In this document: in pieces, positions 1-64,000 of the stretch
Layout of the letters: every line of letters starts with the position of its first letter
Numbering within the stretch: position 1 is the stretch's first letter
From: Cordylochernes scorpioides
Lineage: Eukaryota; Arthropoda; Arachnida; Pseudoscorpiones; Chernetidae
Length of the DNA stretch: 64,000 nucleotides
Reading direction: 5' to 3'
Assembly (NCBI GenBank): GCA_030710605.1
Contig: CP092877.1
Span: 40,718,406-40,782,405 of the forward strand
The notes under the pieces: generated by a model
Databases searched by the model: none
What the model was told of the DNA's origin: nothing
Seen by the model: only the letters and a program-made list of their open reading frames with translations
Position numbers and translations under genes: made by a program

Positions 1-17
1 GATTGTTGATGGTGTCT

Positions 18-394
18 TAAAATAAGAACATTAAGCCTCCAGGGAAAAGTTTCTTTTAAAAATATTTTTTATTTAAAAATCTCTCAAGCTTTCGGGCAAG
101 AAAGCCCTTCTACGGAAGAAAATATCTTACATCATTTTAACCCCAATAAAATAAGATTTAAAATTAAATAAAGTGCTTTTGTTGTTTACATTTGTTTCAA
201 TGCAGAATCAACGCGGGCTTCTGTTGTGCGTGCCTTCGAGTTTGCTATTCCAAGGCGATATCTTCACTTGGGGGTTATGGGGTGGGTTCAGGGATATGAT
301 GGATTCTATGAGAAGTCTCTGTAGTCTATTGGGGATGTTGGAGTAATGGGTCTTTGGTTCTGATAGGGAGAAGGAAAGGCCTGTTTCTCTTATA
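18..394 (-). mobile_element. 5'-truncated Penelope-like element, 3' end only
   Basis: The minus strand encodes the tail of a GIY-YIG type ORF (residues like LLIESIISRNHKSINRI), close to the C-terminus of the larger Penelope-like element at 3899-4304. It is followed by a 3' UTR with a hammerhead-like GCCCGAAAGC segment near 85-115. The insertion is bounded by a 12 bp direct repeat TTGATGGTGTCT at 6-17 and 395-406, so the target duplication is visible. The host sequence is a LINE tail. Strong 5' truncation is normal for target-primed retrotransposition. Confidence 0.75.
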
Positions 395-540
395 TTGATG
401 GTGTCTGCTGGGGAAGAGTAGAGCTCATCAATGGATTAGTCAATACAGCCAATAATGTGTTTTTGGGATTGAAGGTTGAGAATTGCACTTAGTACATAGT
501 GGGAAAACCTTGCAACCATTCTGGAAAGTCATTGTCCATA
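395..540 (-). mobile_element. LINE ORF2 3' tail fragment
   Basis: Read on the minus strand this resumes the LINE sequence interrupted at 17. It matches the better preserved plus-strand copy at 32113-32310, which encodes a CxxC...HxxxC motif typical of LINE ORF2 C-termini. The fragment stops where the SINE at 541 begins. It is non-coding debris here. Confidence 0.6.
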
Positions 541-845
541 GAGGGGGGGGTCAGTGAAAGGATGGTCTAAACAGATGGTTTCCCACCACTACGACCCGGG
601 TTTGATTCCCGCATTGGGCACTTTTTTCTGATTTGAAAAAAAAAAAATACTCCAATGGCTCCCGATTCTTGCAAAAGTCCAACCCCACCAGCAAGTGCAA
701 GTAACCAAACGGGGCTCTGGCATATTTGTAAGTGCAAAGTAGAACTGCTTTTCACATGTGTAGACATGTGGTGCACTTAAGTAAAGCAGTCGTTAACTAC
801 CCACCATGATTATCATGGCCTGTACCATGTGTACTTGGGATAAAT
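541..845 (+). mobile_element. tRNA-derived SINE
   Basis: The head carries a B-box-like GGTTTGATTCC (GGTTCGATTCC in other copies) after an A-box-like GGTCAGTGAAAGGATGG. A poly-A/T linker follows, then a body with two palindromic blocks: CACATGTGTAGACATGTG and CATGATTATCATG. The same unit recurs at 25127-25431, 34628-34862 and 53088-53390, with partial copies near 7458, 9127, 27172, 28240, 35157, 55397 and 60183. No coding capacity is seen. It would be transcribed by RNA polymerase III and moved by a LINE in trans (family knowledge). Confidence 0.75.
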
Positions 846-849
846 AAAA

Positions 850-1022
850 AAGAACCTCTTATCTAAGGAACACCTCTTTGCAGAGTCAAAGGTGTCCTTT
901 AGAAAGAGGTGTGCTCTTCCTGTAGAGCAGCCAATTGGTAAAAAAGATCAATTTTTGGGCAAGAAACTGTTCTTTGTATAGAGTGTTCACTTATGGATGG
1001 TCTACTCTATATGCTTACAGTA
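850..1022. mobile_element. Decayed Tigger-type MITE
   Basis: The text about clearing of 'rapid' repeats of GGACACCTCTTT and GGTGTCCTTTAG resembles the internal part of the MITE at 1162-1319, with mutated termini. The same decayed unit sits at 25437-25612 in copy B. No ORF. Confidence 0.45.
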
Positions 1023-1161
1023 TATATGTGTATATATATATATATTAATTATATATTTTTTATTATTTTCACATATATATATATATGAAAAAACAATAGA
1101 AAAAAATAAAAGATAAGTGGGTCAGGAGATGCCTTCTTTATTTTATATATATATATATATA

Positions 1162-1319
1162 CAGTAGAACCTCCCTGTAAAGGACACCTAATTGCAGAGC
1201 CAAAGGGTCCTTAGGGAGAGGTGTCCTCTTATCGGAGAGTTGCTAAATAGTAAAAATGGTAATTTTGCAAATGAAAACTGTCCTTTATAGAGAGGGTCCA
1301 ATAAAGGGAGGTTTAACTG
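1162..1319. mobile_element. MITE, pogo/Tigger-like, TA target
   Basis: Terminal inverted repeats CAGTAGAACCTCCCT and GGGAGGTTTAACTG are flanked by TA at 1160-1161 and 1320-1321. At 158 bp it has no coding capacity. The CAGT start and TA duplication are typical of Tc1/mariner-superfamily pogo/Tigger derivatives. The orthologous copy lies at 25665-25822 and a relative at 50354-50530. Confidence 0.8.
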
Positions 1320-1440
1320 TATAAATAAATATTTTTTCTCAAATAAAGGTGTAGTTAGTATATTCACAACAATATAAAAGGGTGTTATGCAACTTCCCAC
1401 CTCTGGGGCTATGGAAAAATGTTAGGAACATACAGGTGGG

Positions 1441-1525
1441 TATTAAAAATAAAAAAAGGCATATCCTGACCAGGAGCACATGTGCTTTACAGATGGCAGA
1501 GCGCCATCTGGTGGAACAGAAATCA
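1441..1525 (-). mobile_element. Left arm of hammerhead-type foldback element
   Basis: This is the outer part of the same element that resumes at 6946-7262. Between the two parts lie a LINE tail (1526-2131) and the Penelope insertion. The shared family signature is GGCATATCCTGACC at the edge and CAGATGGCAGAGCGCCATCTG near the inner side. The duplication GAACAGAAATCA at 1514-1525 marks where the LINE entered. Confidence 0.65.
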
Positions 1526-2131
1526 TCAACAACAAAAAGGCTTTTATTAGGGCCCATTGCCCTGTATGGATTCGCCACACAACAACAAAACAATACAGCA
1601 ATTTCTCTCCCTTTCCCCTTGTGCACGAGTCTTTGTCTGAAAAGAGATTTATTTACACATCTGTTCTGAAACTTTCCTCACTACCTCTTTTGTGTATGAA
1701 TCTATTTACAATTGATCTGTAGAAATTATAGAGTTCTATTGCTATATTTTTCTTTTCTGAAATAGTTCTCAGCGTCTTCAGTGGGTTGCTAAGTCTCCAG
1801 AAGGTGTTTTTAAGAATTTTTTTTTTTTATCTTCACCCAAATATTTGCATTCTATGATATAGTGGGAGATTTCATCAGATATCATATTTCCACAAATCCT
1901 GCAGTGAATTTTTTCCTTTTTGATGATGAGAATATGACTTTATCTAGAGTTGAAGTAATTCTAGTCCGTGCAATGAAGGCTATTATCTTCGATGACAGAT
2001 TCCATGACAAGTATCGTTCTGGCATAAATGAATTACAGAGAAGTTTATAGTTTGAAAAATTTTTTGAATTGTCGAGTCTAGCGAAGTCTTGTTGAATAAG
2101 CTGTTCTATTTTTATTTTCATATTCTTAGGA
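1526..2131 (-). mobile_element. 5'-truncated LINE, ORF2 C-terminus
   Basis: The minus strand encodes a short decayed reading frame with a C-terminal zinc-knuckle-like CRICG...SHYIIEC, as found at the end of many LINE ORF2 proteins. The 3' tail is a short TTG/TGA microsatellite. In copy B the same insertion (26030-26641) is bracketed by an intact 12 bp duplication GAACAGAAATCA. In copy A the right-hand duplication was reused as the target of the Penelope insertion. Frameshifts make it inactive. Confidence 0.65.
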
Positions 2132-2143
2132 GAATAGAAATCA

Positions 2144-2511
2144 GATATCAAAGTAAAACGTTTATGGAGATGAGTATCTTTTATTCTGGTCTTCTCAAGC
2201 TTTCGGGCTTGTCCGCCCTTCTACAGGAGAAACATATACAATATATCGAGAAACTATAACGCCGCCTGATGCTAAAACTATTATGATTCTATGTACATAT
2301 ATATATATACACTAGGATGTTTTTGCATATTATTTTTTACTTAAGATATGTTTTTTATTTGGTTAAGGTATTTATATATTTTACTATTGTTTGTTATATT
2401 TTATGAATTATCTTATAGGTTCGGAATTCTAATATTTAAGTTAGTTTTATAATGGTTATTGGCTATTGCATATAAGTTACTTATATTATTGTTGATATTA
2501 TTAGCTGGTAC
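2144..2511 (-). other. Penelope-like element 3' UTR
   Basis: No ORF. It contains a hammerhead-like block around 2195-2235: on the minus strand a GGGC/GCCC stem is followed by GAAAGCTTGAG. The same block occurs at 85-120, 24615-24650 and, on the plus strand, 49655-49690 and 62590-62630. The CTGANGA half is degenerate here, so self-cleavage is doubtful. The rest is AT-rich. Confidence 0.5.
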
Positions 2512-2669
2512 TAGGATATATTGTTAAGAAAAAGGCATCTCCTTATCGTGCAACTGAAAGTTGCTGATGGCTGGCGCCATCTATCGGAATAAATATCAAC
2601 TATTCTCGTTGATTTTTAATTATTCCAGAATTGGCCAAATACCCATTCTTGATTAATCAAGAAAAGCTA

Positions 2670-2711
2670 ACCACGGACGCGTTTCGGGCTGTTGGCCCTC
2701 ATCAGCGTGGT
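2670..2711 (-). ncRNA. Hammerhead ribozyme motif (inverted unit)
   Basis: The minus strand reads a 6 bp stem I (ACCACG/CGTGGT), the CTGATGA core, stem II GGGC/GCCC with a CAACA loop, GAAA, a short stem III ACGCGT and cleavage base C. All conserved core bases are present. Stem III is self-complementary and very short, which in known type I hammerheads favours cleavage as dimers. Confidence 0.8.
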
Positions 2712-2971
2712 GCAAGCTGTACCTCAACGACCAAAAAATTGGTCATTAAGGCATCCTGAAAAATCATGAAACGGGTAGTTAAGGCCAGAATTGCGTGAGG
2801 ACGCTACACAATGTGAAAAAATAGCACAAATATAACATTGTACTGAGATAAGGTGCATAAATTAAGAAAAAGGCATCTCCTTATCGTGCAACTGAAAGTT
2901 GCTGATACCCGTTTCATGATTTTTCAGGATGCCTTAATGACCAATTTTTTGGTCGTTGAGGTACAGCTTGC

Positions 2972-3013
2972 ACCACGCTGATGAGGGCCAACAGCCCGAA
3001 ACGCGTCCGTGGT
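2972..3013 (+). ncRNA. Hammerhead ribozyme motif, direct unit 1
   Basis: Stem I ACCACG (2972-2977) pairs with CGTGGT (3008-3013). The core CTGATGA is at 2978-2984, stem II GGGC/GCCC at 2985-2997 and GAAA at 2998-3001. Stem III is the palindrome ACGCGT, and predicted cleavage follows C3007. No core mismatch was seen. Confidence 0.8.
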
Positions 3014-3309
3014 TAGCTTTTCTTGATTAATCAAGAATGGGTATTTGGCCAATTCTGGAATAATTAAAAATCAACGAGAATAGTTGATATTTATTCCGAT
3101 AGATGGCGCCAGCCATCAGCAACTTTCAGTTGCACGATAAGGAGATGCCTTTTTCTTAATTTATGCACCTTATCTCAGTACAATGTTATATTTGTGCTAT
3201 TTTTTCACATTGTGTAGCGTCCTCACGCAATTCTGGCCTTAACTACCCGTTTCATGATTTTTCAGGATGCCTTAATGACCAATTTTTTGGTCGTTGAGGT
3301 ACAGCTTGC

Positions 3310-3351
3310 ACCACGCTGATGAGGGCCAACAGCCCGAAACGCGTCCGTGGT
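3310..3351 (+). ncRNA. Hammerhead ribozyme motif, direct unit 2
   Basis: Same sequence and spacing as unit 1, exactly 338 bp downstream. Predicted cleavage between neighbouring units would release 338 nt RNA monomers (inference). Confidence 0.8.
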
Positions 3352-3647
3352 TAGCTTTTCTTGATTAATCAAGAATGGGTATTTGGCCAATTCTGGAATA
3401 ATTAAAAATCAACGAGAATAGTTGATATTTATTCCGATAGATGGCGCCAGCCATCAGCAACTTTCAGTTGCACGATAAGGAGATGCCTTTTTCTTAATTT
3501 ATGCACCTTATCTCAGTACAATGTTATATTTGTGCTATTTTTTCACATTGTGTAGCGTCCTCACGCAATTCTGGCCTTAACTACCCGTTTCATGATTTTT
3601 CAGGATGCCTTAATGACCAATTTTTTGGTCGTTGAGGTACAGCTTGC

Positions 3648-3689
3648 ACCACGCTGATGAGGGCCAACAGCCCGAAACGCGTCCGTGGT
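3648..3689 (+). ncRNA. Hammerhead ribozyme motif, direct unit 3
   Basis: Third direct copy, again 338 bp downstream, with intact CTGATGA, GAAA and pairing stems I and II. Confidence 0.8.
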
Positions 3690-3898
3690 TAGCTTTTCTT
3701 GATTAATCAAGAATGGGTATTTGGCCAATTCTGGAATAATTAAAAATCAACGAGAATAGTTGATATTTATTCCGATAGATGGCGCCAGCCATCAGCAACT
3801 TTCAGTTGCACGATAAGGAGATGCCTTTTTCTTAATTTATGCACCTTATCTCAGTACAATGTTATATTTGTGCTATTTTTTCACATAGGATATATTGT

Positions 3899-4304
3899 GT
3901 TATATGTTTCGGGCAAGTCTATTTTTCTATTGATGCTATTGTGTTTTCTGGATAATAAAGATTCAATTATAAGCCTTTGATATTTGCTGTTTATGTTATT
4001 GTAATGTATTATGAGTTCTTCTAATGCGAAAGTGTGGCCTGTTTCTTTGCAGTGTTGGAAAATTAGGGATCTATTGTCTTGATTTATTATGTTGCGTTTA
4101 TGTTCATATATTCTATTGCTGACTCTCCTTCCTGTCTCCCCCACGTATTTGGCTTGGCAGTTGTTGCATTCTATGGAATATATTGCTTCTTTTTTGTTAG
4201 TGGGTTTTATGATATTAGAATTATTTTTAGATAGTGGATTTTTAATGATGGAGCCTATGTTAGGGGAATTACTGTAATGTGTTTGGATGCCGAAGTTTTT
4301 TAAG
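3899..4304 (-). pseudogene. Penelope GIY-YIG endonuclease region
   Basis: Encoded on the minus strand. A cysteine pair (CNNCQ) is followed by YVGETGRRVSNRIYEHKRNI, the typical GIY-YIG nuclease core of Penelope-like elements. A conserved IIESLLSRKH tail follows. The frame runs into the inserted hammerhead array, where it meets a stop, so the natural C-terminus is displaced. This domain would nick the target DNA during insertion. Confidence 0.8.
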
Positions 4305-4306
4305 TA

Positions 4307-4479
4307 CAGTCGAACTTGGATAATTCGAACCCCAAGGGACCGTAAAAAAATTCGAATTATCCAAAAATTCGAATTAAAGATGTTTTGAATAAAGGCTTAA
4401 GGCTTCTAGGGACCAAGATAAATATTCGAATTAAAGAGGTTTTCGAATTAAAGAAGTTCGAATTATCCAAGTTCTACTG
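4307..4479. mobile_element. MITE in Penelope ORF, TA target
   Basis: Termini CAGTCGAACTTGGATAATTC and a near-complementary right end finishing TTCTACTG, with TA at 4305-4306 and 4480-4481. Internal TTCGAATT repeats, no ORF. A decayed relative lies at about 46173-46333. It separates the reverse transcriptase from the endonuclease part. Confidence 0.8.
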
Positions 4480-4481
4480 TA

Positions 4482-5128
4482 GTTGGCTATTGTTGTAGCT
4501 GTTTGTGAGTATGGAATGTAACATATTGCTCTGTAAATATCTGTGGTTTTGTTTATTGGGTTATTGATTGTTATATTTTTGTGGAAATGTTTTAATATAA
4601 AGGTAATTGGGTATCCTGCTTGCTGGAGATTATTTATGATGTTCTGTGTTTCAATCATTTTTGAATTCTGTTGCGAGCAATGGGTGTGTATTCTTTTGGT
4701 TAGTGTTTTAATTGTGTTTATCTTATGGCTTAGTGGGCAATATGAGGTGAAATGTATATAATTTGGTTCGAAACTTGGCTTGTAGTATACGGAGGTATGT
4801 AATCTGTTTTGTGACCTTATGATATTAATGTCTAAGAATGGTAGTTTATTGTTTTTTTCAAATTCTATTGTAAATTTGATTTTAGGGTGGTAGTTATTTA
4901 ATGAGGTTAATATGTGGTTAACTTTGTTAGCTGTGCATATACAGAATATGTCGTCTATGTATCTTTTATATATTATTATGTCTGTAGGGAATTGTGTAGT
5001 TATCCATTTGTCTATTGTGTTCATAACTATTTCGGCTAACGGGGAAGATAGTGGGCTGCCCATGGGCGATCCTTTTATTTGTTTATATGATTGTGAGTTG
5101 AAATTAAAGATGTTCGATTTTAATGATA
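4482..5128 (-). pseudogene. Penelope reverse transcriptase, C-terminal half
   Basis: Minus-strand frame containing QIKGSPMGSPLSSPLAEIV, the YIDD catalytic box and LPFLDINI, which are reverse transcriptase motifs typical of Penelope-like elements. The N-terminal half lies beyond the 1 kb Tigger-like insertion at 6145-6797. Both halves still have long open frames, so the insertion seems fairly recent. Confidence 0.85.
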
Positions 5129-5130
5129 TA

Positions 5131-6142
5131 CAGTAAAACCCCTCTATAGTGAACCCCAATGGGACAGAGCTTTTGGTTCACTATAGCCAAGGTTCACTAT
5201 AGCCACGGTTTGGCTATTTTTTTTTACTTTTCAAAAATTTTAGACTGTATAATTAAAAAACAGCTATACACACAAGTAGAGGCTGCCTCTTAATAGTGGT
5301 CACTTTATTTTAATTCCCTTAATTGACTAATTTCCTTATATTAATACTGAATAATAATAGAAATCATTAGATAATAGGTTCTTCTTATGATTAACATACA
5401 TGTACCTCTATGTCTAAGTTAAAAATCAAGACAAATCCTAGGCAAAGTTTTATTAAATATATATTCAAAGATATGAAATGATTTTAAAACATCATTATCA
5501 CATTATATAATACAATTTTTACTTGAAAAAATGGCTCTAATACCTTGTTGTTTCAAAGCATTCTTCCAAGCATTGCACCATTCAAATAAAGTTAGTGTTT
5601 TTCTTCCATTTCATGTTTCCCCATATTCTTCTAGGTCTAGATTTCGGTTTTTTTTTTTTTTAACCTGCCATGCAAAACATTGCTGACTTTAAAATGCCTT
5701 TGTTTTCTTCATTTTGGAAGCCATTTGCATTTTTATATTTCAAATTTAATGGATGCAAAGATATTCTAATTAATAAAAAGTATAATGTGTAGAAATTTAT
5801 ACAACATACAGCAAAAATAAAGTGCAAAAATCAAACAAACAATGCCGCTAAATTTATTGTTTTGAAATCGCGATCCGCGAGCTTTAAACATGCTCAAAAT
5901 TTTGTTTTTTAATTTTTTTTTTAAATTACAATTCTAAGTTCGTTATAAGCATAGTATTTTTAATAGTTTTTATCATTTTGGGACCCGAAATAGGTTCGTT
6001 ATAGGGGTAGTTCGTTATTCTAAAAATCGCAAAGTTCGTTATAACGATGGTATTTTCAATGGAATGGAATTGGGAATCGGCGTGGGTTCGTTATAAGGGA
6101 AGGTTCGTTATATCCAGGGTTCGTTATAGCGGGGTTTTACTG
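5131..6142. mobile_element. Tigger-like non-autonomous DNA transposon inside Penelope RT
   Basis: Terminal inverted repeats start CAGTAAAACCCCTCTATAG and end GCGGGGTTTTACTG, with TA at 5129-5130 and 6143-6144. It is 1012 bp with no intact transposase. Related copies are at 9830-11015 (cut by the gap) and 29648-31262. The terminal sequence and TA duplication fit the pogo/Tigger group. Confidence 0.85.
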
Positions 6143-6144
6143 TA

Positions 6145-6870
6145 TCTATTAATTCTATTATTTTGTTTATGACTGTTTGGTCTAATCTATTTTCTATTAA
6201 CAAGGATTTAGTGTTTTCTAATATTAATTGGTGAGGGAGACTAGGATAGAGAGCCTCAACATCGAAAGATACTATTAAGTGATGGTTTTCTATATTTGTG
6301 TTTAAAATTTCTTGTATGAATGTGGGTATGTTTGCTATTGATTGAGTGGGTGTGTGTGTTCTGACTAATGGCTGTAGGAATTTGGTTAAAAACTTAGCTA
6401 TTGGAGCAATGGGGGATAGGTAAAATGCGACTATTGGTCTTAGCGGTATATTTTGCTTGTGCAATTTTGGTTTTCCGTATATGTGGGCTTCAGAATCGCT
6501 ATTATTAAGAAATGCTTTATGTTCGTCTTCGGTGATTATTTTGGATTTCTTCAATCTATTGATGTCCTTTTTTATATTTAAGTAGACTTGGTTTCTCTCA
6601 GTATCTGTCAGAGGCTCGAAGGTGGTGCTATCTTTTAGTATGTTTTCCATTTTGTTTTGGTATTCTGTTTTATTCATTATTACTGTGGTTCCTCCTTTGT
6701 CTGCTTGGGTTATTACTATTTCTTTCCTGTTTTTTAAGTTTCTTAGAATATGTTTCTCTCTTGGGTTTCGTAGTGGCTGGTTTGGTGGGTGATTCAATGT
6801 TCTGGAAACTTTTTGTCTTATTTTTTCTTTTTCTTGGGTGTTCAGTTTCGATATCGCTACTTCTATTCCG
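6145..6870 (-). pseudogene. Penelope reverse transcriptase, N-terminal half
   Basis: The minus-strand frame contains ITQADKGGTTVIMNKTEY, YGKPKLHK...PLRPIV and SFDVEALYPSLPH, the early reverse transcriptase motifs of Penelope-like elements. A methionine at 6797 opens the longest frame, but homologous-looking sequence continues upstream to about 6870. The frame is cut by the Tigger-like insertion at 6143. Confidence 0.85.
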
Positions 6871-6945
6871 CTGATTATCTTTATATAGATATATAATAGA
6901 AATATACTCTAGAAATATAAATTAATCTCTATATAATAGAAATCA

Positions 6946-7262
6946 ACTAAACATTGATTTAGCCTGTTCCCTGATATTTAGCCAACCCAATTTCTTAATA
7001 AATCAAGAAAAGCCATTCACGAACGTGTTTCGCGCTGTTGGCGCTCGTTAGCATGACAACTTTTCTTGATTTATCAAGAAATTGGGTTGGCCAAATATCA
7101 GGGAACAGGCTAAATCAATGTTTAGTTGATTTCTGTTCCACCAGATGGCGCTCTGCCTTCTGTAAAGCACATGTACTCATGGTCAGGATATGCCTTTTTT
7201 ATTTTCAATATCAACACCTGACCTTTTTATTAATTTTTTTTTTTCTATTATTTTTTCACAGG
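6946..7262. mobile_element. Hammerhead-type foldback element, inner and right part
   Basis: Continuation of the element begun at 1441. A minus unit meets a plus unit near 7062 (inverted arms around TTTCTTGATTTATCAAGAAA). The hammerhead block on the minus strand reads CTAACGA, stem GCGC/GCGC, GAAA, so the essential G of CTGANGA is changed to A and cleavage is not expected. The element ends in a poly-T run followed by CACAGGT. The same state is found in copy B (26655-26968). Confidence 0.65.
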
Positions 7263-7457
7263 TAGATATACTTTAGGCAATTCTCAATGTTTTGGTGACT
7301 CGCACGGCCATCTTCCTCAGGTTGAAAATTGATTAAACTGTTTTCTTTCTCCGATAAATTCCTAACAACAAGAGTAACAGATTATTGAATAGGTATACAC
7401 TCCCTATAATAGTTATCACACAAATCCCCATTTTGGAAATTCTTTTTAACAAATTGT
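7263..7457. other. Non-coding spacer with Penelope-tail-like motif
   Basis: No ORF. Around 7290-7322 the minus strand reads CCTGAGGAAGATGG followed 20 bases later by AAAACATTG, a pattern resembling degenerate hammerhead ends of Penelope-like elements. Otherwise featureless. Duplicated at 26969-27171. Confidence 0.3.
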
Positions 7458-7544
7458 TTTATTGGATGGTGGAGGATTGGTAAAACCATTTCAACAGAAG
7501 TGACCCAGGATTGAATCCTGGCACTTTATTTATTATAATTATTA

Positions 7545-7690
7545 TTTTTTTTTTATGATAAAGCAAAATTTGGATTATAGATTATAATACAAGAAAATAA
7601 AACCTAAACACAAGGTAATAAGACCAAATTCAAATAAATAAATAGTGTGTAAATTTGGATTTGGTCTAATTACCTTGTATTTATAATCTA
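7545..7690. repeat. Foldback repeat (AATAAGACC... arms)
   Basis: Inverted arms containing CAAGGTAATAAGACCAAAT face each other across about 25 bases. Relatives lie at 27262-27396 and 23911-24020. No ORF. Confidence 0.6.
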
Positions 7691-8912
7691 CTAGACGAAT
7701 GACCCGGGCAACGCCCGGGTTTACCCGATTAAATGTTTTATTCAAACACTATTTGTTACAATTATAAATTGGCACCGTGGATGTCACTCTTGTGAAACGT
7801 CCCGCTCCAAACTTTACATGTACATTAGGTCAGCTGATATTACCTCCCATCTTCACCGCTAGAGGCGCTGCTCGCGAGCAAAAGGGCAAACTCGACGAAT
7901 ATTCGGGATAGAGACCTGAAAATTTCACTATAAGTTTTTCCAGATTCTACTCTATATACTGTTAAAATTTCAGTCAGATTAGTTACGATATAAATCTTCA
8001 AATAGAGCGAGCGTCTATAAATATTTCGATTTAGATCAAGTATTCTAATTATTAAGCGAACACTATTATTAATAAAATTTTGAGAAGATTTCGATTTTAA
8101 ACGTATTTATAACCTTGATAGAGGGCGCTGTTCGTGAGCTAAGTAGAATAATTTGAATATATAGTTTTAATATTTAATTTATATATAATTTAAAATAGCC
8201 TATCGTTTTCCTCGTATTTTTTTACCTATGTATGGAAATTTTGGTACTGTAAAAAAAAACTTTGCTTCAATGATATAAAAAAAGAAACACCCAGGCTAAG
8301 TTTCGAACCAAGGTTGTGGAAATACGAAGCCGTACACCTAACCATTAAGCTACGCTTGGCATCATAAATATTCGCATGTAAAGCTATTTCAGGCCTTACA
8401 TATTTCTAACGACCTTTTTGAAATAGGTTTTTGAAACATGGAAATTATAATACTTCAAATAAATAGAAATAGTGAACACAAATAAAACATACCAAATATT
8501 TTGAATTAGAGCAGTTATTTTAAACGGCGAATTAGAGCAGTTATATCTAAAAATAAAAATATATAAATCTTCAAATCGAGCTAGCGTCTATAAATATTTC
8601 GATTTAGATCAAGTATTCTAAACGTATGTGTTATTAAGCGAACTATTATTAATAAAATATTGAGAAGATTTAGATTTTAAACATATTTATAACCTTTTAG
8701 TACTTGATAGAGGGCGCTGTTCATGAGCTAAGTAGAATAATTTGAATATATAGTTTTAATAATTGATTTATATATATTTTAAAATAGCCTATCGTCTTCC
8801 CCGTATTTTTTTATCTATGTATGGAAATTTTGGTTTGAATTAGTGAACTACTGCGAATTTGTATACCAGACATACAAACAAACATACAAACATTCATTTT
8901 TATATATATAGA
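7691..8912 (+). repeat. CCCGGG-headed interspersed repeat
   Basis: Starts CTAGACGAATGACCCGGG and has the hairpin CCCGGGCAACGCCCGGG. It contains conserved blocks GTTACAATTATAAATTGGC and CACTCTTGTGAAACGTCCC, and ends with ACATTCATTTTTATATATAT. Copies in both orientations occur at 27397-28028, 39652-41830, 47502-48883, 56834-57085, 20520-21175 and 58700-59362. No coding frame is seen. The TA-rich 3' tail suggests a non-LTR-type retroposon, but its class is not clear to me. Confidence 0.6.
8290..8360 (-). other. tRNA-like sequence
   Basis: The minus strand has an A-box-like TAGCTTAATGGTTAGG and a B-box-like GGTTCGAAAC, with partially pairing ends (CCAAGC/GCCTGG, one mismatch). It lies inside the CCCGGG-headed repeat and is absent from the copy B version. 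Probably a SINE head or a pseudo-tRNA. The anticodon arm is not convincing. Confidence 0.35.
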
Positions 8913-9126
8913 TAATCCAAATTGTGCCATATCAAAATAAGACCTAATCCAAATAATTTAATAGTGTGTGACGTTTTGGCAACAGCATTGTTACCATCAT
9001 CAGACAAAAGAATTTTTTTTTTAATTTTGTTTGATGATGGTAACAATGCTGTTGCCAAAACGTCACACACTATTAAATTATTTGGATTAGGTCTTATTTT
9101 CTTGTATTTATTTTATTTTTTTTAAG
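8913..9126. mobile_element. Palindromic element with paired hammerhead-like arms
   Basis: Two roughly 75 bp inverted arms share ATTTAATAGTGTGTGACGTTTTGG. Each arm carries CTGATGATGGTAAC ... GTTGCCAAAACGTC (TTTGATGA on the right arm). GAAA is mutated to AAAA in this copy, while copy B (28032-28228) retains GAAA in its left arm. No ORF. Confidence 0.6.
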
Positions 9127-9470
9127 AAAAATTACTCCAATAGTTTCTGATTCTTGACACCAGTGAGTGCAAGTAACTAAAAACCTGGTACAGTTGGCGT
9201 ACAAAAGTTGAATTGCTTTCTATGCACCTGTGGTGCACTTGCAGTAAAAGCAATTGCTAATTACTTACCATGATTATCATTAACTGTACTGCATGAACTA
9301 GAGATGATAATAAAATATACATCAATCATCTTTACACAGAGTGAGTGTATATGCCACGTCCTGCTTTTCACATGTGTAGACATGTGGTGCACTTACAGTT
9401 AAAGCAGTCGCCTACTTCTACCCACCATGATTATCATGGCCTGTACCACTTGTACTAGGGATAAGCCAAA
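9127..9470 (+). mobile_element. Two partial SINE bodies in tandem
   Basis: First a diverged body (CACCTGTGGTGCACTTGCAG ... CATGATTATCATTAACTG), then a better copy (CACATGTGTAGACATGTG ... ATTATCATGGCCTG). The tRNA-like head is missing. Duplicated at 28240-28580. Confidence 0.6.
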
Positions 9471-9829
9471 AAAATATATATATATATTATATAATCTAAA
9501 ATGCAAATATTTTATTTTTTGAAAACATGTATTTTACTTTCATCATTGACTATTCTTTTATTTTTGACCATAGATTTAGAACATAACACTTTGAATATAT
9601 TTGTTGTAAATATGTATAGTTCACCTACCTATTTTTTTAATTCACGAATATAGAATTCATTTTATAAATTCTATATTACTGTGAAAAATAATTCTATGTG
9701 TAATTTGCTTAAAGTAAATAAAAATAAAAACTACTTGATAAGTAAATAATTATCTTTTCTATTTTCACGACTGCACCTTCAATTCTCTATCTTTTTCAAC
9801 AACAAAACAAAATATTCATAACATATATA
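9471..9829. repeat. AT-rich repeat, no gene
   Basis: Non-coding, very AT-rich. The same stretch occurs at 29296-29647 and, more diverged, at 57815-58130, so it is a repeat of unknown type. Confidence 0.5.
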
Positions 9830-11015
9830 CAGTAAAACCCCTCTATAGTGAATCCCAATGGGACAGAGCTTTTGGTTCACTATAGCCACGGTTTGGCCAT
9901 TTTTTTAACTTTTCTAAATTTTTAGACCGTATAATCAAAAAACAGCCATACAAACAGGAAAAGGCAACCACTTAATATTGGTCACTTTGTTTTAATTCCC
10001 TAAATTGACTTATTTCTTTACAGCAATGCTGAATATCAAAAGAAGTCATTTGATAATAGGTTCTTCTTATCATTAGCATACATGTTTATATATAAACCTA
10101 TGTATTATTTAAAAATTAAGCCAAATTCCCTAGGCAAAACATTATTAATTATATATTTAAAAGGTATAAGAGTATTTCAGAACATCTTTCTCAAATAATA
10201 TAATACTAAATTTATTTGAAAAATGCCTCTAATACCTTGTTGTTTGAAAGTGAAAAGTGATATTTAAAAATCAGAATTGTGTTAAAATATTGTTATTTCC
10301 ATCAAAGGAATAAAGCTCCGTGTGTTCTGAATCAATTGAGGATGAATCAAAAGTATCCAATTCAGAAAAATCGGACGCGAAACATGTTGATACGATAGCG
10401 CGATCGGTAAAATTGCGAATAAAAAACGCCAATTTGCAAACACAAAATCGGTGGTGAAACGGCCGGCCGGGGGAATATCCGCGAACCCCGAACGAGTCAT
10501 ATACCTAACAAGAATTCCATTCTAAAAATAGAACTGTAGTGGTAGTTTTTGAGAATTTATAAGTCGATTTGTTTGTGGCCAATGAGACACGGGGAACTTG
10601 GGGGAAATGTTTTTTTTTTTTTTCTTCTTCCAATTCCCGTTTCCACATATTCTTCTGAAGTTTATATTAAATTTTGTTTTTAACCTGTTATTCAAACCAT
10701 TTCTGGCTTTAAAATTATTTGTAATTATTTTTCAGCCTAGGTTAAACTTGATATAGAAGGCTTTTAAAAGGGCATGCTGCCACTGTTTTTTTTTTTTTTT
10801 AGAACGCCATTGTTTGTTTCTTTTCTTCCATTTCAAAATTGTCTAATGCAAAGATATTCTATTGAATAAAAGTATAATATGTAAAAATGTATACAACATA
10901 CAGCAAAAATAGAATGGAAATGAAAACAAACAATTACGCTAAATTTTTGTTTTGAAATCGCGATCCGTGAGCTGAAACATGCTCAAAATTTTGTTGTTTT
11001 AAAATTTTTTTAAAT
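9830..11015. mobile_element. Tigger-like element, truncated by gap
   Basis: Left terminus CAGTAAAACCCCTC is preceded by TA. The interior matches 29648-31046, and the right end falls in the N gap. Only spurious short frames. Confidence 0.75.
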
Positions 11016-11115
11016 NNNNNNNNNNNNNNNNNNNNNNNNNNNNNNNNNNNNNNNNNNNNNNNNNNNNNNNNNNNNNNNNNNNNNNNNNNNNNNNNNNNNN
11101 NNNNNNNNNNNNNNN
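11016..11115. other. Assembly gap (100 N)
   Basis: Exactly 100 N, the usual placeholder for a gap of unknown size. To its left is the interior of the Tigger-like element; to its right is mid-copia sequence. Confidence 0.99.
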
Positions 11116-12805
11116 ACCAGAACCAGGAATGACGAGAGGAGAATGAGAGAAGAACGAGATCTTCGTTTGAGAGAAACCGAGGAAGAAGAACTTATAAAAA
11201 GGGGAGTGAGGAGATCTGAAAGATTAAGACTAATGAAGAATAAGGAAAATGTTTCTGATAGAACTTATGAAATTAAATGTCCGAAAGATTACCAAGAAGC
11301 ACTGAATTCTGATAATAGAGAACAATGGATTAAAGCCATGGAAGATGAGATGCAAAAAGGATTACTAAATTAAAAGTTTGGAGATTAATAGATAAGCCTA
11401 AAGATAAAAAATTAATCAAAAGTAAGTAGATTTTTCAATTAAGAAAAATAGTGATGGATCAATTAAAAACTTCAAAATCGAGGCTAGTAGCTACAGGATA
11501 TGATCAAATACTGGGTAGTGATTACCACGAAATTTATTCTCCAACTATAAGACCTGAAACCATAAGAATTCTAATAAAAATGGCTGCAATAAAAAATGTT
11601 ATTCCTCAACAAAAGGACGTTCAAACAGCTTTTTTATATGGTGATTTAGAGGAGGAAATATTTATGATTCAACCTCCTGGATTTGAAAAGGGAAACAATA
11701 AGATTTGTTATCTGATGAAGAGTATTTATGGGCTAAAACAAGCAAGTAGAATGTGGAATAAGAAACTAGATGAATTATTAACCAATGCCGGAATGAAGCA
11801 ATCTGCGAATGATCCATGTTTATATTATAGCAATTTTAAAAGTCATTTCTTATATCTGGGAATTCATGTGGATGATATACTTAGTGTAGGATCTGGTGAC
11901 GATTTTGAGGAAAATATTTGGAAAATATCAAAAGAGAGATTGATATCACGGATTTAGAAGCTGCGAAAAACTTTCTTGGAATGGAATTTGAGTATAGGGA
12001 TGATAGCATTTTTATAAATCAAAAGAAATATATAGAAGAAATATTGGTAGCCTATAATTTGCATGATTGCAATCCTTCGAAGGCTCCGTTATGCATTTCT
12101 ACAAATTATGATTTATTTGAGAATAGTAAGTCGATTGATCAAAAATACTATCAAGAAATTGTTGGAAAGTTGATTTACATAGCAATTAGAACAAGACCGG
12201 ACATATGTTATGCTATAAGCAATATGAGTAGATTTAATAAAGATCCTAGAGAGGTTCACATGAATGGATTTTAAAAAATATATTAAGATATTTAAAGGGA
12301 ACTATGAACTATGAATTGATCTACTCTAGGGGAGATTCAAGTATTGTAACTTATACTGATGCGAGTTGGGACAGAACAGCTGATGCGAGATCGTATTCTG
12401 GTTTTGTTATAGAAATAAAACAATTTACTTAATTGGAAGAGTAATAAACAAAGATCTGTTGCCTTGTCAACTGCAGAGAGTGAATTGGAAGCCTTATCTG
12501 AAGGAATTAAAGAATTAATTTGGACACGTAACATCATTAGAGAAATGAAGATTAATTTGAAAGATCAAATTACTGTTTATTGTGACAGCCAGAATGCCAT
12601 TTCAATGATTAAGTCAAAAAATATGAAAGCAAGTACGAAGTACTTAAATAGAAAGTGCCACTTCATTAGACAAATTGTGGAAGATGAAGAAATTGAAGTT
12701 TTGCATATCCCTTCAGAAGAAATGAAAGCGGACCATCTCACCAAGACTGTGGATGCTGTCAAGCTTAAGAACTGCATATGTGGTGGAGTTATTTTTGAAA
12801 AATGA
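11116..12805 (+). pseudogene. Copia retrotransposon pol relic (RT and RNase H)
   Basis: The plus strand holds broken frames in copia order. First comes an acidic/basic linker (11143-11373), then reverse transcriptase (11451-11957) with KDVQTAFLYGDLEEEIFM, YGLKQASRMWN and HVDDILSVG. Next are the RT thumb/connection (11918-12274) with a frame overlap, and RNase H (12464-12805) with STAESELEALSEG and the motif YCDSQNAI. Stops and frameshifts separate them, so it is dead. Gag, protease and integrase are missing into the gap. The linker resembles the one in the second copia relic (39160-39300), so they belong to related families. Confidence 0.85.
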
Positions 12806-12830
12806 AAATTGAAAATTTGAAGGGGAGATT

Positions 12831-13095
12831 TGTTGATGTTAATTATTTAAAATATTCATTTTCATTCTGTGATTGAATTAATCTGTGATTTAATTTATTC
12901 TGTGGTGTTGAGTGTATATATATATATGTATTTCTTTGAGAGTGGTGTGGGAGAGAGTATATGTGGAGACGTTTAGGCGTAAGAGTTTGTAAGAGTTATT
13001 TAGATTTATTATAGAAATTTATATTCATAGTTTTTTGTGCCTTCAATAAAGAAATTTTATGTTTTAATAGAGTATTTATTACGATTCTCCCAACA
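12831..13095 (+). mobile_element. Copia 3' LTR
   Basis: Begins TGTTGATG and ends CCCAACA (265 bp), directly after the purine tract GAAGGGGAGATT that would prime plus-strand synthesis. It contains an AATAAA near its 3' third. The 5' LTR is not in the window. Confidence 0.7.
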
Positions 13096-13109
13096 GTCCC
13101 AAGCACAAT

Positions 13110-13460
13110 AACGGATTTTATTGAATGTAAAATGGCTACTTTAAAGAACAACATAAATGAAACTTTTCAAATCTTCTTCCCTAATAACATACCAAAATAT
13201 TTCCTGCAAACTTTCACAATTCTCAATTCATTTCTAATCATGGAAATTTCAAAAGCTTTTTAAAAAGAATTAAAGCGGTGGAAGACCCGAGTTATTTTTG
13301 GGGACATGAGGAACAAACCTCAAAACATCTTTTACTAGATTGTCCTGTTTTCAAGACTACAGAATCAAAAATTAATAATTAATAGTAACAGATCCAAGTA
13401 TTTTTATTTCCAGTATAGAAATGTATATTAAATTCAATACCCTTTGTAGATATATTTTGA
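13110..13460 (+). mobile_element. LINE ORF2 3' tail relic
   Basis: Plus-strand frames with shifts read like the C-terminal zinc-knuckle region of a LINE (SKHLLLDCPVFK preceded by WGHEEQT). Related in structure to the minus-strand relic at 14095-14600. Not functional. Confidence 0.5.
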
Positions 13461-13691
13461 ATTATATAGCAAAAAATATCTTTAAAGAAACTGATCATTT
13501 ATATTATGCTTATTGTACATATTAACAGACACTTCTTCCTTTTTTTTCTCTCATTCTCATTGTTAGCATCATATGACTATTCTATCAGGGCCTAAAATTA
13601 TTGTATATATATGTATAGACAAATGTACAGGCATACATGTATGACAGCGTAAGTGTCCCTAGGGGGATATAGCGCTTTAAATTGAAATATA
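13461..13691. other. No feature seen
   Basis: AT-rich sequence without a supported frame or repeat. Confidence 0.4.
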
Positions 13692-13860
13692 AAAAAATAC
13701 CTGAGATACAAGTACAACTTGAATCCTTACCTAGGCCTTGGTTGACTTTGTACCTGAGATACAAGTACAACTTGAATCCTTACCTAGGCCTTGGTTGACT
13801 TTGTACCTGAGATACAAGTACAACTTGAATCCTTACCTAGGCCGTGGTTGACTTTTTTTT
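13692..13860. repeat. Tandem repeat, 53 bp period, three copies
   Basis: CTGAGATACAAGTACAACTT recurs at 13701, 13754 and 13807 with only isolated changes. A single diverged copy lies near 14530. No coding sense. Confidence 0.85.
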
Positions 13861-14094
13861 TTCATTATTTCAACACACAAAACGCGATATCCCGGCTAGG
13901 GATAATTGCGTCGATTTACATTTTTTTCAAACAGAATCAGTTATAATATGATGCACTAGCGCGCCATCTGTTATTAAAATTCGAAACTATTTAATTTTAA
14001 TTTCAAAAAGAACCATACGCCTTTAAAATAGAATCAGTTATAAACATATTATACAAGAAAAAGTAATTAAAAATAAAAAGAAAAGCAATAATAT

Positions 14095-14600
14095 ACATTA
14101 GGAACCTAAACCTTTCAGGTTTGAAAGATAATCATAAATATATTCACAAAGATAGTTAAATCTATGATAATTATTTCTGCTATTTACAAATTGATATAGA
14201 TCTACAACATTGTTTATTGTCTGTTGTTTAGCTCTAAAGAAGAGTGGGCATTCCAGCAGTAGGTGTCTCGAGTCCTGGAATTTGTTACCACAGTGACAGC
14301 TAGAGTCCTCAATCGCTCCAATTTTTGATAAAATCCCTTAAAATTTCCATGGTTCTTTGTAAACTGAGCATTATAAAAATTCGAACGGAAAAATTTTGGA
14401 ATTCCAAACATGAAAAAGCTTTGGAATGTTTCATTTGTTTTTATAAATAATTCATCCATTTTTGCACTTAAAAATGAACTAATTATACTCGGAGAATGTG
14501 GTTTAAAAGCATTTTGATCCTTGGTCGACTTTGTACCTGAGATACAGGTATAAGGACCAAATAAGGACCACACCATTAGTGACCAAACATAAGGCAATAA
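14095..14600 (-). pseudogene. LINE ORF2 C-terminal relic
   Basis: The minus strand encodes SSCHCGNKFQDSRHLLLECPLF (split by a frameshift from the upstream MDELFIKTNETFQ part). This is the CxC...HxxxC zinc knuckle that closes many LINE ORF2 proteins. The frame then ends near 14100 with a stop. Truncated and shifted, hence inactive. Confidence 0.65.
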
Positions 14601-14660
14601 CGCTCCATATATAAGAAATGATATGAAAGCTTATGCGTGTTTTTATTTTGAGCTTTTTAG

Positions 14661-14930
14661 ATGTCTACACTTTTGTGCCTGGCAAGACTAATTTGCGAGA
14701 ATCTCTCTCTCTTTTTGCTTTTCTTATTCAACTTTAAAGAAAGTGCAAATGAAGTTCATCAAATACTCTATAGCACCTATGGAAACAATTCTCCTTCACT
14801 AAGCGCCTGTCAAGAATGGTTTAAACAATCCAAATCTGAAGAATTTAACAACAACGATACGGAAAGGCACCAAAAGAGTTCGAAGATGAGAAGTTGCAAG
14901 CATTATTGGATGAAGACGATGCTCAAATAC
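14661..14930 (+). pseudogene. Mariner transposase N-terminal relic
   Basis: The frame contains FNFKESANEVHQILYSTYG followed by ACQEWFKQSKSEEFN, the mariner helix-turn-helix pattern. After a frameshift comes LQALLDEDDAQ. The catalytic DD34D part is absent. Confidence 0.7.
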
Positions 14931-14999
14931 ATACGTACAGTTATGTATTGTTTCAGTAAATATGTTTGATATACCTATATAATACAAGTAAAACTTCAA

Positions 15000-16362
15000 T
15001 ATAGTTTGAATAAACTTATTCTTATAATATATTTTCTATCATTCTATGAATGTTAATTGTGTTGTCTAATACCTAATGTGTGCCCTGATCTTCTCTACTG
15101 TCAAAAGCACTAATTCTCATCTATATTGAGTGGGTCATCTTGGACCAAGTTCTAATAGGAAGAGAACAGTACTCTTCTGTGATCTCCTAGAGTTTCTTGG
15201 ATTTCTCTTCAGAACTGACTTTTTAGTTTGTTCAACACTCGTTTGCACAGTCTAAGGTAACAAATATCCTTTACTTAGTATTCTAGCACCACGATCTCAA
15301 GTTGAGCTGTATATGTAAATATTGGGATAATTATTTTGAGAATGCTACTTGATAATATGATCCTTCAGAATTTTGTGATTTTATTGTGGCCTATATGCGC
15401 TCTTTGTCCAGAAATAAATCTCCGCGACCAGATCTGCCTTGTTCCTGATCTATTGTTCCCATAACATGAAAGAGAGGGGTAAAGAATTTGTTCTAGTTTT
15501 CCAATATTTTATCAATAAGTTTTTTGTATCAATGAACAAGCCTGACCATAGTGGCTTGCCAATAGAAAACCTTGTAGGATCCAGATGGCATGGTAATCTG
15601 GGTAGAGGTAATTGATCATTTTGTTTTGAGGGACGCGGTCGCAGAAGCTTGATGGAAATAGGATTCCATCCAGACAATGCACGTCGATCCACTTCATGCT
15701 AGGGTGTTAAACAAAATGCATTGTTTTAATGCATTTTTAAAGGGAAAGGTGCCACTTTAGGAACATGTATACCATCCTCTTGCAGAATTACATTGTATTC
15801 TAGCTCATACTATTTCACCAGCTAAAGCATCATTTTGGTAAATTCAAACGATTTTATATAATGTTATGAAATCTAAGTAGCCCCTATAATGATAAGGGCC
15901 AAATTCGAAACCATGCTATAAAGTTAGGCTTTTGTGTGAATTTGCCAAAACTGATGCTGCGGCTCATTCTTTATCAATACAAATATGTACTGAACTGGGC
16001 TAATAAACCCAATAGTTGTTATTATGCATTTTTAAAAGAAGGGGTACCACTTTTCATCATAAATGACCAGCTTCGTCTGATTTTCACAATTGTAAGTTTG
16101 AAAAACGAATGTGGGTCTTAGATTAATTAAAAACTGCCCAGATAAATTAATTTTGTGAAAACAGTTGTCGTTGTTTTTTTAATTTCGCAGGAAGAAATTC
16201 TTTTATTGAAGACCCTTGTATCTATTTGTGAAGGTAGTTTACACAGACAATACTATTTGTGAGATATTTATAACCCTTTTATCCTGGAGCGCAGAACGCT
16301 AACTACTCACCTATAACTATTAGTAATACATTCCTTTTTTAATAATAGTCTCAACATATTTT
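15000..16362. other. Unassigned intergenic sequence
   Basis: Contains two overlapping minus-strand frames (15450-15697) with no recognisable domain and an AT-rich remainder. Nothing here can be assigned with confidence. Confidence 0.35.
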
Positions 16363-16369
16363 ATCTCTG

Positions 16370-16562
16370 ATATGTAGCTAGCAATAAATATGTATATATA
16401 TGTTTCTATGAAAATGTTAATCTGCAAGACGCAGGTTATCATCATCCCTTTTTGATTTGTTTTTGTCACTTTGGCGGTTCGCAAATAAACAACAAAAGCT
16501 GTATCAGACATTATAAAGACAATAAAGATTTTCTGATAATAAGAATGTACAAAGATGTTGCA
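16370..16562 (+). mobile_element. Ty3/gypsy 5' LTR
   Basis: 193 bp, almost identical to 22932-23124 with a handful of substitutions. Starts ATATGTAGCTAGC and ends GATGTTGCA. Contains AATAAA (polyadenylation type) twice. Confidence 0.85.
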
Positions 16563-16750
16563 TTTGGCGACGAGGATATAAGAGTAAGTACCCTTGAATT
16601 TCGAAGTAAATATTTTTAGAAAATTTCTTCGATTTTGCATATAATTGAAAGTTATTTTTAAAAGACACAAATTGCAAAGTTTTAAGATGCAAATTTAAGA
16701 TAGAGTAAAAGAAAATTTTAAGAAGCTATGTTTTAGTATAAATATATATA

Positions 16751-18589
16751 TTGCATATATATGTTGTTATAAAAAAAATGGCTAGTTACCAATTTAAAGA
16801 ATATAATGAGGAAAGTGAAACTTTTGAAACGTTTTATGAACGATTGGAACAGTTTCTCATATTGGAGGAGGCAGGGGATAAGAATAAAAAGGCTTATCTC
16901 CTAACCCTCATGGGAAGTAAAACATATGGTGTTTTGAAGAATCTGTGCAGTCCTATTCTACCTAAAAATAAAACCTTTGATAACCTAATAGATATCTTGA
17001 AAAGGTACTTCTCTCCAAAGCGTTCAATTGTAGTAGAGAGGTTCATTTTTTTTAAAAGAATGCAATTAAAGGAAGAAAGCATCTCGGATTACTTGGTGGA
17101 AATTAAGCGTTTGGCTTCCTCGTGCAACTTTGGAGGATTTCTGGAGGATTCTTTACGTCATAAAATGGTCTGTGGTTTATATAATGCCAAAATACAAAAT
17201 AGAATTTTGTCGGAGGGCGACATTTCTTTGGCTAAAGTAATTGAGATAGCATTATCTATGGAAGCGGCCGAGAAAAATACAAAATTATTTCATTTGGAGC
17301 AGGGTGAAGATTGTGTGGATAAGTTGAGGATGGAACGCAAGGTTGAATCAAATTTCCAGAATGGCAAATGTAAACATTGTGGTAAACTGCATAAAGAACC
17401 ATGTATAATTAAGGAGGCGATATGCTTTACGTGTAATGAAAAAGGACACATTGCCCCAATATGTTGGAGCAGTAGAAGAAATCTAAGGCAACATCAGAAT
17501 CAGCCGGGAAATATATATCAGATAGGAGACCAAGAAGAGGAGGAAGAGTATGTCCAGAAAATTATAAGCGTGACGATACCTGAGTATAAAATTAATTTCC
17601 CCTCAAGTGACCCTCCGTATCTGATGGAGTTAAAAGTAGAAGGAAACTTTATTAAATTTGAAATGGATACGGGTAGTGGTCTAACACTGATATCGGAAAA
17701 GGATTTTAAAAATAGTCTTCCACATTTGAAATTGGAAAAAGCGAGTATTATTGTAAGAACTTATGATGGTAGCGTGGTACCCATTCTGGGTAAAATCAAT
17801 GTCAAAGTGGAGTGTCAATATATGACTTACAAACATAGAGCATTGGTGGTGAAAGGAAAAAAGAGGGCTTTGATGGGAAGAGAATGGATAAATAGATTGA
17901 AATTGGGCTGTTTCGCGGTAAAACATATACCTGTGGAAATTACCATTGAGGAAATTTTGAAGGAAAATCAAGCCTTATTTGTGGAGACAACTGAACCAAT
18001 AAAAGGTTTCACATTTTCAGTAAACATGTGTGATGTGAATCCAATTTTCCATAGGGCTCGTCCGGTGCCTTTCGCCATTAGGCCAGCAGTTACTGAAGCA
18101 TTAGACAAAATGGTGGCTAAGGGTTATCTATGTGCAAGCAGTAAATGGGCCACTCCAGTGGTTGTAGTGCCGAAGAAAAATAAAGAGATCAGAATTTGCT
18201 GTGACTTCAAGGTAACTCTAAATAGATATTTGGACACTGCGGCCCATCCCCTTCCCACACAGCAAGATTTATTCTCCACATTGGCCAAGGGAAAATACTT
18301 TTCTAAATTGGACTTGAGGAACGCTTATCTGCAATTAGAGGTGGACTCAGGCACCCGACCGATACTAACTATAAATACTCATAAAGGGCTTTTCAGGTTT
18401 AAGAGAATGCCATTTGGATTGGCAAATGCGCCCAGTTATTTTCAATCTGTAATGGATAGGGTTTTGTCGGGTATAGGAGGCGTAATTTGCTATATTGATG
18501 ATGTCCTTATAGCCACAGCATCAATTGAAGAACATCTAGCGTTGTTGAAGACTATATTTGCTCACTTGGCAAGTATAATATCAAACTAA
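16751..18589 (+). pseudogene. Ty3/gypsy gag, protease and RT N-terminal part
   Basis: A 612-codon frame. Gag-like helical region (about residues 10-190), CCHC knuckle CFTCNEKGHIAPIC (near 225-238), then the aspartic protease site EMDTGSGLTLIS (near 300). RT follows with motifs YFSKLDLRNAYLQLEVD, RFKRMPFGLANAP and the catalytic YIDDVL. A frameshift just after this motif ends the frame prematurely. Gag and pol share one frame, as in several animal Ty3 lineages. Confidence 0.9.
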
Positions 18590-19438
18590 AGAAAGAAAAA
18601 TGCTTATTTTTCTCAAAAAGAAATTGCATATTTAGGACATCTTGTCACGGGAGAGGGCATCAGACCTTTGGATCATAAGGTAAAAGCAATACAGAGAGCC
18701 AAAACGCCTACGAATATCCCTGAATTAAGTTCATTTCTTGGTTTAGTTAACTTTTATAGGAAGTTCATACCCAATTTGCCAGAGCTTTTAAAGCCTCTTC
18801 ATGAGCTTCTTCACAAAAAACGTCCTTGGGTTTGGACAAAGGAATGTGGAGAGGCCATTGACAAGTGCAAGAATTGCATTACCTCTGAGAGGGTGCTAGT
18901 CCCATATGATACGACTTTGCCATTGTGTTTGGCCACTGATGCATCGCAGATTGGAGTGGGCGGTGTGTTGTCACATATTATAGAAGGCCAGGAGAGACCG
19001 ATTATGTTTGCCTCACGGACTTTAACGGGAGCAGAACATAATTATTCTCAGATTGAGAAGGAGGCTCTAGCCATTATTTATGGAGTAACCAAGTTTCATC
19101 AATTTATTTATGGAAGAAAATTTATCCTTATTACAGACAATAAGCCATTGGTGACCATTTTGGGCCCAAGATCAGGAATTCCCACCTTATCTACTTCAAG
19201 ATTGCAGCGTTGGGCGCTTATTTTGTCAGCTTATACTTACGATATTAAATTTCGAAGAACTCATGACCATGGGAATGCAGATCTTCTGTCACGTTTTCCT
19301 GTGGGTTGTGAAGAAATTCCAAGACTAAATAATGTCTATGCTTTATCCTATGTGGAAGAATTGCCAATCACAGCAGAGGAAATTGCCACGGAAACTGAAA
19401 AAGACGAAGTGCTCTCATTAGCCAAATTTTATACTTAG
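18590..19438 (+). pseudogene. Ty3/gypsy RT thumb and RNase H
   Basis: After the frameshift the pol sequence resumes (YLGHLVTGEGI, then an open frame from 18668). RNase H motifs are LATDASQIGVGGVL, EKEALAIIYGV and LITDNKPL. It ends at a premature TAG at 19436. Confidence 0.85.
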
Positions 19439-20176
19439 CAAGGCTGGCCTGAAAAGGTGGTTAATCACCTCAGACCTTATTTTTAAAGGAAACTTGAGCT
19501 AACTCTAGTGTTCGGTTTGGGGAATGAGAGTCGTCATTCCACCATCTCTCAGAATAAAAATGTTGAACTGTCTTCATGAGACTCATTCCGGTATGAACAA
19601 AATGAAGGCTGTAGCAAGATCACATTTTTGGTGGCCAAATCTAGATACCCAAATCGAGTTTTTGGTAAATAAGTGCAGAAGCTGTCAGCAATCCCAGGAT
19701 GGGCCAAATAAAGGAAAATGGCAACCCTGGAAATGGTCAACCAGACCTTGGCAAAGAATTCATATTGATTTTGCAAATAAGGAAACCATCAATTTATTAA
19801 TAGTAGTAGATAGTCATTCAAAGTGGATCGAAGCCATCCCAATGAGAGAGACCACCACACGCAAAACCATTGAGCAACTACGGCGACTTTTTTCTTCCTA
19901 TGGTTTACCGGAGGAACTTGTGTCTTATAATGGACCTCAGTTTACTGGTTGTGAAATGAAAAGTTTCCTGGAAGGAATTGGAATTAAACAAACATTGATC
20001 CCGGCGTACCACCCGCAAAGTAATGGCTTGGCTGAAAGAGCGGTTAGAACAATTAAGACTGCTCTGGATAAAAATAAAAGAAAAATTGGGGATACCATTC
20101 AAGACACCTTATCAAAAGTTCTTCTGGCATATCGAAGCATCCCGCATGTGACAACGGGAAAGACTCCATCAGAGCT
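19439..20176 (+). pseudogene. Ty3/gypsy integrase, N-terminal and core
   Basis: Further shifts lie between 19439 and 19523. The frame from 19524 then contains the HHCC zinc finger (HETHSG...CRSCQQ) and the DDE core with IHIDFA, SYNGPQFTG and HPQSNGLAERAVRT. In SYNGPQF the usual catalytic D (TDNG) is replaced by Y, a sign of decay. Coding stops at the 2.18 kb insertion. Confidence 0.85.
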
Positions 20177-20405
20177 TGTTAGCTCAGCTCCTGGTCTGAC
20201 GAAATATAAATCTACTGTACTTGTAGTTTCAAACGATGTATGTCTAATTCTGATCCATTAAAATATCGGAGAAAATGATTTAAAAAAAAAAACTCAATGG
20301 CAAACACATAAAAACACAAAAAACATCATAAGACTAATCTACTTATATATTTGCCTTATTCTGTCTGTTTGTTTGTCTGAAGCTCACGGATGGGAATTTT
20401 CATAA

Positions 20406-20476
20406 CCATCGGTGGTTCTGTGGTAGAATGCTCGCCTGCCACGCGGGCGGCCCGGGTTCGATTCCCGGCCGATGCA
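20406..20476 (+). tRNA. tRNA-Gly(GCC)-like sequence, likely SINE head
   Basis: 71 nt, cloverleaf folds by eye, anticodon GCC in loop CTGCCAC, T-arm GGTTCGATTCC. The first acceptor base is C where G is expected, so the terminal pair is lost. It is followed by a T-run and a fixed tail (ACTCATTTATATTAT) shared with the two minus-strand copies, so it belongs to a repeat and is less likely a working tRNA gene. Confidence 0.55.
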
Positions 20477-20519
20477 TTTTTTTTTTTACAATTTTTAAAA
20501 CTCATTTATATATTATACA

Positions 20520-21175
20520 AGAATGACATCCACGGCGCCAATTTATAATTGTAACGAATAGTTTTTGAATAAAAGAATTTAATCGGGTAAAACCCGGGCG
20601 TTGCCCGGGTCATTCGTATATAATAATTGTATAAACGAATGCAAGACAAAATCACCGCGAATGTTTCTTTTCTTTAAGGCAATTTCTTTTTAAGGCAATT
20701 ATCGTTATTTATCGTTAATTTTTGTTTCGATTTTATTGAAAAAAAAACGATATGGTGCCTTTAAAAAATGATCTTTATTTCTATGCAGTTTTCTATTAAA
20801 AAGTAAATATACCTAAGTTCATGTTGCAAATGTAATTATCTCTATCGATTTAGTAGGTGAAATGCAAAAAAAAATCGACATGATGAAATCTTTACGAAAA
20901 TTCACATTTTTATTTTTATATTTTCAAAACAAACACAGTTTGGGGCGGGACGTTTCACAAGAGGGACATCCACGGCGCCAATTTATAATTGTAACGAATA
21001 GTATTTTAATTAAAACATTTTAAAAACACACAGTTTGGAACGGGACGTTTCACAAGAGTGACATCCATGGCGCCAATTCATAATTGTAACGAATAGTATT
21101 TGAATTAAAACGTATTTAGAATATATACGCACTCGGGTAAAACCCGGGCGTTGCCCGGGCCATTCGTCTAGTGGG
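20520..21175 (-). repeat. CCCGGG-headed repeats, minus orientation
   Basis: Three blocks with CACGGCGCCAATTTATAATTG and two copies of the CCCGGGCGTTGCCCGGG hairpin, ending at CATTCGTCTAG. Non-coding. Confidence 0.6.
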
Positions 21176-22340
21176 ATTATAAACGCTTAAAAATCTGTAG
21201 TTATAAAGGTTCCATGCCAAACCAATAATAGAATGCTACTAGATGAATTAAACAAATCAGAAAATTTGATGTAGATCAATAAAATTTACACATCGTAAGA
21301 GACCCAACTATAATATTCAAGGGGTATCTTAAAAAGAAGATTAAACACACGAACTTCATTCAACTCATATGTAGAATGAATTCTGATCAACAAAAATTTG
21401 AAAATGAAATAAAGTTCAACCTACAATGAGATCTAACTCTATATCACAATATAGTATTAAGGATAACTCCTAAAGTTGAGCAAATAAAAAAAAGGAAAGG
21501 AAGACAATTGATAATAAATAAACCAAAATTGTTTATTTCAGCATCCAATGATGATTTCTTTTTACACACACTTATAATATGCACATAAGAAAAAAATGAT
21601 GTTAGCCTAGGTAAATTGTCTAAAAAACTAAACTAACTATAAAAGAGAAATGTATAATTCTTAACTTCCTATTGATGACTTAAAAAAAATCTTACTTACA
21701 TTTGCAGTTGCTCCCCTTTGCACCCTTCCTTGACCACCCTAAGACTGACTTTTTTCTCTCCCAGGGTGACCAAAATCATAACCGAAAAATAAAAAAAATA
21801 AAAAATCTTTTTCTGGTCACCTTCTGTGAAAAAAAAATATATATACTGAAATAAAATCTAAAATTATTTCTTCATTACAAATTAATTAGATAATTCATGA
21901 GAATGATCTAAATTAATATATTCTAATTTATAAAAGAATATAATTAATTTATCAATTCCCCTGAATCATAAAACCAATTTGTAAAATGATTTTAAAATTA
22001 TTTAATAAATAATTCAGATGAATTATTTCGAATCTACTCCTACTATTAAACAAAAAAAATAGCCTAGGCCAACATAAAAAATATTTACATAAAATAATAA
22101 AATAAGGCATGCGTTAGAAATTTGTATGGTGTAATTTGATGTCCCTCAGGCCTTTAAAAGGTTCTTCTCAGGCTGTAGGATGCATAAGCCACTGGATTTC
22201 AGGCCACATGATAGGTCAGCCCATGGTGTGCCAGTGGTCTGCAGAATCAGGTCAGGGGCATCCTGCACATCCAACATCCAGCCGAGAACCTTGTTTCCTG
22301 AAATTCACTCAATGTTTTGATTGTTGGGTCTGAGTCCAAA
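21176..22340. other. AT-rich part of the insertion, no gene
   Basis: No recognisable frame. The last 200 bases (from about 22135) are less AT-rich and contain short frames without similarity that I recognise. Confidence 0.35.
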
Positions 22341-22357
22341 AATGGACCTAACAAGCT

Positions 22358-22763
22358 TTTTATTGGGCGTGCGCTTCGAACCAGAGTATCGTTGATACAT
22401 CCCAGCTTGGCATCTAGAGTTAGGGACCAGTAAGCCAGGCAAATGAAGTATGATCGGCGAACCCATTTGGGAGAATTCCAGATAGATTATTTAGTGTGGT
22501 GTAAAAACTTTAGAGGTGGTGATAAATGGATCCCTGGAAAAATTGTGGGCAAGAAGGAAACTAGAGTCTACATCATTTTGATCCATGGACAGGTAAAGGC
22601 CTATCACAGGGATCAAATTAGAAAAAGGTGGAGGAATGGTGAAGAAGATGAAAGTGGAGATGGAGAGCGTCAACCCGAGCACTCAAGAGGAGCAGGTCCC
22701 AGTGCCATAATCTCGGAGGTTTACGAGACAGAGGTTAAATGGAGTCGCTGCCGCCAGGACTAA
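22358..22763 (+). pseudogene. Ty3/gypsy integrase C-terminus
   Basis: Reads on from the core in the same frame after the insertion: a GRALRTR motif, then VWCKNFRGGDKWIPGKIVG and HRDQIRKRW, typical of Ty3 integrase tails. An in-frame TAA near 22432 interrupts it. A hydrophilic tail follows to 22763. Confidence 0.8.
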
Positions 22764-22931
22764 CTAGCCAGCGGTCGGATCAAGATTCAGAGGTTCAGAG
22801 TGATACAGACGATGGAAAGTCATTAGAGCCTCTTCGCTCGCTGGACCCCGAGGCCATGAGAGAGGAATGTCCTGTCCAAAGGCGGAAGGAGACCTCCTGT
22901 GAGATTTCGTGTTTGAAGAGAGAAGATGGTG

Positions 22932-23124
22932 ATATATAGCTAGCAATAAATATGTATATATATGTTTCTATGAAGATGTTAATCTGCAAGACGCAAGTTA
23001 TCATCATCCCTTTTTTATTTGTTTTTGTCACTTTGGCGGTTCGCAAATAAACATCAAAAACTGTATCAGACATTATAAAGACAATAAAGATTTTCTGATA
23101 ATAAGAATGTACAAAGATGTTGCA
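22932..23124 (+). mobile_element. Ty3/gypsy 3' LTR
   Basis: 193 bp partner of the 5' LTR, preceded by a purine-rich GAAGAGAGAAGATGG tract. The few differences between LTRs could date the insertion once counted by alignment. Confidence 0.85.
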
Positions 23125-23131
23125 ATCTCTG

Positions 23132-24284
23132 CTTCATAGAGTAAAATATTTACTTAATTATATATAATAGAATATAATATAGAATAATTTATATCATTGT
23201 ATATTATATTTTATCCATTTTGCTTATGATTATCTTGGGTGCTACTCGAATATTGCTTTAACAAATGTCATTTATTAATATTGTGTCATTATCTTCAAAT
23301 CATTAGAGAGAAGTTAGTTAGTACTTAATAAAAAGTAATTTATAAATTTATAATATTTATTTAAATTCAAGTTTCATTAAAATAGAGGATATATAAATAC
23401 ATTTTTAAGATTAAAATCAATTCGTTACTTTTCAATATATTATTTTGATATTTTGGGGAATACATTAAAATGATTTGTTTTTCTATTATTTTAATTATGT
23501 GCGACCAATGACTTTTGCACATGGTCTTTCCGTTGTTTCAAAACATTAAACGAGAGGTTAGATTTGTAACCTAGTTCTTTTCGATATATTTTTAATAATT
23601 TTATTTATTTACATCATAAAAAGTAAGTTTTATGTAATTTAGGTATTTTATTTTCACACAAAATTATTATAGTATTCATATACTGTCCCCTAAAGTGTTT
23701 AAGGTCAAGAAACTTAAAAGAAATTTATTTTTTTAAATAAAATGGATTAAATTTTTGTAGTTTGTTTTATAAAAATAAAGTGGTGCATATATATAGAGTG
23801 GAATTTAGTTTTCGGTGTTTTTATCTATATAACGTAAACAATAACGAGGATTAATGCAGTAAATTTGGAGAGTAAAATTGCGAATAATTATATGTAATAT
23901 GTTTTGTAAATACAAGGTAATAAGACCAAATCCAAATAAATAAAACACAACAAACAACACACTATTTATTATTTATTTGGATTTGGTCTTATTACCTTGT
24001 GTTTATAATCTATAATCCAAATTGTACCTTATCATGTTTTATAAATCTTTAGCTCAAAAAATATTTTATAGAGAGAGAAAATTCAAAATTGACCAAATCT
24101 CTAAATATAAGGATATTAAACATTCAAAGAAGAAAGTTTGGTTTTGAGATAACACCATCAAAAATGTATGAGAATTTATTTTCCTGATGATTTATATGCA
24201 TTTGAGTTTGTTGTTATTGTCTAAATTTTGCATTATAATTGGTTGTTCAATTTTAATATGCAATGATAACAAATACAAATTGAC
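23132..24284. other. AT-rich intergenic sequence with one foldback
   Basis: No gene seen. 23911-24020 is a foldback with CAAGGTAATAAGACCAAAT arms, like 7545-7690. Confidence 0.4.
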
Positions 24285-24407
24285 ATGGACCCAGAACAGC
24301 AGCTTTACACACCCAAGATAGAGGACATTGTGACTGATGATAGAGATGTATGGAGACATCTGAGGCTCTACATTGAACACGACAACAACAAATACAAACC
24401 TCTTTAA
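24285..24407 (+). CDS. Short unassigned ORF (40 codons)
   Basis: A 40-residue frame starting MDPEQQLYTPKIEDIVTDD, with clearly higher GC than its AT-rich surroundings and balanced codon use. It could be a terminal exon of a host gene, a TE fragment or chance. No family is recognised, and no splice partner was found nearby. Confidence 0.2.
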   Translation: MDPEQQLYTPKIEDIVTDDRDVWRHLRLYIEHDNNKYKPL

Positions 24408-24566
24408 TTCAACAAACAATAATTGAGTGCACAATAATTCGACCAAGTTTGCATCTCCCAACCTCTACAAATATTAATTTGGCCAATCGATAATTAGACT
24501 TCTTCTGTCTTATCTCCACTCAATCATATTAGGTTATCAAGCTTGTAGAGATTGTTGATGGTGTCT

Positions 24567-24978
24567 TAAAATAAGAACATTAAGCCTCCAGGGAAAAGTT
24601 TCTTTTAAAAATCTCTCAAGCTTTCGGACAAGAAAGCCCTTCTACGGGAGAAAATATCTTACATCATTAAAACCCCAATAAAATAAAATTTGAAATTAAA
24701 TAAAGTGCTTTTGTTGTTTACATTTGTTTCAATGCAGAATCAACGCGGGCTTCTGTTGCGCGTGCCTTCGAGTTTGCTATTCCAAGGCGATATCTTCACT
24801 TGGGGGTTATGGGGTGGGTTCAGGGAATATTATGTTATAAATTTCCAGAATTCTGTTAATGCTCTTGTGATTTCTGGATATGATGGATTCTATGAGAAGT
24901 CTCTGTAGTCTATTGGGGATGTTGGAGTAATGGGTCTTTGGTTCTGATAGGGAGAAGGAAAGGCCTGTTTCTCTTATA
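24567..24978 (-). mobile_element. 5'-truncated Penelope-like element, copy B
   Basis: Same fragment as 18-394 with about 50 extra bases. The duplication TTGATGGTGTCT is at 24555-24566 and 24979-24990. The minus strand encodes the GIY-YIG protein tail. Confidence 0.75.
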
Positions 24979-25126
24979 TTGATGGTGTCTGCTGGGGAAG
25001 AGTAGAGCTCATCAATGGATTAGTCAATACAGCCAATAATGTGTTTTTGGGATTGAAGGTTGAGAATTGCACTTAGTACATAGTGGGAAAACCTTGCAAC
25101 CATTCTGGAAAGTCATTGACCATAGA

Positions 25127-25431
25127 GGGGGGTCAGTGAAAGGATGGTCTAAACAGATGGTTTCCCACCACTACGACCTGGGTTCGATTCCCGCATTGGG
25201 CACTTTTTTCTGATTTGAAAAAAAAAAAAAATACTCCAATGGCTCCCGATTCTTGCAAAAGTCCAACCCCACCAGCAAGTGCAAGTAACCAAACGGGGCT
25301 CTGGCATATTTGTAAGTGCAAAGTCTAACTTCTTTTCACATGTGTAGACATGTGGTGCACTTAAGTAAAGCAGTCGCTAACTACCCACCATGATTATCAT
25401 GGCCTGTACCATGTGTACTTGGGATAAATAA
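25127..25431 (+). mobile_element. tRNA-derived SINE, copy B
   Basis: Head with GGTTCGATTCC B box (intact here), poly-A linker, then the two-palindrome body. Counterpart of 541-845. Confidence 0.75.
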
Positions 25432-25664
25432 AAAATAACCTCTTATCTAAGGAACACCTCTTTGCAGAGTCAAAGGTGTCCTTTAGAAAGAGGTGTGCTC
25501 TTCCTGTAGAGCAGCCAATTGGTAAAAAAGATCAATTTTTGGGCAAGAAACTGTTCTTTGTATAGAGTGTTCACTTATGGATGGTCTACTCTATATGCTT
25601 ACAGTATATATGTGTATATATATATTAATTTTATATTTTTAATTATTTTTCACATATATATATG

Positions 25665-25822
25665 CAGTAGAACCTCCCTGTAAAGGACACCTAATTGCAG
25701 AGCCAAAGGGTCCTTAGGGAGAGGTGTCCTCTTATCGGAGAGTTGCTAAATAGTAAAAATGGTAATTTTGCAAATGAAAACTGTCCTTTGTAGAGAGGCT
25801 CCAATAAAGGGAGGTTTAACTG
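25665..25822. mobile_element. MITE, pogo/Tigger-like, copy B
   Basis: Counterpart of 1162-1319 with the same termini; the left TA is mutated to TG. Confidence 0.7.
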
Positions 25823-25941
25823 TATAAATAAATATTTTTTCTCAAATAAAGGTGTAGTTAGTATATTCACAACAATATAAAAGGGTGTTATGCAACTTCC
25901 CACCTCTGGGGCTATGGAAAAAATGTTAGGAACATACAGGT

Positions 25942-26029
25942 GGGTATTAAAAATAAAAAAAGGCATATCCTGACCAGGAGCACATGTGCTTTACAGATGG
26001 CAGAGCGCCATCTGGTGGAACAGAAATCA
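25942..26029 (-). mobile_element. Left arm of hammerhead-type foldback, copy B
   Basis: Outer arm of the element that resumes at 26654, with GAACAGAAATCA at 26018-26029 duplicated at 26642-26653 around the LINE tail. Confidence 0.65.
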
Positions 26030-26641
26030 TCATCATCAACAAAAAGGCTTTTATTAGGGCCCATTGCCCTGTATGGATTCGCCACACAACAACAAAACAA
26101 TACAGCAATTTCTCTCCCTTTCCCCTTGTGCACGAGTCTTTGTCTGAAAAGATATTTATTTACACATCTGTTCTGAAACTTTCCTCGCTACCTCTTTTGT
26201 GTATGAATCTATTTACAATTGATCTGTAGAAATTATAGAGTTCTATTGCTATATTTTTCTTTTCTGAAATAGTTCTCAGCGTCTTCAGTGGGTTGCTAAG
26301 TCTCCAGAAGGTGTTTTTAAGAGTTTTTTTTTAAATCTTTCTTCACCCAAATATTTGCATTCTATGATATAGTGGGAGATTTCATCAGATATCATATTTC
26401 CACAAATCCTGCAGTGATTTTTTTCCTTTTTGATGATGAGAATATGACTTTATCTAGAGTTGAAGTAATTCTAGTCCGTGCAATGAAGGCTATTATCTTC
26501 GATGACAGATTCCATGACAAGTATCGTTCTGGCATAAATGAATTACAGAGAAGTTTATAGTTTGAAAAAAATTCCGAATTGTCGAGTCTAGCGAAGTCTT
26601 GTTGAATAAGCTGTTCTATTTTTATTTTCATATTCTTTGGA
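26030..26641 (-). mobile_element. 5'-truncated LINE, copy B
   Basis: LINE ORF2 C-terminal relic with tail microsatellite (TGA)n. It is flanked by a perfect 12 bp duplication, so this is a clear target-primed insertion into the foldback element. Confidence 0.7.
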
Positions 26642-26653
26642 GAACAGAAATCA

Positions 26654-26968
26654 ACTAAACATTGATTTAGCCTGTTCCCTGATATTTAGCCAACCCAATT
26701 TCTTAATAAATAAAGAAAAGCCATTCACGAACGTGTTTCGCGCTGTTGGCGCTCGTTAGCATGACAACTTTTCTTGATTTATCAAGAAATTGGGTTGGCC
26801 AAATATCAGGGAACAGGCTAAATCAATGTTTAGTTGATTTCTGTTCCACCAGATTGCGCTCTGCCATCTGTAAAGCACATGTCCTCCTGGTCAGGATATG
26901 CCTTTTTTATTTTCAATATCAACACCTGACCTTTTTATTATTATTTTTTTCTATTATTTTTTCACAGG
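26654..26968. mobile_element. Hammerhead-type foldback, inner part, copy B
   Basis: Head-to-head units with the hammerhead core mutated to CTAACGA on the minus strand, as in copy A. Confidence 0.6.
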
Positions 26969-27171
26969 TAGATATACTTTAGGCAATTCTCAATGTTTTG
27001 GTGACTCGCACGGCCATCTTCCTCAGGTTGAAAATTGATTAAACTGTTTTCTTTCTCCAATAAATTCCTAACAACAAGAGTAACAGATTATTGAATAGGT
27101 ATACACTCCCTATAATAGTTATCACACAAATCTCCATTTTGGAAATTCTTTTTAACAAATTGTTTTATTGG

Positions 27172-27396
27172 ATGGTGGAGGATTGGTAAAACCATTTCAA
27201 CAGAAGTGACCCAGGATTGAATCCTGGCACTTTATTTATTATAATTATTATTTTTTTTATGATAAAGCACAATTTGGATTATAGGATTATAATACAAGAA
27301 AATAAAACCTAAACACAAGGTAATAAGACCAAATCCAAATAAATAAATAGTGTGTAAATTTGGATTTGATCTTATTACCTTGTATTTATAATCTAC
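27172..27396. repeat. SINE head and foldback repeat, copy B
   Basis: GGATGGTGGAGGATTGG with ATTGAATCC (degenerate B box), then the AATAAGACC foldback. Counterpart of 7458-7690. Confidence 0.5.
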
Positions 27397-28028
27397 TAGA
27401 CGAATGACCCGGGCAACGCCCGGGTTTACCCGATTAAATGTTTTATTCAAACACTATTCGTTACAATTATAAATTGGCGCCGTGGATGTCACTCTTGTGA
27501 AACGTCCCGCTCCAAACTTTACATGTACATTAGGTCAGCTGATATTACCTCCCATCTTCATCGCTAGAGGCGCTGCTCGCGAGCAAAAGGGCAAACTCGA
27601 CGAATATTCGGGATAGAGATCTGAAAATTTCACTATAAGTTTTTCCAGATTCTACTCTATATACTGTTAAAATTTCAGTCAGATTAGTTACGATATAAAT
27701 CTTCAAATCGAGCGAGCGTCTATAAATATTTCGATTTAGATCAAGTATTCTATTTATTAAGCGAACTATTATTAATAAAATTTTGAGAAGATTTCGATTT
27801 TAAACGTATTTATAACCTTGATAGAGGGCGCTGTTCGTGAGCTAAGTAGAATAATTTGAATATATAGTTTTAATATTTAATTTATATATAATTTAAAATA
27901 GCCTATCGTCTTCCCCGTATTTTTTTACCTATGTATGGAAATTTTGGTTTGAATTAGTGAACTACTGCGAATTTGTATACCGGACATATATACAAACAAA
28001 CATACAAACATTCATTTTTTATATATAG
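27397..28028 (+). repeat. CCCGGG-headed repeat, copy B
   Basis: Shorter than its copy A partner: the tRNA-like internal block (8240-8700) is missing here. Ends ACATTCATTTTTTATATATAG. Confidence 0.6.
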
Positions 28029-28031
28029 ATA

Positions 28032-28228
28032 ATCCAAATTGTGCCATTTCAAAATAAGACCTAATCCAAATAATTTAATAGTGTGTGACGTTTCGGCAAC
28101 AGCATTGTTACCATCATCAGACAAAAGAATAATTTTTTTTTAAATTTTGTTTGATGATGGTAACAATGCTGTTGCCAAAACATCACACACTATTAAATTA
28201 TTTGGATTAGGTCTTATTTTCTTGTATT
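28032..28228. mobile_element. Palindromic hammerhead-like element, copy B
   Basis: Inverted arms as at 8913-9126. The left arm on the minus strand (28084-28126) reads CTGATGA, a TGGTAAC/GTTGCC-type stem, then GAAACGTC, that is all hammerhead core bases with a zero-loop ACGT stem III. The right arm has TTTGATGA and AAAACATC and looks dead. Confidence 0.65.
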
Positions 28229-28239
28229 TATTTTTTTTT

Positions 28240-28580
28240 TTAAGAAAAATTACTCCAATAGTTTCTGATTCTTGACACCAGTGAGTGCAAGTAACTAAAA
28301 ACCTGGTACAGTTGGCGTGCAAAAGTTGAATTGCTTTCTATGCACCTGTGGTGCACTTGCAGTAAAAGCAATTGCTAATTACTTACCATGTTTATCATTA
28401 ACTGTACTGCATGAACTAGAGATGATAATAAAATATACATCAATCATCTTTACACAGAGTGAGTGTATATTCCACGTCCTGCTTTTCACATGTGTAGACA
28501 TGTAGTGCACTTACAGTAAAAGCAGTCGCCTACTTCTACCCACCATGATTATCATGGCCTGTACCACTTGTCCTAGGGAT
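28240..28580 (+). mobile_element. Two partial SINE bodies, copy B
   Basis: Counterpart of 9127-9470. Confidence 0.55.
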
Positions 28581-28586
28581 AAGCCA

Positions 28587-28615
<29 letters not shown>

Positions 28616-28617
<2 letters not shown>

Positions 28618-28708
28618 GACAAGGGTCGCCTCTCCCGTCAAAATAGACGTCTAAAACAGACGTCTATTTTTAGACGTCTATTTTGACGGGAGAGGCGACC
28701 CTTGTCTC
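28616..28708. repeat. 93 bp near-perfect palindrome
   Basis: GAGACAAGGGTCGCCTCTCC at the left and its reverse complement at the right, with internal AGACGTCTA repeats. It would form a long hairpin. Its TCTCCCGTCAAA edge is shared with the element at 32572-33015. Confidence 0.8.
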
Positions 28709-28744
28709 TTTAGATCATTTTCCTCCCGGCAAAATTTCCATCTA

Positions 28745-29296
28745 TATATATATATATTAAAAATAAAGAAGGCATCTCCTGACCACGAGCACATGTGCTT
28801 TTTAGATGGCAGAGCGCCATCTAGTGGAGCAAAAATAAACTAAACATTTATTTAGCTTGCTCCGTGATATTTGGCCAACCCAATTTCTTGATAAATCAAG
28901 AAAAGCCATCCACAAACGTGTTTCGCGCTGTTGGCGCTCGTCAGCGTGGAGAAGGCTGTAACCACTGCGACCAAAAAAGATTTTTGGTCCCAATGGCTTC
29001 CCGAAAAATCAAGAAATGGGTATTTAAGGCCAAATTTGCGTAAAGACGCTTAACACATGAAAAAACAATAGAAAACAGCGCAAAACGCGTTCGTGGATGG
29101 CTTTTCTTGATTTATCAAGAAATTGGGTTGGTCAAATATCACGGAGCAAGCTAAATAAACGTTTAGTTTATTTTTGCTCCACTAGGTGGCGCTCTGCCAT
29201 CTAAAAAGCACATGTGCTCGTGGTCAGGAGATGCCTTCTTTATTTTTAATATCAACACCTGACCCACTTATCTTTTATTTTTTTTCTATTGTTTTT
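28745..29296. mobile_element. Head-to-head hammerhead element, second family
   Basis: A minus unit (28745 to about 29075) is joined to a plus partial unit (to 29296). Both ends carry GGCATCTCCTGACC (inverted) and the AGATGGC(A/G) block. It sits in a TA microsatellite present in copy A without it (near 9475). No ORF. Confidence 0.75.
28909..28950 (-). ncRNA. Hammerhead ribozyme motif, second family
   Basis: The minus strand reads stem I TCCACG, core CTGACGA, stem II GCGC/GCGC with loop CAACA, GAAA, a minimal stem III ACACGT, cleavage base T, then TGTGGA closing stem I with one G-T pair. All core bases are intact. Confidence 0.7.
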
Positions 29297-29647
29297 TCAT
29301 ATATATATTATATAATCTAAAATGCAAATTTTTTTTTTTTGAAAACATGTATTTTACTTTCATCATTGACTATTCTTTTATTTTTGACAATAGATTTAGA
29401 ACATAACACTTTGAATATTTGTTGTAAATATGTATAGTTCACCTACCTATTGTTTTAATTCACGAATATAGAATTCATTTTATAAATTCTATATTACTGT
29501 GAAAAATAATTCTATGTGTAATTTGCTTAAAGTAAATAAAAATAAAAACTACTTGATAAGTAAATAATTATCTTTTCTATTTTCACGACTGCACCTTCAA
29601 TTCTCTATCTTTTTCAACAACAAAACAAAATATTCATAACATATATG

Positions 29648-31262
29648 CAGTAAAACCCCTCTATAGTGAACCCCAATGGGACAGAGCTTTTGGTTCACTA
29701 TAGCTACGGTTTGGCCATTTTTTAAACTTTTCTAAATTTTTAGACTGTATAATCAAAAAACAGCCATACAAACAGGAAAAGGCAACCACTTAATATTGGT
29801 CACTTTGTTTTAATTCCCTAAATTGACTTATTTCTTTACAGCAATGCTGAATATCAAAAGAAGTCATTTGATAATAGGTTCTTCTTATCATTAGCATACA
29901 TGTTTATATATTAAGAAAAAGGCATCTCCTTATCGTGCAACTGAAAGTTGCTGATGGCTGGAATAATTAAAAATCAACGAGAATAGTTGATATTTATTCC
30001 GATAGATGGCGCCAGCCATCAGCAACTTTCAGTTGCACGATAAGGAGATGCCTTTTTCTTAATTTATGCACCTTATCCCAGTACAATGTTACATTTGTAC
30101 TATTTTTTCACATGTTTATATATAAACCTATGTATTATTTAAAAATTAAGCCAAATTCCCTAGGAAAAACATTATTAATTATATATTTAAAAGGTATAAG
30201 AGTATTTCAGAACATCTTTCTCAAATAATATAATACTAAATTTATTTGAAAAAATGCCTCTAATACCTTGTTGTTTGAAAGTGAAAAGTGATATTAAAAA
30301 TCATAATTGTGTTAAAATATTGTTATTTCCATCAAAGGAATAAAGCTCCGTGTGTTCTGAATCAATTGAGGATGAATCAAAAGTATCCAATTTAGAAAAA
30401 CCGGACGCGAAACATGTTGATACGATAGCGCGATCGGTAAAATTGCGAATAAAAAACGCCAATTTGCAAACACAAAATCGGTGGTGAAACGGCCAGCCGG
30501 GGGAATATCCACGAACCCTGAACGAGTCATATACCTAACAAGAATTCCATTCTAAAAATAGAACTGTAGTGGTAGTTTTTAAGAATTTATAAGTCGATTT
30601 GTTTGTGGCCAATGAGACACGGGGAACTTGGGGGAAATGTTTTTTTTCTTCTTTCAATTCCCGTTTCCACATATTCTTCTGAAGTGTATATTAAATTTTG
30701 TTTTTAACCTGTTATTCAAACCATTTCTGGCTTTAAAATTATTTGAAATTATTTTTTAGCCTAGGTTAAACTTGATATAGAAGGCTTTTAAAAGGGCATG
30801 CTTCCACTGTTTTTTTTTTTTAGAACGCCATTGTTTGTTTCTTTTCTGTATTTTTCTTCCATTTCAAAATTGTCTAATGCAAAGATATTCTATTAAATAA
30901 AAGTATAATATGTAAAAATGTATACAACATACAGCAAAAATAGAATGGAAATGAAAACAAACAATTAAGCTAAATTTTTGTTTTGAAATCGCGATCCGTG
31001 AGCTGAAACATGCTCAAAATTTTGTTGTTTTAAAATTTTTTTAAATCACAATTTTAAGTTCGTTATAAGCATGGTATTTTTAATAGATTTTATCATTTTG
31101 GGACCGAAAATAGGTTTGTTATAGGGGTAATTCATTATTTTAAAAATCGCAAAGTTCGTTATAACAATGGTATTTTCAATGGAATGGAATTGGGAATCGC
31201 CGTGGGTTCGTTATAAGGGAAGGTTCGCTATATCCAGGGTTCGTATTAGCGGGTTTTTACTG
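29648..31262. mobile_element. Tigger-like element upstream of TIMM8
   Basis: Starts CAGTAAAACCCC and ends GGGTTTTTACTG, followed by TA at 31263-31264. It contains a 199 bp secondary insertion (29911-30109). The right end lies 70 bp before the TIMM8 start codon. No intact transposase. Confidence 0.8.
29911..30109. mobile_element. 199 bp foldback insertion with 13 bp duplication
   Basis: Flanked by ACATGTTTATATA at 29898-29910 and 30110-30122; copy A has a single ACATGTTTATATA at the matching site. About 50 bp at the left are the inverse of the bases around 30015-30062. Sequence identity to the 338 bp array units shows it belongs to the same family, but the hammerhead itself is missing. Confidence 0.85.
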
Positions 31263-31331
31263 TATATGCCACGCCACCCTGACCCAAATGTATTGCTGTC
31301 AAATGTTTATTCAGCCATGTTTGCTGGCAGA
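31263..31331 (+). promoter_or_regulatory. TIMM8 5' flank / 5' UTR candidate
   Basis: Only 69 bases separate the transposon end from the TIMM8 ATG. They contain an upstream in-frame ATG without a stop before the gene start (31266), so a longer N-terminus is formally open. The core promoter must lie in this short strip, in the transposon, or behind an unseen 5' UTR intron. Confidence 0.35.
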
Positions 31332-31409
31332 ATGGAGTCTGCACAAGGAGATGCTGAGTTGGAGAATTTCTTCATGATGCAGAAGAATGTTCAGGAATTC
31401 AAGAACCAG
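31332..31409 (+). CDS. TIMM8: TIMM8 exon 1, mitochondrial import chaperone Tim8
   Basis: 26 codons beginning MESAQGDAELENFF and ending in a glutamine codon, followed by a good donor (CAG|GTATGT). It encodes the N-terminal helix segment before the first CX3C motif. The start was chosen by the usual Tim8 N-terminal length and acidic MES/MEG-like start; an in-frame ATG lies upstream at 31266. Joined to exon 2 it makes an 87-residue protein, normal for the family. Tim8 pairs with Tim13 as a hexamer that shields hydrophobic precursors in the mitochondrial intermembrane space. Confidence 0.85.
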
Positions 31410-31622
31410 GTATGTAAGGGAGGATTTATCCTGTGTTCTTCCTAAAAAGACTAAACTGAGTCTTCTTCTTCTTTCTATCTCCAATCAATCATATTAGGGT
31501 GTCAAGCTTGTAGAGCTTGAGATTCTTATTGGTGTCTACCAAGGATGAGTAGAGTTCATCAATGGATGAGCCAACGCAGTCAATAATTTGTTTTGGGGTT
31601 GCAGGTTGAGAATTGCACTTAT

Positions 31623-31701
31623 AAGGTTGTCCCAAAAGTTCGTAAACATATGATTATGATTTATATTTTGCAAGTGTTTACGAACTTTTGGGACAACCTT
31701 G
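31623..31701. mobile_element. Mariner-type mini palindrome 1
   Basis: Near-perfect inverted repeats starting AAGGTTGTCCCAAAAGTTCG, about 79 bp, adjacent to TA. No coding part. Confidence 0.7.
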
Positions 31702-31781
31702 TAATTCTGAAACCTGGCCACCCTTGATATAGAACATCAGAGATTAAATCATTCTTCTATAAAAATTATGTTATAATTTTA

Positions 31782-31862
31782 CCAAGGTTGTCCCAAAAGA
31801 GTTTGTAAACCCTTGCAAAATATAAATCAAAATATGTTTACAAACTTTTGGGACAACCTTAC
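31782..31862. mobile_element. Mariner-type mini palindrome 2
   Basis: Second copy of the same element, starting AAGGTTGTCCCAAAAGAG and ending with its inverse. Two copies within 170 bp. Confidence 0.7.
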
Positions 31863-32029
31863 AGTACATAGTGGGAAAATCTTGCAACCAGAAGAAACTT
31901 GAGTTATCTCAACTATCTATTTTTGACTGCCAAAATATTATTAAAGAGAGAAGGATATTCTTTGGAGTATTCTTTGTTGTGTGATATAGCATTTTACTGG
32001 GAAGGGAAAGTCACATTATATGCCTGCAG

Positions 32030-32335
32030 GAATGGAAATCTGCTGCTGCACATGACTGGTACAAGCTGGAGGGACAAGCACCGGTTCTGTCCTCACAAGA
32101 GAACAACAGTCTTTGATTTCCAGACTTAAATCTGGTCATCTATGGACAATGACTTTCCAGAATGGTTGCAAGGTTTTCCCACTATGTACTAAGTGCAATT
32201 CTCAACCTACAACACTGCACATTATTGGCTGTATTGGTTCATCCATTGATGAGTTCTACTCATCCCCAGCAGACACCATCAACAAGCTCTACAAGCTTGA
32301 TACCCTGATATGATTGAGTGGAGATAAGAAAGAAG
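32030..32335 (+). pseudogene. LINE ORF2 C-terminus (best copy)
   Basis: The plus-strand frame has AHDWYKLEGQ, then ISRLKSGHLWTMTFQNGCK and the knuckle CTKCNSQP...HIIGC, ending at a stop after KLYKLDTLI. A frame change lies near 32110. This family supplies the many GAGTAGAGCTCATCAATGG tails in the window. Confidence 0.7.
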
Positions 32336-32339
32336 AATA

Positions 32340-32571
32340 CATTATATCTAGGTAGTTTGAAAACTGAGAATAGATAGTTGTCCTGAATCCCATCCCATGC
32401 TCTTCTCTGTGTTTGCTCCAATTGGGCTGCGTAGAGCAAGGTGTAATAAAACTTTGGTAGAATTGATTTGACCCATATTCCCCAAACTGTATTGATGGCA
32501 TCCTTTGTCATGTTTCTAAAATGTTGCTCCATTATTTTAATGGAATTTAAAGTTGTCAACTGCCAAATCAA
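32340..32571 (-). pseudogene. LINE ORF2 post-RT fragment
   Basis: The minus-strand frame (LNSIKIMEQHFRNM ... VKSILPKFYYTLLYAAQLE) resembles the linker after the LINE reverse transcriptase, where the chain contains an ILPKLLYG-like block. Truncated at both sides. Confidence 0.5.
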
Positions 32572-33015
32572 TGTATACCACCTACATGGAAATTTTTCCA
32601 GGAGAAAATTGGTCTAAAAAAGCATAGGGCTCCTCTCCCGTCAAATTAAACGTCAAAACTAAACACCATCTATATGCTTTTTTAGATAAATTTCCCCTCC
32701 CTGTAAAATTTCCATCTATATTTTCGCCATAGATTTGGCCTAGCCACTTTGTCAGCTAAACACCTCTTTGGCTGATTGTGAAGATTCCATTGGATTCTCT
32801 GTGGATCTCATGGAATAAAGTCCGCCTTAGGCTGACGAGGGCCATTAACCCAAAACCATGGTCTCTAGGTGGACACTTCTCAGTTTGCCAAAGCTGGTGT
32901 TGTAGCTTTGTCACCGACCTGAGGCCACTAGTTTGCGGCAACGGTCAATAGATGGCATCTAGTTTTGATGTTTAATTTGACGGGAGAGAAGCCCTATGCA
33001 TTTTTTAGTATATCT
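32572..33015. mobile_element. Decayed hammerhead-type element in TIMM8 intron
   Basis: The outer inverted parts CTCTCCCGTCAAATTAAAC and its inverse near 32970-33000 frame an interior with CTGACGAGGGCCATTAACCC followed by AAAA at about 32833-32856, where GAAA would be needed. So the ribozyme core has lost an essential G. Confidence 0.5.
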
Positions 33016-33184
33016 ACATGTTATAATGAGAAGCTGTGTTGTCCTCTGAATTAAAGAGTCATTTGGCCCATTTCTAAACCTCAATACTTTTTTTTTTGGT
33101 CCAAAGTAGATTTTGAGTAGATTGTGCTCTATAGATTTTGTATTCTCCGAGAAGCAAAATGATGTTTGCAAACAGGAGGTTTTA

Positions 33185-33325
33185 AAACGATGGTAATCTC
33201 TTTATTCGTTAATAGAATAAAAATTTACAAGATGGGGAGAAGAATTTATTTGATTCAAGGAAACTCCTCTCTTCCTGTCTTGTGATTTTTCTACTATTAA
33301 CGAATAGGGAGATTACAATCATCTT
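33185..33325. repeat. Foldback repeat
   Basis: GGTAATCTCTTTATTCGTTAATAG faces an imperfect inverse (ACTATTAACGAATAGGGAGATTAC). No ORF. Confidence 0.55.
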
Positions 33326-33649
33326 AATTTGACCTATATTTGGAAATATGAATCTCTTTCAAGGAGATATTGAGCATCACGAGTGGCTCATTCATAAAAA
33401 ATCTCTCCAGCTCTCCAATTCAACCACATATGTGAATGAAAGAAACTTCTCCCCTTCATGTGATTTTTCTTCTTGAGGGATATTTCAATAATTGGTCGAT
33501 ATATACTGAAGCAATAACGCGTCATATATATAATACAAATTTTTTTGTATATATATATATATTGTATATATATAATACAAATTTAATACATTTTTTTGAT
33601 CCAATATATGCCTTTTTAATTAAATATAATACAAATGAAAACACCAAAA

Positions 33650-34170
33650 CACGAATGTTTCTTTTCACAAATAAATCAAACTTCTACTGCCCTTACTGCG
33701 ATGAAAAAAATATATTGGGAGGGCTTGGCTCATCAGTGGTGAACCCTCCCAGCGGTTTCACCAATTTAATCTACCAGACCACTTCTTTAGAGCTCTAATA
33801 CTGTATTGGATCATTCTGCTTTTATATGCTACACTGAAGGGTGGAATCTTAGAAATGGTATTTAAGCAAACTATGGACATATGTTTTTAGGACAGTAGAA
33901 TTACATGTGATACTGTGAGCGGTCAGGAAATGCCCAACTCCACCTTTGCCGGTCCCAAGCCCGGATGAATAGTACCCTGTAAGGGCTCCTGTTCCAGGGA
34001 TACAGGATGAGCAGCGTTTGTACTCCATGTTAGGAGCGGCTGCACATGGCATCTGTTCTTCGGGTCAGAGATGGCCATTTCTTTTGGAGCTAAGTCAGCC
34101 TGCCACTGAGTAGTGCACCCAGTCTTAATGGTAAAGGCAGACGCATTCTACTTCACGCAGTCATGTGGTT
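33650..34170. other. Repeat-derived intron sequence
   Basis: 33675-33790 matches one half of the foldback at 55367-55905 (CTTCTACTGCCCTTACTGC, GGTGAACCCTCCCAGCGGTT). 33930-34160 is a moderately GC-rich repeat fragment; its last part (GGCAAAGGCAGACGCATTCT) recurs near 53500. Confidence 0.4.
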
Positions 34171-34343
34171 GTCAAGTCTCAAGCACTACAAGCTTGATAC
34201 ATTAATATGATTGAGTGGAGATAAGAAAGAAGAAGAAGGAAATGCCCCTTTTTTTTCATATATAACAAGTGCTTGTATCTAGAGGCAACCTTCCGCCACT
34301 TTAGACTATGTCGCTTGAATCTGATGTGAACTGGGCTGCGCAG

Positions 34344-34529
34344 GTGTCCAGCATGACAGACATCTGCTGGGAGAAGTGTATGGACAAACCCGGCTCCCGT
34401 CTGGACCCCAAGCTGGAGTACTGCCTCTCCAACTGCGTAGATCGTTTCATCGACGCCTCCAAGGCCATCACTGTGCGTTTTAGCGAGCAGCTCACAAAGT
34501 CTGCATCCTCGGGACAATGGTCCTCTTAG
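34344..34529 (+). CDS. TIMM8: TIMM8 exon 2
   Basis: The acceptor CTGGGCTGCGCAG precedes codon 27. The exon encodes both halves of the twin CX3C signature, CWEKC (C34, C38) and CLSNC (C53, C57), with the family spacing of 14 residues between them, plus MDKPG and RFIDAS, which are Tim8 hallmarks. Stop TAG at 34527. The four cysteines form two intramolecular disulfides via the Mia40 pathway (family knowledge). The open frame also extends 36 bases upstream of the acceptor, but that part does not match Tim8. Confidence 0.9.
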   Translation: MSSMTDICWEKCMDKPGSRLDPKLEYCLSNCVDRFIDASKAITVRFSEQLTKSASSGQWSS

Positions 34530-34540
34530 TCGTCTATTCT

Positions 34541-34546
34541 AATAAA
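34541..34546 (+). terminator. TIMM8 polyadenylation signal
   Basis: AATAAA 12 bases after the stop codon, followed by a T/TG-rich stretch. This gives a very short 3' UTR. Confidence 0.65.
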
Positions 34547-34627
34547 GTTTTTATTGATCATTTTATCTCGCCATTCCTGTCCTGGGGCTTCTTCACTTGT
34601 CTAGTGGACATTTTGTCATCATTCTTT

Positions 34628-34862
34628 TTTATAGGAGGTCGATGGAAGGGTGGTCTAAACTGTTTTCGGCTGCTACGACCCGGGATCGAATCCCGCATTG
34701 GGGATGTTTTTCTAATTTAAAAAATGCTCCAGTGGCCCCCGATTCTTGCAAAGTCCAACTGCTTTTCACATGTGTAGACATGTGGTACACTTACAATAAA
34801 AGCAGTAGGCAACTTCTACCCACCATGATTATCATGGCCTGTACCATGTGTACTGGGGATAA
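34628..34862 (+). mobile_element. tRNA-derived SINE downstream of TIMM8
   Basis: GGAGGTCGATGGAAGGGTGG head with GATCGAATCCC B box, then the CACATGTGTAGACATGTG body. Shorter linker than other copies. Confidence 0.7.
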
Positions 34863-35156
34863 AAAAAATTACAAAATTATTTTTTTATACACTTGTGCTG
34901 TTCTTGTCGTCTCCATTCTTTTACCTGTTCAGCACACATTATTGTTCTGTTAAGATTCTAATAGATAGAAATGGTTGGTTTGGTGAGTTCAATCGCATGA
35001 CTGACTGTGATGGAATTTTCTGCTGTCCAGTTTAGACTGTTTGCCACCATTAAATAGGTGATGTTGGCAAAATGATATCATTTGGAATATAAAATTTGTT
35101 CCCACAGTATGTTTCTTAATTTAGGATGAGTAAAAGCTTTTAAATTCTCACTTAGA

Positions 35157-35232
35157 TTAGTTATTTATCCCAAGTACACGTGGTACAAACCACCGTGGAC
35201 ACCACATGTCTATTTACACATGTTGAAAGCAA
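35157..35232 (-). mobile_element. SINE 3' fragment, minus strand
   Basis: TTATCCCAAGTACACGTGG and ACCACATGTCTATTTACAC are the inverse of the SINE body end. Confidence 0.55.
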
Positions 35233-35269
35233 AAAATTAGTGAACATTGGGAATGTTTCCAGACTTTTG

Positions 35270-36650
35270 TTGTTAGTGTCTAACCAATTGAATTCAACCC
35301 TCGGTGACTATTGACAACTATTCTCATATATTTGATCTGTTAGTGACCATCATTCACAGCTCAACTAATGACCTTCCGATAGCTTCCTTGACCCCTTCTA
35401 GCCACTCACTGCAGGTCTTCCTTCTTCAATTTTTTCAAACATATTTTCCTAAACTGTTTGCTCCCATGATGTGTCTGAAGTAGGTCAGTCTTTGTTCATC
35501 TATTTGGGATTCTAGTGATCTAGCAAGATTAATTTTATTTAAGATTGAAACATTTGATATTTATCTGTCCATGACACTGAGTAGCTTTCTCCATGTCTAC
35601 AATTCAAAGGCTTCATTTCTTTTTTTTTTTTAGATCATCTCTCACATCCATAAGTGACCACAGGAAATACCAATGCCTCTACAATTCTCTTATTAAGTCT
35701 GGAGAGAAAGGTCTTTATCTTTCATAATCTTGTCCAATTTCATCATTGTGTCCCTTCCTAGTGCTATTCATATTTTTACTTCCTCTAACCAACCTCCCAT
35801 CTTATCAATCCTGGATTCTAAGAATATGAAGTGAGCAATTATATAAATGCTTTCTTGATGAATTTCAAAGATATTGTAACATAGAAAATTAGGAAAGACA
35901 AACTTTTGAATGATAAGGAAATTTATGACGCAAAACAAATTAAAATTTATAAAATACAAGATAAGCAAAAAGAGAAGTTTACAGAGTAGAAAAATATAAA
36001 TTTCAAAATGGATAATCTAAATAAAATAATAAATACCTTGCTACAATATTTATATTATCAGTAGTTTCAATAATACAATATAATGCAGCTTATTATTGTA
36101 GAACAACATTTGAAAATTATCCAGCATATGTTTCTTTTGAACGAAAAAATCGAAAATTATTTTAAGGAGAAATAACGATTATTCCACTGAGAATTCCCAT
36201 CCCTGGACACTTTATTTTAACAGTAATCATTACCCTTCACAATTCATCCTTTCATACTTCATCCCTAAGGATAGAAATAATCGTTTTTTCTCCTTAAAAT
36301 AAATTTCATTTTCGTTCAAAAGTAGTTTCAATATCAGTCTTGCTGATATTTTAACCAAATTTTTCACAATCTTTAACTTTCTCAATAATCTCTTTTAGGT
36401 CTTTGTTTTCTACTAGCAGTATGGTGTCATCAGATAGCGAAGGTTGTTTATTTTCATTCCTCTAATGTGTACATCTATTTTATCAAGGTCAGTTAATCTC
36501 ATGATATGTTCAGTGTAGAGGTTAAATGGTGATAGTATACAGTCTCACTACTTTCTCTGGTTTGAGCCATCAGTATTCCTATATTTGCTCTTAACTGGTG
36601 GCTTCACAGTGGCTTGTTATAAAAGATGATTGAAATGTTCTGGAATTTTT
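35270..36650 (-). pseudogene. Dead LINE reverse transcriptase and tail
   Basis: On the minus strand, around 36440-36370, LSDDTILLVENKDLKEIIEKV corresponds to the LINE YADD box with Y-A replaced by L-S. Further on (35510-35340) come TYFRHI and RRKTCSEWLEGVKEA, the LINE C-terminal pattern before the stop. Many stops and a foldback insertion (36073-36320) make it clearly inactive. Confidence 0.65.
36073..36320. mobile_element. Foldback element in LINE, 13 bp duplication
   Basis: Flanked by AGTAGTTTCAATA at 36060-36072 and 36321-36333. Arms contain TTTTAAGGAGAAATAACGATT and its inverse. Same family as 54854-55074, inserted in the opposite sense. No ORF and no clear ribozyme core. Confidence 0.75.
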
Positions 36651-37387
36651 ATTCTCTTATTTATTCCTTTCTTGCTATTAGATATCTCTCTAGGGTCTAT
36701 CTTTCTGTCACAGACAGTTCCATCATAATTTTATACAATCTGGAAACTCTTTGATCTCTACACATTGAAGCTCTTTTATAATTTATATCGCAAGTCTTTT
36801 TTTTACATAGAACTGGGAATGTCTTCTTGAATACTGGGCAAAGCCACATTATACTCTCAGCAATCTCGGGCAAAGCTAAACTTATTTGAATTGAGAGTTT
36901 TCTTCATTTAAAGAATATTTTTTGTGTTAATGAGTGTTTATTTTCATGAATTGTCATAGAACGTAACTGTAAACAAAAAAATACTGCTAAATTTGTTTTG
37001 AAATTGCAAGCTGTGAGCTGAAACATGCACAACAATTTTCTATTTAAAAAAATCTAAAAATTAAAATCTTTTATTTAACTTGCTTCCATGTCTCTCTGTC
37101 CACAAATCTTGTAATCGATTTTTAGTATATTTCTTGAGTACGTAGGAATCTGAAATTTGGTGCACTTATTAGAACCTGATGACAATGTAAGTTGACAAAT
37201 TTTCAGACTTCGGGGTTGTCAGAATGGCAAGGAACGGACAAATTTCCTAATTGCCTTTCAAAATTTTATTTTAATATACTACCAGATCACATAGAAGTAT
37301 GAAACTTTTAACACTCACTCAGTACAATGAACAATGCAAGTGTTCATATTTTCAGACTTCTGGGTGGTCGGAGTGGCTGGGAATGAA
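36651..37387. other. Non-coding repeat remnants
   Basis: 36960-37045 resembles the interior of the Tigger-like element (AAATTGCAAGCTGTGAGCTG). 37130-37385 contains two diverged copies of a TTTTCAGACTTC(G/T)GGG block. No gene. Confidence 0.4.
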
Positions 37388-39655
37388 CAAAAAGATGTTT
37401 TATTTGTAATAAAAAAGGACATCTAGCTAATGATTGCTGGTTTCGAGATAAGCAGAAACAAGGATATCAAAAGAAATGGACTCCTGATTATAGAAATCAC
37501 AAATACAGTAGAGAACATTCAAATAACCTAGTGGATACTATGAAAAGTGGAATTAATGAGCAAGTGTTTGAAACATATGTAAAAGAATTTGAAGATTCAC
37601 CATATGAGAGAAATGATAGGCAAATATGGTGTATAGATTCAGGATGCACCGCACATTTAACCCCAAACCTAACTTTGATGGAAAATGTGACAGAGTACAA
37701 AAGTGAGATCAACCTAGCTGAGAAGGGCAAAACTACCCAAGCCATAGCCAAAGGAGATATGAGACTTACTACGTGCACAAGTGAAGGCCAAGAAAATATT
37801 CGCATTAAAGATATCTTACATGTACCAAATTTAAGGAATAATTTCTTGTCAGCATTCGAATTAGTCAACAAAGGAAATTCAGTTATTTTCAATAAGGATA
37901 GAGCAAAAATTTATAACGAAGGAATGATTTAGTTGCTGAAGCATATATTAAAGATAGAATGTTTATGATGGAAACAAAACTAAGAAATGTACCAATGGCA
38001 AAAAATGAAAATGTCATGGTTATAAATACACTTTTATCAAATAAAAATAGCAATATAAGTTTATGGCATAAAAGATTAAGCCATATAAATGAAGAATACA
38101 TGAAAAGGATGATTCAAGGACATACTGTAAAAAGATTGGATCTAAAATTCGAAAGGTTGCCAGAGTGCGAAGCATGCATAATGGGAAAACTGGTTCAGAA
38201 GCCATATAATATTACAGAAAATTATACAGTTAAGCCCCTGCAGTTGATTCATATGGATTTATGTGGACCAATGCTATGTCAATCTTTATGAGGATCTAAG
38301 TATTTTCTTGTTATAGTAGATGATTACACAGTAGAAGAATCTTTGTATATTTCCTGAGATCAAAAGATGAGACCTTTGAAAGATTTGAAGAATTTAAAGC
38401 AAGAGCCGAAAATTAATTAAGTCTTAGAATAAAAGATGTAAGAACGGACAATGGAACTGAATTTGTAACTCTAGATTTGAAGGACTTTTCAAGAGAAGTG
38501 GGATCGATCACCAACTTATCACCACATACTCACCACAAAGTAATGGAGTCGCAGAGAGTGTGAATAGGACTCTTATAGATACAGCGAGAACCTTACTAAT
38601 TGACTCAAAATTACCCATGAAGTTTTGGGCAGAGGCAATTGCTACAGCTGCATACATTAAGAATTGTACCCCCCAAATGTCTATTAAGCACCATACACCT
38701 ATACAGAGATGGAATGGGAGGAAACCATCAATTAAACACATTCGAATATTTGGATGTTTGACACATTGGCTTGAGAGCAAACCAAGAAGAAACAAGTTTT
38801 CACCAAAGGGTAGAAAAGGAATATTTATTGGTTATTCCATTAAAAGAAAATCCTACAGAATATATGATATAATGACAAAGAGAATTCATGAAGTCAGATC
38901 AGTAAAATTTAGTGAAGATAAGAGAGGAATTGATTATGCAAATGATATTCAGGAAGATACTAATTGTGATAATTTGACCTATAAAGGAAATTATGAAGAA
39001 ATAGTTGCTGAGAACTTTCTCATCTTGAAAAAAGACAATCCTGTCACAGAGAGTAAAATGAAGTCTCAGGAGGATACTTCAATAAAACCAGGTGGTGACA
39101 CTGAAAATGACTTATCACAAACTGAACCGATAGAGGAAATATGCGTAAAAGGTGGAAGAAAGAAAGGAGAAACAAAGAGTATCTTAGAAGAACGGCACAA
39201 AGCAAGACTTGAAGAACAAGAAAGTAAATTGATCAAAGAAGGAGTTCGACGCCCACAAAGAATAAAGGATAGGAATGATGCAAACTTAATTATGGAGAAA
39301 TAGATCATTATATTCCGGAGAATTTTAAAGAAGCAATGGATAGTGGAGAAAGAAATGAATGGCACAAAGCAATGGAAGAAGAGCTCAGTAAGATAGAGAA
39401 ACATAAAGTATGGACACTAGTACCAAGGTAAAATGGTATGAAAGTCATCAATAGTAAATGGGTCTACAGTACGAAAAAAACATCAAATCACGGCATATAT
39501 AAAAGAAAGGCCAGACTGGTTGCTGTTGGATGCAATCAAGATATGGTGTGGACTATAAGGACAAATTACGGAAATGTGCAGATAGCCTTGGACTTGCTGA
39601 TTAGGGCTTACACACAGGAAAACATGTGTTGTATATACGAGTATATTAACTAGCG
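37388..39655 (+). pseudogene. Copia retrotransposon relic (gag end to RT start)
   Basis: Broken frames in copia order. A CCHC knuckle (CFICNKKGHLANDCW), protease WCIDSGCTAHL (37531-37932), and a GAG-pre-integrase domain with WHKRLSHINEEYM (37959-38291). Then integrase, with its core damaged around 38290-38500 and YSPQSNGVAESVNRT preserved (to 39303). Finally the start of RT with NEWHKAMEEELSKI and KARLVAVG. It is cut at about 39650 by a CCCGGG-headed repeat. No LTR found. The linker similarity to 11143-11373 indicates a related family. Confidence 0.85.
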
Positions 39656-41315
39656 GATGTGTATCCGGCTTCGCCCGGGTTTTATCCGAGTAAAAGTTTG
39701 CCTAACGAACATTTGTTAAAACGATTCGAGAAAACATCCAATCCACCTATATATTGATTTATATACGTATATAAATATATTTTTGAAACACATAATTTTT
39801 TGAAAACATTTATTATATTTTAAATAAGATATTGTCACTTTTGTGAATTTTATAATTAATTATTTTTTTTTTCTCAATGAATTATATATATTAATTTAAA
39901 AATTACTCGATAAAAAAAAATACTCGATAAGTTGAATAAAATCAATATTAATTGGTTCCCTCGGTAATTGGAAGTTAAAAAGGAATAGTATCTTGCCTTG
40001 GAATTGTATTATTATTCTTGTCTCAAATAAATTGCCGTGTCATCCTGAATTTTGTCTTTCCTAATTTTCTACATTACAAAATCATCGTTTTATCTAGTGA
40101 ACATTTTTTCCCGGTCCCTTGAAAAATACTCGATAACTAACTTTGACTTGTGCGCAATTAATAGGTAGAAAATCTTACTTTTGATAAATAATCTTTAAGA
40201 TAATAAACTTAGTGATAATAAAAACCTATAGATAAAAAAACTTGTTATCATCGTCGCAATGGAGGCGCTGCTTGCGAGTTAAATCTACAAATCTGCAAAT
40301 AACTCTAGGGATATTCAAGAAATTATTTTTCAGAAACCTTCCAGGTACTATACTAAATAACTTCCCAAAGTTTCATGGCGTTCCAATGAGTGGTTTGGTC
40401 AGGCATAAAGGACAGACACACACACACACACAAATACATTCATTAATATATATTACTAGCGGACGTACCCGGCTTCGCCCGAGGTTTTACCCGAGTAAAG
40501 GTTTGTCTAACGAACATTTGTTAAAACAATGCTCTATAAACGTATAAAAAAAAAGATATATTTTGATAATTTGAAACTCGTAAATTTGAATCTCTCGATA
40601 AAGTGAACATTTTTTCCCGGTCCCTGTGAGCCGTGGCATCCTGAATTTTGTCTTCCATAATTTTCTACATTACAAAATCATCGTTTTATCTAGTGAACAT
40701 ATTTTCCCGGTGCCTTGAAAAATATTCGATAAGTTGAATTAAATCATGGTCGTGAATATCTCGATAAAGTGATTAATTTTTCCCGGTCCCTGTGTGCCGT
40801 GTCATCCTGAATTTTGTCTTTCCTAATTTTCTACATTACAAAATCATCGTTTTATCTACATATTTTACCGGTCCCTTGAAAATTACTCGATATGGACGTA
40901 GTTCCCGGAGGTTACCCGCCCCCCCAGCGCCAGGACCTCTTGATCCCTCTGATTGGCCGGCGGCCGGACGGGGGTGGGGGGAGGGGGGGGGGAGGGGGGG
41001 ATGCTCTTGATCCCTCTGATTGGTCGGTGGGAACTTGGACTGTCCAATGGCCGGCGGCCGGACGGGGGGGGGGGGCAGACCTAAGCCTAAGGTGGCGTTG
41101 CTTGCGAGTTAAAGCTACAAATCTGCAAATAACTCTAAGGATATTAAAGATATTCAAGAAATTATTTTTCGTAAACCTTTCCGGGGATACACCTAATAAT
41201 ATCCCAAATTTTCACGGCGATTGGATGTATGGTTTTCGAATCCATAGAGGACAGACAGACACACACACACACACACACAGACACACACACAGACATTCAA
41301 TTTTATATATATAGA
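39652..41315 (+). repeat. CCCGGG-headed repeats (GGCTTCGCCC subfamily), two in tandem
   Basis: Units start ACTAGCGGATGTGTATCCGGC (39651) and ACTAGCGGACGTACCCGG (40456) with a GGCTTCGCCCGGG head and end in ACACAC/ACAGAC-rich and TA-rich tails. The second contains a GC-rich block at 40905-41090. The ATCTCGATAAAG and ATTACTCGATA sub-blocks repeat within them. No coding frame. Confidence 0.55.
40965..41078 (+). repeat. G-rich tract, G-quadruplex candidate
   Basis: Long G runs interrupted by single T or A (around 40970-41000) and another at about 41065-41077, flanked by the repeated GGCCGGCGGCCGGACGGGGG. Highly unusual against an AT-rich background. Confidence 0.7.
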
Positions 41316-41830
41316 CTAGCCGAATGACCCGGGCAACGCCCGGGTTTTACCCGATTAAATGTTTTTATTTAAATACTATTCGTTACAATTATAAATTGGC
41401 GGCGTGGATGTCACTCTTGTGAAACGTCCCGCTCCAAACTTTGTGTCTGAGAAGCGATATTTTTATAGAAAGATGATCTGGCTTTTGTTTTCTGCTCGAA
41501 TGAATGTTTTTCTGTTAGAATTTTGTTCCTGCGTACAAAATAATGAGCTGGTTTCACCCGTGGTCTCTGCTTTTTGGAATTTTTCCCGATATAATTTTGT
41601 ATCTGATAATCTTACATGATACAGCAATATCGTCATCATCATTTTCTGACTAATAATATATAGTTTTAATAATTGATTTAAATATTTTTAAAAATAGCCT
41701 ATCGTCTTCCCCATATTTTTTTACCTATGTATGGAAATTTTGGTTTGAATTAGTGAACTACTGCGAATTTGTATACCGACATACAAACCAACAAACAAAC
41801 ATACAAACATTCATTTTTATATATATAGAA
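41316..41830 (+). repeat. CCCGGG-headed repeat (CAACG subfamily)
   Basis: Starts CTAGCCGAATGACCCGGG and ends ACATTCATTTTTATATATAT. The middle differs from 7691-8912. Confidence 0.6.
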
Positions 41831-41876
41831 GAAGAAGATATAATATAAATGAGTTTTAAAAATTGTTTTAAAAAAA

Positions 41877-41947
41877 TGCATCGGCCGGGAATCGAACCCT
41901 GGCCGCCCGCGTGGCAGGCGAGCATTCTACCACTGAACCACCGATGC
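41877..41947 (-). tRNA. tRNA-Gly(GCC) sequence in a repeat
   Basis: 71 nt with fully paired acceptor GCATCGG/CCGATGC, anticodon GCC, intact A and B boxes, and one T-stem mismatch (CCAGG against CCCGG). Flanked downstream by the same tail (AAAATTTTTAAAACTCATTT type) as 48568-48638. It may be a tRNA-Gly-headed SINE; a working gene cannot be excluded. Confidence 0.6.
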
Positions 41948-42180
41948 TTTAAAAAAAATGGCCATATTTAGGTATTCATTCCATTCCGGATTAGTCCGCG
42001 TAAAAAAAAGTTCTTCAAATGAAAAAAAGAAATAGCCAAAAATACTAATCAAAATGCAGCCGAAAATTTTCCTCAGGTTTATAAAAAGCGACATGCAAAA
42101 TTTGGTACCAATTGGTTCAGTAGTTTTTGAGTGTATCGCGAAACAGACAGACAGAAATTGACTTTTATATATATAGAGAT
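41948..42180. other. Repeat flank ending in TA tail
   Basis: Non-coding; ends ACAGACAGACAGAAATTGAC followed by a TATATATATAG tail, like other retroposon ends here. Confidence 0.4.
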
Positions 42181-42190
42181 TATTATTTTA

Positions 42191-42208
42191 CCCCCCCCCC
42201 CCCCCCCT
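42191..42208 (+). repeat. Poly-C run (about 18)
   Basis: An uninterrupted C run flanked by T-rich sequence. Length may be affected by sequencing. Confidence 0.9.
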
Positions 42209-42626
42209 TTCTTTCTTCTTTTATGCCTTAAAGTTTCAAACTGTTGAAATTGGTAAACAAATCAATTTAAAATAATCTGTGATGTAAAATATGTTCCTTT
42301 TTGACTAAGTTTGTTTTGTTTATGTTGTAGTAATAGCTTAGAATATTGAAGCTCAACGTTTTCTTCACACACACATTTGTTAAATTAATTAGTTTGTTTA
42401 ACCTCTCTCCTTGTATTTGAATAATAAATTTGTTTAAATTAATAAGCTGCAGTTATGTTAAATTAAAATTCAAAATACAACACAAACAAACAATTTCCTA
42501 CTCTGCCCCTTACTGTAAATAGAAACATATTGTTAGAAATTTGATAATCAGTGGTGGATCCTCAAATAGTCCATCTGCCATGCCGCACAAATATTGTATT
42601 GGATGATTCTGAATATATATCCAACA

Positions 42627-42850
42627 TTATTTAAAAATGCCTATTTTGGATCATAAAGTTTTTATTTCCGATATTTAAAATTTTATAGCAGTTGTACATA
42701 CTCGTGAATTGATACGCGAGCTTATCAAAACAATCTTGTTCCCCGAAGAAGTTTGGCGAGTTGCCACACGAAATATCGGAAATAAAAACTTTATGATCCA
42801 AAATAGGCATTTTTAAATATTGTAATATATGGATTGCTCTATTTTCAAAC
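42627..42850. mobile_element. Foldback element with 12 bp duplication and hammerhead-like core
   Basis: Flanked by ATATATCCAACA at 42615-42626 and 42851-42862. About 45 bp arms contain TTGGATCATAAAGTTTTTAT and its inverse. The interior holds a hammerhead-like block at 42739-42781. No ORF. Confidence 0.75.
42739..42781 (+). ncRNA. Degenerate hammerhead-like motif
   Basis: Stem I TTCC/GGAA, CCGAAGA (one base off CTGANGA: T to C), stem II around TGGC/GCCA, GAAA, stem III palindrome ATAT without loop, cleavage base C. The arrangement is right, but the core substitution should weaken cleavage. Confidence 0.5.
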
Positions 42851-42862
42851 ATATATCCAACA

Positions 42863-43678
42863 GTGTAGAGGAATTCTTGACTAAGGTATCAATCACAAAT
42901 GCAGACATAATAATATTTTGGCGCATAAGCTTTGAAAATAAAATTCATAAATTGCTTTTAGCATTGTTCTTCAACCAATAAATAAAAAATACTAAGTCCG
43001 TTTGGCTTCAATTAATTACAGAACATAAACGTAGAGTATTCATAAATTCCTTTTTTTTTTATTGGTAGATTTATTTTATGTCTGAGTGTTATTAGAAAAA
43101 GATCGATTCCCCTCGCGCCCGCTTGTTAGAATTTATAAGAAAATTTTAAATAATTCAAATAGTTAACCATTATTAAAAATTAGTTTGCATACACATATTA
43201 TATAAGATAACTCAATATCAAAATGGTTTAGGAGTTTAAATAACTTCTAAATTCTCCTTATCTCATGTATGACTAGCAAACGATCATTTTATTATTATTT
43301 TAAGATTTACTCTGCAAAATATATTTTTTAAGTATTTTAAAACATGAAACATTTATTTTTTATTTATTTAAAATAGTTCTCTTTTTTTCTTTATAGATAT
43401 GTTTGTTTTAGAGAAATAGATAAATTCTCTTGAATCTATATTTTGATAATATTTAAAATTGTAAATAAATATTTTATATTTATTTAGAATATTGATTGAT
43501 AAAAAAATATACGAGTATTCATTATTTAATATTCATTATTTAATAATAATTTATTTAGCCCTCTTTTCTCTCTCTCTCTCTCTCTTTTATATCAAGTTTT
43601 AAAAATATCAATTCAGATATATATTAAAAATTGCTTAAAATATTTTTATTGAAAATATTCAATCCTTAAGAGAAAGCT
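42863..43678. other. AT-rich flank upstream of Merlin-like ORF
   Basis: No frame or known repeat; includes a CT microsatellite at 43562-43587. It could hold the promoter for the following ORF. No terminal inverted repeat of a Merlin transposon was recognised. Confidence 0.4.
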
Positions 43679-44536
43679 ATGGAAGATCAAACACTAAATT
43701 CCGATTTCTTTAAGATGATGCAAACCTGGGAAAAATTGAATGTTTTGAAGTGGTGTATGAACGAAGGCCTTATTAAAAAGGTACAATTTTGTGACAAGTG
43801 CAAAAAATTAATGAAATTAACAAGCGCAAAACTGAAAGGTGGTTATCAATGGAGATGCAGAACATTTGGCAAAAATCGGCATGAATCCAACAAATCAGTA
43901 TGTAAAGATTCGTATTTTGAGAATTCCAAGTTGGATATGGCCAAGCATTTATACCTTATAGCTTTATGGGTGGAGAAATGGTCCCGTAATGAGATCATGA
44001 AGGAATGTGGAATGGCGGCACAGACGGTTACTGATTGGATGGCTCTATGTCGGGAGGTGTGCCTATCCATTGTGCTCAGCTGGCCCATAAGTAAGGCTAA
44101 GACTGTTCTAGTTGATAGCTACCAATTTGGGAAGAAAGGAAACTACTACTGGACAATCTGTTTGATGGAGAAATTCTCGGGCAAATTATTTTTCTATGTC
44201 GTCAAAGATAAAAAGTTGAGCTCTCTGAATAAAATTATGAAGCTTTATTTGGAAGAAGGTACTCAAGTAGTTGTTAGTAACCTGTCATCCTACCTACAAG
44301 ACTTCCAGATGGAATCGTACATTGTGAGTGACATGGATGAATCTACCAAGGATGAATATGAGCCAGTCTTCAAAAAAACATGGAATGGTCTTAAAGAGTC
44401 CATTCGTGGCTCAACAATAATGTCTGATCATCTACTCTACTATTTGGCCGAGTATATGTGGAGAAAAGCCATCAGCCCCGAAGAGATAATGAAAAGTTTC
44501 CTAGAAAATGTTAAAATGAAGGCAGCGACTTCCTAA
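43679..44536 (+). CDS. Merlin/IS1016-type transposase-derived ORF
   Basis: Intact 285-codon single-exon frame, ATG in context AAGCTATGG, stop at 44536. N-terminal zinc ribbon (C38, C41, C60, C75), then a helix-turn-helix-like part (about 104-128, NEIMKECGMAAQTVTDW). The ISXO2-like DDE fold follows: VLVDSYQFGKKGNYYW (first Asp, D146), VVVSN (N201 where the second Asp is expected), KKTWNGLKESIRG (K233 where the catalytic Glu/Asn is expected), and YLAEYMWR, a typical C-terminal motif. Length is near that of Merlin transposases. Loss of two of three catalytic acids in an unbroken frame suggests a domesticated gene or a freshly dead transposon. Putative AATAAA at about 44860. Confidence 0.75.
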   Translation: MEDQTLNSDFFKMMQTWEKLNVLKWCMNEGLIKKVQFCDKCKKLMKLTSAKLKGGYQWRCRTFGKNRHESNKSVCKDSYFENSKLDMAKHLYLIALWVEKWSRNEIMKECGMAAQTVTDWMALCREVCLSIVLSWPISKAKTVLVDSYQFGKKGNYYWTICLMEKFSGKLFFYVVKDKKLSSLNKIMKLYLEEGTQVVVSNLSSYLQDFQMESYIVSDMDESTKDEYEPVFKKTWNGLKESIRGSTIMSDHLLYYLAEYMWRKAISPEEIMKSFLENVKMKAATS

Positions 44537-44925
44537 GATTACAAACTCTCTTTAATATGTTAATATGGTGTAAATATAGAGAACATAATAGAATAATAGA
44601 CTTTGGAAATTACAACGACCATATGCAAATGTTTTTTATCACTAATAAATCCATTTAGATTTTTTTTACATAACTAAGCTATTTGAAGGCTGATTATATT
44701 TAATATATTATTTTCATTATTTCTATTTATAAGTATATATTTTTTATATTTTAACTTGTTACATGTGGAAGACCTATTTTAAATTCATTTTCTATGTGCG
44801 TACCTAATGTAAATGTACACGTAGTGAGAGTTGGGGATATCAAAACTAAGACTTTGCAATAAATATTTTGAATGTTTAAATATATTTCGAGTCTTTCTTT
44901 TAAAGTCATGCTCATCTATATATAA
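44537..44925. other. 3' flank of Merlin-like ORF
   Basis: AT-rich with AATAAA near 44860, no frame. No inverse of upstream sequence was recognised that could be a terminal repeat. Confidence 0.4.
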
Positions 44926-45097
44926 TAAAAATAAAGGTCAGGTGTTGGTATTAAAATCAAAAAAGGCATATCCTGACCACGTTCACAAGAACTTTTAGAA
45001 GGCAGAGCGCCATCTAGTAGAACAGAAATAAACTAAACGTTGATTCAGCCTGTTCCCTGATATTTGGCCAACCCATTTTCATGATAAATCAATCTTG
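44926..45097 (-). mobile_element. Hammerhead-family fragment, second family
   Basis: TAAAATCAAAAAAGGCATATCCTGACC edge (in parts) and GGCAGAGCGCCATCTAG block as in 28745-29296; breaks off before the ribozyme position. Confidence 0.55.
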
Positions 45098-45111
45098 ATA
45101 TATATATATAT

Positions 45112-45240
45112 ATATTTAAAAAAGGAGGCATATCCTGACCAGGATGGCAGAGCGCGTTTAGTTTATTTTGTTCCACTAGATGGCGCTCTACCATCTAGAA
45201 ATGCTCATGTGAGCATGGTCAGGATATGCCTCCTTTATTT
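45112..45240. mobile_element. Short head-to-head foldback, second family
   Basis: AGGAGGCATATCCTGACCA at the left, its inverse at the right; an inner jump from GGCAGAGCGC to GTTTAGTTTATTTTG has deleted the hammerhead. Lies in a TA microsatellite. Confidence 0.6.
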
Positions 45241-47500
45241 ATTATATATATATGTTATATAAAAATATTATTTTATTTTAAATTATATAATTTCATAGAA
45301 TCAAATACTCTGCTAAATCGACCGCCAGAGGTCACGCTTTGCATTTAAAAACTCGTTGTTGTTCTTCCCCGCTGGTCGGCTCAAAACATTTGTACATTAT
45401 GTAAATAAGCTTTTCATTTTTTTATTCTTACGCCTCAAGCCAGGCAGTACTTTTGCCAAATTATGTTTATCCTAAAGCTCAATTAAAGCAATCTCTTATC
45501 AAAACTATTTTTAGTAATCATACTTTCAAGATTTTAGCCACGACTGCATCACCAATACCATTTATTCCTACAAAGAGCCAGCAAATAATTCCATTACCAT
45601 AATCCTCAACATGATTTAAAATTCAAGCAGAAAATCAAATCTCTATTCATTATTATAAGATATATATATTAAAAGGTATATTTTGGATCTAAAAAATAAA
45701 ACATTTTATTTAACACAGAATGCCAATATTTCAATAGGCAAAAATCGTTGTTTATGGCCCCGTGTTGATTGATGACGTGCGAGATGTTGAGCAGCGATTT
45801 TCTTTGTTGGTTTCATTAAGTTCGTGAGGCACCCAAGCTCCGAGGTTTTGAGAAATATATATGGATCAAACCAAAAATTTCAATGATTAATTCCCAAATG
45901 GACCGAACTAACATCATGCATCACCAACATACTGTTTTTTATATATTCTAAAACGTTTCTATATAGATTTCGACTAAATTTTCTATATAGGGGTTTTCCG
46001 GAATAGCATCTAGATAGAGGTCCTCTACAGAAAATTTGGTTTTGACGGATAAATTCGTTCCACATCTTCGCATCAGTTCATGATTACAATGATAAATTTA
46101 ATGATGAATAATGCTATAATCATAAACATCGAAATTAGATTATTTTAGAGTATTGAGGCAGCGATATGGATATTCAGTAGAACTTGGATAATTTCAAAAC
46201 GTCTTTAATTCTAATATTTATCTTGGTCCCTAGAATTTTCTATAAATAGAATTTCTGTTTTCAATTCGAATTTTTGGATAATTCGAATTCTTTTTTTGGT
46301 CCCTTGGGCTTCGAATAAGTTCGACTATATATGGTGTGGATTCTTCCTATGAAGGTGTTATAAAAATTTCTACTAAATTTTCTATCTAAGGCTATTTTGG
46401 GATCATATATTCATTTATAGAGATGTCTCTATCGCGTCACTTCATGATAAAAATGGTTTTAATGGGAAAATATTTCACATTTCTATGCTTGTGACTAGTT
46501 CCGGATCAACCCGTTAGTGAAACTTTTAAAGTTCGGTTTATTCATATCTATAGCAATAATGTGGCAGTTATTGATATCACTCATCCATCACTGTATATAA
46601 GCTCTTTCTTACCATTCCTGTTAAAGTGTTTCAAGTCTTGTACGCAAAAGTAACAAACATTTTCATGATTTTTTTACTCTCGCCAAACCATAGGGATCCC
46701 AAATTTCAGTTGCTTTTCACCCTTTGTCCACAGGCGCAGTGTTTCGACACACGTTTTGCATACCTTATGTGGAGCCCATGTCTTGTCCTGGCCTCCTAAT
46801 TTTATACCAAAATATGTGAAATACGCCCGCTTTACAAAGTCTGTCATTGCATTTCTTTGCGCTTTTACAGTATATTCGCCATATATAAAACAGAAAATGT
46901 CTGTAGAGATAATATTTGATGATATTTAAAAGAAACGCATTGCCAGTAAATTTATTTGTGTAAAAAAAAAAAACAGAAAATATTTTATTCGTTTTTGCAG
47001 GATCTTCTTTTGGAAACCATGTATGGAAGTGAATTTATTAATGTGCTAAAATTTTATTCTCATAAAGTTGATGGCATAGCTTTTAAATGAATGATGCTTG
47101 AAATAATAATTTTTAATAAATTTAATCTGCGTGAATGAAATATATTTTCACTAAAAATTCAAATACTTATTTGATTTTGACAATATCAAATTAGAAGTGA
47201 TGGTATAATGTTTGGAAGTGATTTATTTATTTTAATTGGTATTTGGTATTTTGGTTAAATACACTTTATGGTCATTATCTATAGATTTTGATGACATACA
47301 GAAAAACTAATAGCAGATTCGGAATCAGCGCCATTGGATTACCCAAAAAGAATTTTAAATGCTCAAACATCAAAACTTTTAAAAATTTTGTAGACCTGTG
47401 TAATCTATCCATTTCTCTATTCACTAAGTTAATCGACCTTTTCATAGTTTGTTCTTCAAAAACTTTATTTATGTAAATTCCTATATTCTTATATCCTATA
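45241..47500. other. Intergenic, no gene seen
   Basis: AT-rich; only a decayed MITE (about 46173-46333) and scattered short frames. Confidence 0.45.
46173..46333. mobile_element. Decayed MITE
   Basis: CAGTAGAACTTGGATAATTTC at the left and TTCGAATAAGTTCGACTATA at the right, related to 4307-4479. Confidence 0.55.
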
Positions 47501-47501
47501 C

Positions 47502-48883
47502 TAGACGAATGGCCCGGGCAACGCCCGGGTTTTACCCGAGTGCGTATATATTTTAAAAACGTTTTTAATTCAAATACTATTCGTTACAATTATAAATTGG
47601 CGCCATGGATGTCACTCTTGTGAAACGTCCCGTTCCAAACTGTGTGTTTTTAAAATGTTTTAATTAAATACTATTCGTTACAATTATAAATTGGCGCCGT
47701 GGATGTCTCTCTTGTGAAACGTCCCGCCCCAAACTGTGTGTGTCTTGAAAATATAAAAATAAAAATGTGAATTTTCATAAAGATTTCATCATGTCGATTT
47801 TTTTTTTTGCATTTCACCTACTAAATCGCTAGAGATAATTACATTTGTAACATGAACTTAGGTATATTGACTAAATAGAAAACTGCATAGTAATAAATAT
47901 CATTTTTAAAGGCACCATATCGTTTTTTTTTTTCAATAAAATCGAAACAAAAAAAAATTCACAAAAAAATGACCCTATAACTTTCCGCAAGGTTCTAAAT
48001 GGTCACACGGCCAGTGAATATATAAGTAAATAGATAAATATATAGATATACTAGCGGATGTGTACCCGGCTTCGCCCGGGTTTTATCCGAGTGAAAGTTT
48101 GCCTAACGAATATTATATATTATGAAGTATAATAAACAATGCTAAAGATTAGTTTTAATTATTAATCAAGATTGTGTGTGAATATGTGAGAAAGATGTAA
48201 TATCGTTGTTATTTTCTTGGCCGACTGTTTTACATATGGTGTTATCTTAAAATTGCTTGTTTTGAATATTTTTTTAGATTGAGTTGAATGAATTGCTGAA
48301 TTTTTTTTTTTGTATTTATATATAAATAAAATTAACTCTGTTGAATTTTTTTTGTATTTTATCGATAACAGCAAAGTTATGTATTTTAAAGTTAGGAAAA
48401 ATATTTTGATGTTAAGCAAAACCTGCTTCATCTCGTTTTACATAAATGTTGAAAATTTGGTCGAAATTGATGCATTGTAACGAAAGTTTTTAGCGAACAC
48501 CACTTATGAAATTTCCATTTATATAGAAGATATAATATAAATGAGTTTTAAAAATTGTTAAAAAAAATGCATCGGCCGGGAATCGAACCCTGGCCGCCCG
48601 CGTGGCAGGCGAGCATTCTACCACTGAACCACCGATGCTTTAAAAAAATCAAATTTATCGTCGCGACCAGTGCTGCGCCCTAGCGGTAAAAGACTGGAAC
48701 TAACGCTTTTTGGTTTTTTATTTTTTAAAAAAAGCACATTAACTTTTTTAGTTTTTTGAATAGCCTATATGTTAAACGAAATCTTCAGCTACCTACATGC
48801 GAAATTCCATAATGATTGAGTCAGTAGATTTTGCGTGATGCGATAACAAACATCGATTTTGCATTTCATTTTTATATATATAA
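47502..48883 (+). repeat. CCCGGG-headed repeats, two units
   Basis: First unit from CTAGACGAATGGCCCGGGC (47502) with a doubled GGCGCC(A/G)TGGATGTC block; second from ACTAGCGGATGTGTACCCGG (48050). The latter contains the tRNA-Gly sequence at 48568 and ends in a TATATATATAAGG tail. Confidence 0.55.
48568..48638 (-). tRNA. tRNA-Gly(GCC) sequence in a repeat
   Basis: Same 71 nt sequence as 41877-41947, including the T-stem mismatch, and the same flanking tail. Two identical copies inside repeats favour a SINE or hitch-hiking origin. Confidence 0.6.
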
Positions 48884-49123
48884 GGAAGGATATTATAAAC
48901 TGCGGTAAAAGTTTTTTGAATGAACCATATCATAAATATGCAATGAAAATAACAATTAAAAATTACTAAAGCATTTTTTTAAAATTAAGATGTTTGCATT
49001 GCAGACGAATAGATGTTTTGTTAGTAGAAAATTAAAAGGAAATATTTAATTTTGCAGAATGTTCTTATAGACAATATTTTTATGAACAAAAAAATAAAAA
49101 TGACTTTATGAACAAAAAAATAT

Positions 49124-49280
49124 GTCCAGGGTAGCCTAGTGGTCATGGCATCTGCCCGGTAAGCGGAAGGTCGTGGGTTCGGTTCCCATCCCTTGACACT
49201 TTTTTTATTTTATCCATTCTGACCAAAATCTATCCGTGAACTTCACACAGACAGAATAAGGCAATTATATAAGTAGATTT
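49124..49280 (+). mobile_element. tRNA-Thr-like SINE
   Basis: The first 75 nt fold as a tRNA with anticodon GGT (Thr), but position 33 is C instead of T and one acceptor pair is mismatched. A T-run follows, then a fixed tail with CTATCCGTGAACTTCACAC and ACAGAATAAGGCAATTATAT. The second copy is at 57652-57807, and the tail alone appears inverted at 20340-20400. So this is a SINE and probably not a tRNA gene. Confidence 0.65.
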
Positions 49281-49291
49281 GCATAGATATA

Positions 49292-49605
49292 CAGTCGACT
49301 CTCGATAATTTGAAACTCAAGGGACCAAAGAAAAATTTTCAATTTATCAAAAGTTAAAAATAACAGGAATTTAAACAACTATGAGGAAGAGAAGGGTAAA
49401 ATCAAGTAAACAAGAGTTTGATCTTAAAATTCGTGATTTATTATTTTAAACATTTGTACAGTTATTCACAAATGTTCATTTGTGGCTAGATACTATTCCT
49501 CCAACTTCAAATTACCGAGGGAACCAATTAATATTGATTTTATTCAACTTATCGAGTATTTTTCAAGGGACTGGGAAAACATTTCAAATTATCGAGAGTC
49601 GACTG
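49292..49605. mobile_element. MITE, pogo/Tigger-like, TA target
   Basis: CAGTCGACTCTCGATAATTT ... ATTATCGAGAGTCGACTG with TA on both sides. No ORF. Closely related to 49859-50128. Confidence 0.8.
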
Positions 49606-49858
49606 TATTTTTAAAATTCTATATAATCTCTCTCCATTACCTTTTTTTATGTTTTAGTTTGCTGAGGAAGAGCTTGCCCGAAAGCCTCTTTATACAATTA
49701 ATAAAAAAAAAAAAAAGAATTACGGCATCTTATACCTTTTTGTAATTTATTGAAATCCACAAACCTGTCATAAGGAAAGTTCTATTTAGTCATATTTAAG
49801 ACTCAGCTATTTGTTTTCCAATTGCGAACTTTGTTTAACAAATAAATGGCACGTAATA
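49606..49858. other. Spacer with Penelope-tail-like motif
   Basis: At 49660-49690: CTGAGGAAGAGCTTGCCCGAAAGC (split here as CTGAGGA, then a GCCC stem end, then GAAAGC), a hammerhead-like end seen in other Penelope-related pieces of the window. Confidence 0.35.
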
Positions 49859-50128
49859 CAGTCGATTCTCGATAATTTGAATAAAATCCAATATTAATTG
49901 GTCCCCTCGGTAATTTGAAGTTGAAGGAATAGTATCTTGCCACAAATGAACATTTGTGAATAACTGTACAAATGTTTAAAATAATAAATCACGAATTTTG
50001 AGATCAAACCCTTGTTTACTGGATTTCCCCCCTCCCTTTTAGTTGTTTAAACTCCTGTTATTTTGAACTCTTGATAAATTGAAAAATTTCTCTGGTCCCT
50101 TGAGTTTCAAATTATCGAGACTCGACTG
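49859..50128. mobile_element. MITE, pogo/Tigger-like, TA target
   Basis: CAGTCGATTCTCGATAATTT ... AATTATCGAGACTCGACTG flanked by TA. Lies in opposite internal orientation to 49292-49605. Confidence 0.8.
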
Positions 50129-50353
50129 TACATTTAGTTACTGGTAAACAATAGAAGAATTCTGTATGTGGCCTAAATTCTCAATCAAAGTAAAATTTAT
50201 TTTTAAAATGCTTAGCCAAATATATAACAGTGTATGAAAAATATACAATTGCTTAAGATTTAGTTAATGATATTTAAAAAAACAATATTTAAGACCGATT
50301 TATGGATTCTAATCTTCTGTCTTCAATCGAGAATGGACCGTGATATGGAATTA

Positions 50354-50530
50354 CAGTATAACCTCCATGAGAGGACACTCACGCTAGAGGACAACTCTCT
50401 ACAAAGGACAGTTTTCATTTGCAAAATTATCATTTTTACTATTTAGAGACTCTCTGGTAAGAAGACATCTCTCTCTAAAGGACACTTTGGCTCTGCAATT
50501 AGGTGTCTTTACAGGGAGGTAGTTCTACTG
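50354..50530. mobile_element. MITE, pogo/Tigger-like
   Basis: CAGTATAACCTCCATGAGAG ... GGGAGGTAGTTCTACTG, TA at both ends; relative of 1162-1319. Lies about 220 bp downstream of the SLC12 stop codon. Confidence 0.7.
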
Positions 50531-50750
50531 TATATTGTTATGATAAACAGGAGCTCCATCTTTGATTCTTTTCTTCGTGTGGTGAATCTGTATAAGACCG
50601 GTGGTCTTAATAAAGCTTGTGTGTGTGTAAATTGTTATTATAATCAAATTATTATAGTCAATGAGTGGAGAATAAGGTATGTAGATAACAACAACAACGG
50701 CGTGTTTTTAATGGGCGATTTTCTTCTTTCTTTATCTCAATGGGCGAGTT

Positions 50751-50886
50751 TCAGGAATGGAAGGTGAGAACGGATGTCTGGTTGCCACGGACAAGTAGAC
50801 ATGGCGGTAGATCCTTGGTGAGCATGTCGAGCCAGGCGACATAGAGGGATGGTGGACAGCTCTGTTTCCTTGGTAGAGGCAGAGTC
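50751..50886 (-). CDS. SLC12 last coding exon
   Basis: Acceptor TGTGATGCAG, first base completes a Met codon, then 44 codons and TGA. Contains [12 protein letters not shown] and [15 protein letters not shown], the invariant end of NKCC/NCC proteins. Confidence 0.9.
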
Positions 50887-53800
50887 CTGCATCACAGCGG
50901 TCCTTAGTCCAGCACGCCTTGCCGTGGCCTATTTCTCTGTTATTCAATTTAGAACTCAATGATTGACCGTACATAACACCTATGTGACGTATAAAAATAA
51001 CTTTCTCTTCAAACCTCATTTCTTGAATTCCTTTCTTCTTAACGACTCCAATGAAAGGTTTGTGTATATCTAGATTAATAGGGGTATTTTGGACTCTCTT
51101 TCCCTGATAGCTTTTTCTATAAAGGTCTAATTCGGACAATGATAGCAGCTTTGGTTCGCTAAGTTATCGAATAAATAGATTAGTGCACATTTGACGTCTT
51201 CTAAGATTTCTTGGTTCTCTCTATTCTATCCCCATTCAATCAATCTCTGTTCAATTAAGACACTAAGTTGGTTAAAAAACGATATTCATGTATTCTGATA
51301 TAGTAGTCTTCCATGAAAGACCATAATATAAAAGTGTAGGTAAACTCGATCTCTAACGGAGGTGGTCTCTTATCAGAGACTCTAATATCGGGTCAAATAA
51401 TGATGAGAGACCACCCCCAGTAAAGTCCGGGTTTAGCGATGTTTTTTTTTGCTATGGTCTATCATGGGAGACTCTACTGCAACTATTGACTTTCTAAATA
51501 AAACCTCCACCTCGTTGTCTTCTAGATCTACAATCGATTCTTCCCGATAGCTATTGAATCTTTCTAGACGCTAGAGTAAAACCATCTTGGCGGTAATGAT
51601 AAATTAATCAATGCCCTTGTGTTTGTGAAACAAGATATATGTCCATATCTATTTGGTTAATCCCAAGAAACACAAACCACTTGGCAGATGACCTAGATCA
51701 TTAGCAACTTTCAGTTACACTATCATAAAAATGTTTTTTTTCTTCTATTTATTATTTCATTCATAGGTGATTAATATCTTGTTACTTCGCCTGGTTCTCT
51801 CGTTGTCTGAGAGATCGTTTATGTGAATAAGGGGTTCGAGGTACGATTTTTAGGAACTTTGGGATATATTAACCAAATAGAATTTGATCAATACAAATCG
51901 CCTTATCATGCTGATGTTTGTTCTTCCTTATTGCTTCTTCGCCACGCAATATCTACAAAAGACCAAATATGCTAAGATTATGGAAACCATTTTAGTGTGA
52001 TTATTCTATTAGTAATAAATCAACTTTCTAATTCCCACCCTTTTTGGCGATGAACAAAAACAAATATATTTGTTTCATCGCAGAAGGGGGGCAGTAGAAA
52101 GTTGCTTAAGTTCTAATATGAAATTCATGCTAAAAATAGTTTCAAAAAGCATATACAGATGGCGCGATTCTATCTAAATGATGGTATCTATGTAAAACCC
52201 AGCAAATCGTATTCACATATTTATCTGTTTTGTTTAAAGATAAATATATCAGTGATATATTATTACTTTACTCTGTTTTGATTCGAAACGAATCGAACGT
52301 TTTTATCATCATCATTTTATATAAAAAGGCTTGGTTTACAATTTGTATGTGTGCAAGAATTAGGAAATAATAAAATAATTATAGTAGTATAAAAATGGCG
52401 TATCTTTCATTTACCTTTAAAGATATCTAAATATATAAAGTGCAATTTCTTATAAAATAACTTTCACTATTAATCTTCAACCTAAAATAGAAACATATCA
52501 TTATCCATCTTTGAAAGCTGGTGGCGATGATTGATTTATAGAGATATATAGATTAATTTAATCTCATGGAATGGGGTAGAGAGATTTAATTTCAACTGTA
52601 TTGAGAAAGATGAGGAGAGACTTACATGACGATGAGGGCAGCAGACTGCGAGTGTTTCAACAGGAGTTCCCGGACTCTAAGCTGACGTAGAGTCTGTGGA
52701 ATCAACAAGTGAGAGGTCAGGATGGACTAAATGGGTGGATGTCTTACCTTATCGCGGTGACGCTCTAGCACCTCTGGGGTGAGGTCCTCTAGAGGAGCTA
52801 CCAGCTTCTGGAAGTCCATTTCCCTGTACATAGTCTCAGTTAGTCCAAGTCCAGAATGGAATGTTTGCTACTCACGTTTCTTCCGTCGGTTTCTCTTCGG
52901 TATCTGGAACGATGTGGAGGTCTGAGAACTTGATTCGGAACTTGTTGAGTAGAGATGTCATGCTGTTAGCATCACCACTCATCTCACTCTACTTATCATC
53001 ATCTTCACATCATCACATCCCTCACACTTTGCTCACCATTCATCTCATTTCACCGTCACCCATTATCCCCACCTATCTTACAGGTTGGGGGTCGGTGGAA
53101 GGATGGTCTAAACTGTTGGTTTTCGACCGCTACGACCCGGGTTCGATTCCCGCATTAGGCACTTTTTTCTGATTTAAAAATGCTCCAATGGCCCCCGATT
53201 CTTGCAAAAGTCCAACCCCACCAGCGAGTGCAAATAACCAAACGGGGCTCTGGCATATTTTAAAGTGCAAAGTCGAACTGCTTTTCACATGTGTAGACAT
53301 GTGGTGCACTTACAGTAAAAGCAGTCGCTTACTGACATGACTACATGATTATTATGGCCTGTACCATGGGTACTAGGGATGAGCAAAAAAACCTATCTTA
53401 CATGGCTCATCGCAAATTCAATCATCATCAGTTTCATTCAATTTTCCATCGCATCGATAGTCTCTCCTCATCCATTCATCCTAGTGCTCCCAGTCTTAAT
53501 GGCAAAGGCAGACGCATTCTACTTCACCCAGACCCTAATATGATTGAGTGGAAATAAGGAAGAAGAAGAGGATCCATTCATCCTCACTGAGGCTGGGAAT
53601 TTTCTAAGATCACGATATTATTATCTCGCTATTCTATTCCTCGAATTTTCAGCATTGTAGAGTGATCGACCCACGAGTTTCTCAAACCCTTTGGAGAAAA
53701 TGCATCGCCCAGCTACTCCTCAATCTTATAATGTCTATAACCCATCTTATAGCATTCATCATCTATCTAACACTGTTCATCATTCATATCTCATTCCTAA

Positions 53801-56800
53801 CCAATTGTATTTCGTCCTATCCCAGCTATCTCTCTCAAATCTGTATTTCGTAGCAAACAGGATAGTTTCTTCCCACAGCATATAGCCCCCAACTACATTA
53901 CTTCAATCCCGATTCTTTAAAAAGATAGTCAGCTAGAGGAATAGGTTGTATTAGTTCGTAAGATGAATGGTTTGAGCCTATTCTAGTTTGGAACAAATTA
54001 TCTATCATTTGAAACATCTCATGAACAATGTTCCACAAGGGATTTATCACGAATCTTCAATAATTATCGAAACCTACCATTAATTCGAGAAAAAAAAAAC
54101 ATTATCAATTTTGTAGACATCAACTTTCGATTACCATAACTATGTTGAAAGATTTTAAACTCAAAAGGAGTGTTTTCTAATTTTCTTCTAGCTTTCTTCT
54201 AATAGAAGAAGCTCCTTTTGAGTTTATAATCTTACAAAATTATCAATTTTACTACTAAATGTGCGTAACCTGGAATTTTAGAGTGTACAAATCAATTATA
54301 TGCAGCTAGACTTTGACGTAAATTTGTTATCAATATGTAGGTTATCCAAGAATTGCTGTGAGATATGATGAAGCAAGGTTGATGGGACTTGACCTACTTG
54401 ATCTGGTGGACCTCCAGATGCTCGGGGCTGCGAGACGGCGCCAGGACACGCAAGTTGCAATGTTCCCAGGCCCGACGTTGTCGGAGCAGATGTGGGATTA
54501 GCATGGTGAGTCCTGTAGTCCAGGATGGTCAAGAGTCCAGGTGGTCCATAGATCCGTACTCACCTCCATCGTCGTATAGCCACCAAACGTCGATGGTGCC
54601 ACTGCGAGGTTGGCTCTTGGAGAAAAACTGGTTGAGAGCTGTGCAGGTCGGACCTGGAAGTTTGACTTCTCCTTCTGGGGCCATGTCGTTCACAGACACG
54701 GCTACAGTACCTGGAGGGAGGGAGCTTGTTAGCTTTGTAAACATTTGTCTAAATACAAGGCTAGGGAATAAGTTCAGAGTTACCTTGAAAATAGACACCT
54801 TAAAAGTATTTTTAATATAAATTTTGTTATGCTGAAAACAATAATACTTAATTGTAAAACGACATTTGAAAATTATCCCGCATGTGTTTCTTTATACGAA
54901 AAATCGAAATTTATTTTAAGGAGAAATAGCGATTATTTTTCATACTTCATCTCTAAGATTAGAAATAATCGCTATTTCTCCTTAAAATAAATTTCGATTT
55001 TTCGTGTAAAATAAACACATGCGGGATAATTTTCAAATGTCGTTCTACAATCATAAGCCGCATTGTATTGTATTAATAATGCTTAATTTTTTTAAATTCC
55101 ATCATTTTTTCAACTATTCAAAAAATGAATCTGAAATGTGACTCTCAAAACTTTTCCCCCAACCTAATCATTGTAAATAAGAGCACATTACATAATAAAT
55201 TAATACTATAATCCCTTTGGTAAAATTATAAATAAAGGAAATTCGCGCTGAGGGAAGTTTCTCTTTTTTTCCTTAAGCGAATTGTCTTTTATGTATATTG
55301 CATAATAGATTATAAGAATAATATTTAAGAAAATTGTTTTAACAGAAATAAATATGTGTAAGAACAGATATGAATATTCGAAACTATTATAATAAAAATA
55401 AGTCGGTGGATGAGAGGGTAACACGTTCGATTCCCTACAGTCATGAACCGGGATTGAATCCCGCATTAAAAATTGTTCAATTATCATGAACTAGGTTGCT
55501 CTTGCTGAGCGGTACCTATTTATGTGAATTTGAACCAGAAACTATTATAAAGGCGTATGATTCTTTTGAGAATTAAACAATTTCTACTGCCCTTACTGCA
55601 ATGGAAAAATTAATTGTATGTAATTCTGCTGTCCTCAAAGCTCAAAGCAATGTCCATAGTTCATCTGAAATACCCATTCCAAGAGTCTAGCATCAGTACC
55701 ACTATAAAAGGAAGTTCCAAAAATGCAAAATAACAGCGGTATGGTAGATTAAACTGGAGAAACCGCTGGGAGGGTTCACCACTGATGAACCAGGCCCTCC
55801 CTTCAATTTTTCCATTGCAGTAAGGGCAGTAGAAATTGTCTAATTTTCAAAAGAATCATACGTGTCTATAACAGTTTCGAATATTCATAACAGATGGCGC
55901 GCTGATGCATCATAAGAGCAGATATATTTGGGAAGGCGATATCAAAGGGTTGGGTGGTTCCCCAAGTTGAGATAGTAGGTTCGTGTACTAACTGAGACTA
56001 CATTGTTTAGACGGGTGTGGTAACCTGAATCAATAATAATATTTTATGTACAGTTATCATCATCTTGTTTTTTTTTTTATGTTTTAATAATTAAGCCTAA
56101 TAATATGGTCGTTTTTATTAGTTAATAAAAAACCTTATATGTAGGTAAATGCCCAACAATGGTTGAATAAAAATTATTATTCTTCTCTAGTGAGAATTCC
56201 GTTTGATAAAGTATAATACCCATCAACGGATACAAATGGTATGACGGGTTTACTGCATACAAAGGCTTTTGATTAGATAACCCTTCAGACATCATTCTTG
56301 TAAAAGCTCTTCGTATACTTTAGTCTCCCATGAGAGACCCTGGCTAAACCGGCTCTTTCCTGAAGGTGGTCTCTCATCAGAGACTTATTTTAAATACTTC
56401 TCATGACATGGTCTGACAGGCAGAGTCTCTAATAAGAAACCACCTCCAAGAGACCCCGATTTTAGCTATGTTTCAGACAGTCTCTCATGGGATACTGTAT
56501 CCAATATTTTCTTTAAATGTTTTATGAAACGAATCAAATATATTCCTTCATGAAAATAACTATATGAATAAAAATGTAACTTTAAAATTATCTTCTCAGT
56601 GTTTAGGTATCTCTTTCTTATTCTTTCTTATCTCCATTCAATCATATTAGGGTATCAAGTGTAGAGCTTGTTGATGGTGTCTGCTGGGGATAAGTAGAGC
56701 TCATCAATGGATGAGTCAATACAGTCAATGATGTGGTTTGGGGTTGCAGGTTGATAATTGCACTTAGTACATAGTGAAAAAAAAAACCCGCTTCGGTATC

Positions 56801-59800
56801 TTAATTCTTACAATTTATATAAATATATATATACTAGACGAATGGCCCGGGCAACGCCCGGGTTTTACCCGAGTGCGTATATATTTTAAAAACGTTTTAA
56901 TTCAAACACTATTCGTTACAATTATAAATTGGCGCCATGGATGTCACTCTTGTGAAACGTCCCGTTCCAAACTGTGTGTTTTTAAAATGTTTTAATTAAA
57001 ATACTATTCGTTACAATTATAAATTGGCGCCGTGGATGTCTCTCTTGTGAAACGTCCCGCCCCAAACTGTGTGTGTCTTGAAAATATAAAATTCGAATAA
57101 ATATAAATGAGATACTAAAAATTAAATACCTATTTAATGAATATCATATTTTATTCTTATAAAGGTACTTATATATAATATAATTTATATAAAATATATA
57201 AAAATATAAAATATATAATATATATAATATAAAATATATAATACAGTGGACCCTCGGTTTACGAGCACCTTGGAGTACGAGCTTTTCGCAGTACGAGCAA
57301 AATTTTTTGGAAAATTTTACCTCGGATTACGAGTGAAATTTCGCATTACGAGCTATTCGTGATGGTTGCCCGTAATCGTGATGGATGAAAATTCACTGGG
57401 ATCCCTCCCTTCAGATCAGATTCGGGAAATATGTAAAATGTGGGAAACTGTGCAATTGTTCGTAGCAAGAAGAATTGCCCGAGTTTCAATTATTAAAAAT
57501 AAGAAATTAGTTTCGCACTACGAGTGTTTTGGAGTACGAGCATGGCTCTGGAACGGATTATGCTCGCAAACCGAGGGGCCACTGTATAAAATATAATATA
57601 TGTATAATATAAAATATATAATATATAAAGGATTTATGAACGGAAAAATATGTCCAGGGTAGCCTAGTGGTCATGGCATCTGCCCGGTAAGCGGAAGGTC
57701 GTGGGTTCGATTCCCATCCCTTGACACTTTTTTTATTTTATCCATTCTGACCAAAATCTATCCGTGAACTTCACACAGACAGAATAAGGCAATTATATAA
57801 GTAGATATATATTATATATTTAATCTAAAATTCAATTATTTTATTTTTAAAAAACATATATTTTATTTTCATTCATTGAGTATTATTTTATTTTTGACCA
57901 TAGATTTAGAAGATACCACTTTGAATATTGTTGTAAATATGTATAGTTGACCTACCTATTTTTTAATTCACGAATATAGAATTCATTTTATAAATTCTAT
58001 ATTACTGTGAAATTCTTTTCAAGTAATTGAAAATAAAAACTACTTGGTAAATAACTATCTTTCCTTTTTCACGACTGCACCTTCAATTCTTTATCTTATT
58101 CAACAACAAAACAAAATAATCAACATATATAGTCACGACCGTCTATCCTCATCGCTGTCCTCAATTCCTCATGTCACGGATGCGCGCGCATCATCATTAT
58201 GATCATTATCAATATCTAATGATAATAATAATCATTATTATTATATTATTATTATTATTATCCACATATATAGTCACGACCGTCTTTCCTCCTCAAATTC
58301 CTCAATTCCTCATGTCACGGATGCGCGCGCATCATCATTAGATCATTATCTAATGATAATAATAATAATTATTATTATTATTATATTATTATTATTATTT
58401 TATTATTATCAACCTATATAGTCACGACCGTCTTTCCTCAATTCCTCATGTCACGGATGCGCGCGCATCATCATTATAATCATTATCATTATCTAATGAT
58501 AATAATAATAATAATTATTATTATATTATTATTATTATTAATGATTATAATAATATTCTTCTTGGAATATATATATATTATTATTAATATATAAAGTCAC
58601 GACCGTCTTTCCTCAATTCCTCATGTCACGGATGCGCGCGCATCTTCATTATGATCATTATCTTCTATAGAAGCTTCTATCTTTATAATTATGTATATTT
58701 ACAAAAAGTCAATTCGCTCGCGCCTCTAGCGGTGAAAATGAGGGGTAATACCAGCTGACCTAATGTACATGTAAAGTTTGGAGCGGGACGTTTCACAAGA
58801 GTGACATCCACGGCTCCAATTTATAATTGTAACAAATAGTATTGGAATAAAAACATTCAATCGGGTAAAACACGGGCGTTGCCCGGGTCATTCGTCTTGT
58901 CAACATATATAGTCACGACCGTCTTTCCTCAATTCCTCATGTCACGGATGCGCGCGCATCATCATTATGATCATTATATCATTATCTAATGATAATAATA
59001 ATAATTATTATTATTATATTATTTTTATTATTTTATTATTATCAACATATTTAGTCACGACCGTCTTTCCTCAATTCCTCATCGCTGTCACGGATGCGCG
59101 CGCATCATCATTATGATCATTTTCTTCTATAGAAGCTTCTATCTTTATAATTATGTATATTTACAAAAAGTCAATTCGCTTGCGCCTCTAGCGGTGAAAA
59201 TGAGGGGTAATACCAGCTGACCTAATGTACATGTAAAGTTTGGAGCGGGACTTTCACAAGAGTGACATCCACGGCTCTAATTTATAATTGTAACAAATAG
59301 TATTGGAATAAAAACATTCAATCGGGTAAAACACGGGCGTTGCCCGGGTCATTCGTCTAGTCATAATATATATAAAATGTAATATATTCATAATTAATGG
59401 GGAGAAAGAGCAGTGTGTTGAAATTTGTGCATAATTGTCGTGTTAAGTAGATTTAAAACAGAACAACCGAGCAGCCGTAAACAAGAAAATGTCTAAAAAA
59501 TCCCAGTACTCACCATCTTCAGAATCCTGCAGGATATCTAGCGGAACTTGCTTCTCCGTCTCCGCCAAGTGGGCGAACTCCAGGCCGGTCTCAAGCCTCA
59601 GTACAGCCAGTCCCATGTGCATGTCTAGAGCATGGCTGGCACATGGAGATGTACATTAGTTCTACATAGGATGTGTAGATATATTGATACTCACTGTAGC
59701 GTGTCGACGTAGTCGGCAGCACGGGTTCTATCAAGTGGGAATCCCAGCATGAGAATGTTCGGTCTCATCTTGCCCAGTCCGACCGACTGCATGAGGCTGT

Positions 59801-61563
59801 AGGCCCCGTGGGATAGACGTGGGGCCTCCACGTTGGTGTAGAATCCTTTAATCTTCCTCAGAATGAGCCACTTGTTGTTGAAGTCGGTTATGGTGTTGCG
59901 GGTGGAGTAGCTCACTGAATTCTCCTGAACACAATCACAAGATTGACAACAAGAGAATGGTATTCATATGGTCGTATAAAAAAACTTTTTATCAAATTAT
60001 TTAAATGTGGAATCGACTCGATTAAATGTGTAATTTGACAAATTTTACTTATTTTGAAAATCATTTGTTGGTTGTAAGATGATTTGGAGAGAAAAAAAAC
60101 ACATACACATCAACCAATAGTTTATTTTGACTCTCGACATTTAAATCCTCATTTTAGAAATACATTTTAATAATTTGCTTTTATTGGATGGTGGAGGTAT
60201 GGTAAAACCATTTCAACAGAAGTGACCCGGGATCAAATCCTGCATTGGGCACTTTTTTCTGAAGAAAAAATACTTTAATAGGTTCTGATTCTTGCTACCA
60301 ATGAGGGCAAGTAACTAAAAACCTGGTACAGTTGGAGTGCAAAAGTTGAATTGCTTGTAGTATGTAAGTATGTAGACCTGTGGTGCACTTGCGACTGAAA
60401 TGTCGGGAGTTGAAATAAACTATTGGTTGATGTAACTGTCTTTTTCTCCAAATATAACATCGTAAAAAATAGTACAAAAGTGTACTGGGATCAGGTGGAT
60501 AAATTAAGACATCTCCTGATCATGCAACTAAAAGTTGCTGATGGCTGTCGGAATAAATATCAACTATACGTTGATTTATAAATATTTGCCAAATTCTGGA
60601 ATAATTAAAAAATCAACGTTTAATTTATATTTATTCCGACAGATGGCGCAAGCCATAAATAATCTTCGTTCATTTTTTAATATTATCGCTTCAGGTAGCG
60701 CCCATAGAGAGATGGTCAAGTTTTGTATGCAGTAGAACCTTCATGAACGGATGATGCTAATTTTTATTTATTTATTTTTTTTTAAGAAGAAAAATTCCGT
60801 AAATATATTCTGTATATATATACCTTTAATCAGTAGTATCTACTTTTAAAAAAAATTGAAGTCTTTACTAAAGGATAGCACAAAATGCTATTTGCTGAAG
60901 CGTCTTCTAAAGCCAATATAGAAGTACCCACCTGGTTGCATTGATTGCACTGTTCCTTCCCTCAACTGACCTATTTAATGATCTACCACCTCTGTTCATC
61001 TCCAGGTTTACATAGTCTACGTTAAGCCTGTACATAGTGATGTGACAACTTCCACATCACAGTTTTATAAGCATCCAAACCGTCACATGTTCAGATGTCT
61101 ATAGCAGGCTATCTAGAAAAGGTTGGACTCACAAATGGACCTCAACGCGGGGAGATAACACTTCACAAAGAAAGAATCTATAAACATATCTTACAATCAT
61201 CTCAACATTGAACTGAGAGCGATTCAAATTGGTCCTGTCCTTGTCTGGAGGAGCCTCCCTTCCTGAGAACAGTTTGTTATATATTTTTATCACCGAAATG
61301 TAAATAATCACATTTATCTTTGTTTAATTTATCTTTGATTTTGGTAACAATTAACTAAGAGTGTCAATAAAATATATTGAAATGTCAAATGTCTATAAAA
61401 GGTTGTCAATCCTATGTTTAAGGCTGTAGCTAGATACATTACATACCGGCAGAACGTGGCCACACACCAGAAGTCCACTACCCTTGGTGATTTGATGAGC
61501 TAGGTCCACTAGCGGGGTTCTGCTGCCTGGATTACCGCTCAGAACAAGGACTGAAGGCCTGGA
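50751..61563 (-). CDS. SLC12 Na-(K)-Cl cotransporter, C-terminal nine exons
   Basis: Nine exons on the minus strand (61563-61447, 59924-59695, 59635-59514, 54710-54564, 54512-54398, 52962-52876, 52823-52748, 52693-52626, 50886-50751), all with GT/AG sites and matching phases, give about 365 C-terminal residues. They match the cytosolic C-terminal domain of SLC12 transporters in order: LLVCGHV, KIKGFY and [81 protein letters not shown]. This domain regulates dimerisation and trafficking of the plasma-membrane cotransporter. The transmembrane part lies beyond the window. NKCC and NCC members are hard to separate here. Confidence 0.9.
50887..52625 (-). other. SLC12 intron
   Basis: 1.74 kb. Holds a MITE-like element (51307-51478) and a short palindrome (about 52020-52105). 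A long accidental frame at its start (to 51139) continues into the exon in the wrong frame and is not coding. Confidence 0.7.
51307..51478. mobile_element. MITE (CATGGGAGACT family)
   Basis: AGTAGTCTTCCATGAAAGACC ... GGTCTATCATGGGAGACTCTACTG (shown in part), with inner GTGGTCTCT repeats. Relative at 56309-56503. Confidence 0.55.
52626..52693 (-). CDS. SLC12 exon
   Basis: 68 bp, acceptor GATTCCACAG, donor GTAAGT, phase 0 to 2. Encodes [20 protein letters not shown]. Confidence 0.9.
52748..52823 (-). CDS. SLC12 exon
   Basis: 76 bp, acceptor TATGTACAG, donor GTAAGAC. Encodes [13 protein letters not shown], the counterpart of the FxxLVAPF segment. Confidence 0.85.
52876..52962 (-). CDS. SLC12 exon
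   Basis: 87 bp, acceptor GATGCTAACAG, donor GTGAGT. Encodes [18 protein letters not shown]. Confidence 0.9.
52963..54397 (-). other. SLC12 intron with SINE
   Basis: 1.4 kb. Contains the SINE at 53088-53390, a LINE 3' end scrap (about 53515-53560) and a small foldback with CTCAAAAGGAG arms (54155-54235). Confidence 0.7.
53088..53390 (+). mobile_element. tRNA-derived SINE in SLC12 intron
   Basis: Best preserved head: GGTCGGTGGAAGGATGGTC and GGTTCGATTCCCGC, then the full body. Opposite strand to the host gene. Confidence 0.8.
54398..54512 (-). CDS. SLC12 exon
   Basis: 115 bp, acceptor GGACTACAG, donor GTAGGT. Encodes [18 protein letters not shown] and NLRVLAP. A stop would follow if the donor were read through, which supports this boundary. 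Confidence 0.9.
54564..54710 (-). CDS. SLC12 exon
   Basis: 147 bp, acceptor CTCCCTCCAG, donor GTGAGT. Encodes the linker and [13 protein letters not shown], the most recognisable SLC12 signature in the window. The linker before it is much shorter than in vertebrate NKCC1. Confidence 0.95.
54854..55074. mobile_element. Foldback element in SLC12 intron
   Basis: About 95 bp arms (GAAAATTATCCCGCATGTG ... TTTTAAGGAGAAATAGCGATT) around a 25-base centre. Flanked by AATAATACTTAATT (54840-54853) and AATAATGCTTAATT (55075-55088), a 14 bp duplication with one mismatch. Sister of 36073-36320. Confidence 0.75.
55367..55905. mobile_element. Foldback element with inserted SINE head
   Basis: Arms share GAATATTCGAAACT, ATGATTCTTTTGAGAATTA and ATTTCTACTGCCCTTACTGC in opposite orientations. 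In the left arm a SINE-head unit (about 55395-55544) is flanked by GAAACTATTATAA, 13 bp. The right edge has AGATGGCGCGCTGATG, the ATGGCGC block shared with hammerhead elements. Confidence 0.6.
56309..56503. mobile_element. MITE (CATGGGAGACT family)
   Basis: TTTAGTCTCCCATGAGAGACC (left) and AGTCTCTCATGGGATACTG (right), inner TCTCATCAGAGAC repeats. Same family as 51307-51478. Confidence 0.55.
56610..56780 (-). mobile_element. LINE 3' tail fragment
   Basis: TTATCTCCATTCAATCATATTAGG ... GCACTTAGTACATAGTG (shown in part): inverse of the LINE ORF2 tail at 32113-32310. Confidence 0.6.
56834..57085 (+). repeat. CCCGGG-headed repeat fragment
   Basis: Starts CTAGACGAATGGCCCGGGC; near-identical to 47502-47745. 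Confidence 0.65.
57244..57584. mobile_element. Tigger-like MITE, TA target
   Basis: CAGTGGACCCTCGGTTTACG ... GCAAACCGAGGGGCCACTG with TA on both sides. The internal frame (57366-57596) includes [19 protein letters not shown], which resembles a scrap from the LADIxxMWxxVQ part of pogo/jerky-type transposases. 341 bp. Confidence 0.8.
57652..57807 (+). mobile_element. tRNA-Thr-like SINE, second copy
   Basis: 75 nt tRNA-like head (B box GGTTCGATTCC intact), same tail and TATAAGTAGA end as 49124-49280. Confidence 0.65.
58131..59110. repeat. Degenerate tandem array with GATGCGCGCGCATC palindrome
   Basis: The block AGTCACGACCGTCTTTCCTC recurs at 58131, 58272, 58420, 58595, 58911 and 59053. Each is followed by CATGTCACGGATGCGCGCGC and then TAA/TTA microsatellite of variable length that is itself self-complementary. 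Two CCCGGG repeats (minus) are interleaved at 58700-58900 and 59180-59362. Confidence 0.8.
58700..59362 (-). repeat. CCCGGG-headed repeats, minus orientation
   Basis: Two near-identical pieces (58700-58893, 59170-59362), each running from CGCCTCTAGCGGTGAAAATG to CATTCGTCT, with CACGGGCGTTGCCCGGG. They belong to the array unit just described. Confidence 0.6.
59514..59635 (-). CDS. SLC12 exon
   Basis: 122 bp, acceptor CATGTGCCAG, donor GTGAGT. Encodes [21 protein letters not shown] nearer AG (GCTCTAG) would break the frame, so the upstream acceptor was chosen. Confidence 0.85.
59695..59924 (-). CDS. SLC12 exon
   Basis: 230 bp, acceptor TTGTGTTCAG, donor GTGAGT. Encodes [26 protein letters not shown] and [19 protein letters not shown]. 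Confidence 0.9.
60183..60400 (+). mobile_element. SINE relic
   Basis: GGATGGTGGAGGTATGG with GGGATCAAATCCTGC (degenerate B box), then a diverged body. Resembles the combined 7458-7530 and 9127 pieces. Confidence 0.5.
60455..60690. mobile_element. Decayed head-to-head element, 338-bp-unit family
   Basis: AAAAGTTGCTGATGGCTGTCGG at the left (in part), inverted match around 60580-60660 with CGACAGATGGCGCAAGCCAT. The hammerhead part is absent. Confidence 0.5.
61109..61177 (-). repeat. Partial duplicate of SLC12 intron/exon border
   Basis: TCACAAATGGACCTCAACGC and CACTTCACAAAGAAAGAATCT match 61563-61616 with few changes. It retains the ...CTGTGAG-type acceptor context with altered bases but no matching exon sequence. 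Confidence 0.6.
61447..61563 (-). CDS. SLC12 exon (most 5' in window)
   Basis: 117 bp, phase 0 on both sides, acceptor ATCTGTGAG (weak pyrimidine tract), donor GTATGT. Encodes [20 protein letters not shown] and GLLVCGHV, as in the first cytosolic stretch after the last membrane helix. An intron-boundary-like copy lies at 61109-61177. Confidence 0.85.
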
Positions 61564-61616
61564 CTCACAGATGGACCTCAACATAAGGATATAACACTTC
61601 ACAAAGAAAGAATCTA

Positions 61617-62014
61617 ACTATATTTAGGATTATGTTATAGGTTGTTTTCATAAAATAGGGCAATAAATAAATCGTTAACCTCAAAGACTTGAAAAGGAAG
61701 TTGATTTTCAAAGCAAATACAAAGGAAACTATTCACTAAGAGACTTTATTGTTGTCCTGACTTCTAATTCTAGACACATACAAAGATTTATTTTATTCTT
61801 TAAAAGAATACTTTTTACAAGTCACTGAGCGGAAGTTGAAGAATAATACGTGAGCGCTTGACTCATCAATGATGAACCCTCCCAGAACTTTTATTATTAA
61901 AAATTTTACCAAATTGATGATGGGCTAATATTGATATAGTCGTTTTTTTTTTTTTTGCAGATAGATGGCGCTATACAAGGAAGGAATAGTTCAACTTCAT
62001 TTGTGTCGATAAGT
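61617..62014. other. No gene seen
   Basis: AT-rich, upstream intron of SLC12 by position. A scrap of the 55367 foldback family (GATGAACCCTCCCAG) lies near 61870. Confidence 0.4.
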
Positions 62015-62140
62015 CTCTTCTTCTTTCTTATCTCCACTCAATCATATTAGGGTATCAAGCTTGTAGAGCTTGTTGATGGTGTCTGCTGGGAATGAGTAGA
62101 GCTCATCAATGGATGAGTCAATACAGTCAATGATGTATCG
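62015..62140 (-). mobile_element. LINE 3' tail fragment
   Basis: TCTTCTTCTTTCTTATCTCC, ATATTAGGGTATCAAGCTTG and GAGTAGAGCTCATCAATGG: inverse of the LINE tail. Confidence 0.6.
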
Positions 62141-62699
62141 ATAGATTTTTGTGCAGAATCGTGTGGCAGATTTAAAATTGAGAAAGAAACCTTAACCGAA
62201 ATTCTTTTGAATTCGACTAGAAACCAATTGTATATTGCCATTTTTTATTCGAATACTCATTAAAATGAACCAACTTTGAAATAACGCGCGGAAATATTCT
62301 ACCTTTTATTTGAGTTTTAGTTGAGCTTCTTCCTCCGTGTTTATTTAAGGGAGCAAACCCTCATAAGGACAACCATTTAGTTATAATAAAGTAAAGCGGC
62401 CATTTTTTGATGAACCAATCCTGGCGCCAGGATTACTAGTTTTCGAAACTAATTTTTCAAAATATATATATATATATTCTATATTATCTCTAAAGAAAAT
62501 TATCTTGAAGGCTTGAATAAATTTAAAGAAAGCACTTTTTATCAACGTTTATTTTAATATAATTAGAATTGATATTGTATATAGAAGTATATGCCCGTTG
62601 AAGAGCAGAAATTTTGCTCGAAAGCTTGCAAAAATCAAAATTAAAAGAAACCCTTTAACTTAATATTGCTTATTTTTCTTTTTCGAATAATTAGAATTA
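62141..62699. other. No gene; Penelope-tail-like motif
   Basis: At 62590-62630 GTTGAAGAGCAG ... TTGCTCGAAAGCTTGC, a stem followed by GAAAGC as in other Penelope-related ends. Remainder AT-rich. Confidence 0.35.
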
Positions 62700-64000
62700 T
62701 ACACCTATCCCCCCGATTTACACGGTAGATACGTTCCTGAGAAAAATGTGTAAATCGAAAATTAAAAATTTTCAAGTCAAAACCGTGTAAATCGAAAAGC
62801 TTGCAGAAATGCATAATTTTGCTATTTAACAGTTGTGTTTTTTTTTCAATATTTTTAGGTGTACACAGAAATAAAAATAAAATGCATTGACAGGTTAAAA
62901 TATGTAATATATTACGGAAACACTGTTTTTTTTTTATTTGTACAATACATACATAAACAGAAGAACAAAAAATAAAACCAAAGGTGTTTTATTATCCTTC
63001 ATCACTGTCAGAAATTACTCTCATTCTTTTTTTCGGAATCGAAGGTTCGAATTCACTTTCATCACTCGAAGTTATTTATGCCGATTCGATGTTTGAAGCA
63101 GAAATATTTACATTATGAGAGATGGTAATAAAATCGGTTATTAACAATTGCTTCGAATTTTTTGTAAGGTCTTTGTAAACTTCTTCATATTGAGCCAAGC
63201 AGCGATTTATGTCACGTTGGAATCGTAAAGCCCTTTCAACGTTTGTGTCATTTTGCATAAAATGATTACCCAGCTTTCTTCCCAATGCGAGTCCTTCGCG
63301 GATGACTTTAGCAGTGAATGTTACTGGTACTAATTCCTCTTCATCAGATTTGTCAGACTCACTTTCGCAAACTAAGTTAACTAAATCATCCTCACTTAGT
63401 TCTTTATCAGCCATTAACTCTGCGATATCACCATCATTAAAATCATCAAAACCTTCTCCGCCCAATGAATGCGCCATCTGTACTATCTGCGAATATTCAT
63501 TTAACGTTGAAATGGAATGTTCATTTTTGACTACATTTGGCCACAATTTTTTACAACATCTATTGAGCGTTGTTTGCTTAATCGAAGTGTATGATAAGGC
63601 GATATGCTTCACACAATCTAACATTGTCAAATTTTTCCAAGCATTAATAACTGTTAAAGATTCATTGTTCTCCATTTGTTCCAAAATATATGTAAAGGCT
63701 CGTTTTATGTACAAGGCTTTAAAAGTAGAAATTATGCCTTGGTCCAATGGTTGTAATAATGAAGTTGTATTTTTTGGTAAAAATTTACTTTAACGTTCTC
63801 ATATTCTCGATCTTGTGGGTGACCCGGCGCATTGTCAATTAACAAAAGCACTTTAAAAGGCAATCCCTTTGAACTTAAATATTTTTTGGCATCTGGGATA
63901 AAACATTAATGAAACCATTCAGTAAACATTGCAGCAGTAACCCACGCTTTCTTATTAACCCTCCAATAAACGGGAAGATTATTGATGTTTACTCCTTTAA
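62700..64000 (-). pseudogene. Pogo/Tigger DNA transposon, 3' part of transposase
   Basis: The minus strand has LLLIDNAPGHP (second catalytic Asp intact, about 63830), then TTSLLQPLDQGIISTFKALY and an acidic tail (to 63076), as in Tigger/jerky transposases with the DDE_1 domain. An in-frame stop (about 63908) and a frameshift (about 63780) break it. The end at about 62700 has CCTATCCCCCCGATTTACAC, a likely terminal repeat. The N-terminal half lies outside the window. Confidence 0.85.

What the first reader, a model, noticed from the sequence alone, without database searches (positions are those of the whole stretch)
2525..3885. Retrozyme-like array: inverted unit followed by three 338 bp hammerhead units
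Each unit carries a complete hammerhead core (CTGATGA, GGGC/GCCC, GAAA, ACGCGT stem III, 6 bp stem I). The array is an insertion with a perfect 13 bp duplication inside a Penelope-like element. Hammerhead retrozymes with tandem units are known in animals and are thought to use Penelope machinery. The leading unit in the opposite orientation is not part of the usual description and would produce a long double-stranded RNA as well as ribozymes on both strands.
Basis: partly seen in the sequence, partly recalled or inferred. Interest (0 to 1): 0.88.

Follow-up and report, generated by a model that had tools for sequence, protein, structure and literature searches.

The report
Ribozyme retroelement with Penelope-type insertion ends
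A tiny self-cutting RNA parasite has pasted itself into this (probably animal) chromosome as a mirror-image array, and the exact form of that array, found in most complete copies examined and also in Penelope elements of the same genome, points to the enzyme that moves it.

Summary
The array is real. Window 2525-3885 is a 1361-bp insertion between 13-bp duplications: an inverted arm (1.13 units) and a direct arm (2.9 units) of one identical 338-nt hammerhead unit, at the end of a Penelope-like (PLE) ORF.

The inverted unit is no oddity of this copy. In the same genome 28 of 31 complete independent insertions examined are head-to-head, and all 28 have one outer end at unit position ~254 (T) and the other at ~305 (B), never two of a kind. 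Clear duplications are mostly 12-14 bp. PLEs of this genome share head-to-head arms, similar duplications, and one tailed plus one tailless end in 8 of 8 informative cases (13 examined).

Best explanation: an animal-type non-LTR retrozyme inserted by PLE machinery. Both cut target strands prime on the RNA, one at T and one at B, copy a circular or multimeric template, and the two cDNA ends join. Earlier work named PLEs as likely partners without a diagnostic motif; the paired ends would be one. RNA expression, cleavage and circularity were not tested, and no sequence similarity to the two PLE families tested was found.

The parts
2512..2524 (.). left copy of the target-site duplication TAGGATATATTGT
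   Evidence: (D8)
2525..2906 (-). inverted arm, 1.13 units; outer end at unit position 254 (site T), inner end at position 210
2670..2711 (-). hammerhead core of the inverted arm
2907..3885 (+). direct arm, 2.9 units of 338 bp, all identical; inner end at unit position 1 (one base shared with the inverted arm), outer end at ~305 (site B)
2972..3013 (+). hammerhead 1 of the direct arm; predicted cleavage between 3007 and 3008
   Evidence: cleavage position inferred from the core
3310..3351 (+). hammerhead 2 of the direct arm
3648..3689 (+). hammerhead 3 of the direct arm
3136..3174 (+). hairpin GATAAGG-25 nt-CCTTATC of the first direct unit; site T (after 3159) lies in its loop; repeated at +338 and +676
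3160..3210 (+). 'tail' between sites T and B in the first direct unit (51 nt); at the outer ends it is present at only one end of each informative insertion
3886..3898 (.). right copy of the target-site duplication
2144..6934 (-). host PLE (family P1), broken by this and other insertions; flanked by AATAGAAATCA at 2133-2143 and 6935-6945; a paralogous stretch lacks it at 26643-26653
29911..30113 (+). second copy of the family (RZ-B; 98% identical over 156 nt), same T (left, inverted) and B (right, direct) ends; empty site at 10080-10096
28757..29300 (+). copy of a second subfamily (RZ-C, about 78%) with the same architecture and equivalent T and B ends; hammerhead on the - strand at 28909-28950

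Best explanation
The feature is a recent insertion of an animal-type non-LTR retrozyme made by the reverse transcriptase and endonuclease of a Penelope-like element. A staggered cut about 13 bp apart frees a 3' end on each target strand. One 3' end starts reverse transcription at site B of the retrozyme RNA, the other at site T, 51 nt upstream. Both cDNAs run through the ribozyme, often several times along the 338-nt template (a circle, or an uncut multimer). The two cDNA 3' ends are then joined, usually at a few shared bases, giving two arms head to head. The inverted unit is simply the arm made on the second strand. Shown here: anatomy, ends, duplications, arm identity, and the same signature in PLEs of this genome. 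Inferred: the enzyme, the order of steps, circularity, ribozyme activity.
For: 28 of 28 informative two-armed insertions have one T end (254-259) and one B end (300-311, or the homologous place in RZ-C) (L024, L033 and L041 placed by eye). 28 of 31 complete independent insertions are two-armed. Target duplications 12-14 bp, median 13, in 17 loci. PLEs of the same genome: many minus-then-plus neighbours, duplications of 12-14 bp in 7 of 8 measured, and one tailed plus one tailless end in 8 of 8 informative of 13 examined. Arms of one insertion differ by 0.84% against 2.5% for arms of different loci, 0 of 5000 permutations as low (19 of 21 loci with enough overlap). Arms reach 5007 nt (~15 units), and 0 of 40 inner ends in 20 loci lie within 5 nt of the predicted cleavage site. 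PMC11167929 (main text read): a purified anole PLE protein cuts and extends both strands and starts at two adjacent internal sites matching the genomic 'tail'. 15 of 150 scored PLE matches keep open frames of 785-796 codons.
Against: The unit has no convincing sequence similarity to either PLE family examined (the one significant hit, L042 187-239, lies outside the PLE), so the partner is named by signature only. Fold-back of a single cDNA remains geometrically possible in 17 of 20 loci. In L030 the arms differ by 5%, and in L013, L019 and L020 several other loci match as well or better. Three complete insertions are one-armed; L028 and L039 also lack a clear duplication; L026 and L033 show only 9 bp, L041 6 by script. 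L025 repeats its two arms (-+-+). Five of 13 PLE insertions stayed uninformative, one (C7, L061/L062/L088/L089) because its palindrome continues about 1.45 kb beyond B on both sides. No expression or cleavage data.
Confidence: 0.8

Rival explanations
1. Fold-back: one cDNA starts from one cut strand, its 3' end snaps back on itself through a few bases of homology and copies itself outward, giving the inverted arm.
For: Arms of one insertion are nearly identical in most loci; 15 of 20 junctions carry 1-12 shared bases; 17 of 20 loci are geometrically compatible; PMC3846280 (discussion read) favours self-priming, on an antisense template, for inverted PLE repeats.
Against: It gives no reason for the second arm to stop exactly at the other site, 51 nt off, in 28 of 28 insertions. 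3 of 20 loci are impossible in either order. In PLE copy L042 each arm reaches beyond the other. The two inner ends of an insertion are usually far apart in the unit, so the junctions are not simple palindromes.
Confidence: 0.12
2. Exceptional 5' inversion of a LINE insertion (twin priming) acting on retrozyme RNA.
For: The same topology with microhomology at the inversion point is known for L1 (recalled, not looked up).
Against: In L1 it is a minority outcome with a variable second priming point (recalled); here 28 of 31 insertions show it with two fixed points. The one LINE seen to enter retrozymes here uses one unit position, unlike the varied, by eye AT-rich sites of the retrozymes.
Confidence: 0.05
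3. Assembly error, or a palindrome made later by DNA rearrangement.
For: Perfect inverted repeats are hard to assemble; all units here are identical.
Against: Two-armed insertions at 28 places judged independent, most with their own duplications; empty site for RZ-B in a paralogous copy; restored PLE reading frame for this copy.
Confidence: 0.03

Closest known systems
Animal non-LTR retrozymes with type I hammerheads (PMC7229834, text parts 1-4 of 6 read)
   Same: 338-nt non-coding unit, 40% GC, tandem units, type I hammerhead, target duplications longer than 4 bp, coexistence with PLEs; weak palindromic stem III as described for the axolotl HHR_Amex1
   Different: Published description is tandem direct repeats; 'inverted', 'opposite orientation' and 'head-to-head' do not occur in that main text (supplement not seen). 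Here the head-to-head form with fixed ends is the rule.
EN-containing Penelope elements, e.g. Adineta vaga Pen2a (PMC3846280, passages and discussion read)
   Same: direct copies plus an adjacent inverted pLTR, duplications of 8-10 bp in the cases quoted, optional ~31-bp tail on one of the inverted ends, AT-rich targets
   Different: encode RT and GIY-YIG endonuclease; some families there (Pen1) mostly lack the inverted pLTR and some copies lack a duplication; the retrozyme is non-coding and shows no convincing similarity to the two PLE families tested
Poseidon PAc of Anolis (PMC11167929, main text read)
   Same: hammerhead, two adjacent internal RT start sites, cleavage and extension of both target strands
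   Different: autonomous; that paper reports no difference in start site between strands in bulk, whereas each informative genomic insertion here uses one of each
Dimeric minimal hammerheads of PLEs (Lunse 2017, Cervera 2014; not held, known here only from citations)
   Same: palindromic stem III expected to need two molecules
   Different: this unit has a 6-bp stem I with an internal loop and a 4-bp stem II, like retrozyme ribozymes

Membership tests
animal non-LTR retrozyme | type I hammerhead in each unit | tested here: met
   Rfam score below gathering
animal non-LTR retrozyme | tandem units of about 150-450 bp, GC below 50%, non-coding | tested here: met
   338 bp, GC 0.405, longest open frame 49 aa over three turns
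animal non-LTR retrozyme | target duplication longer than 4 bp | tested here: met
   13 bp here; 12-14 bp in 17 loci
animal non-LTR retrozyme | no LTR, primer-binding site or polypurine tract | not tested
   no search for these motifs was made
animal non-LTR retrozyme | highly self-paired unit RNA | tested here: met
   MFE -119.6 kcal/mol, z -7.65 against 100 shuffles
animal non-LTR retrozyme | loop 1-loop 2 tertiary contacts of the hammerhead | not tested
   no 3D test made
animal non-LTR retrozyme | self-cleaved, circular RNA in cells | not testable with these tools
   no RNA data
mobilised by Penelope-like machinery | head-to-head arms with a tail at one outer end only | tested here: met
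   28 of 28 informative retrozymes, 8 of 8 informative PLEs of 13 examined
mobilised by Penelope-like machinery | target duplication like that of the PLEs of the genome | tested here: met
   median 13 in 17 retrozymes and in 7 PLEs; PLE L051/52 gave 10 by script and the window's PLE 11
mobilised by Penelope-like machinery | shared cis-acting sequence with a partner PLE | tested here: not met
   no convincing similarity to P1 or P2; other PLE families not examined
Penelope-like element (is it a solo pLTR?) | encodes RT/EN or derives from a PLE pLTR | tested here: not met
   only P1 and P2 compared

The most novel reading that the evidence does not exclude
Animal retrozymes integrate by two-strand rolling-circle reverse transcription as a rule: a single PLE complex presents one circular ribozyme RNA to both cut DNA strands, each strand takes a different one of two fixed entry sites 51 nt apart, and both polymerases chase each other around the same circle. 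The 'one tailed, one tailless end' rule would then be the footprint of a single RNA per integration complex, for PLEs as well.
Probability: 0.4. Interest if true: 0.9.

Novelty: new variant of a known kind. Interest (0 to 1): 0.78.

Why it matters
How animal retrozymes move is open: a review states that they show no conserved motif pointing to an autonomous partner (PMC7761336, passages seen). The paired T and B ends would be such a mark: they tie these elements to PLE machinery, give two exact start sites to test in vitro, and turn a poorly understood PLE feature (inverted pLTR, optional tail) into a rule that a mechanism must explain.

Tried and rejected
Rejected: assembly artefact (separate loci); a peculiarity of this copy; a solo pLTR of the PLE families P1 or P2; cut linear monomers as the usual template (0 of 40 inner ends at the predicted cut). 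Considered: long dsRNA as a function; a possible by-product, untested. A shared AGGAGAT motif near a start site of P1 and of the retrozyme was seen by eye and dropped, because in P1 it seems to be part of a hairpin. L040 looked like a T/T exception, but its left end was not reached. A wider fetch to place the ends of the five unresolved PLE insertions did not do so. The exact core gave 0 matches in viral contigs; genome contigs was not scanned. The species was not identified; 'animal' is an inference from the element types.

Full report
The observation. The sequence at 2525-3885 is as described. A 13-bp direct repeat flanks it; a 383-nt inverted segment precedes 2.9 tandem copies of a 338-bp unit, and every copy is identical. 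Four hammerhead cores are present, one inverted and three direct. Rfam's HH9 model finds them at 26.5 bits, below its curated cut-off; a strict structural descriptor finds five in the window (the fifth in a related copy) and none in 100 shuffles. Stem III is the palindrome ACGCGT, so a single molecule can form only one pair and a CGCG loop; the published axolotl HHR_Amex1 is described as equally weak and works better as a dimer (PMC7229834). The unit RNA is strongly self-paired (z -7.65), has 40% GC and no open frame above 49 aa.

The setting. The insertion lies in the last codons of a Penelope-like ORF on the minus strand. Joining the flanks with one copy of the repeat restores the ending seen in L042 and L043. 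The window holds two paralogous stretches, 1-11015 and 24550-31046, which act as natural empty sites: the PLE is absent at 26643-26653, and a second copy of the retrozyme (29911-30113) is absent at 10080-10096. That second copy, and a third of another subfamily (28757-29300), are also inverted-plus-direct.

Genome survey. The window's own genome (2.62 Gb, 24 contigs) gave 165 matches to the unit; only 40 of 1253 candidates were scored and not all matches were printed, so this is a lower bound and favours close copies. I fetched all 33 other places in the printed list and added the six related elements of the window: 39 in all. Two were dropped as segmental duplicates of others (L015, L021), and the second, duplicated copy within L020 was left out. 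Six lack an intact or reached end (L018, L038, L040 and three in the window). Of the remaining 31, three are one-armed (L026 with a 9-bp duplication; L028 and L039 without a clear one) and 28 are two-armed. None of the 28 begins with a direct arm and ends with an inverted one; L025 repeats the pair (-+-+), and L031, L033, L034 and L035 carry a LINE cargo. In these 28 one outer end lies at unit position 254-259 (T) and the other at 300-311 (B), or at the homologous place in RZ-C: 28 of 28 (L024, L033 and L041 placed by eye from the printed ends). If the ends were chosen independently at even odds, the chance would be 4e-9. T is on the left in 17 and on the right in 11. In 17 of the 28 the duplication is not a plain AT run and is 12-14 bp, median 13. 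Seven more have AT runs of 11-18 bp whose true length cannot be read; L033 gave 9, L041 6 by script (about 9 by eye), and L024 and L031 were not measured properly. Shared bases at the ends blur the exact length.

What the arms say. Arms run up to 5007 nt, about 15 units. Units within an arm differ by 0.9%, units in opposite arms of one insertion by 1.0%, units of different loci by 2.4%. On arm majorities, own arms differ by 0.84% against 2.5% for arms of different loci; 0 of 5000 permutations reach that (19 of 21 loci with enough overlap). L030 does not fit (5%; 36 of 38 comparisons with other loci are closer), and in L013, L019 and L020 6-11 of 38 are closer. None of 40 inner arm ends in 20 loci lies within 5 nt of the predicted ribozyme cut, so cut linear monomers were not the usual template; a circle or an uncut multimer was. 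Junctions overlap by 1-12 nt in 15 of 20 loci (1 nt in four, where chance suffices) and have gaps of 1-13 nt in five. Site T lies in the loop of a hairpin whose stem changes in a compensatory way between subfamilies (GATAAGG/CCTTATC, GGTCAGG/CCTGACC, GATCAGG/CCTGATC); a few copies have broken stems.

The PLE comparison. The PLE family of the window is abundant (150 scored of 29371 candidates), with 15 open frames of 785-796 codons; by eye about two dozen of the printed matches form minus-then-plus neighbours within 5 kb and none plus-then-minus. A second family at about 65% identity has two 812-codon frames. I examined 13 PLE insertions: three as longer stretches (L042-L044) and ten as end pieces. 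Eight show both ends, and all eight have one tailless and one tailed end, the tail about 27-34 nt where measured on L042-L044, with one B end (L054) 12-18 nt further out. Five were not informative, and a wider fetch did not settle them: in four the end was not found, and in one (C7) both arms run on identically for about 1.45 kb beyond B. Duplications are 12-14 bp, median 13, in seven, 10 by script in L051/52, and 11 in the window's PLE. So retrozyme and PLE share arm arrangement, end pairing and duplication length, and by eye AT-rich targets, but no convincing sequence.

Mechanism. For an anole PLE, purified protein cuts and extends both target strands and starts internally at two neighbouring sites that match the genomic tail (PMC11167929). 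If each strand primes on the RNA, both cDNAs are antisense and point inward, and joining their 3' ends must give head-to-head arms. This explains the architecture without special steps. Fold-back of one cDNA could give similar junctions but does not predict the second fixed end, and is impossible in 3 of 20 loci and in PLE L042. Why each insertion uses one T and one B is not known; one RNA held by a paired complex is the boldest reading.

Literature. Searches for retrozyme, hammerhead with Penelope-like and dimer, Penelope-like with inverted and twin priming, Penelope/hammerhead/inverted/tandem/pLTR, PLE work from 2023 on, palindromes and tails listed no paper whose title or abstract start describes head-to-head retrozymes or paired ends. 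I looked inside seven: PMC7229834 and PMC11167929 (main text), PMC3846280 (passages and discussion), PMC7761336, PMC8490949 and PMC12910113 (passages); the seventh and eighth asked for were not held. Subscription papers and supplements were not seen. Inverted pLTRs and an optional tail are known in PLEs (PMC3846280).

Verdict. A real, recent insertion of a retrozyme family; the inverted unit is the normal signature of how it integrates here, and it points to PLE machinery.

Noticed in passing
L018, L031, L033, L034, L035 (unit position about 18-62); L071, L072, L074, L076, L078: A LINE-like element inserts into retrozyme units just upstream of the hammerhead; its 3' side joins at unit position 44-51. 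Six cargos in five loci: four are flanked by an 11-15 nt duplication of unit sequence, two (L018a, L031) by a small loss instead. Five carry a gag-like ORF with CCHC knuckles (open over 411 aa in L031 and 419 aa in L034, broken in the others; the L034 protein has no Pfam match), one an RT-RNase H part. Of 12 further gag copies chosen among the best of 101 scored matches, 5 run into a retrozyme unit at that place; two pairs of others share other repeated targets.
   Followed up: partly
L042 6763 (+), L043 5249 (+), L044 1323 and 3954 (+): Both PLE families carry CTGTAGA-stem-GCCCGAAAGC in the pLTR, resembling a hammerhead whose conserved A6 (recalled numbering) is U; no strict CTGANGA core was found in L042-L044. 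Possibly a variant or inactive ribozyme.
   Followed up: no
window 1-11015 and 24550-31046: Two paralogous stretches, 91-98% identical in pieces, differing by several mobile-element insertions, which give empty sites.
   Followed up: partly
L030 1837-2706: Two arms of one insertion differ by 5%, more than most arms of different loci; possibly two RNA templates in one insertion.
   Followed up: no
window about 6936-7260, 44922-45257, 60460-60662: Older, truncated or nested retrozyme relatives, also with inverted arms.
   Followed up: partly
L088 and L089 (C7 25550463-25551930 and 25557130-25558597): A PLE palindrome whose arms stay 99.7% identical for about 1.45 kb beyond the usual B end; unexplained.
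   Followed up: no
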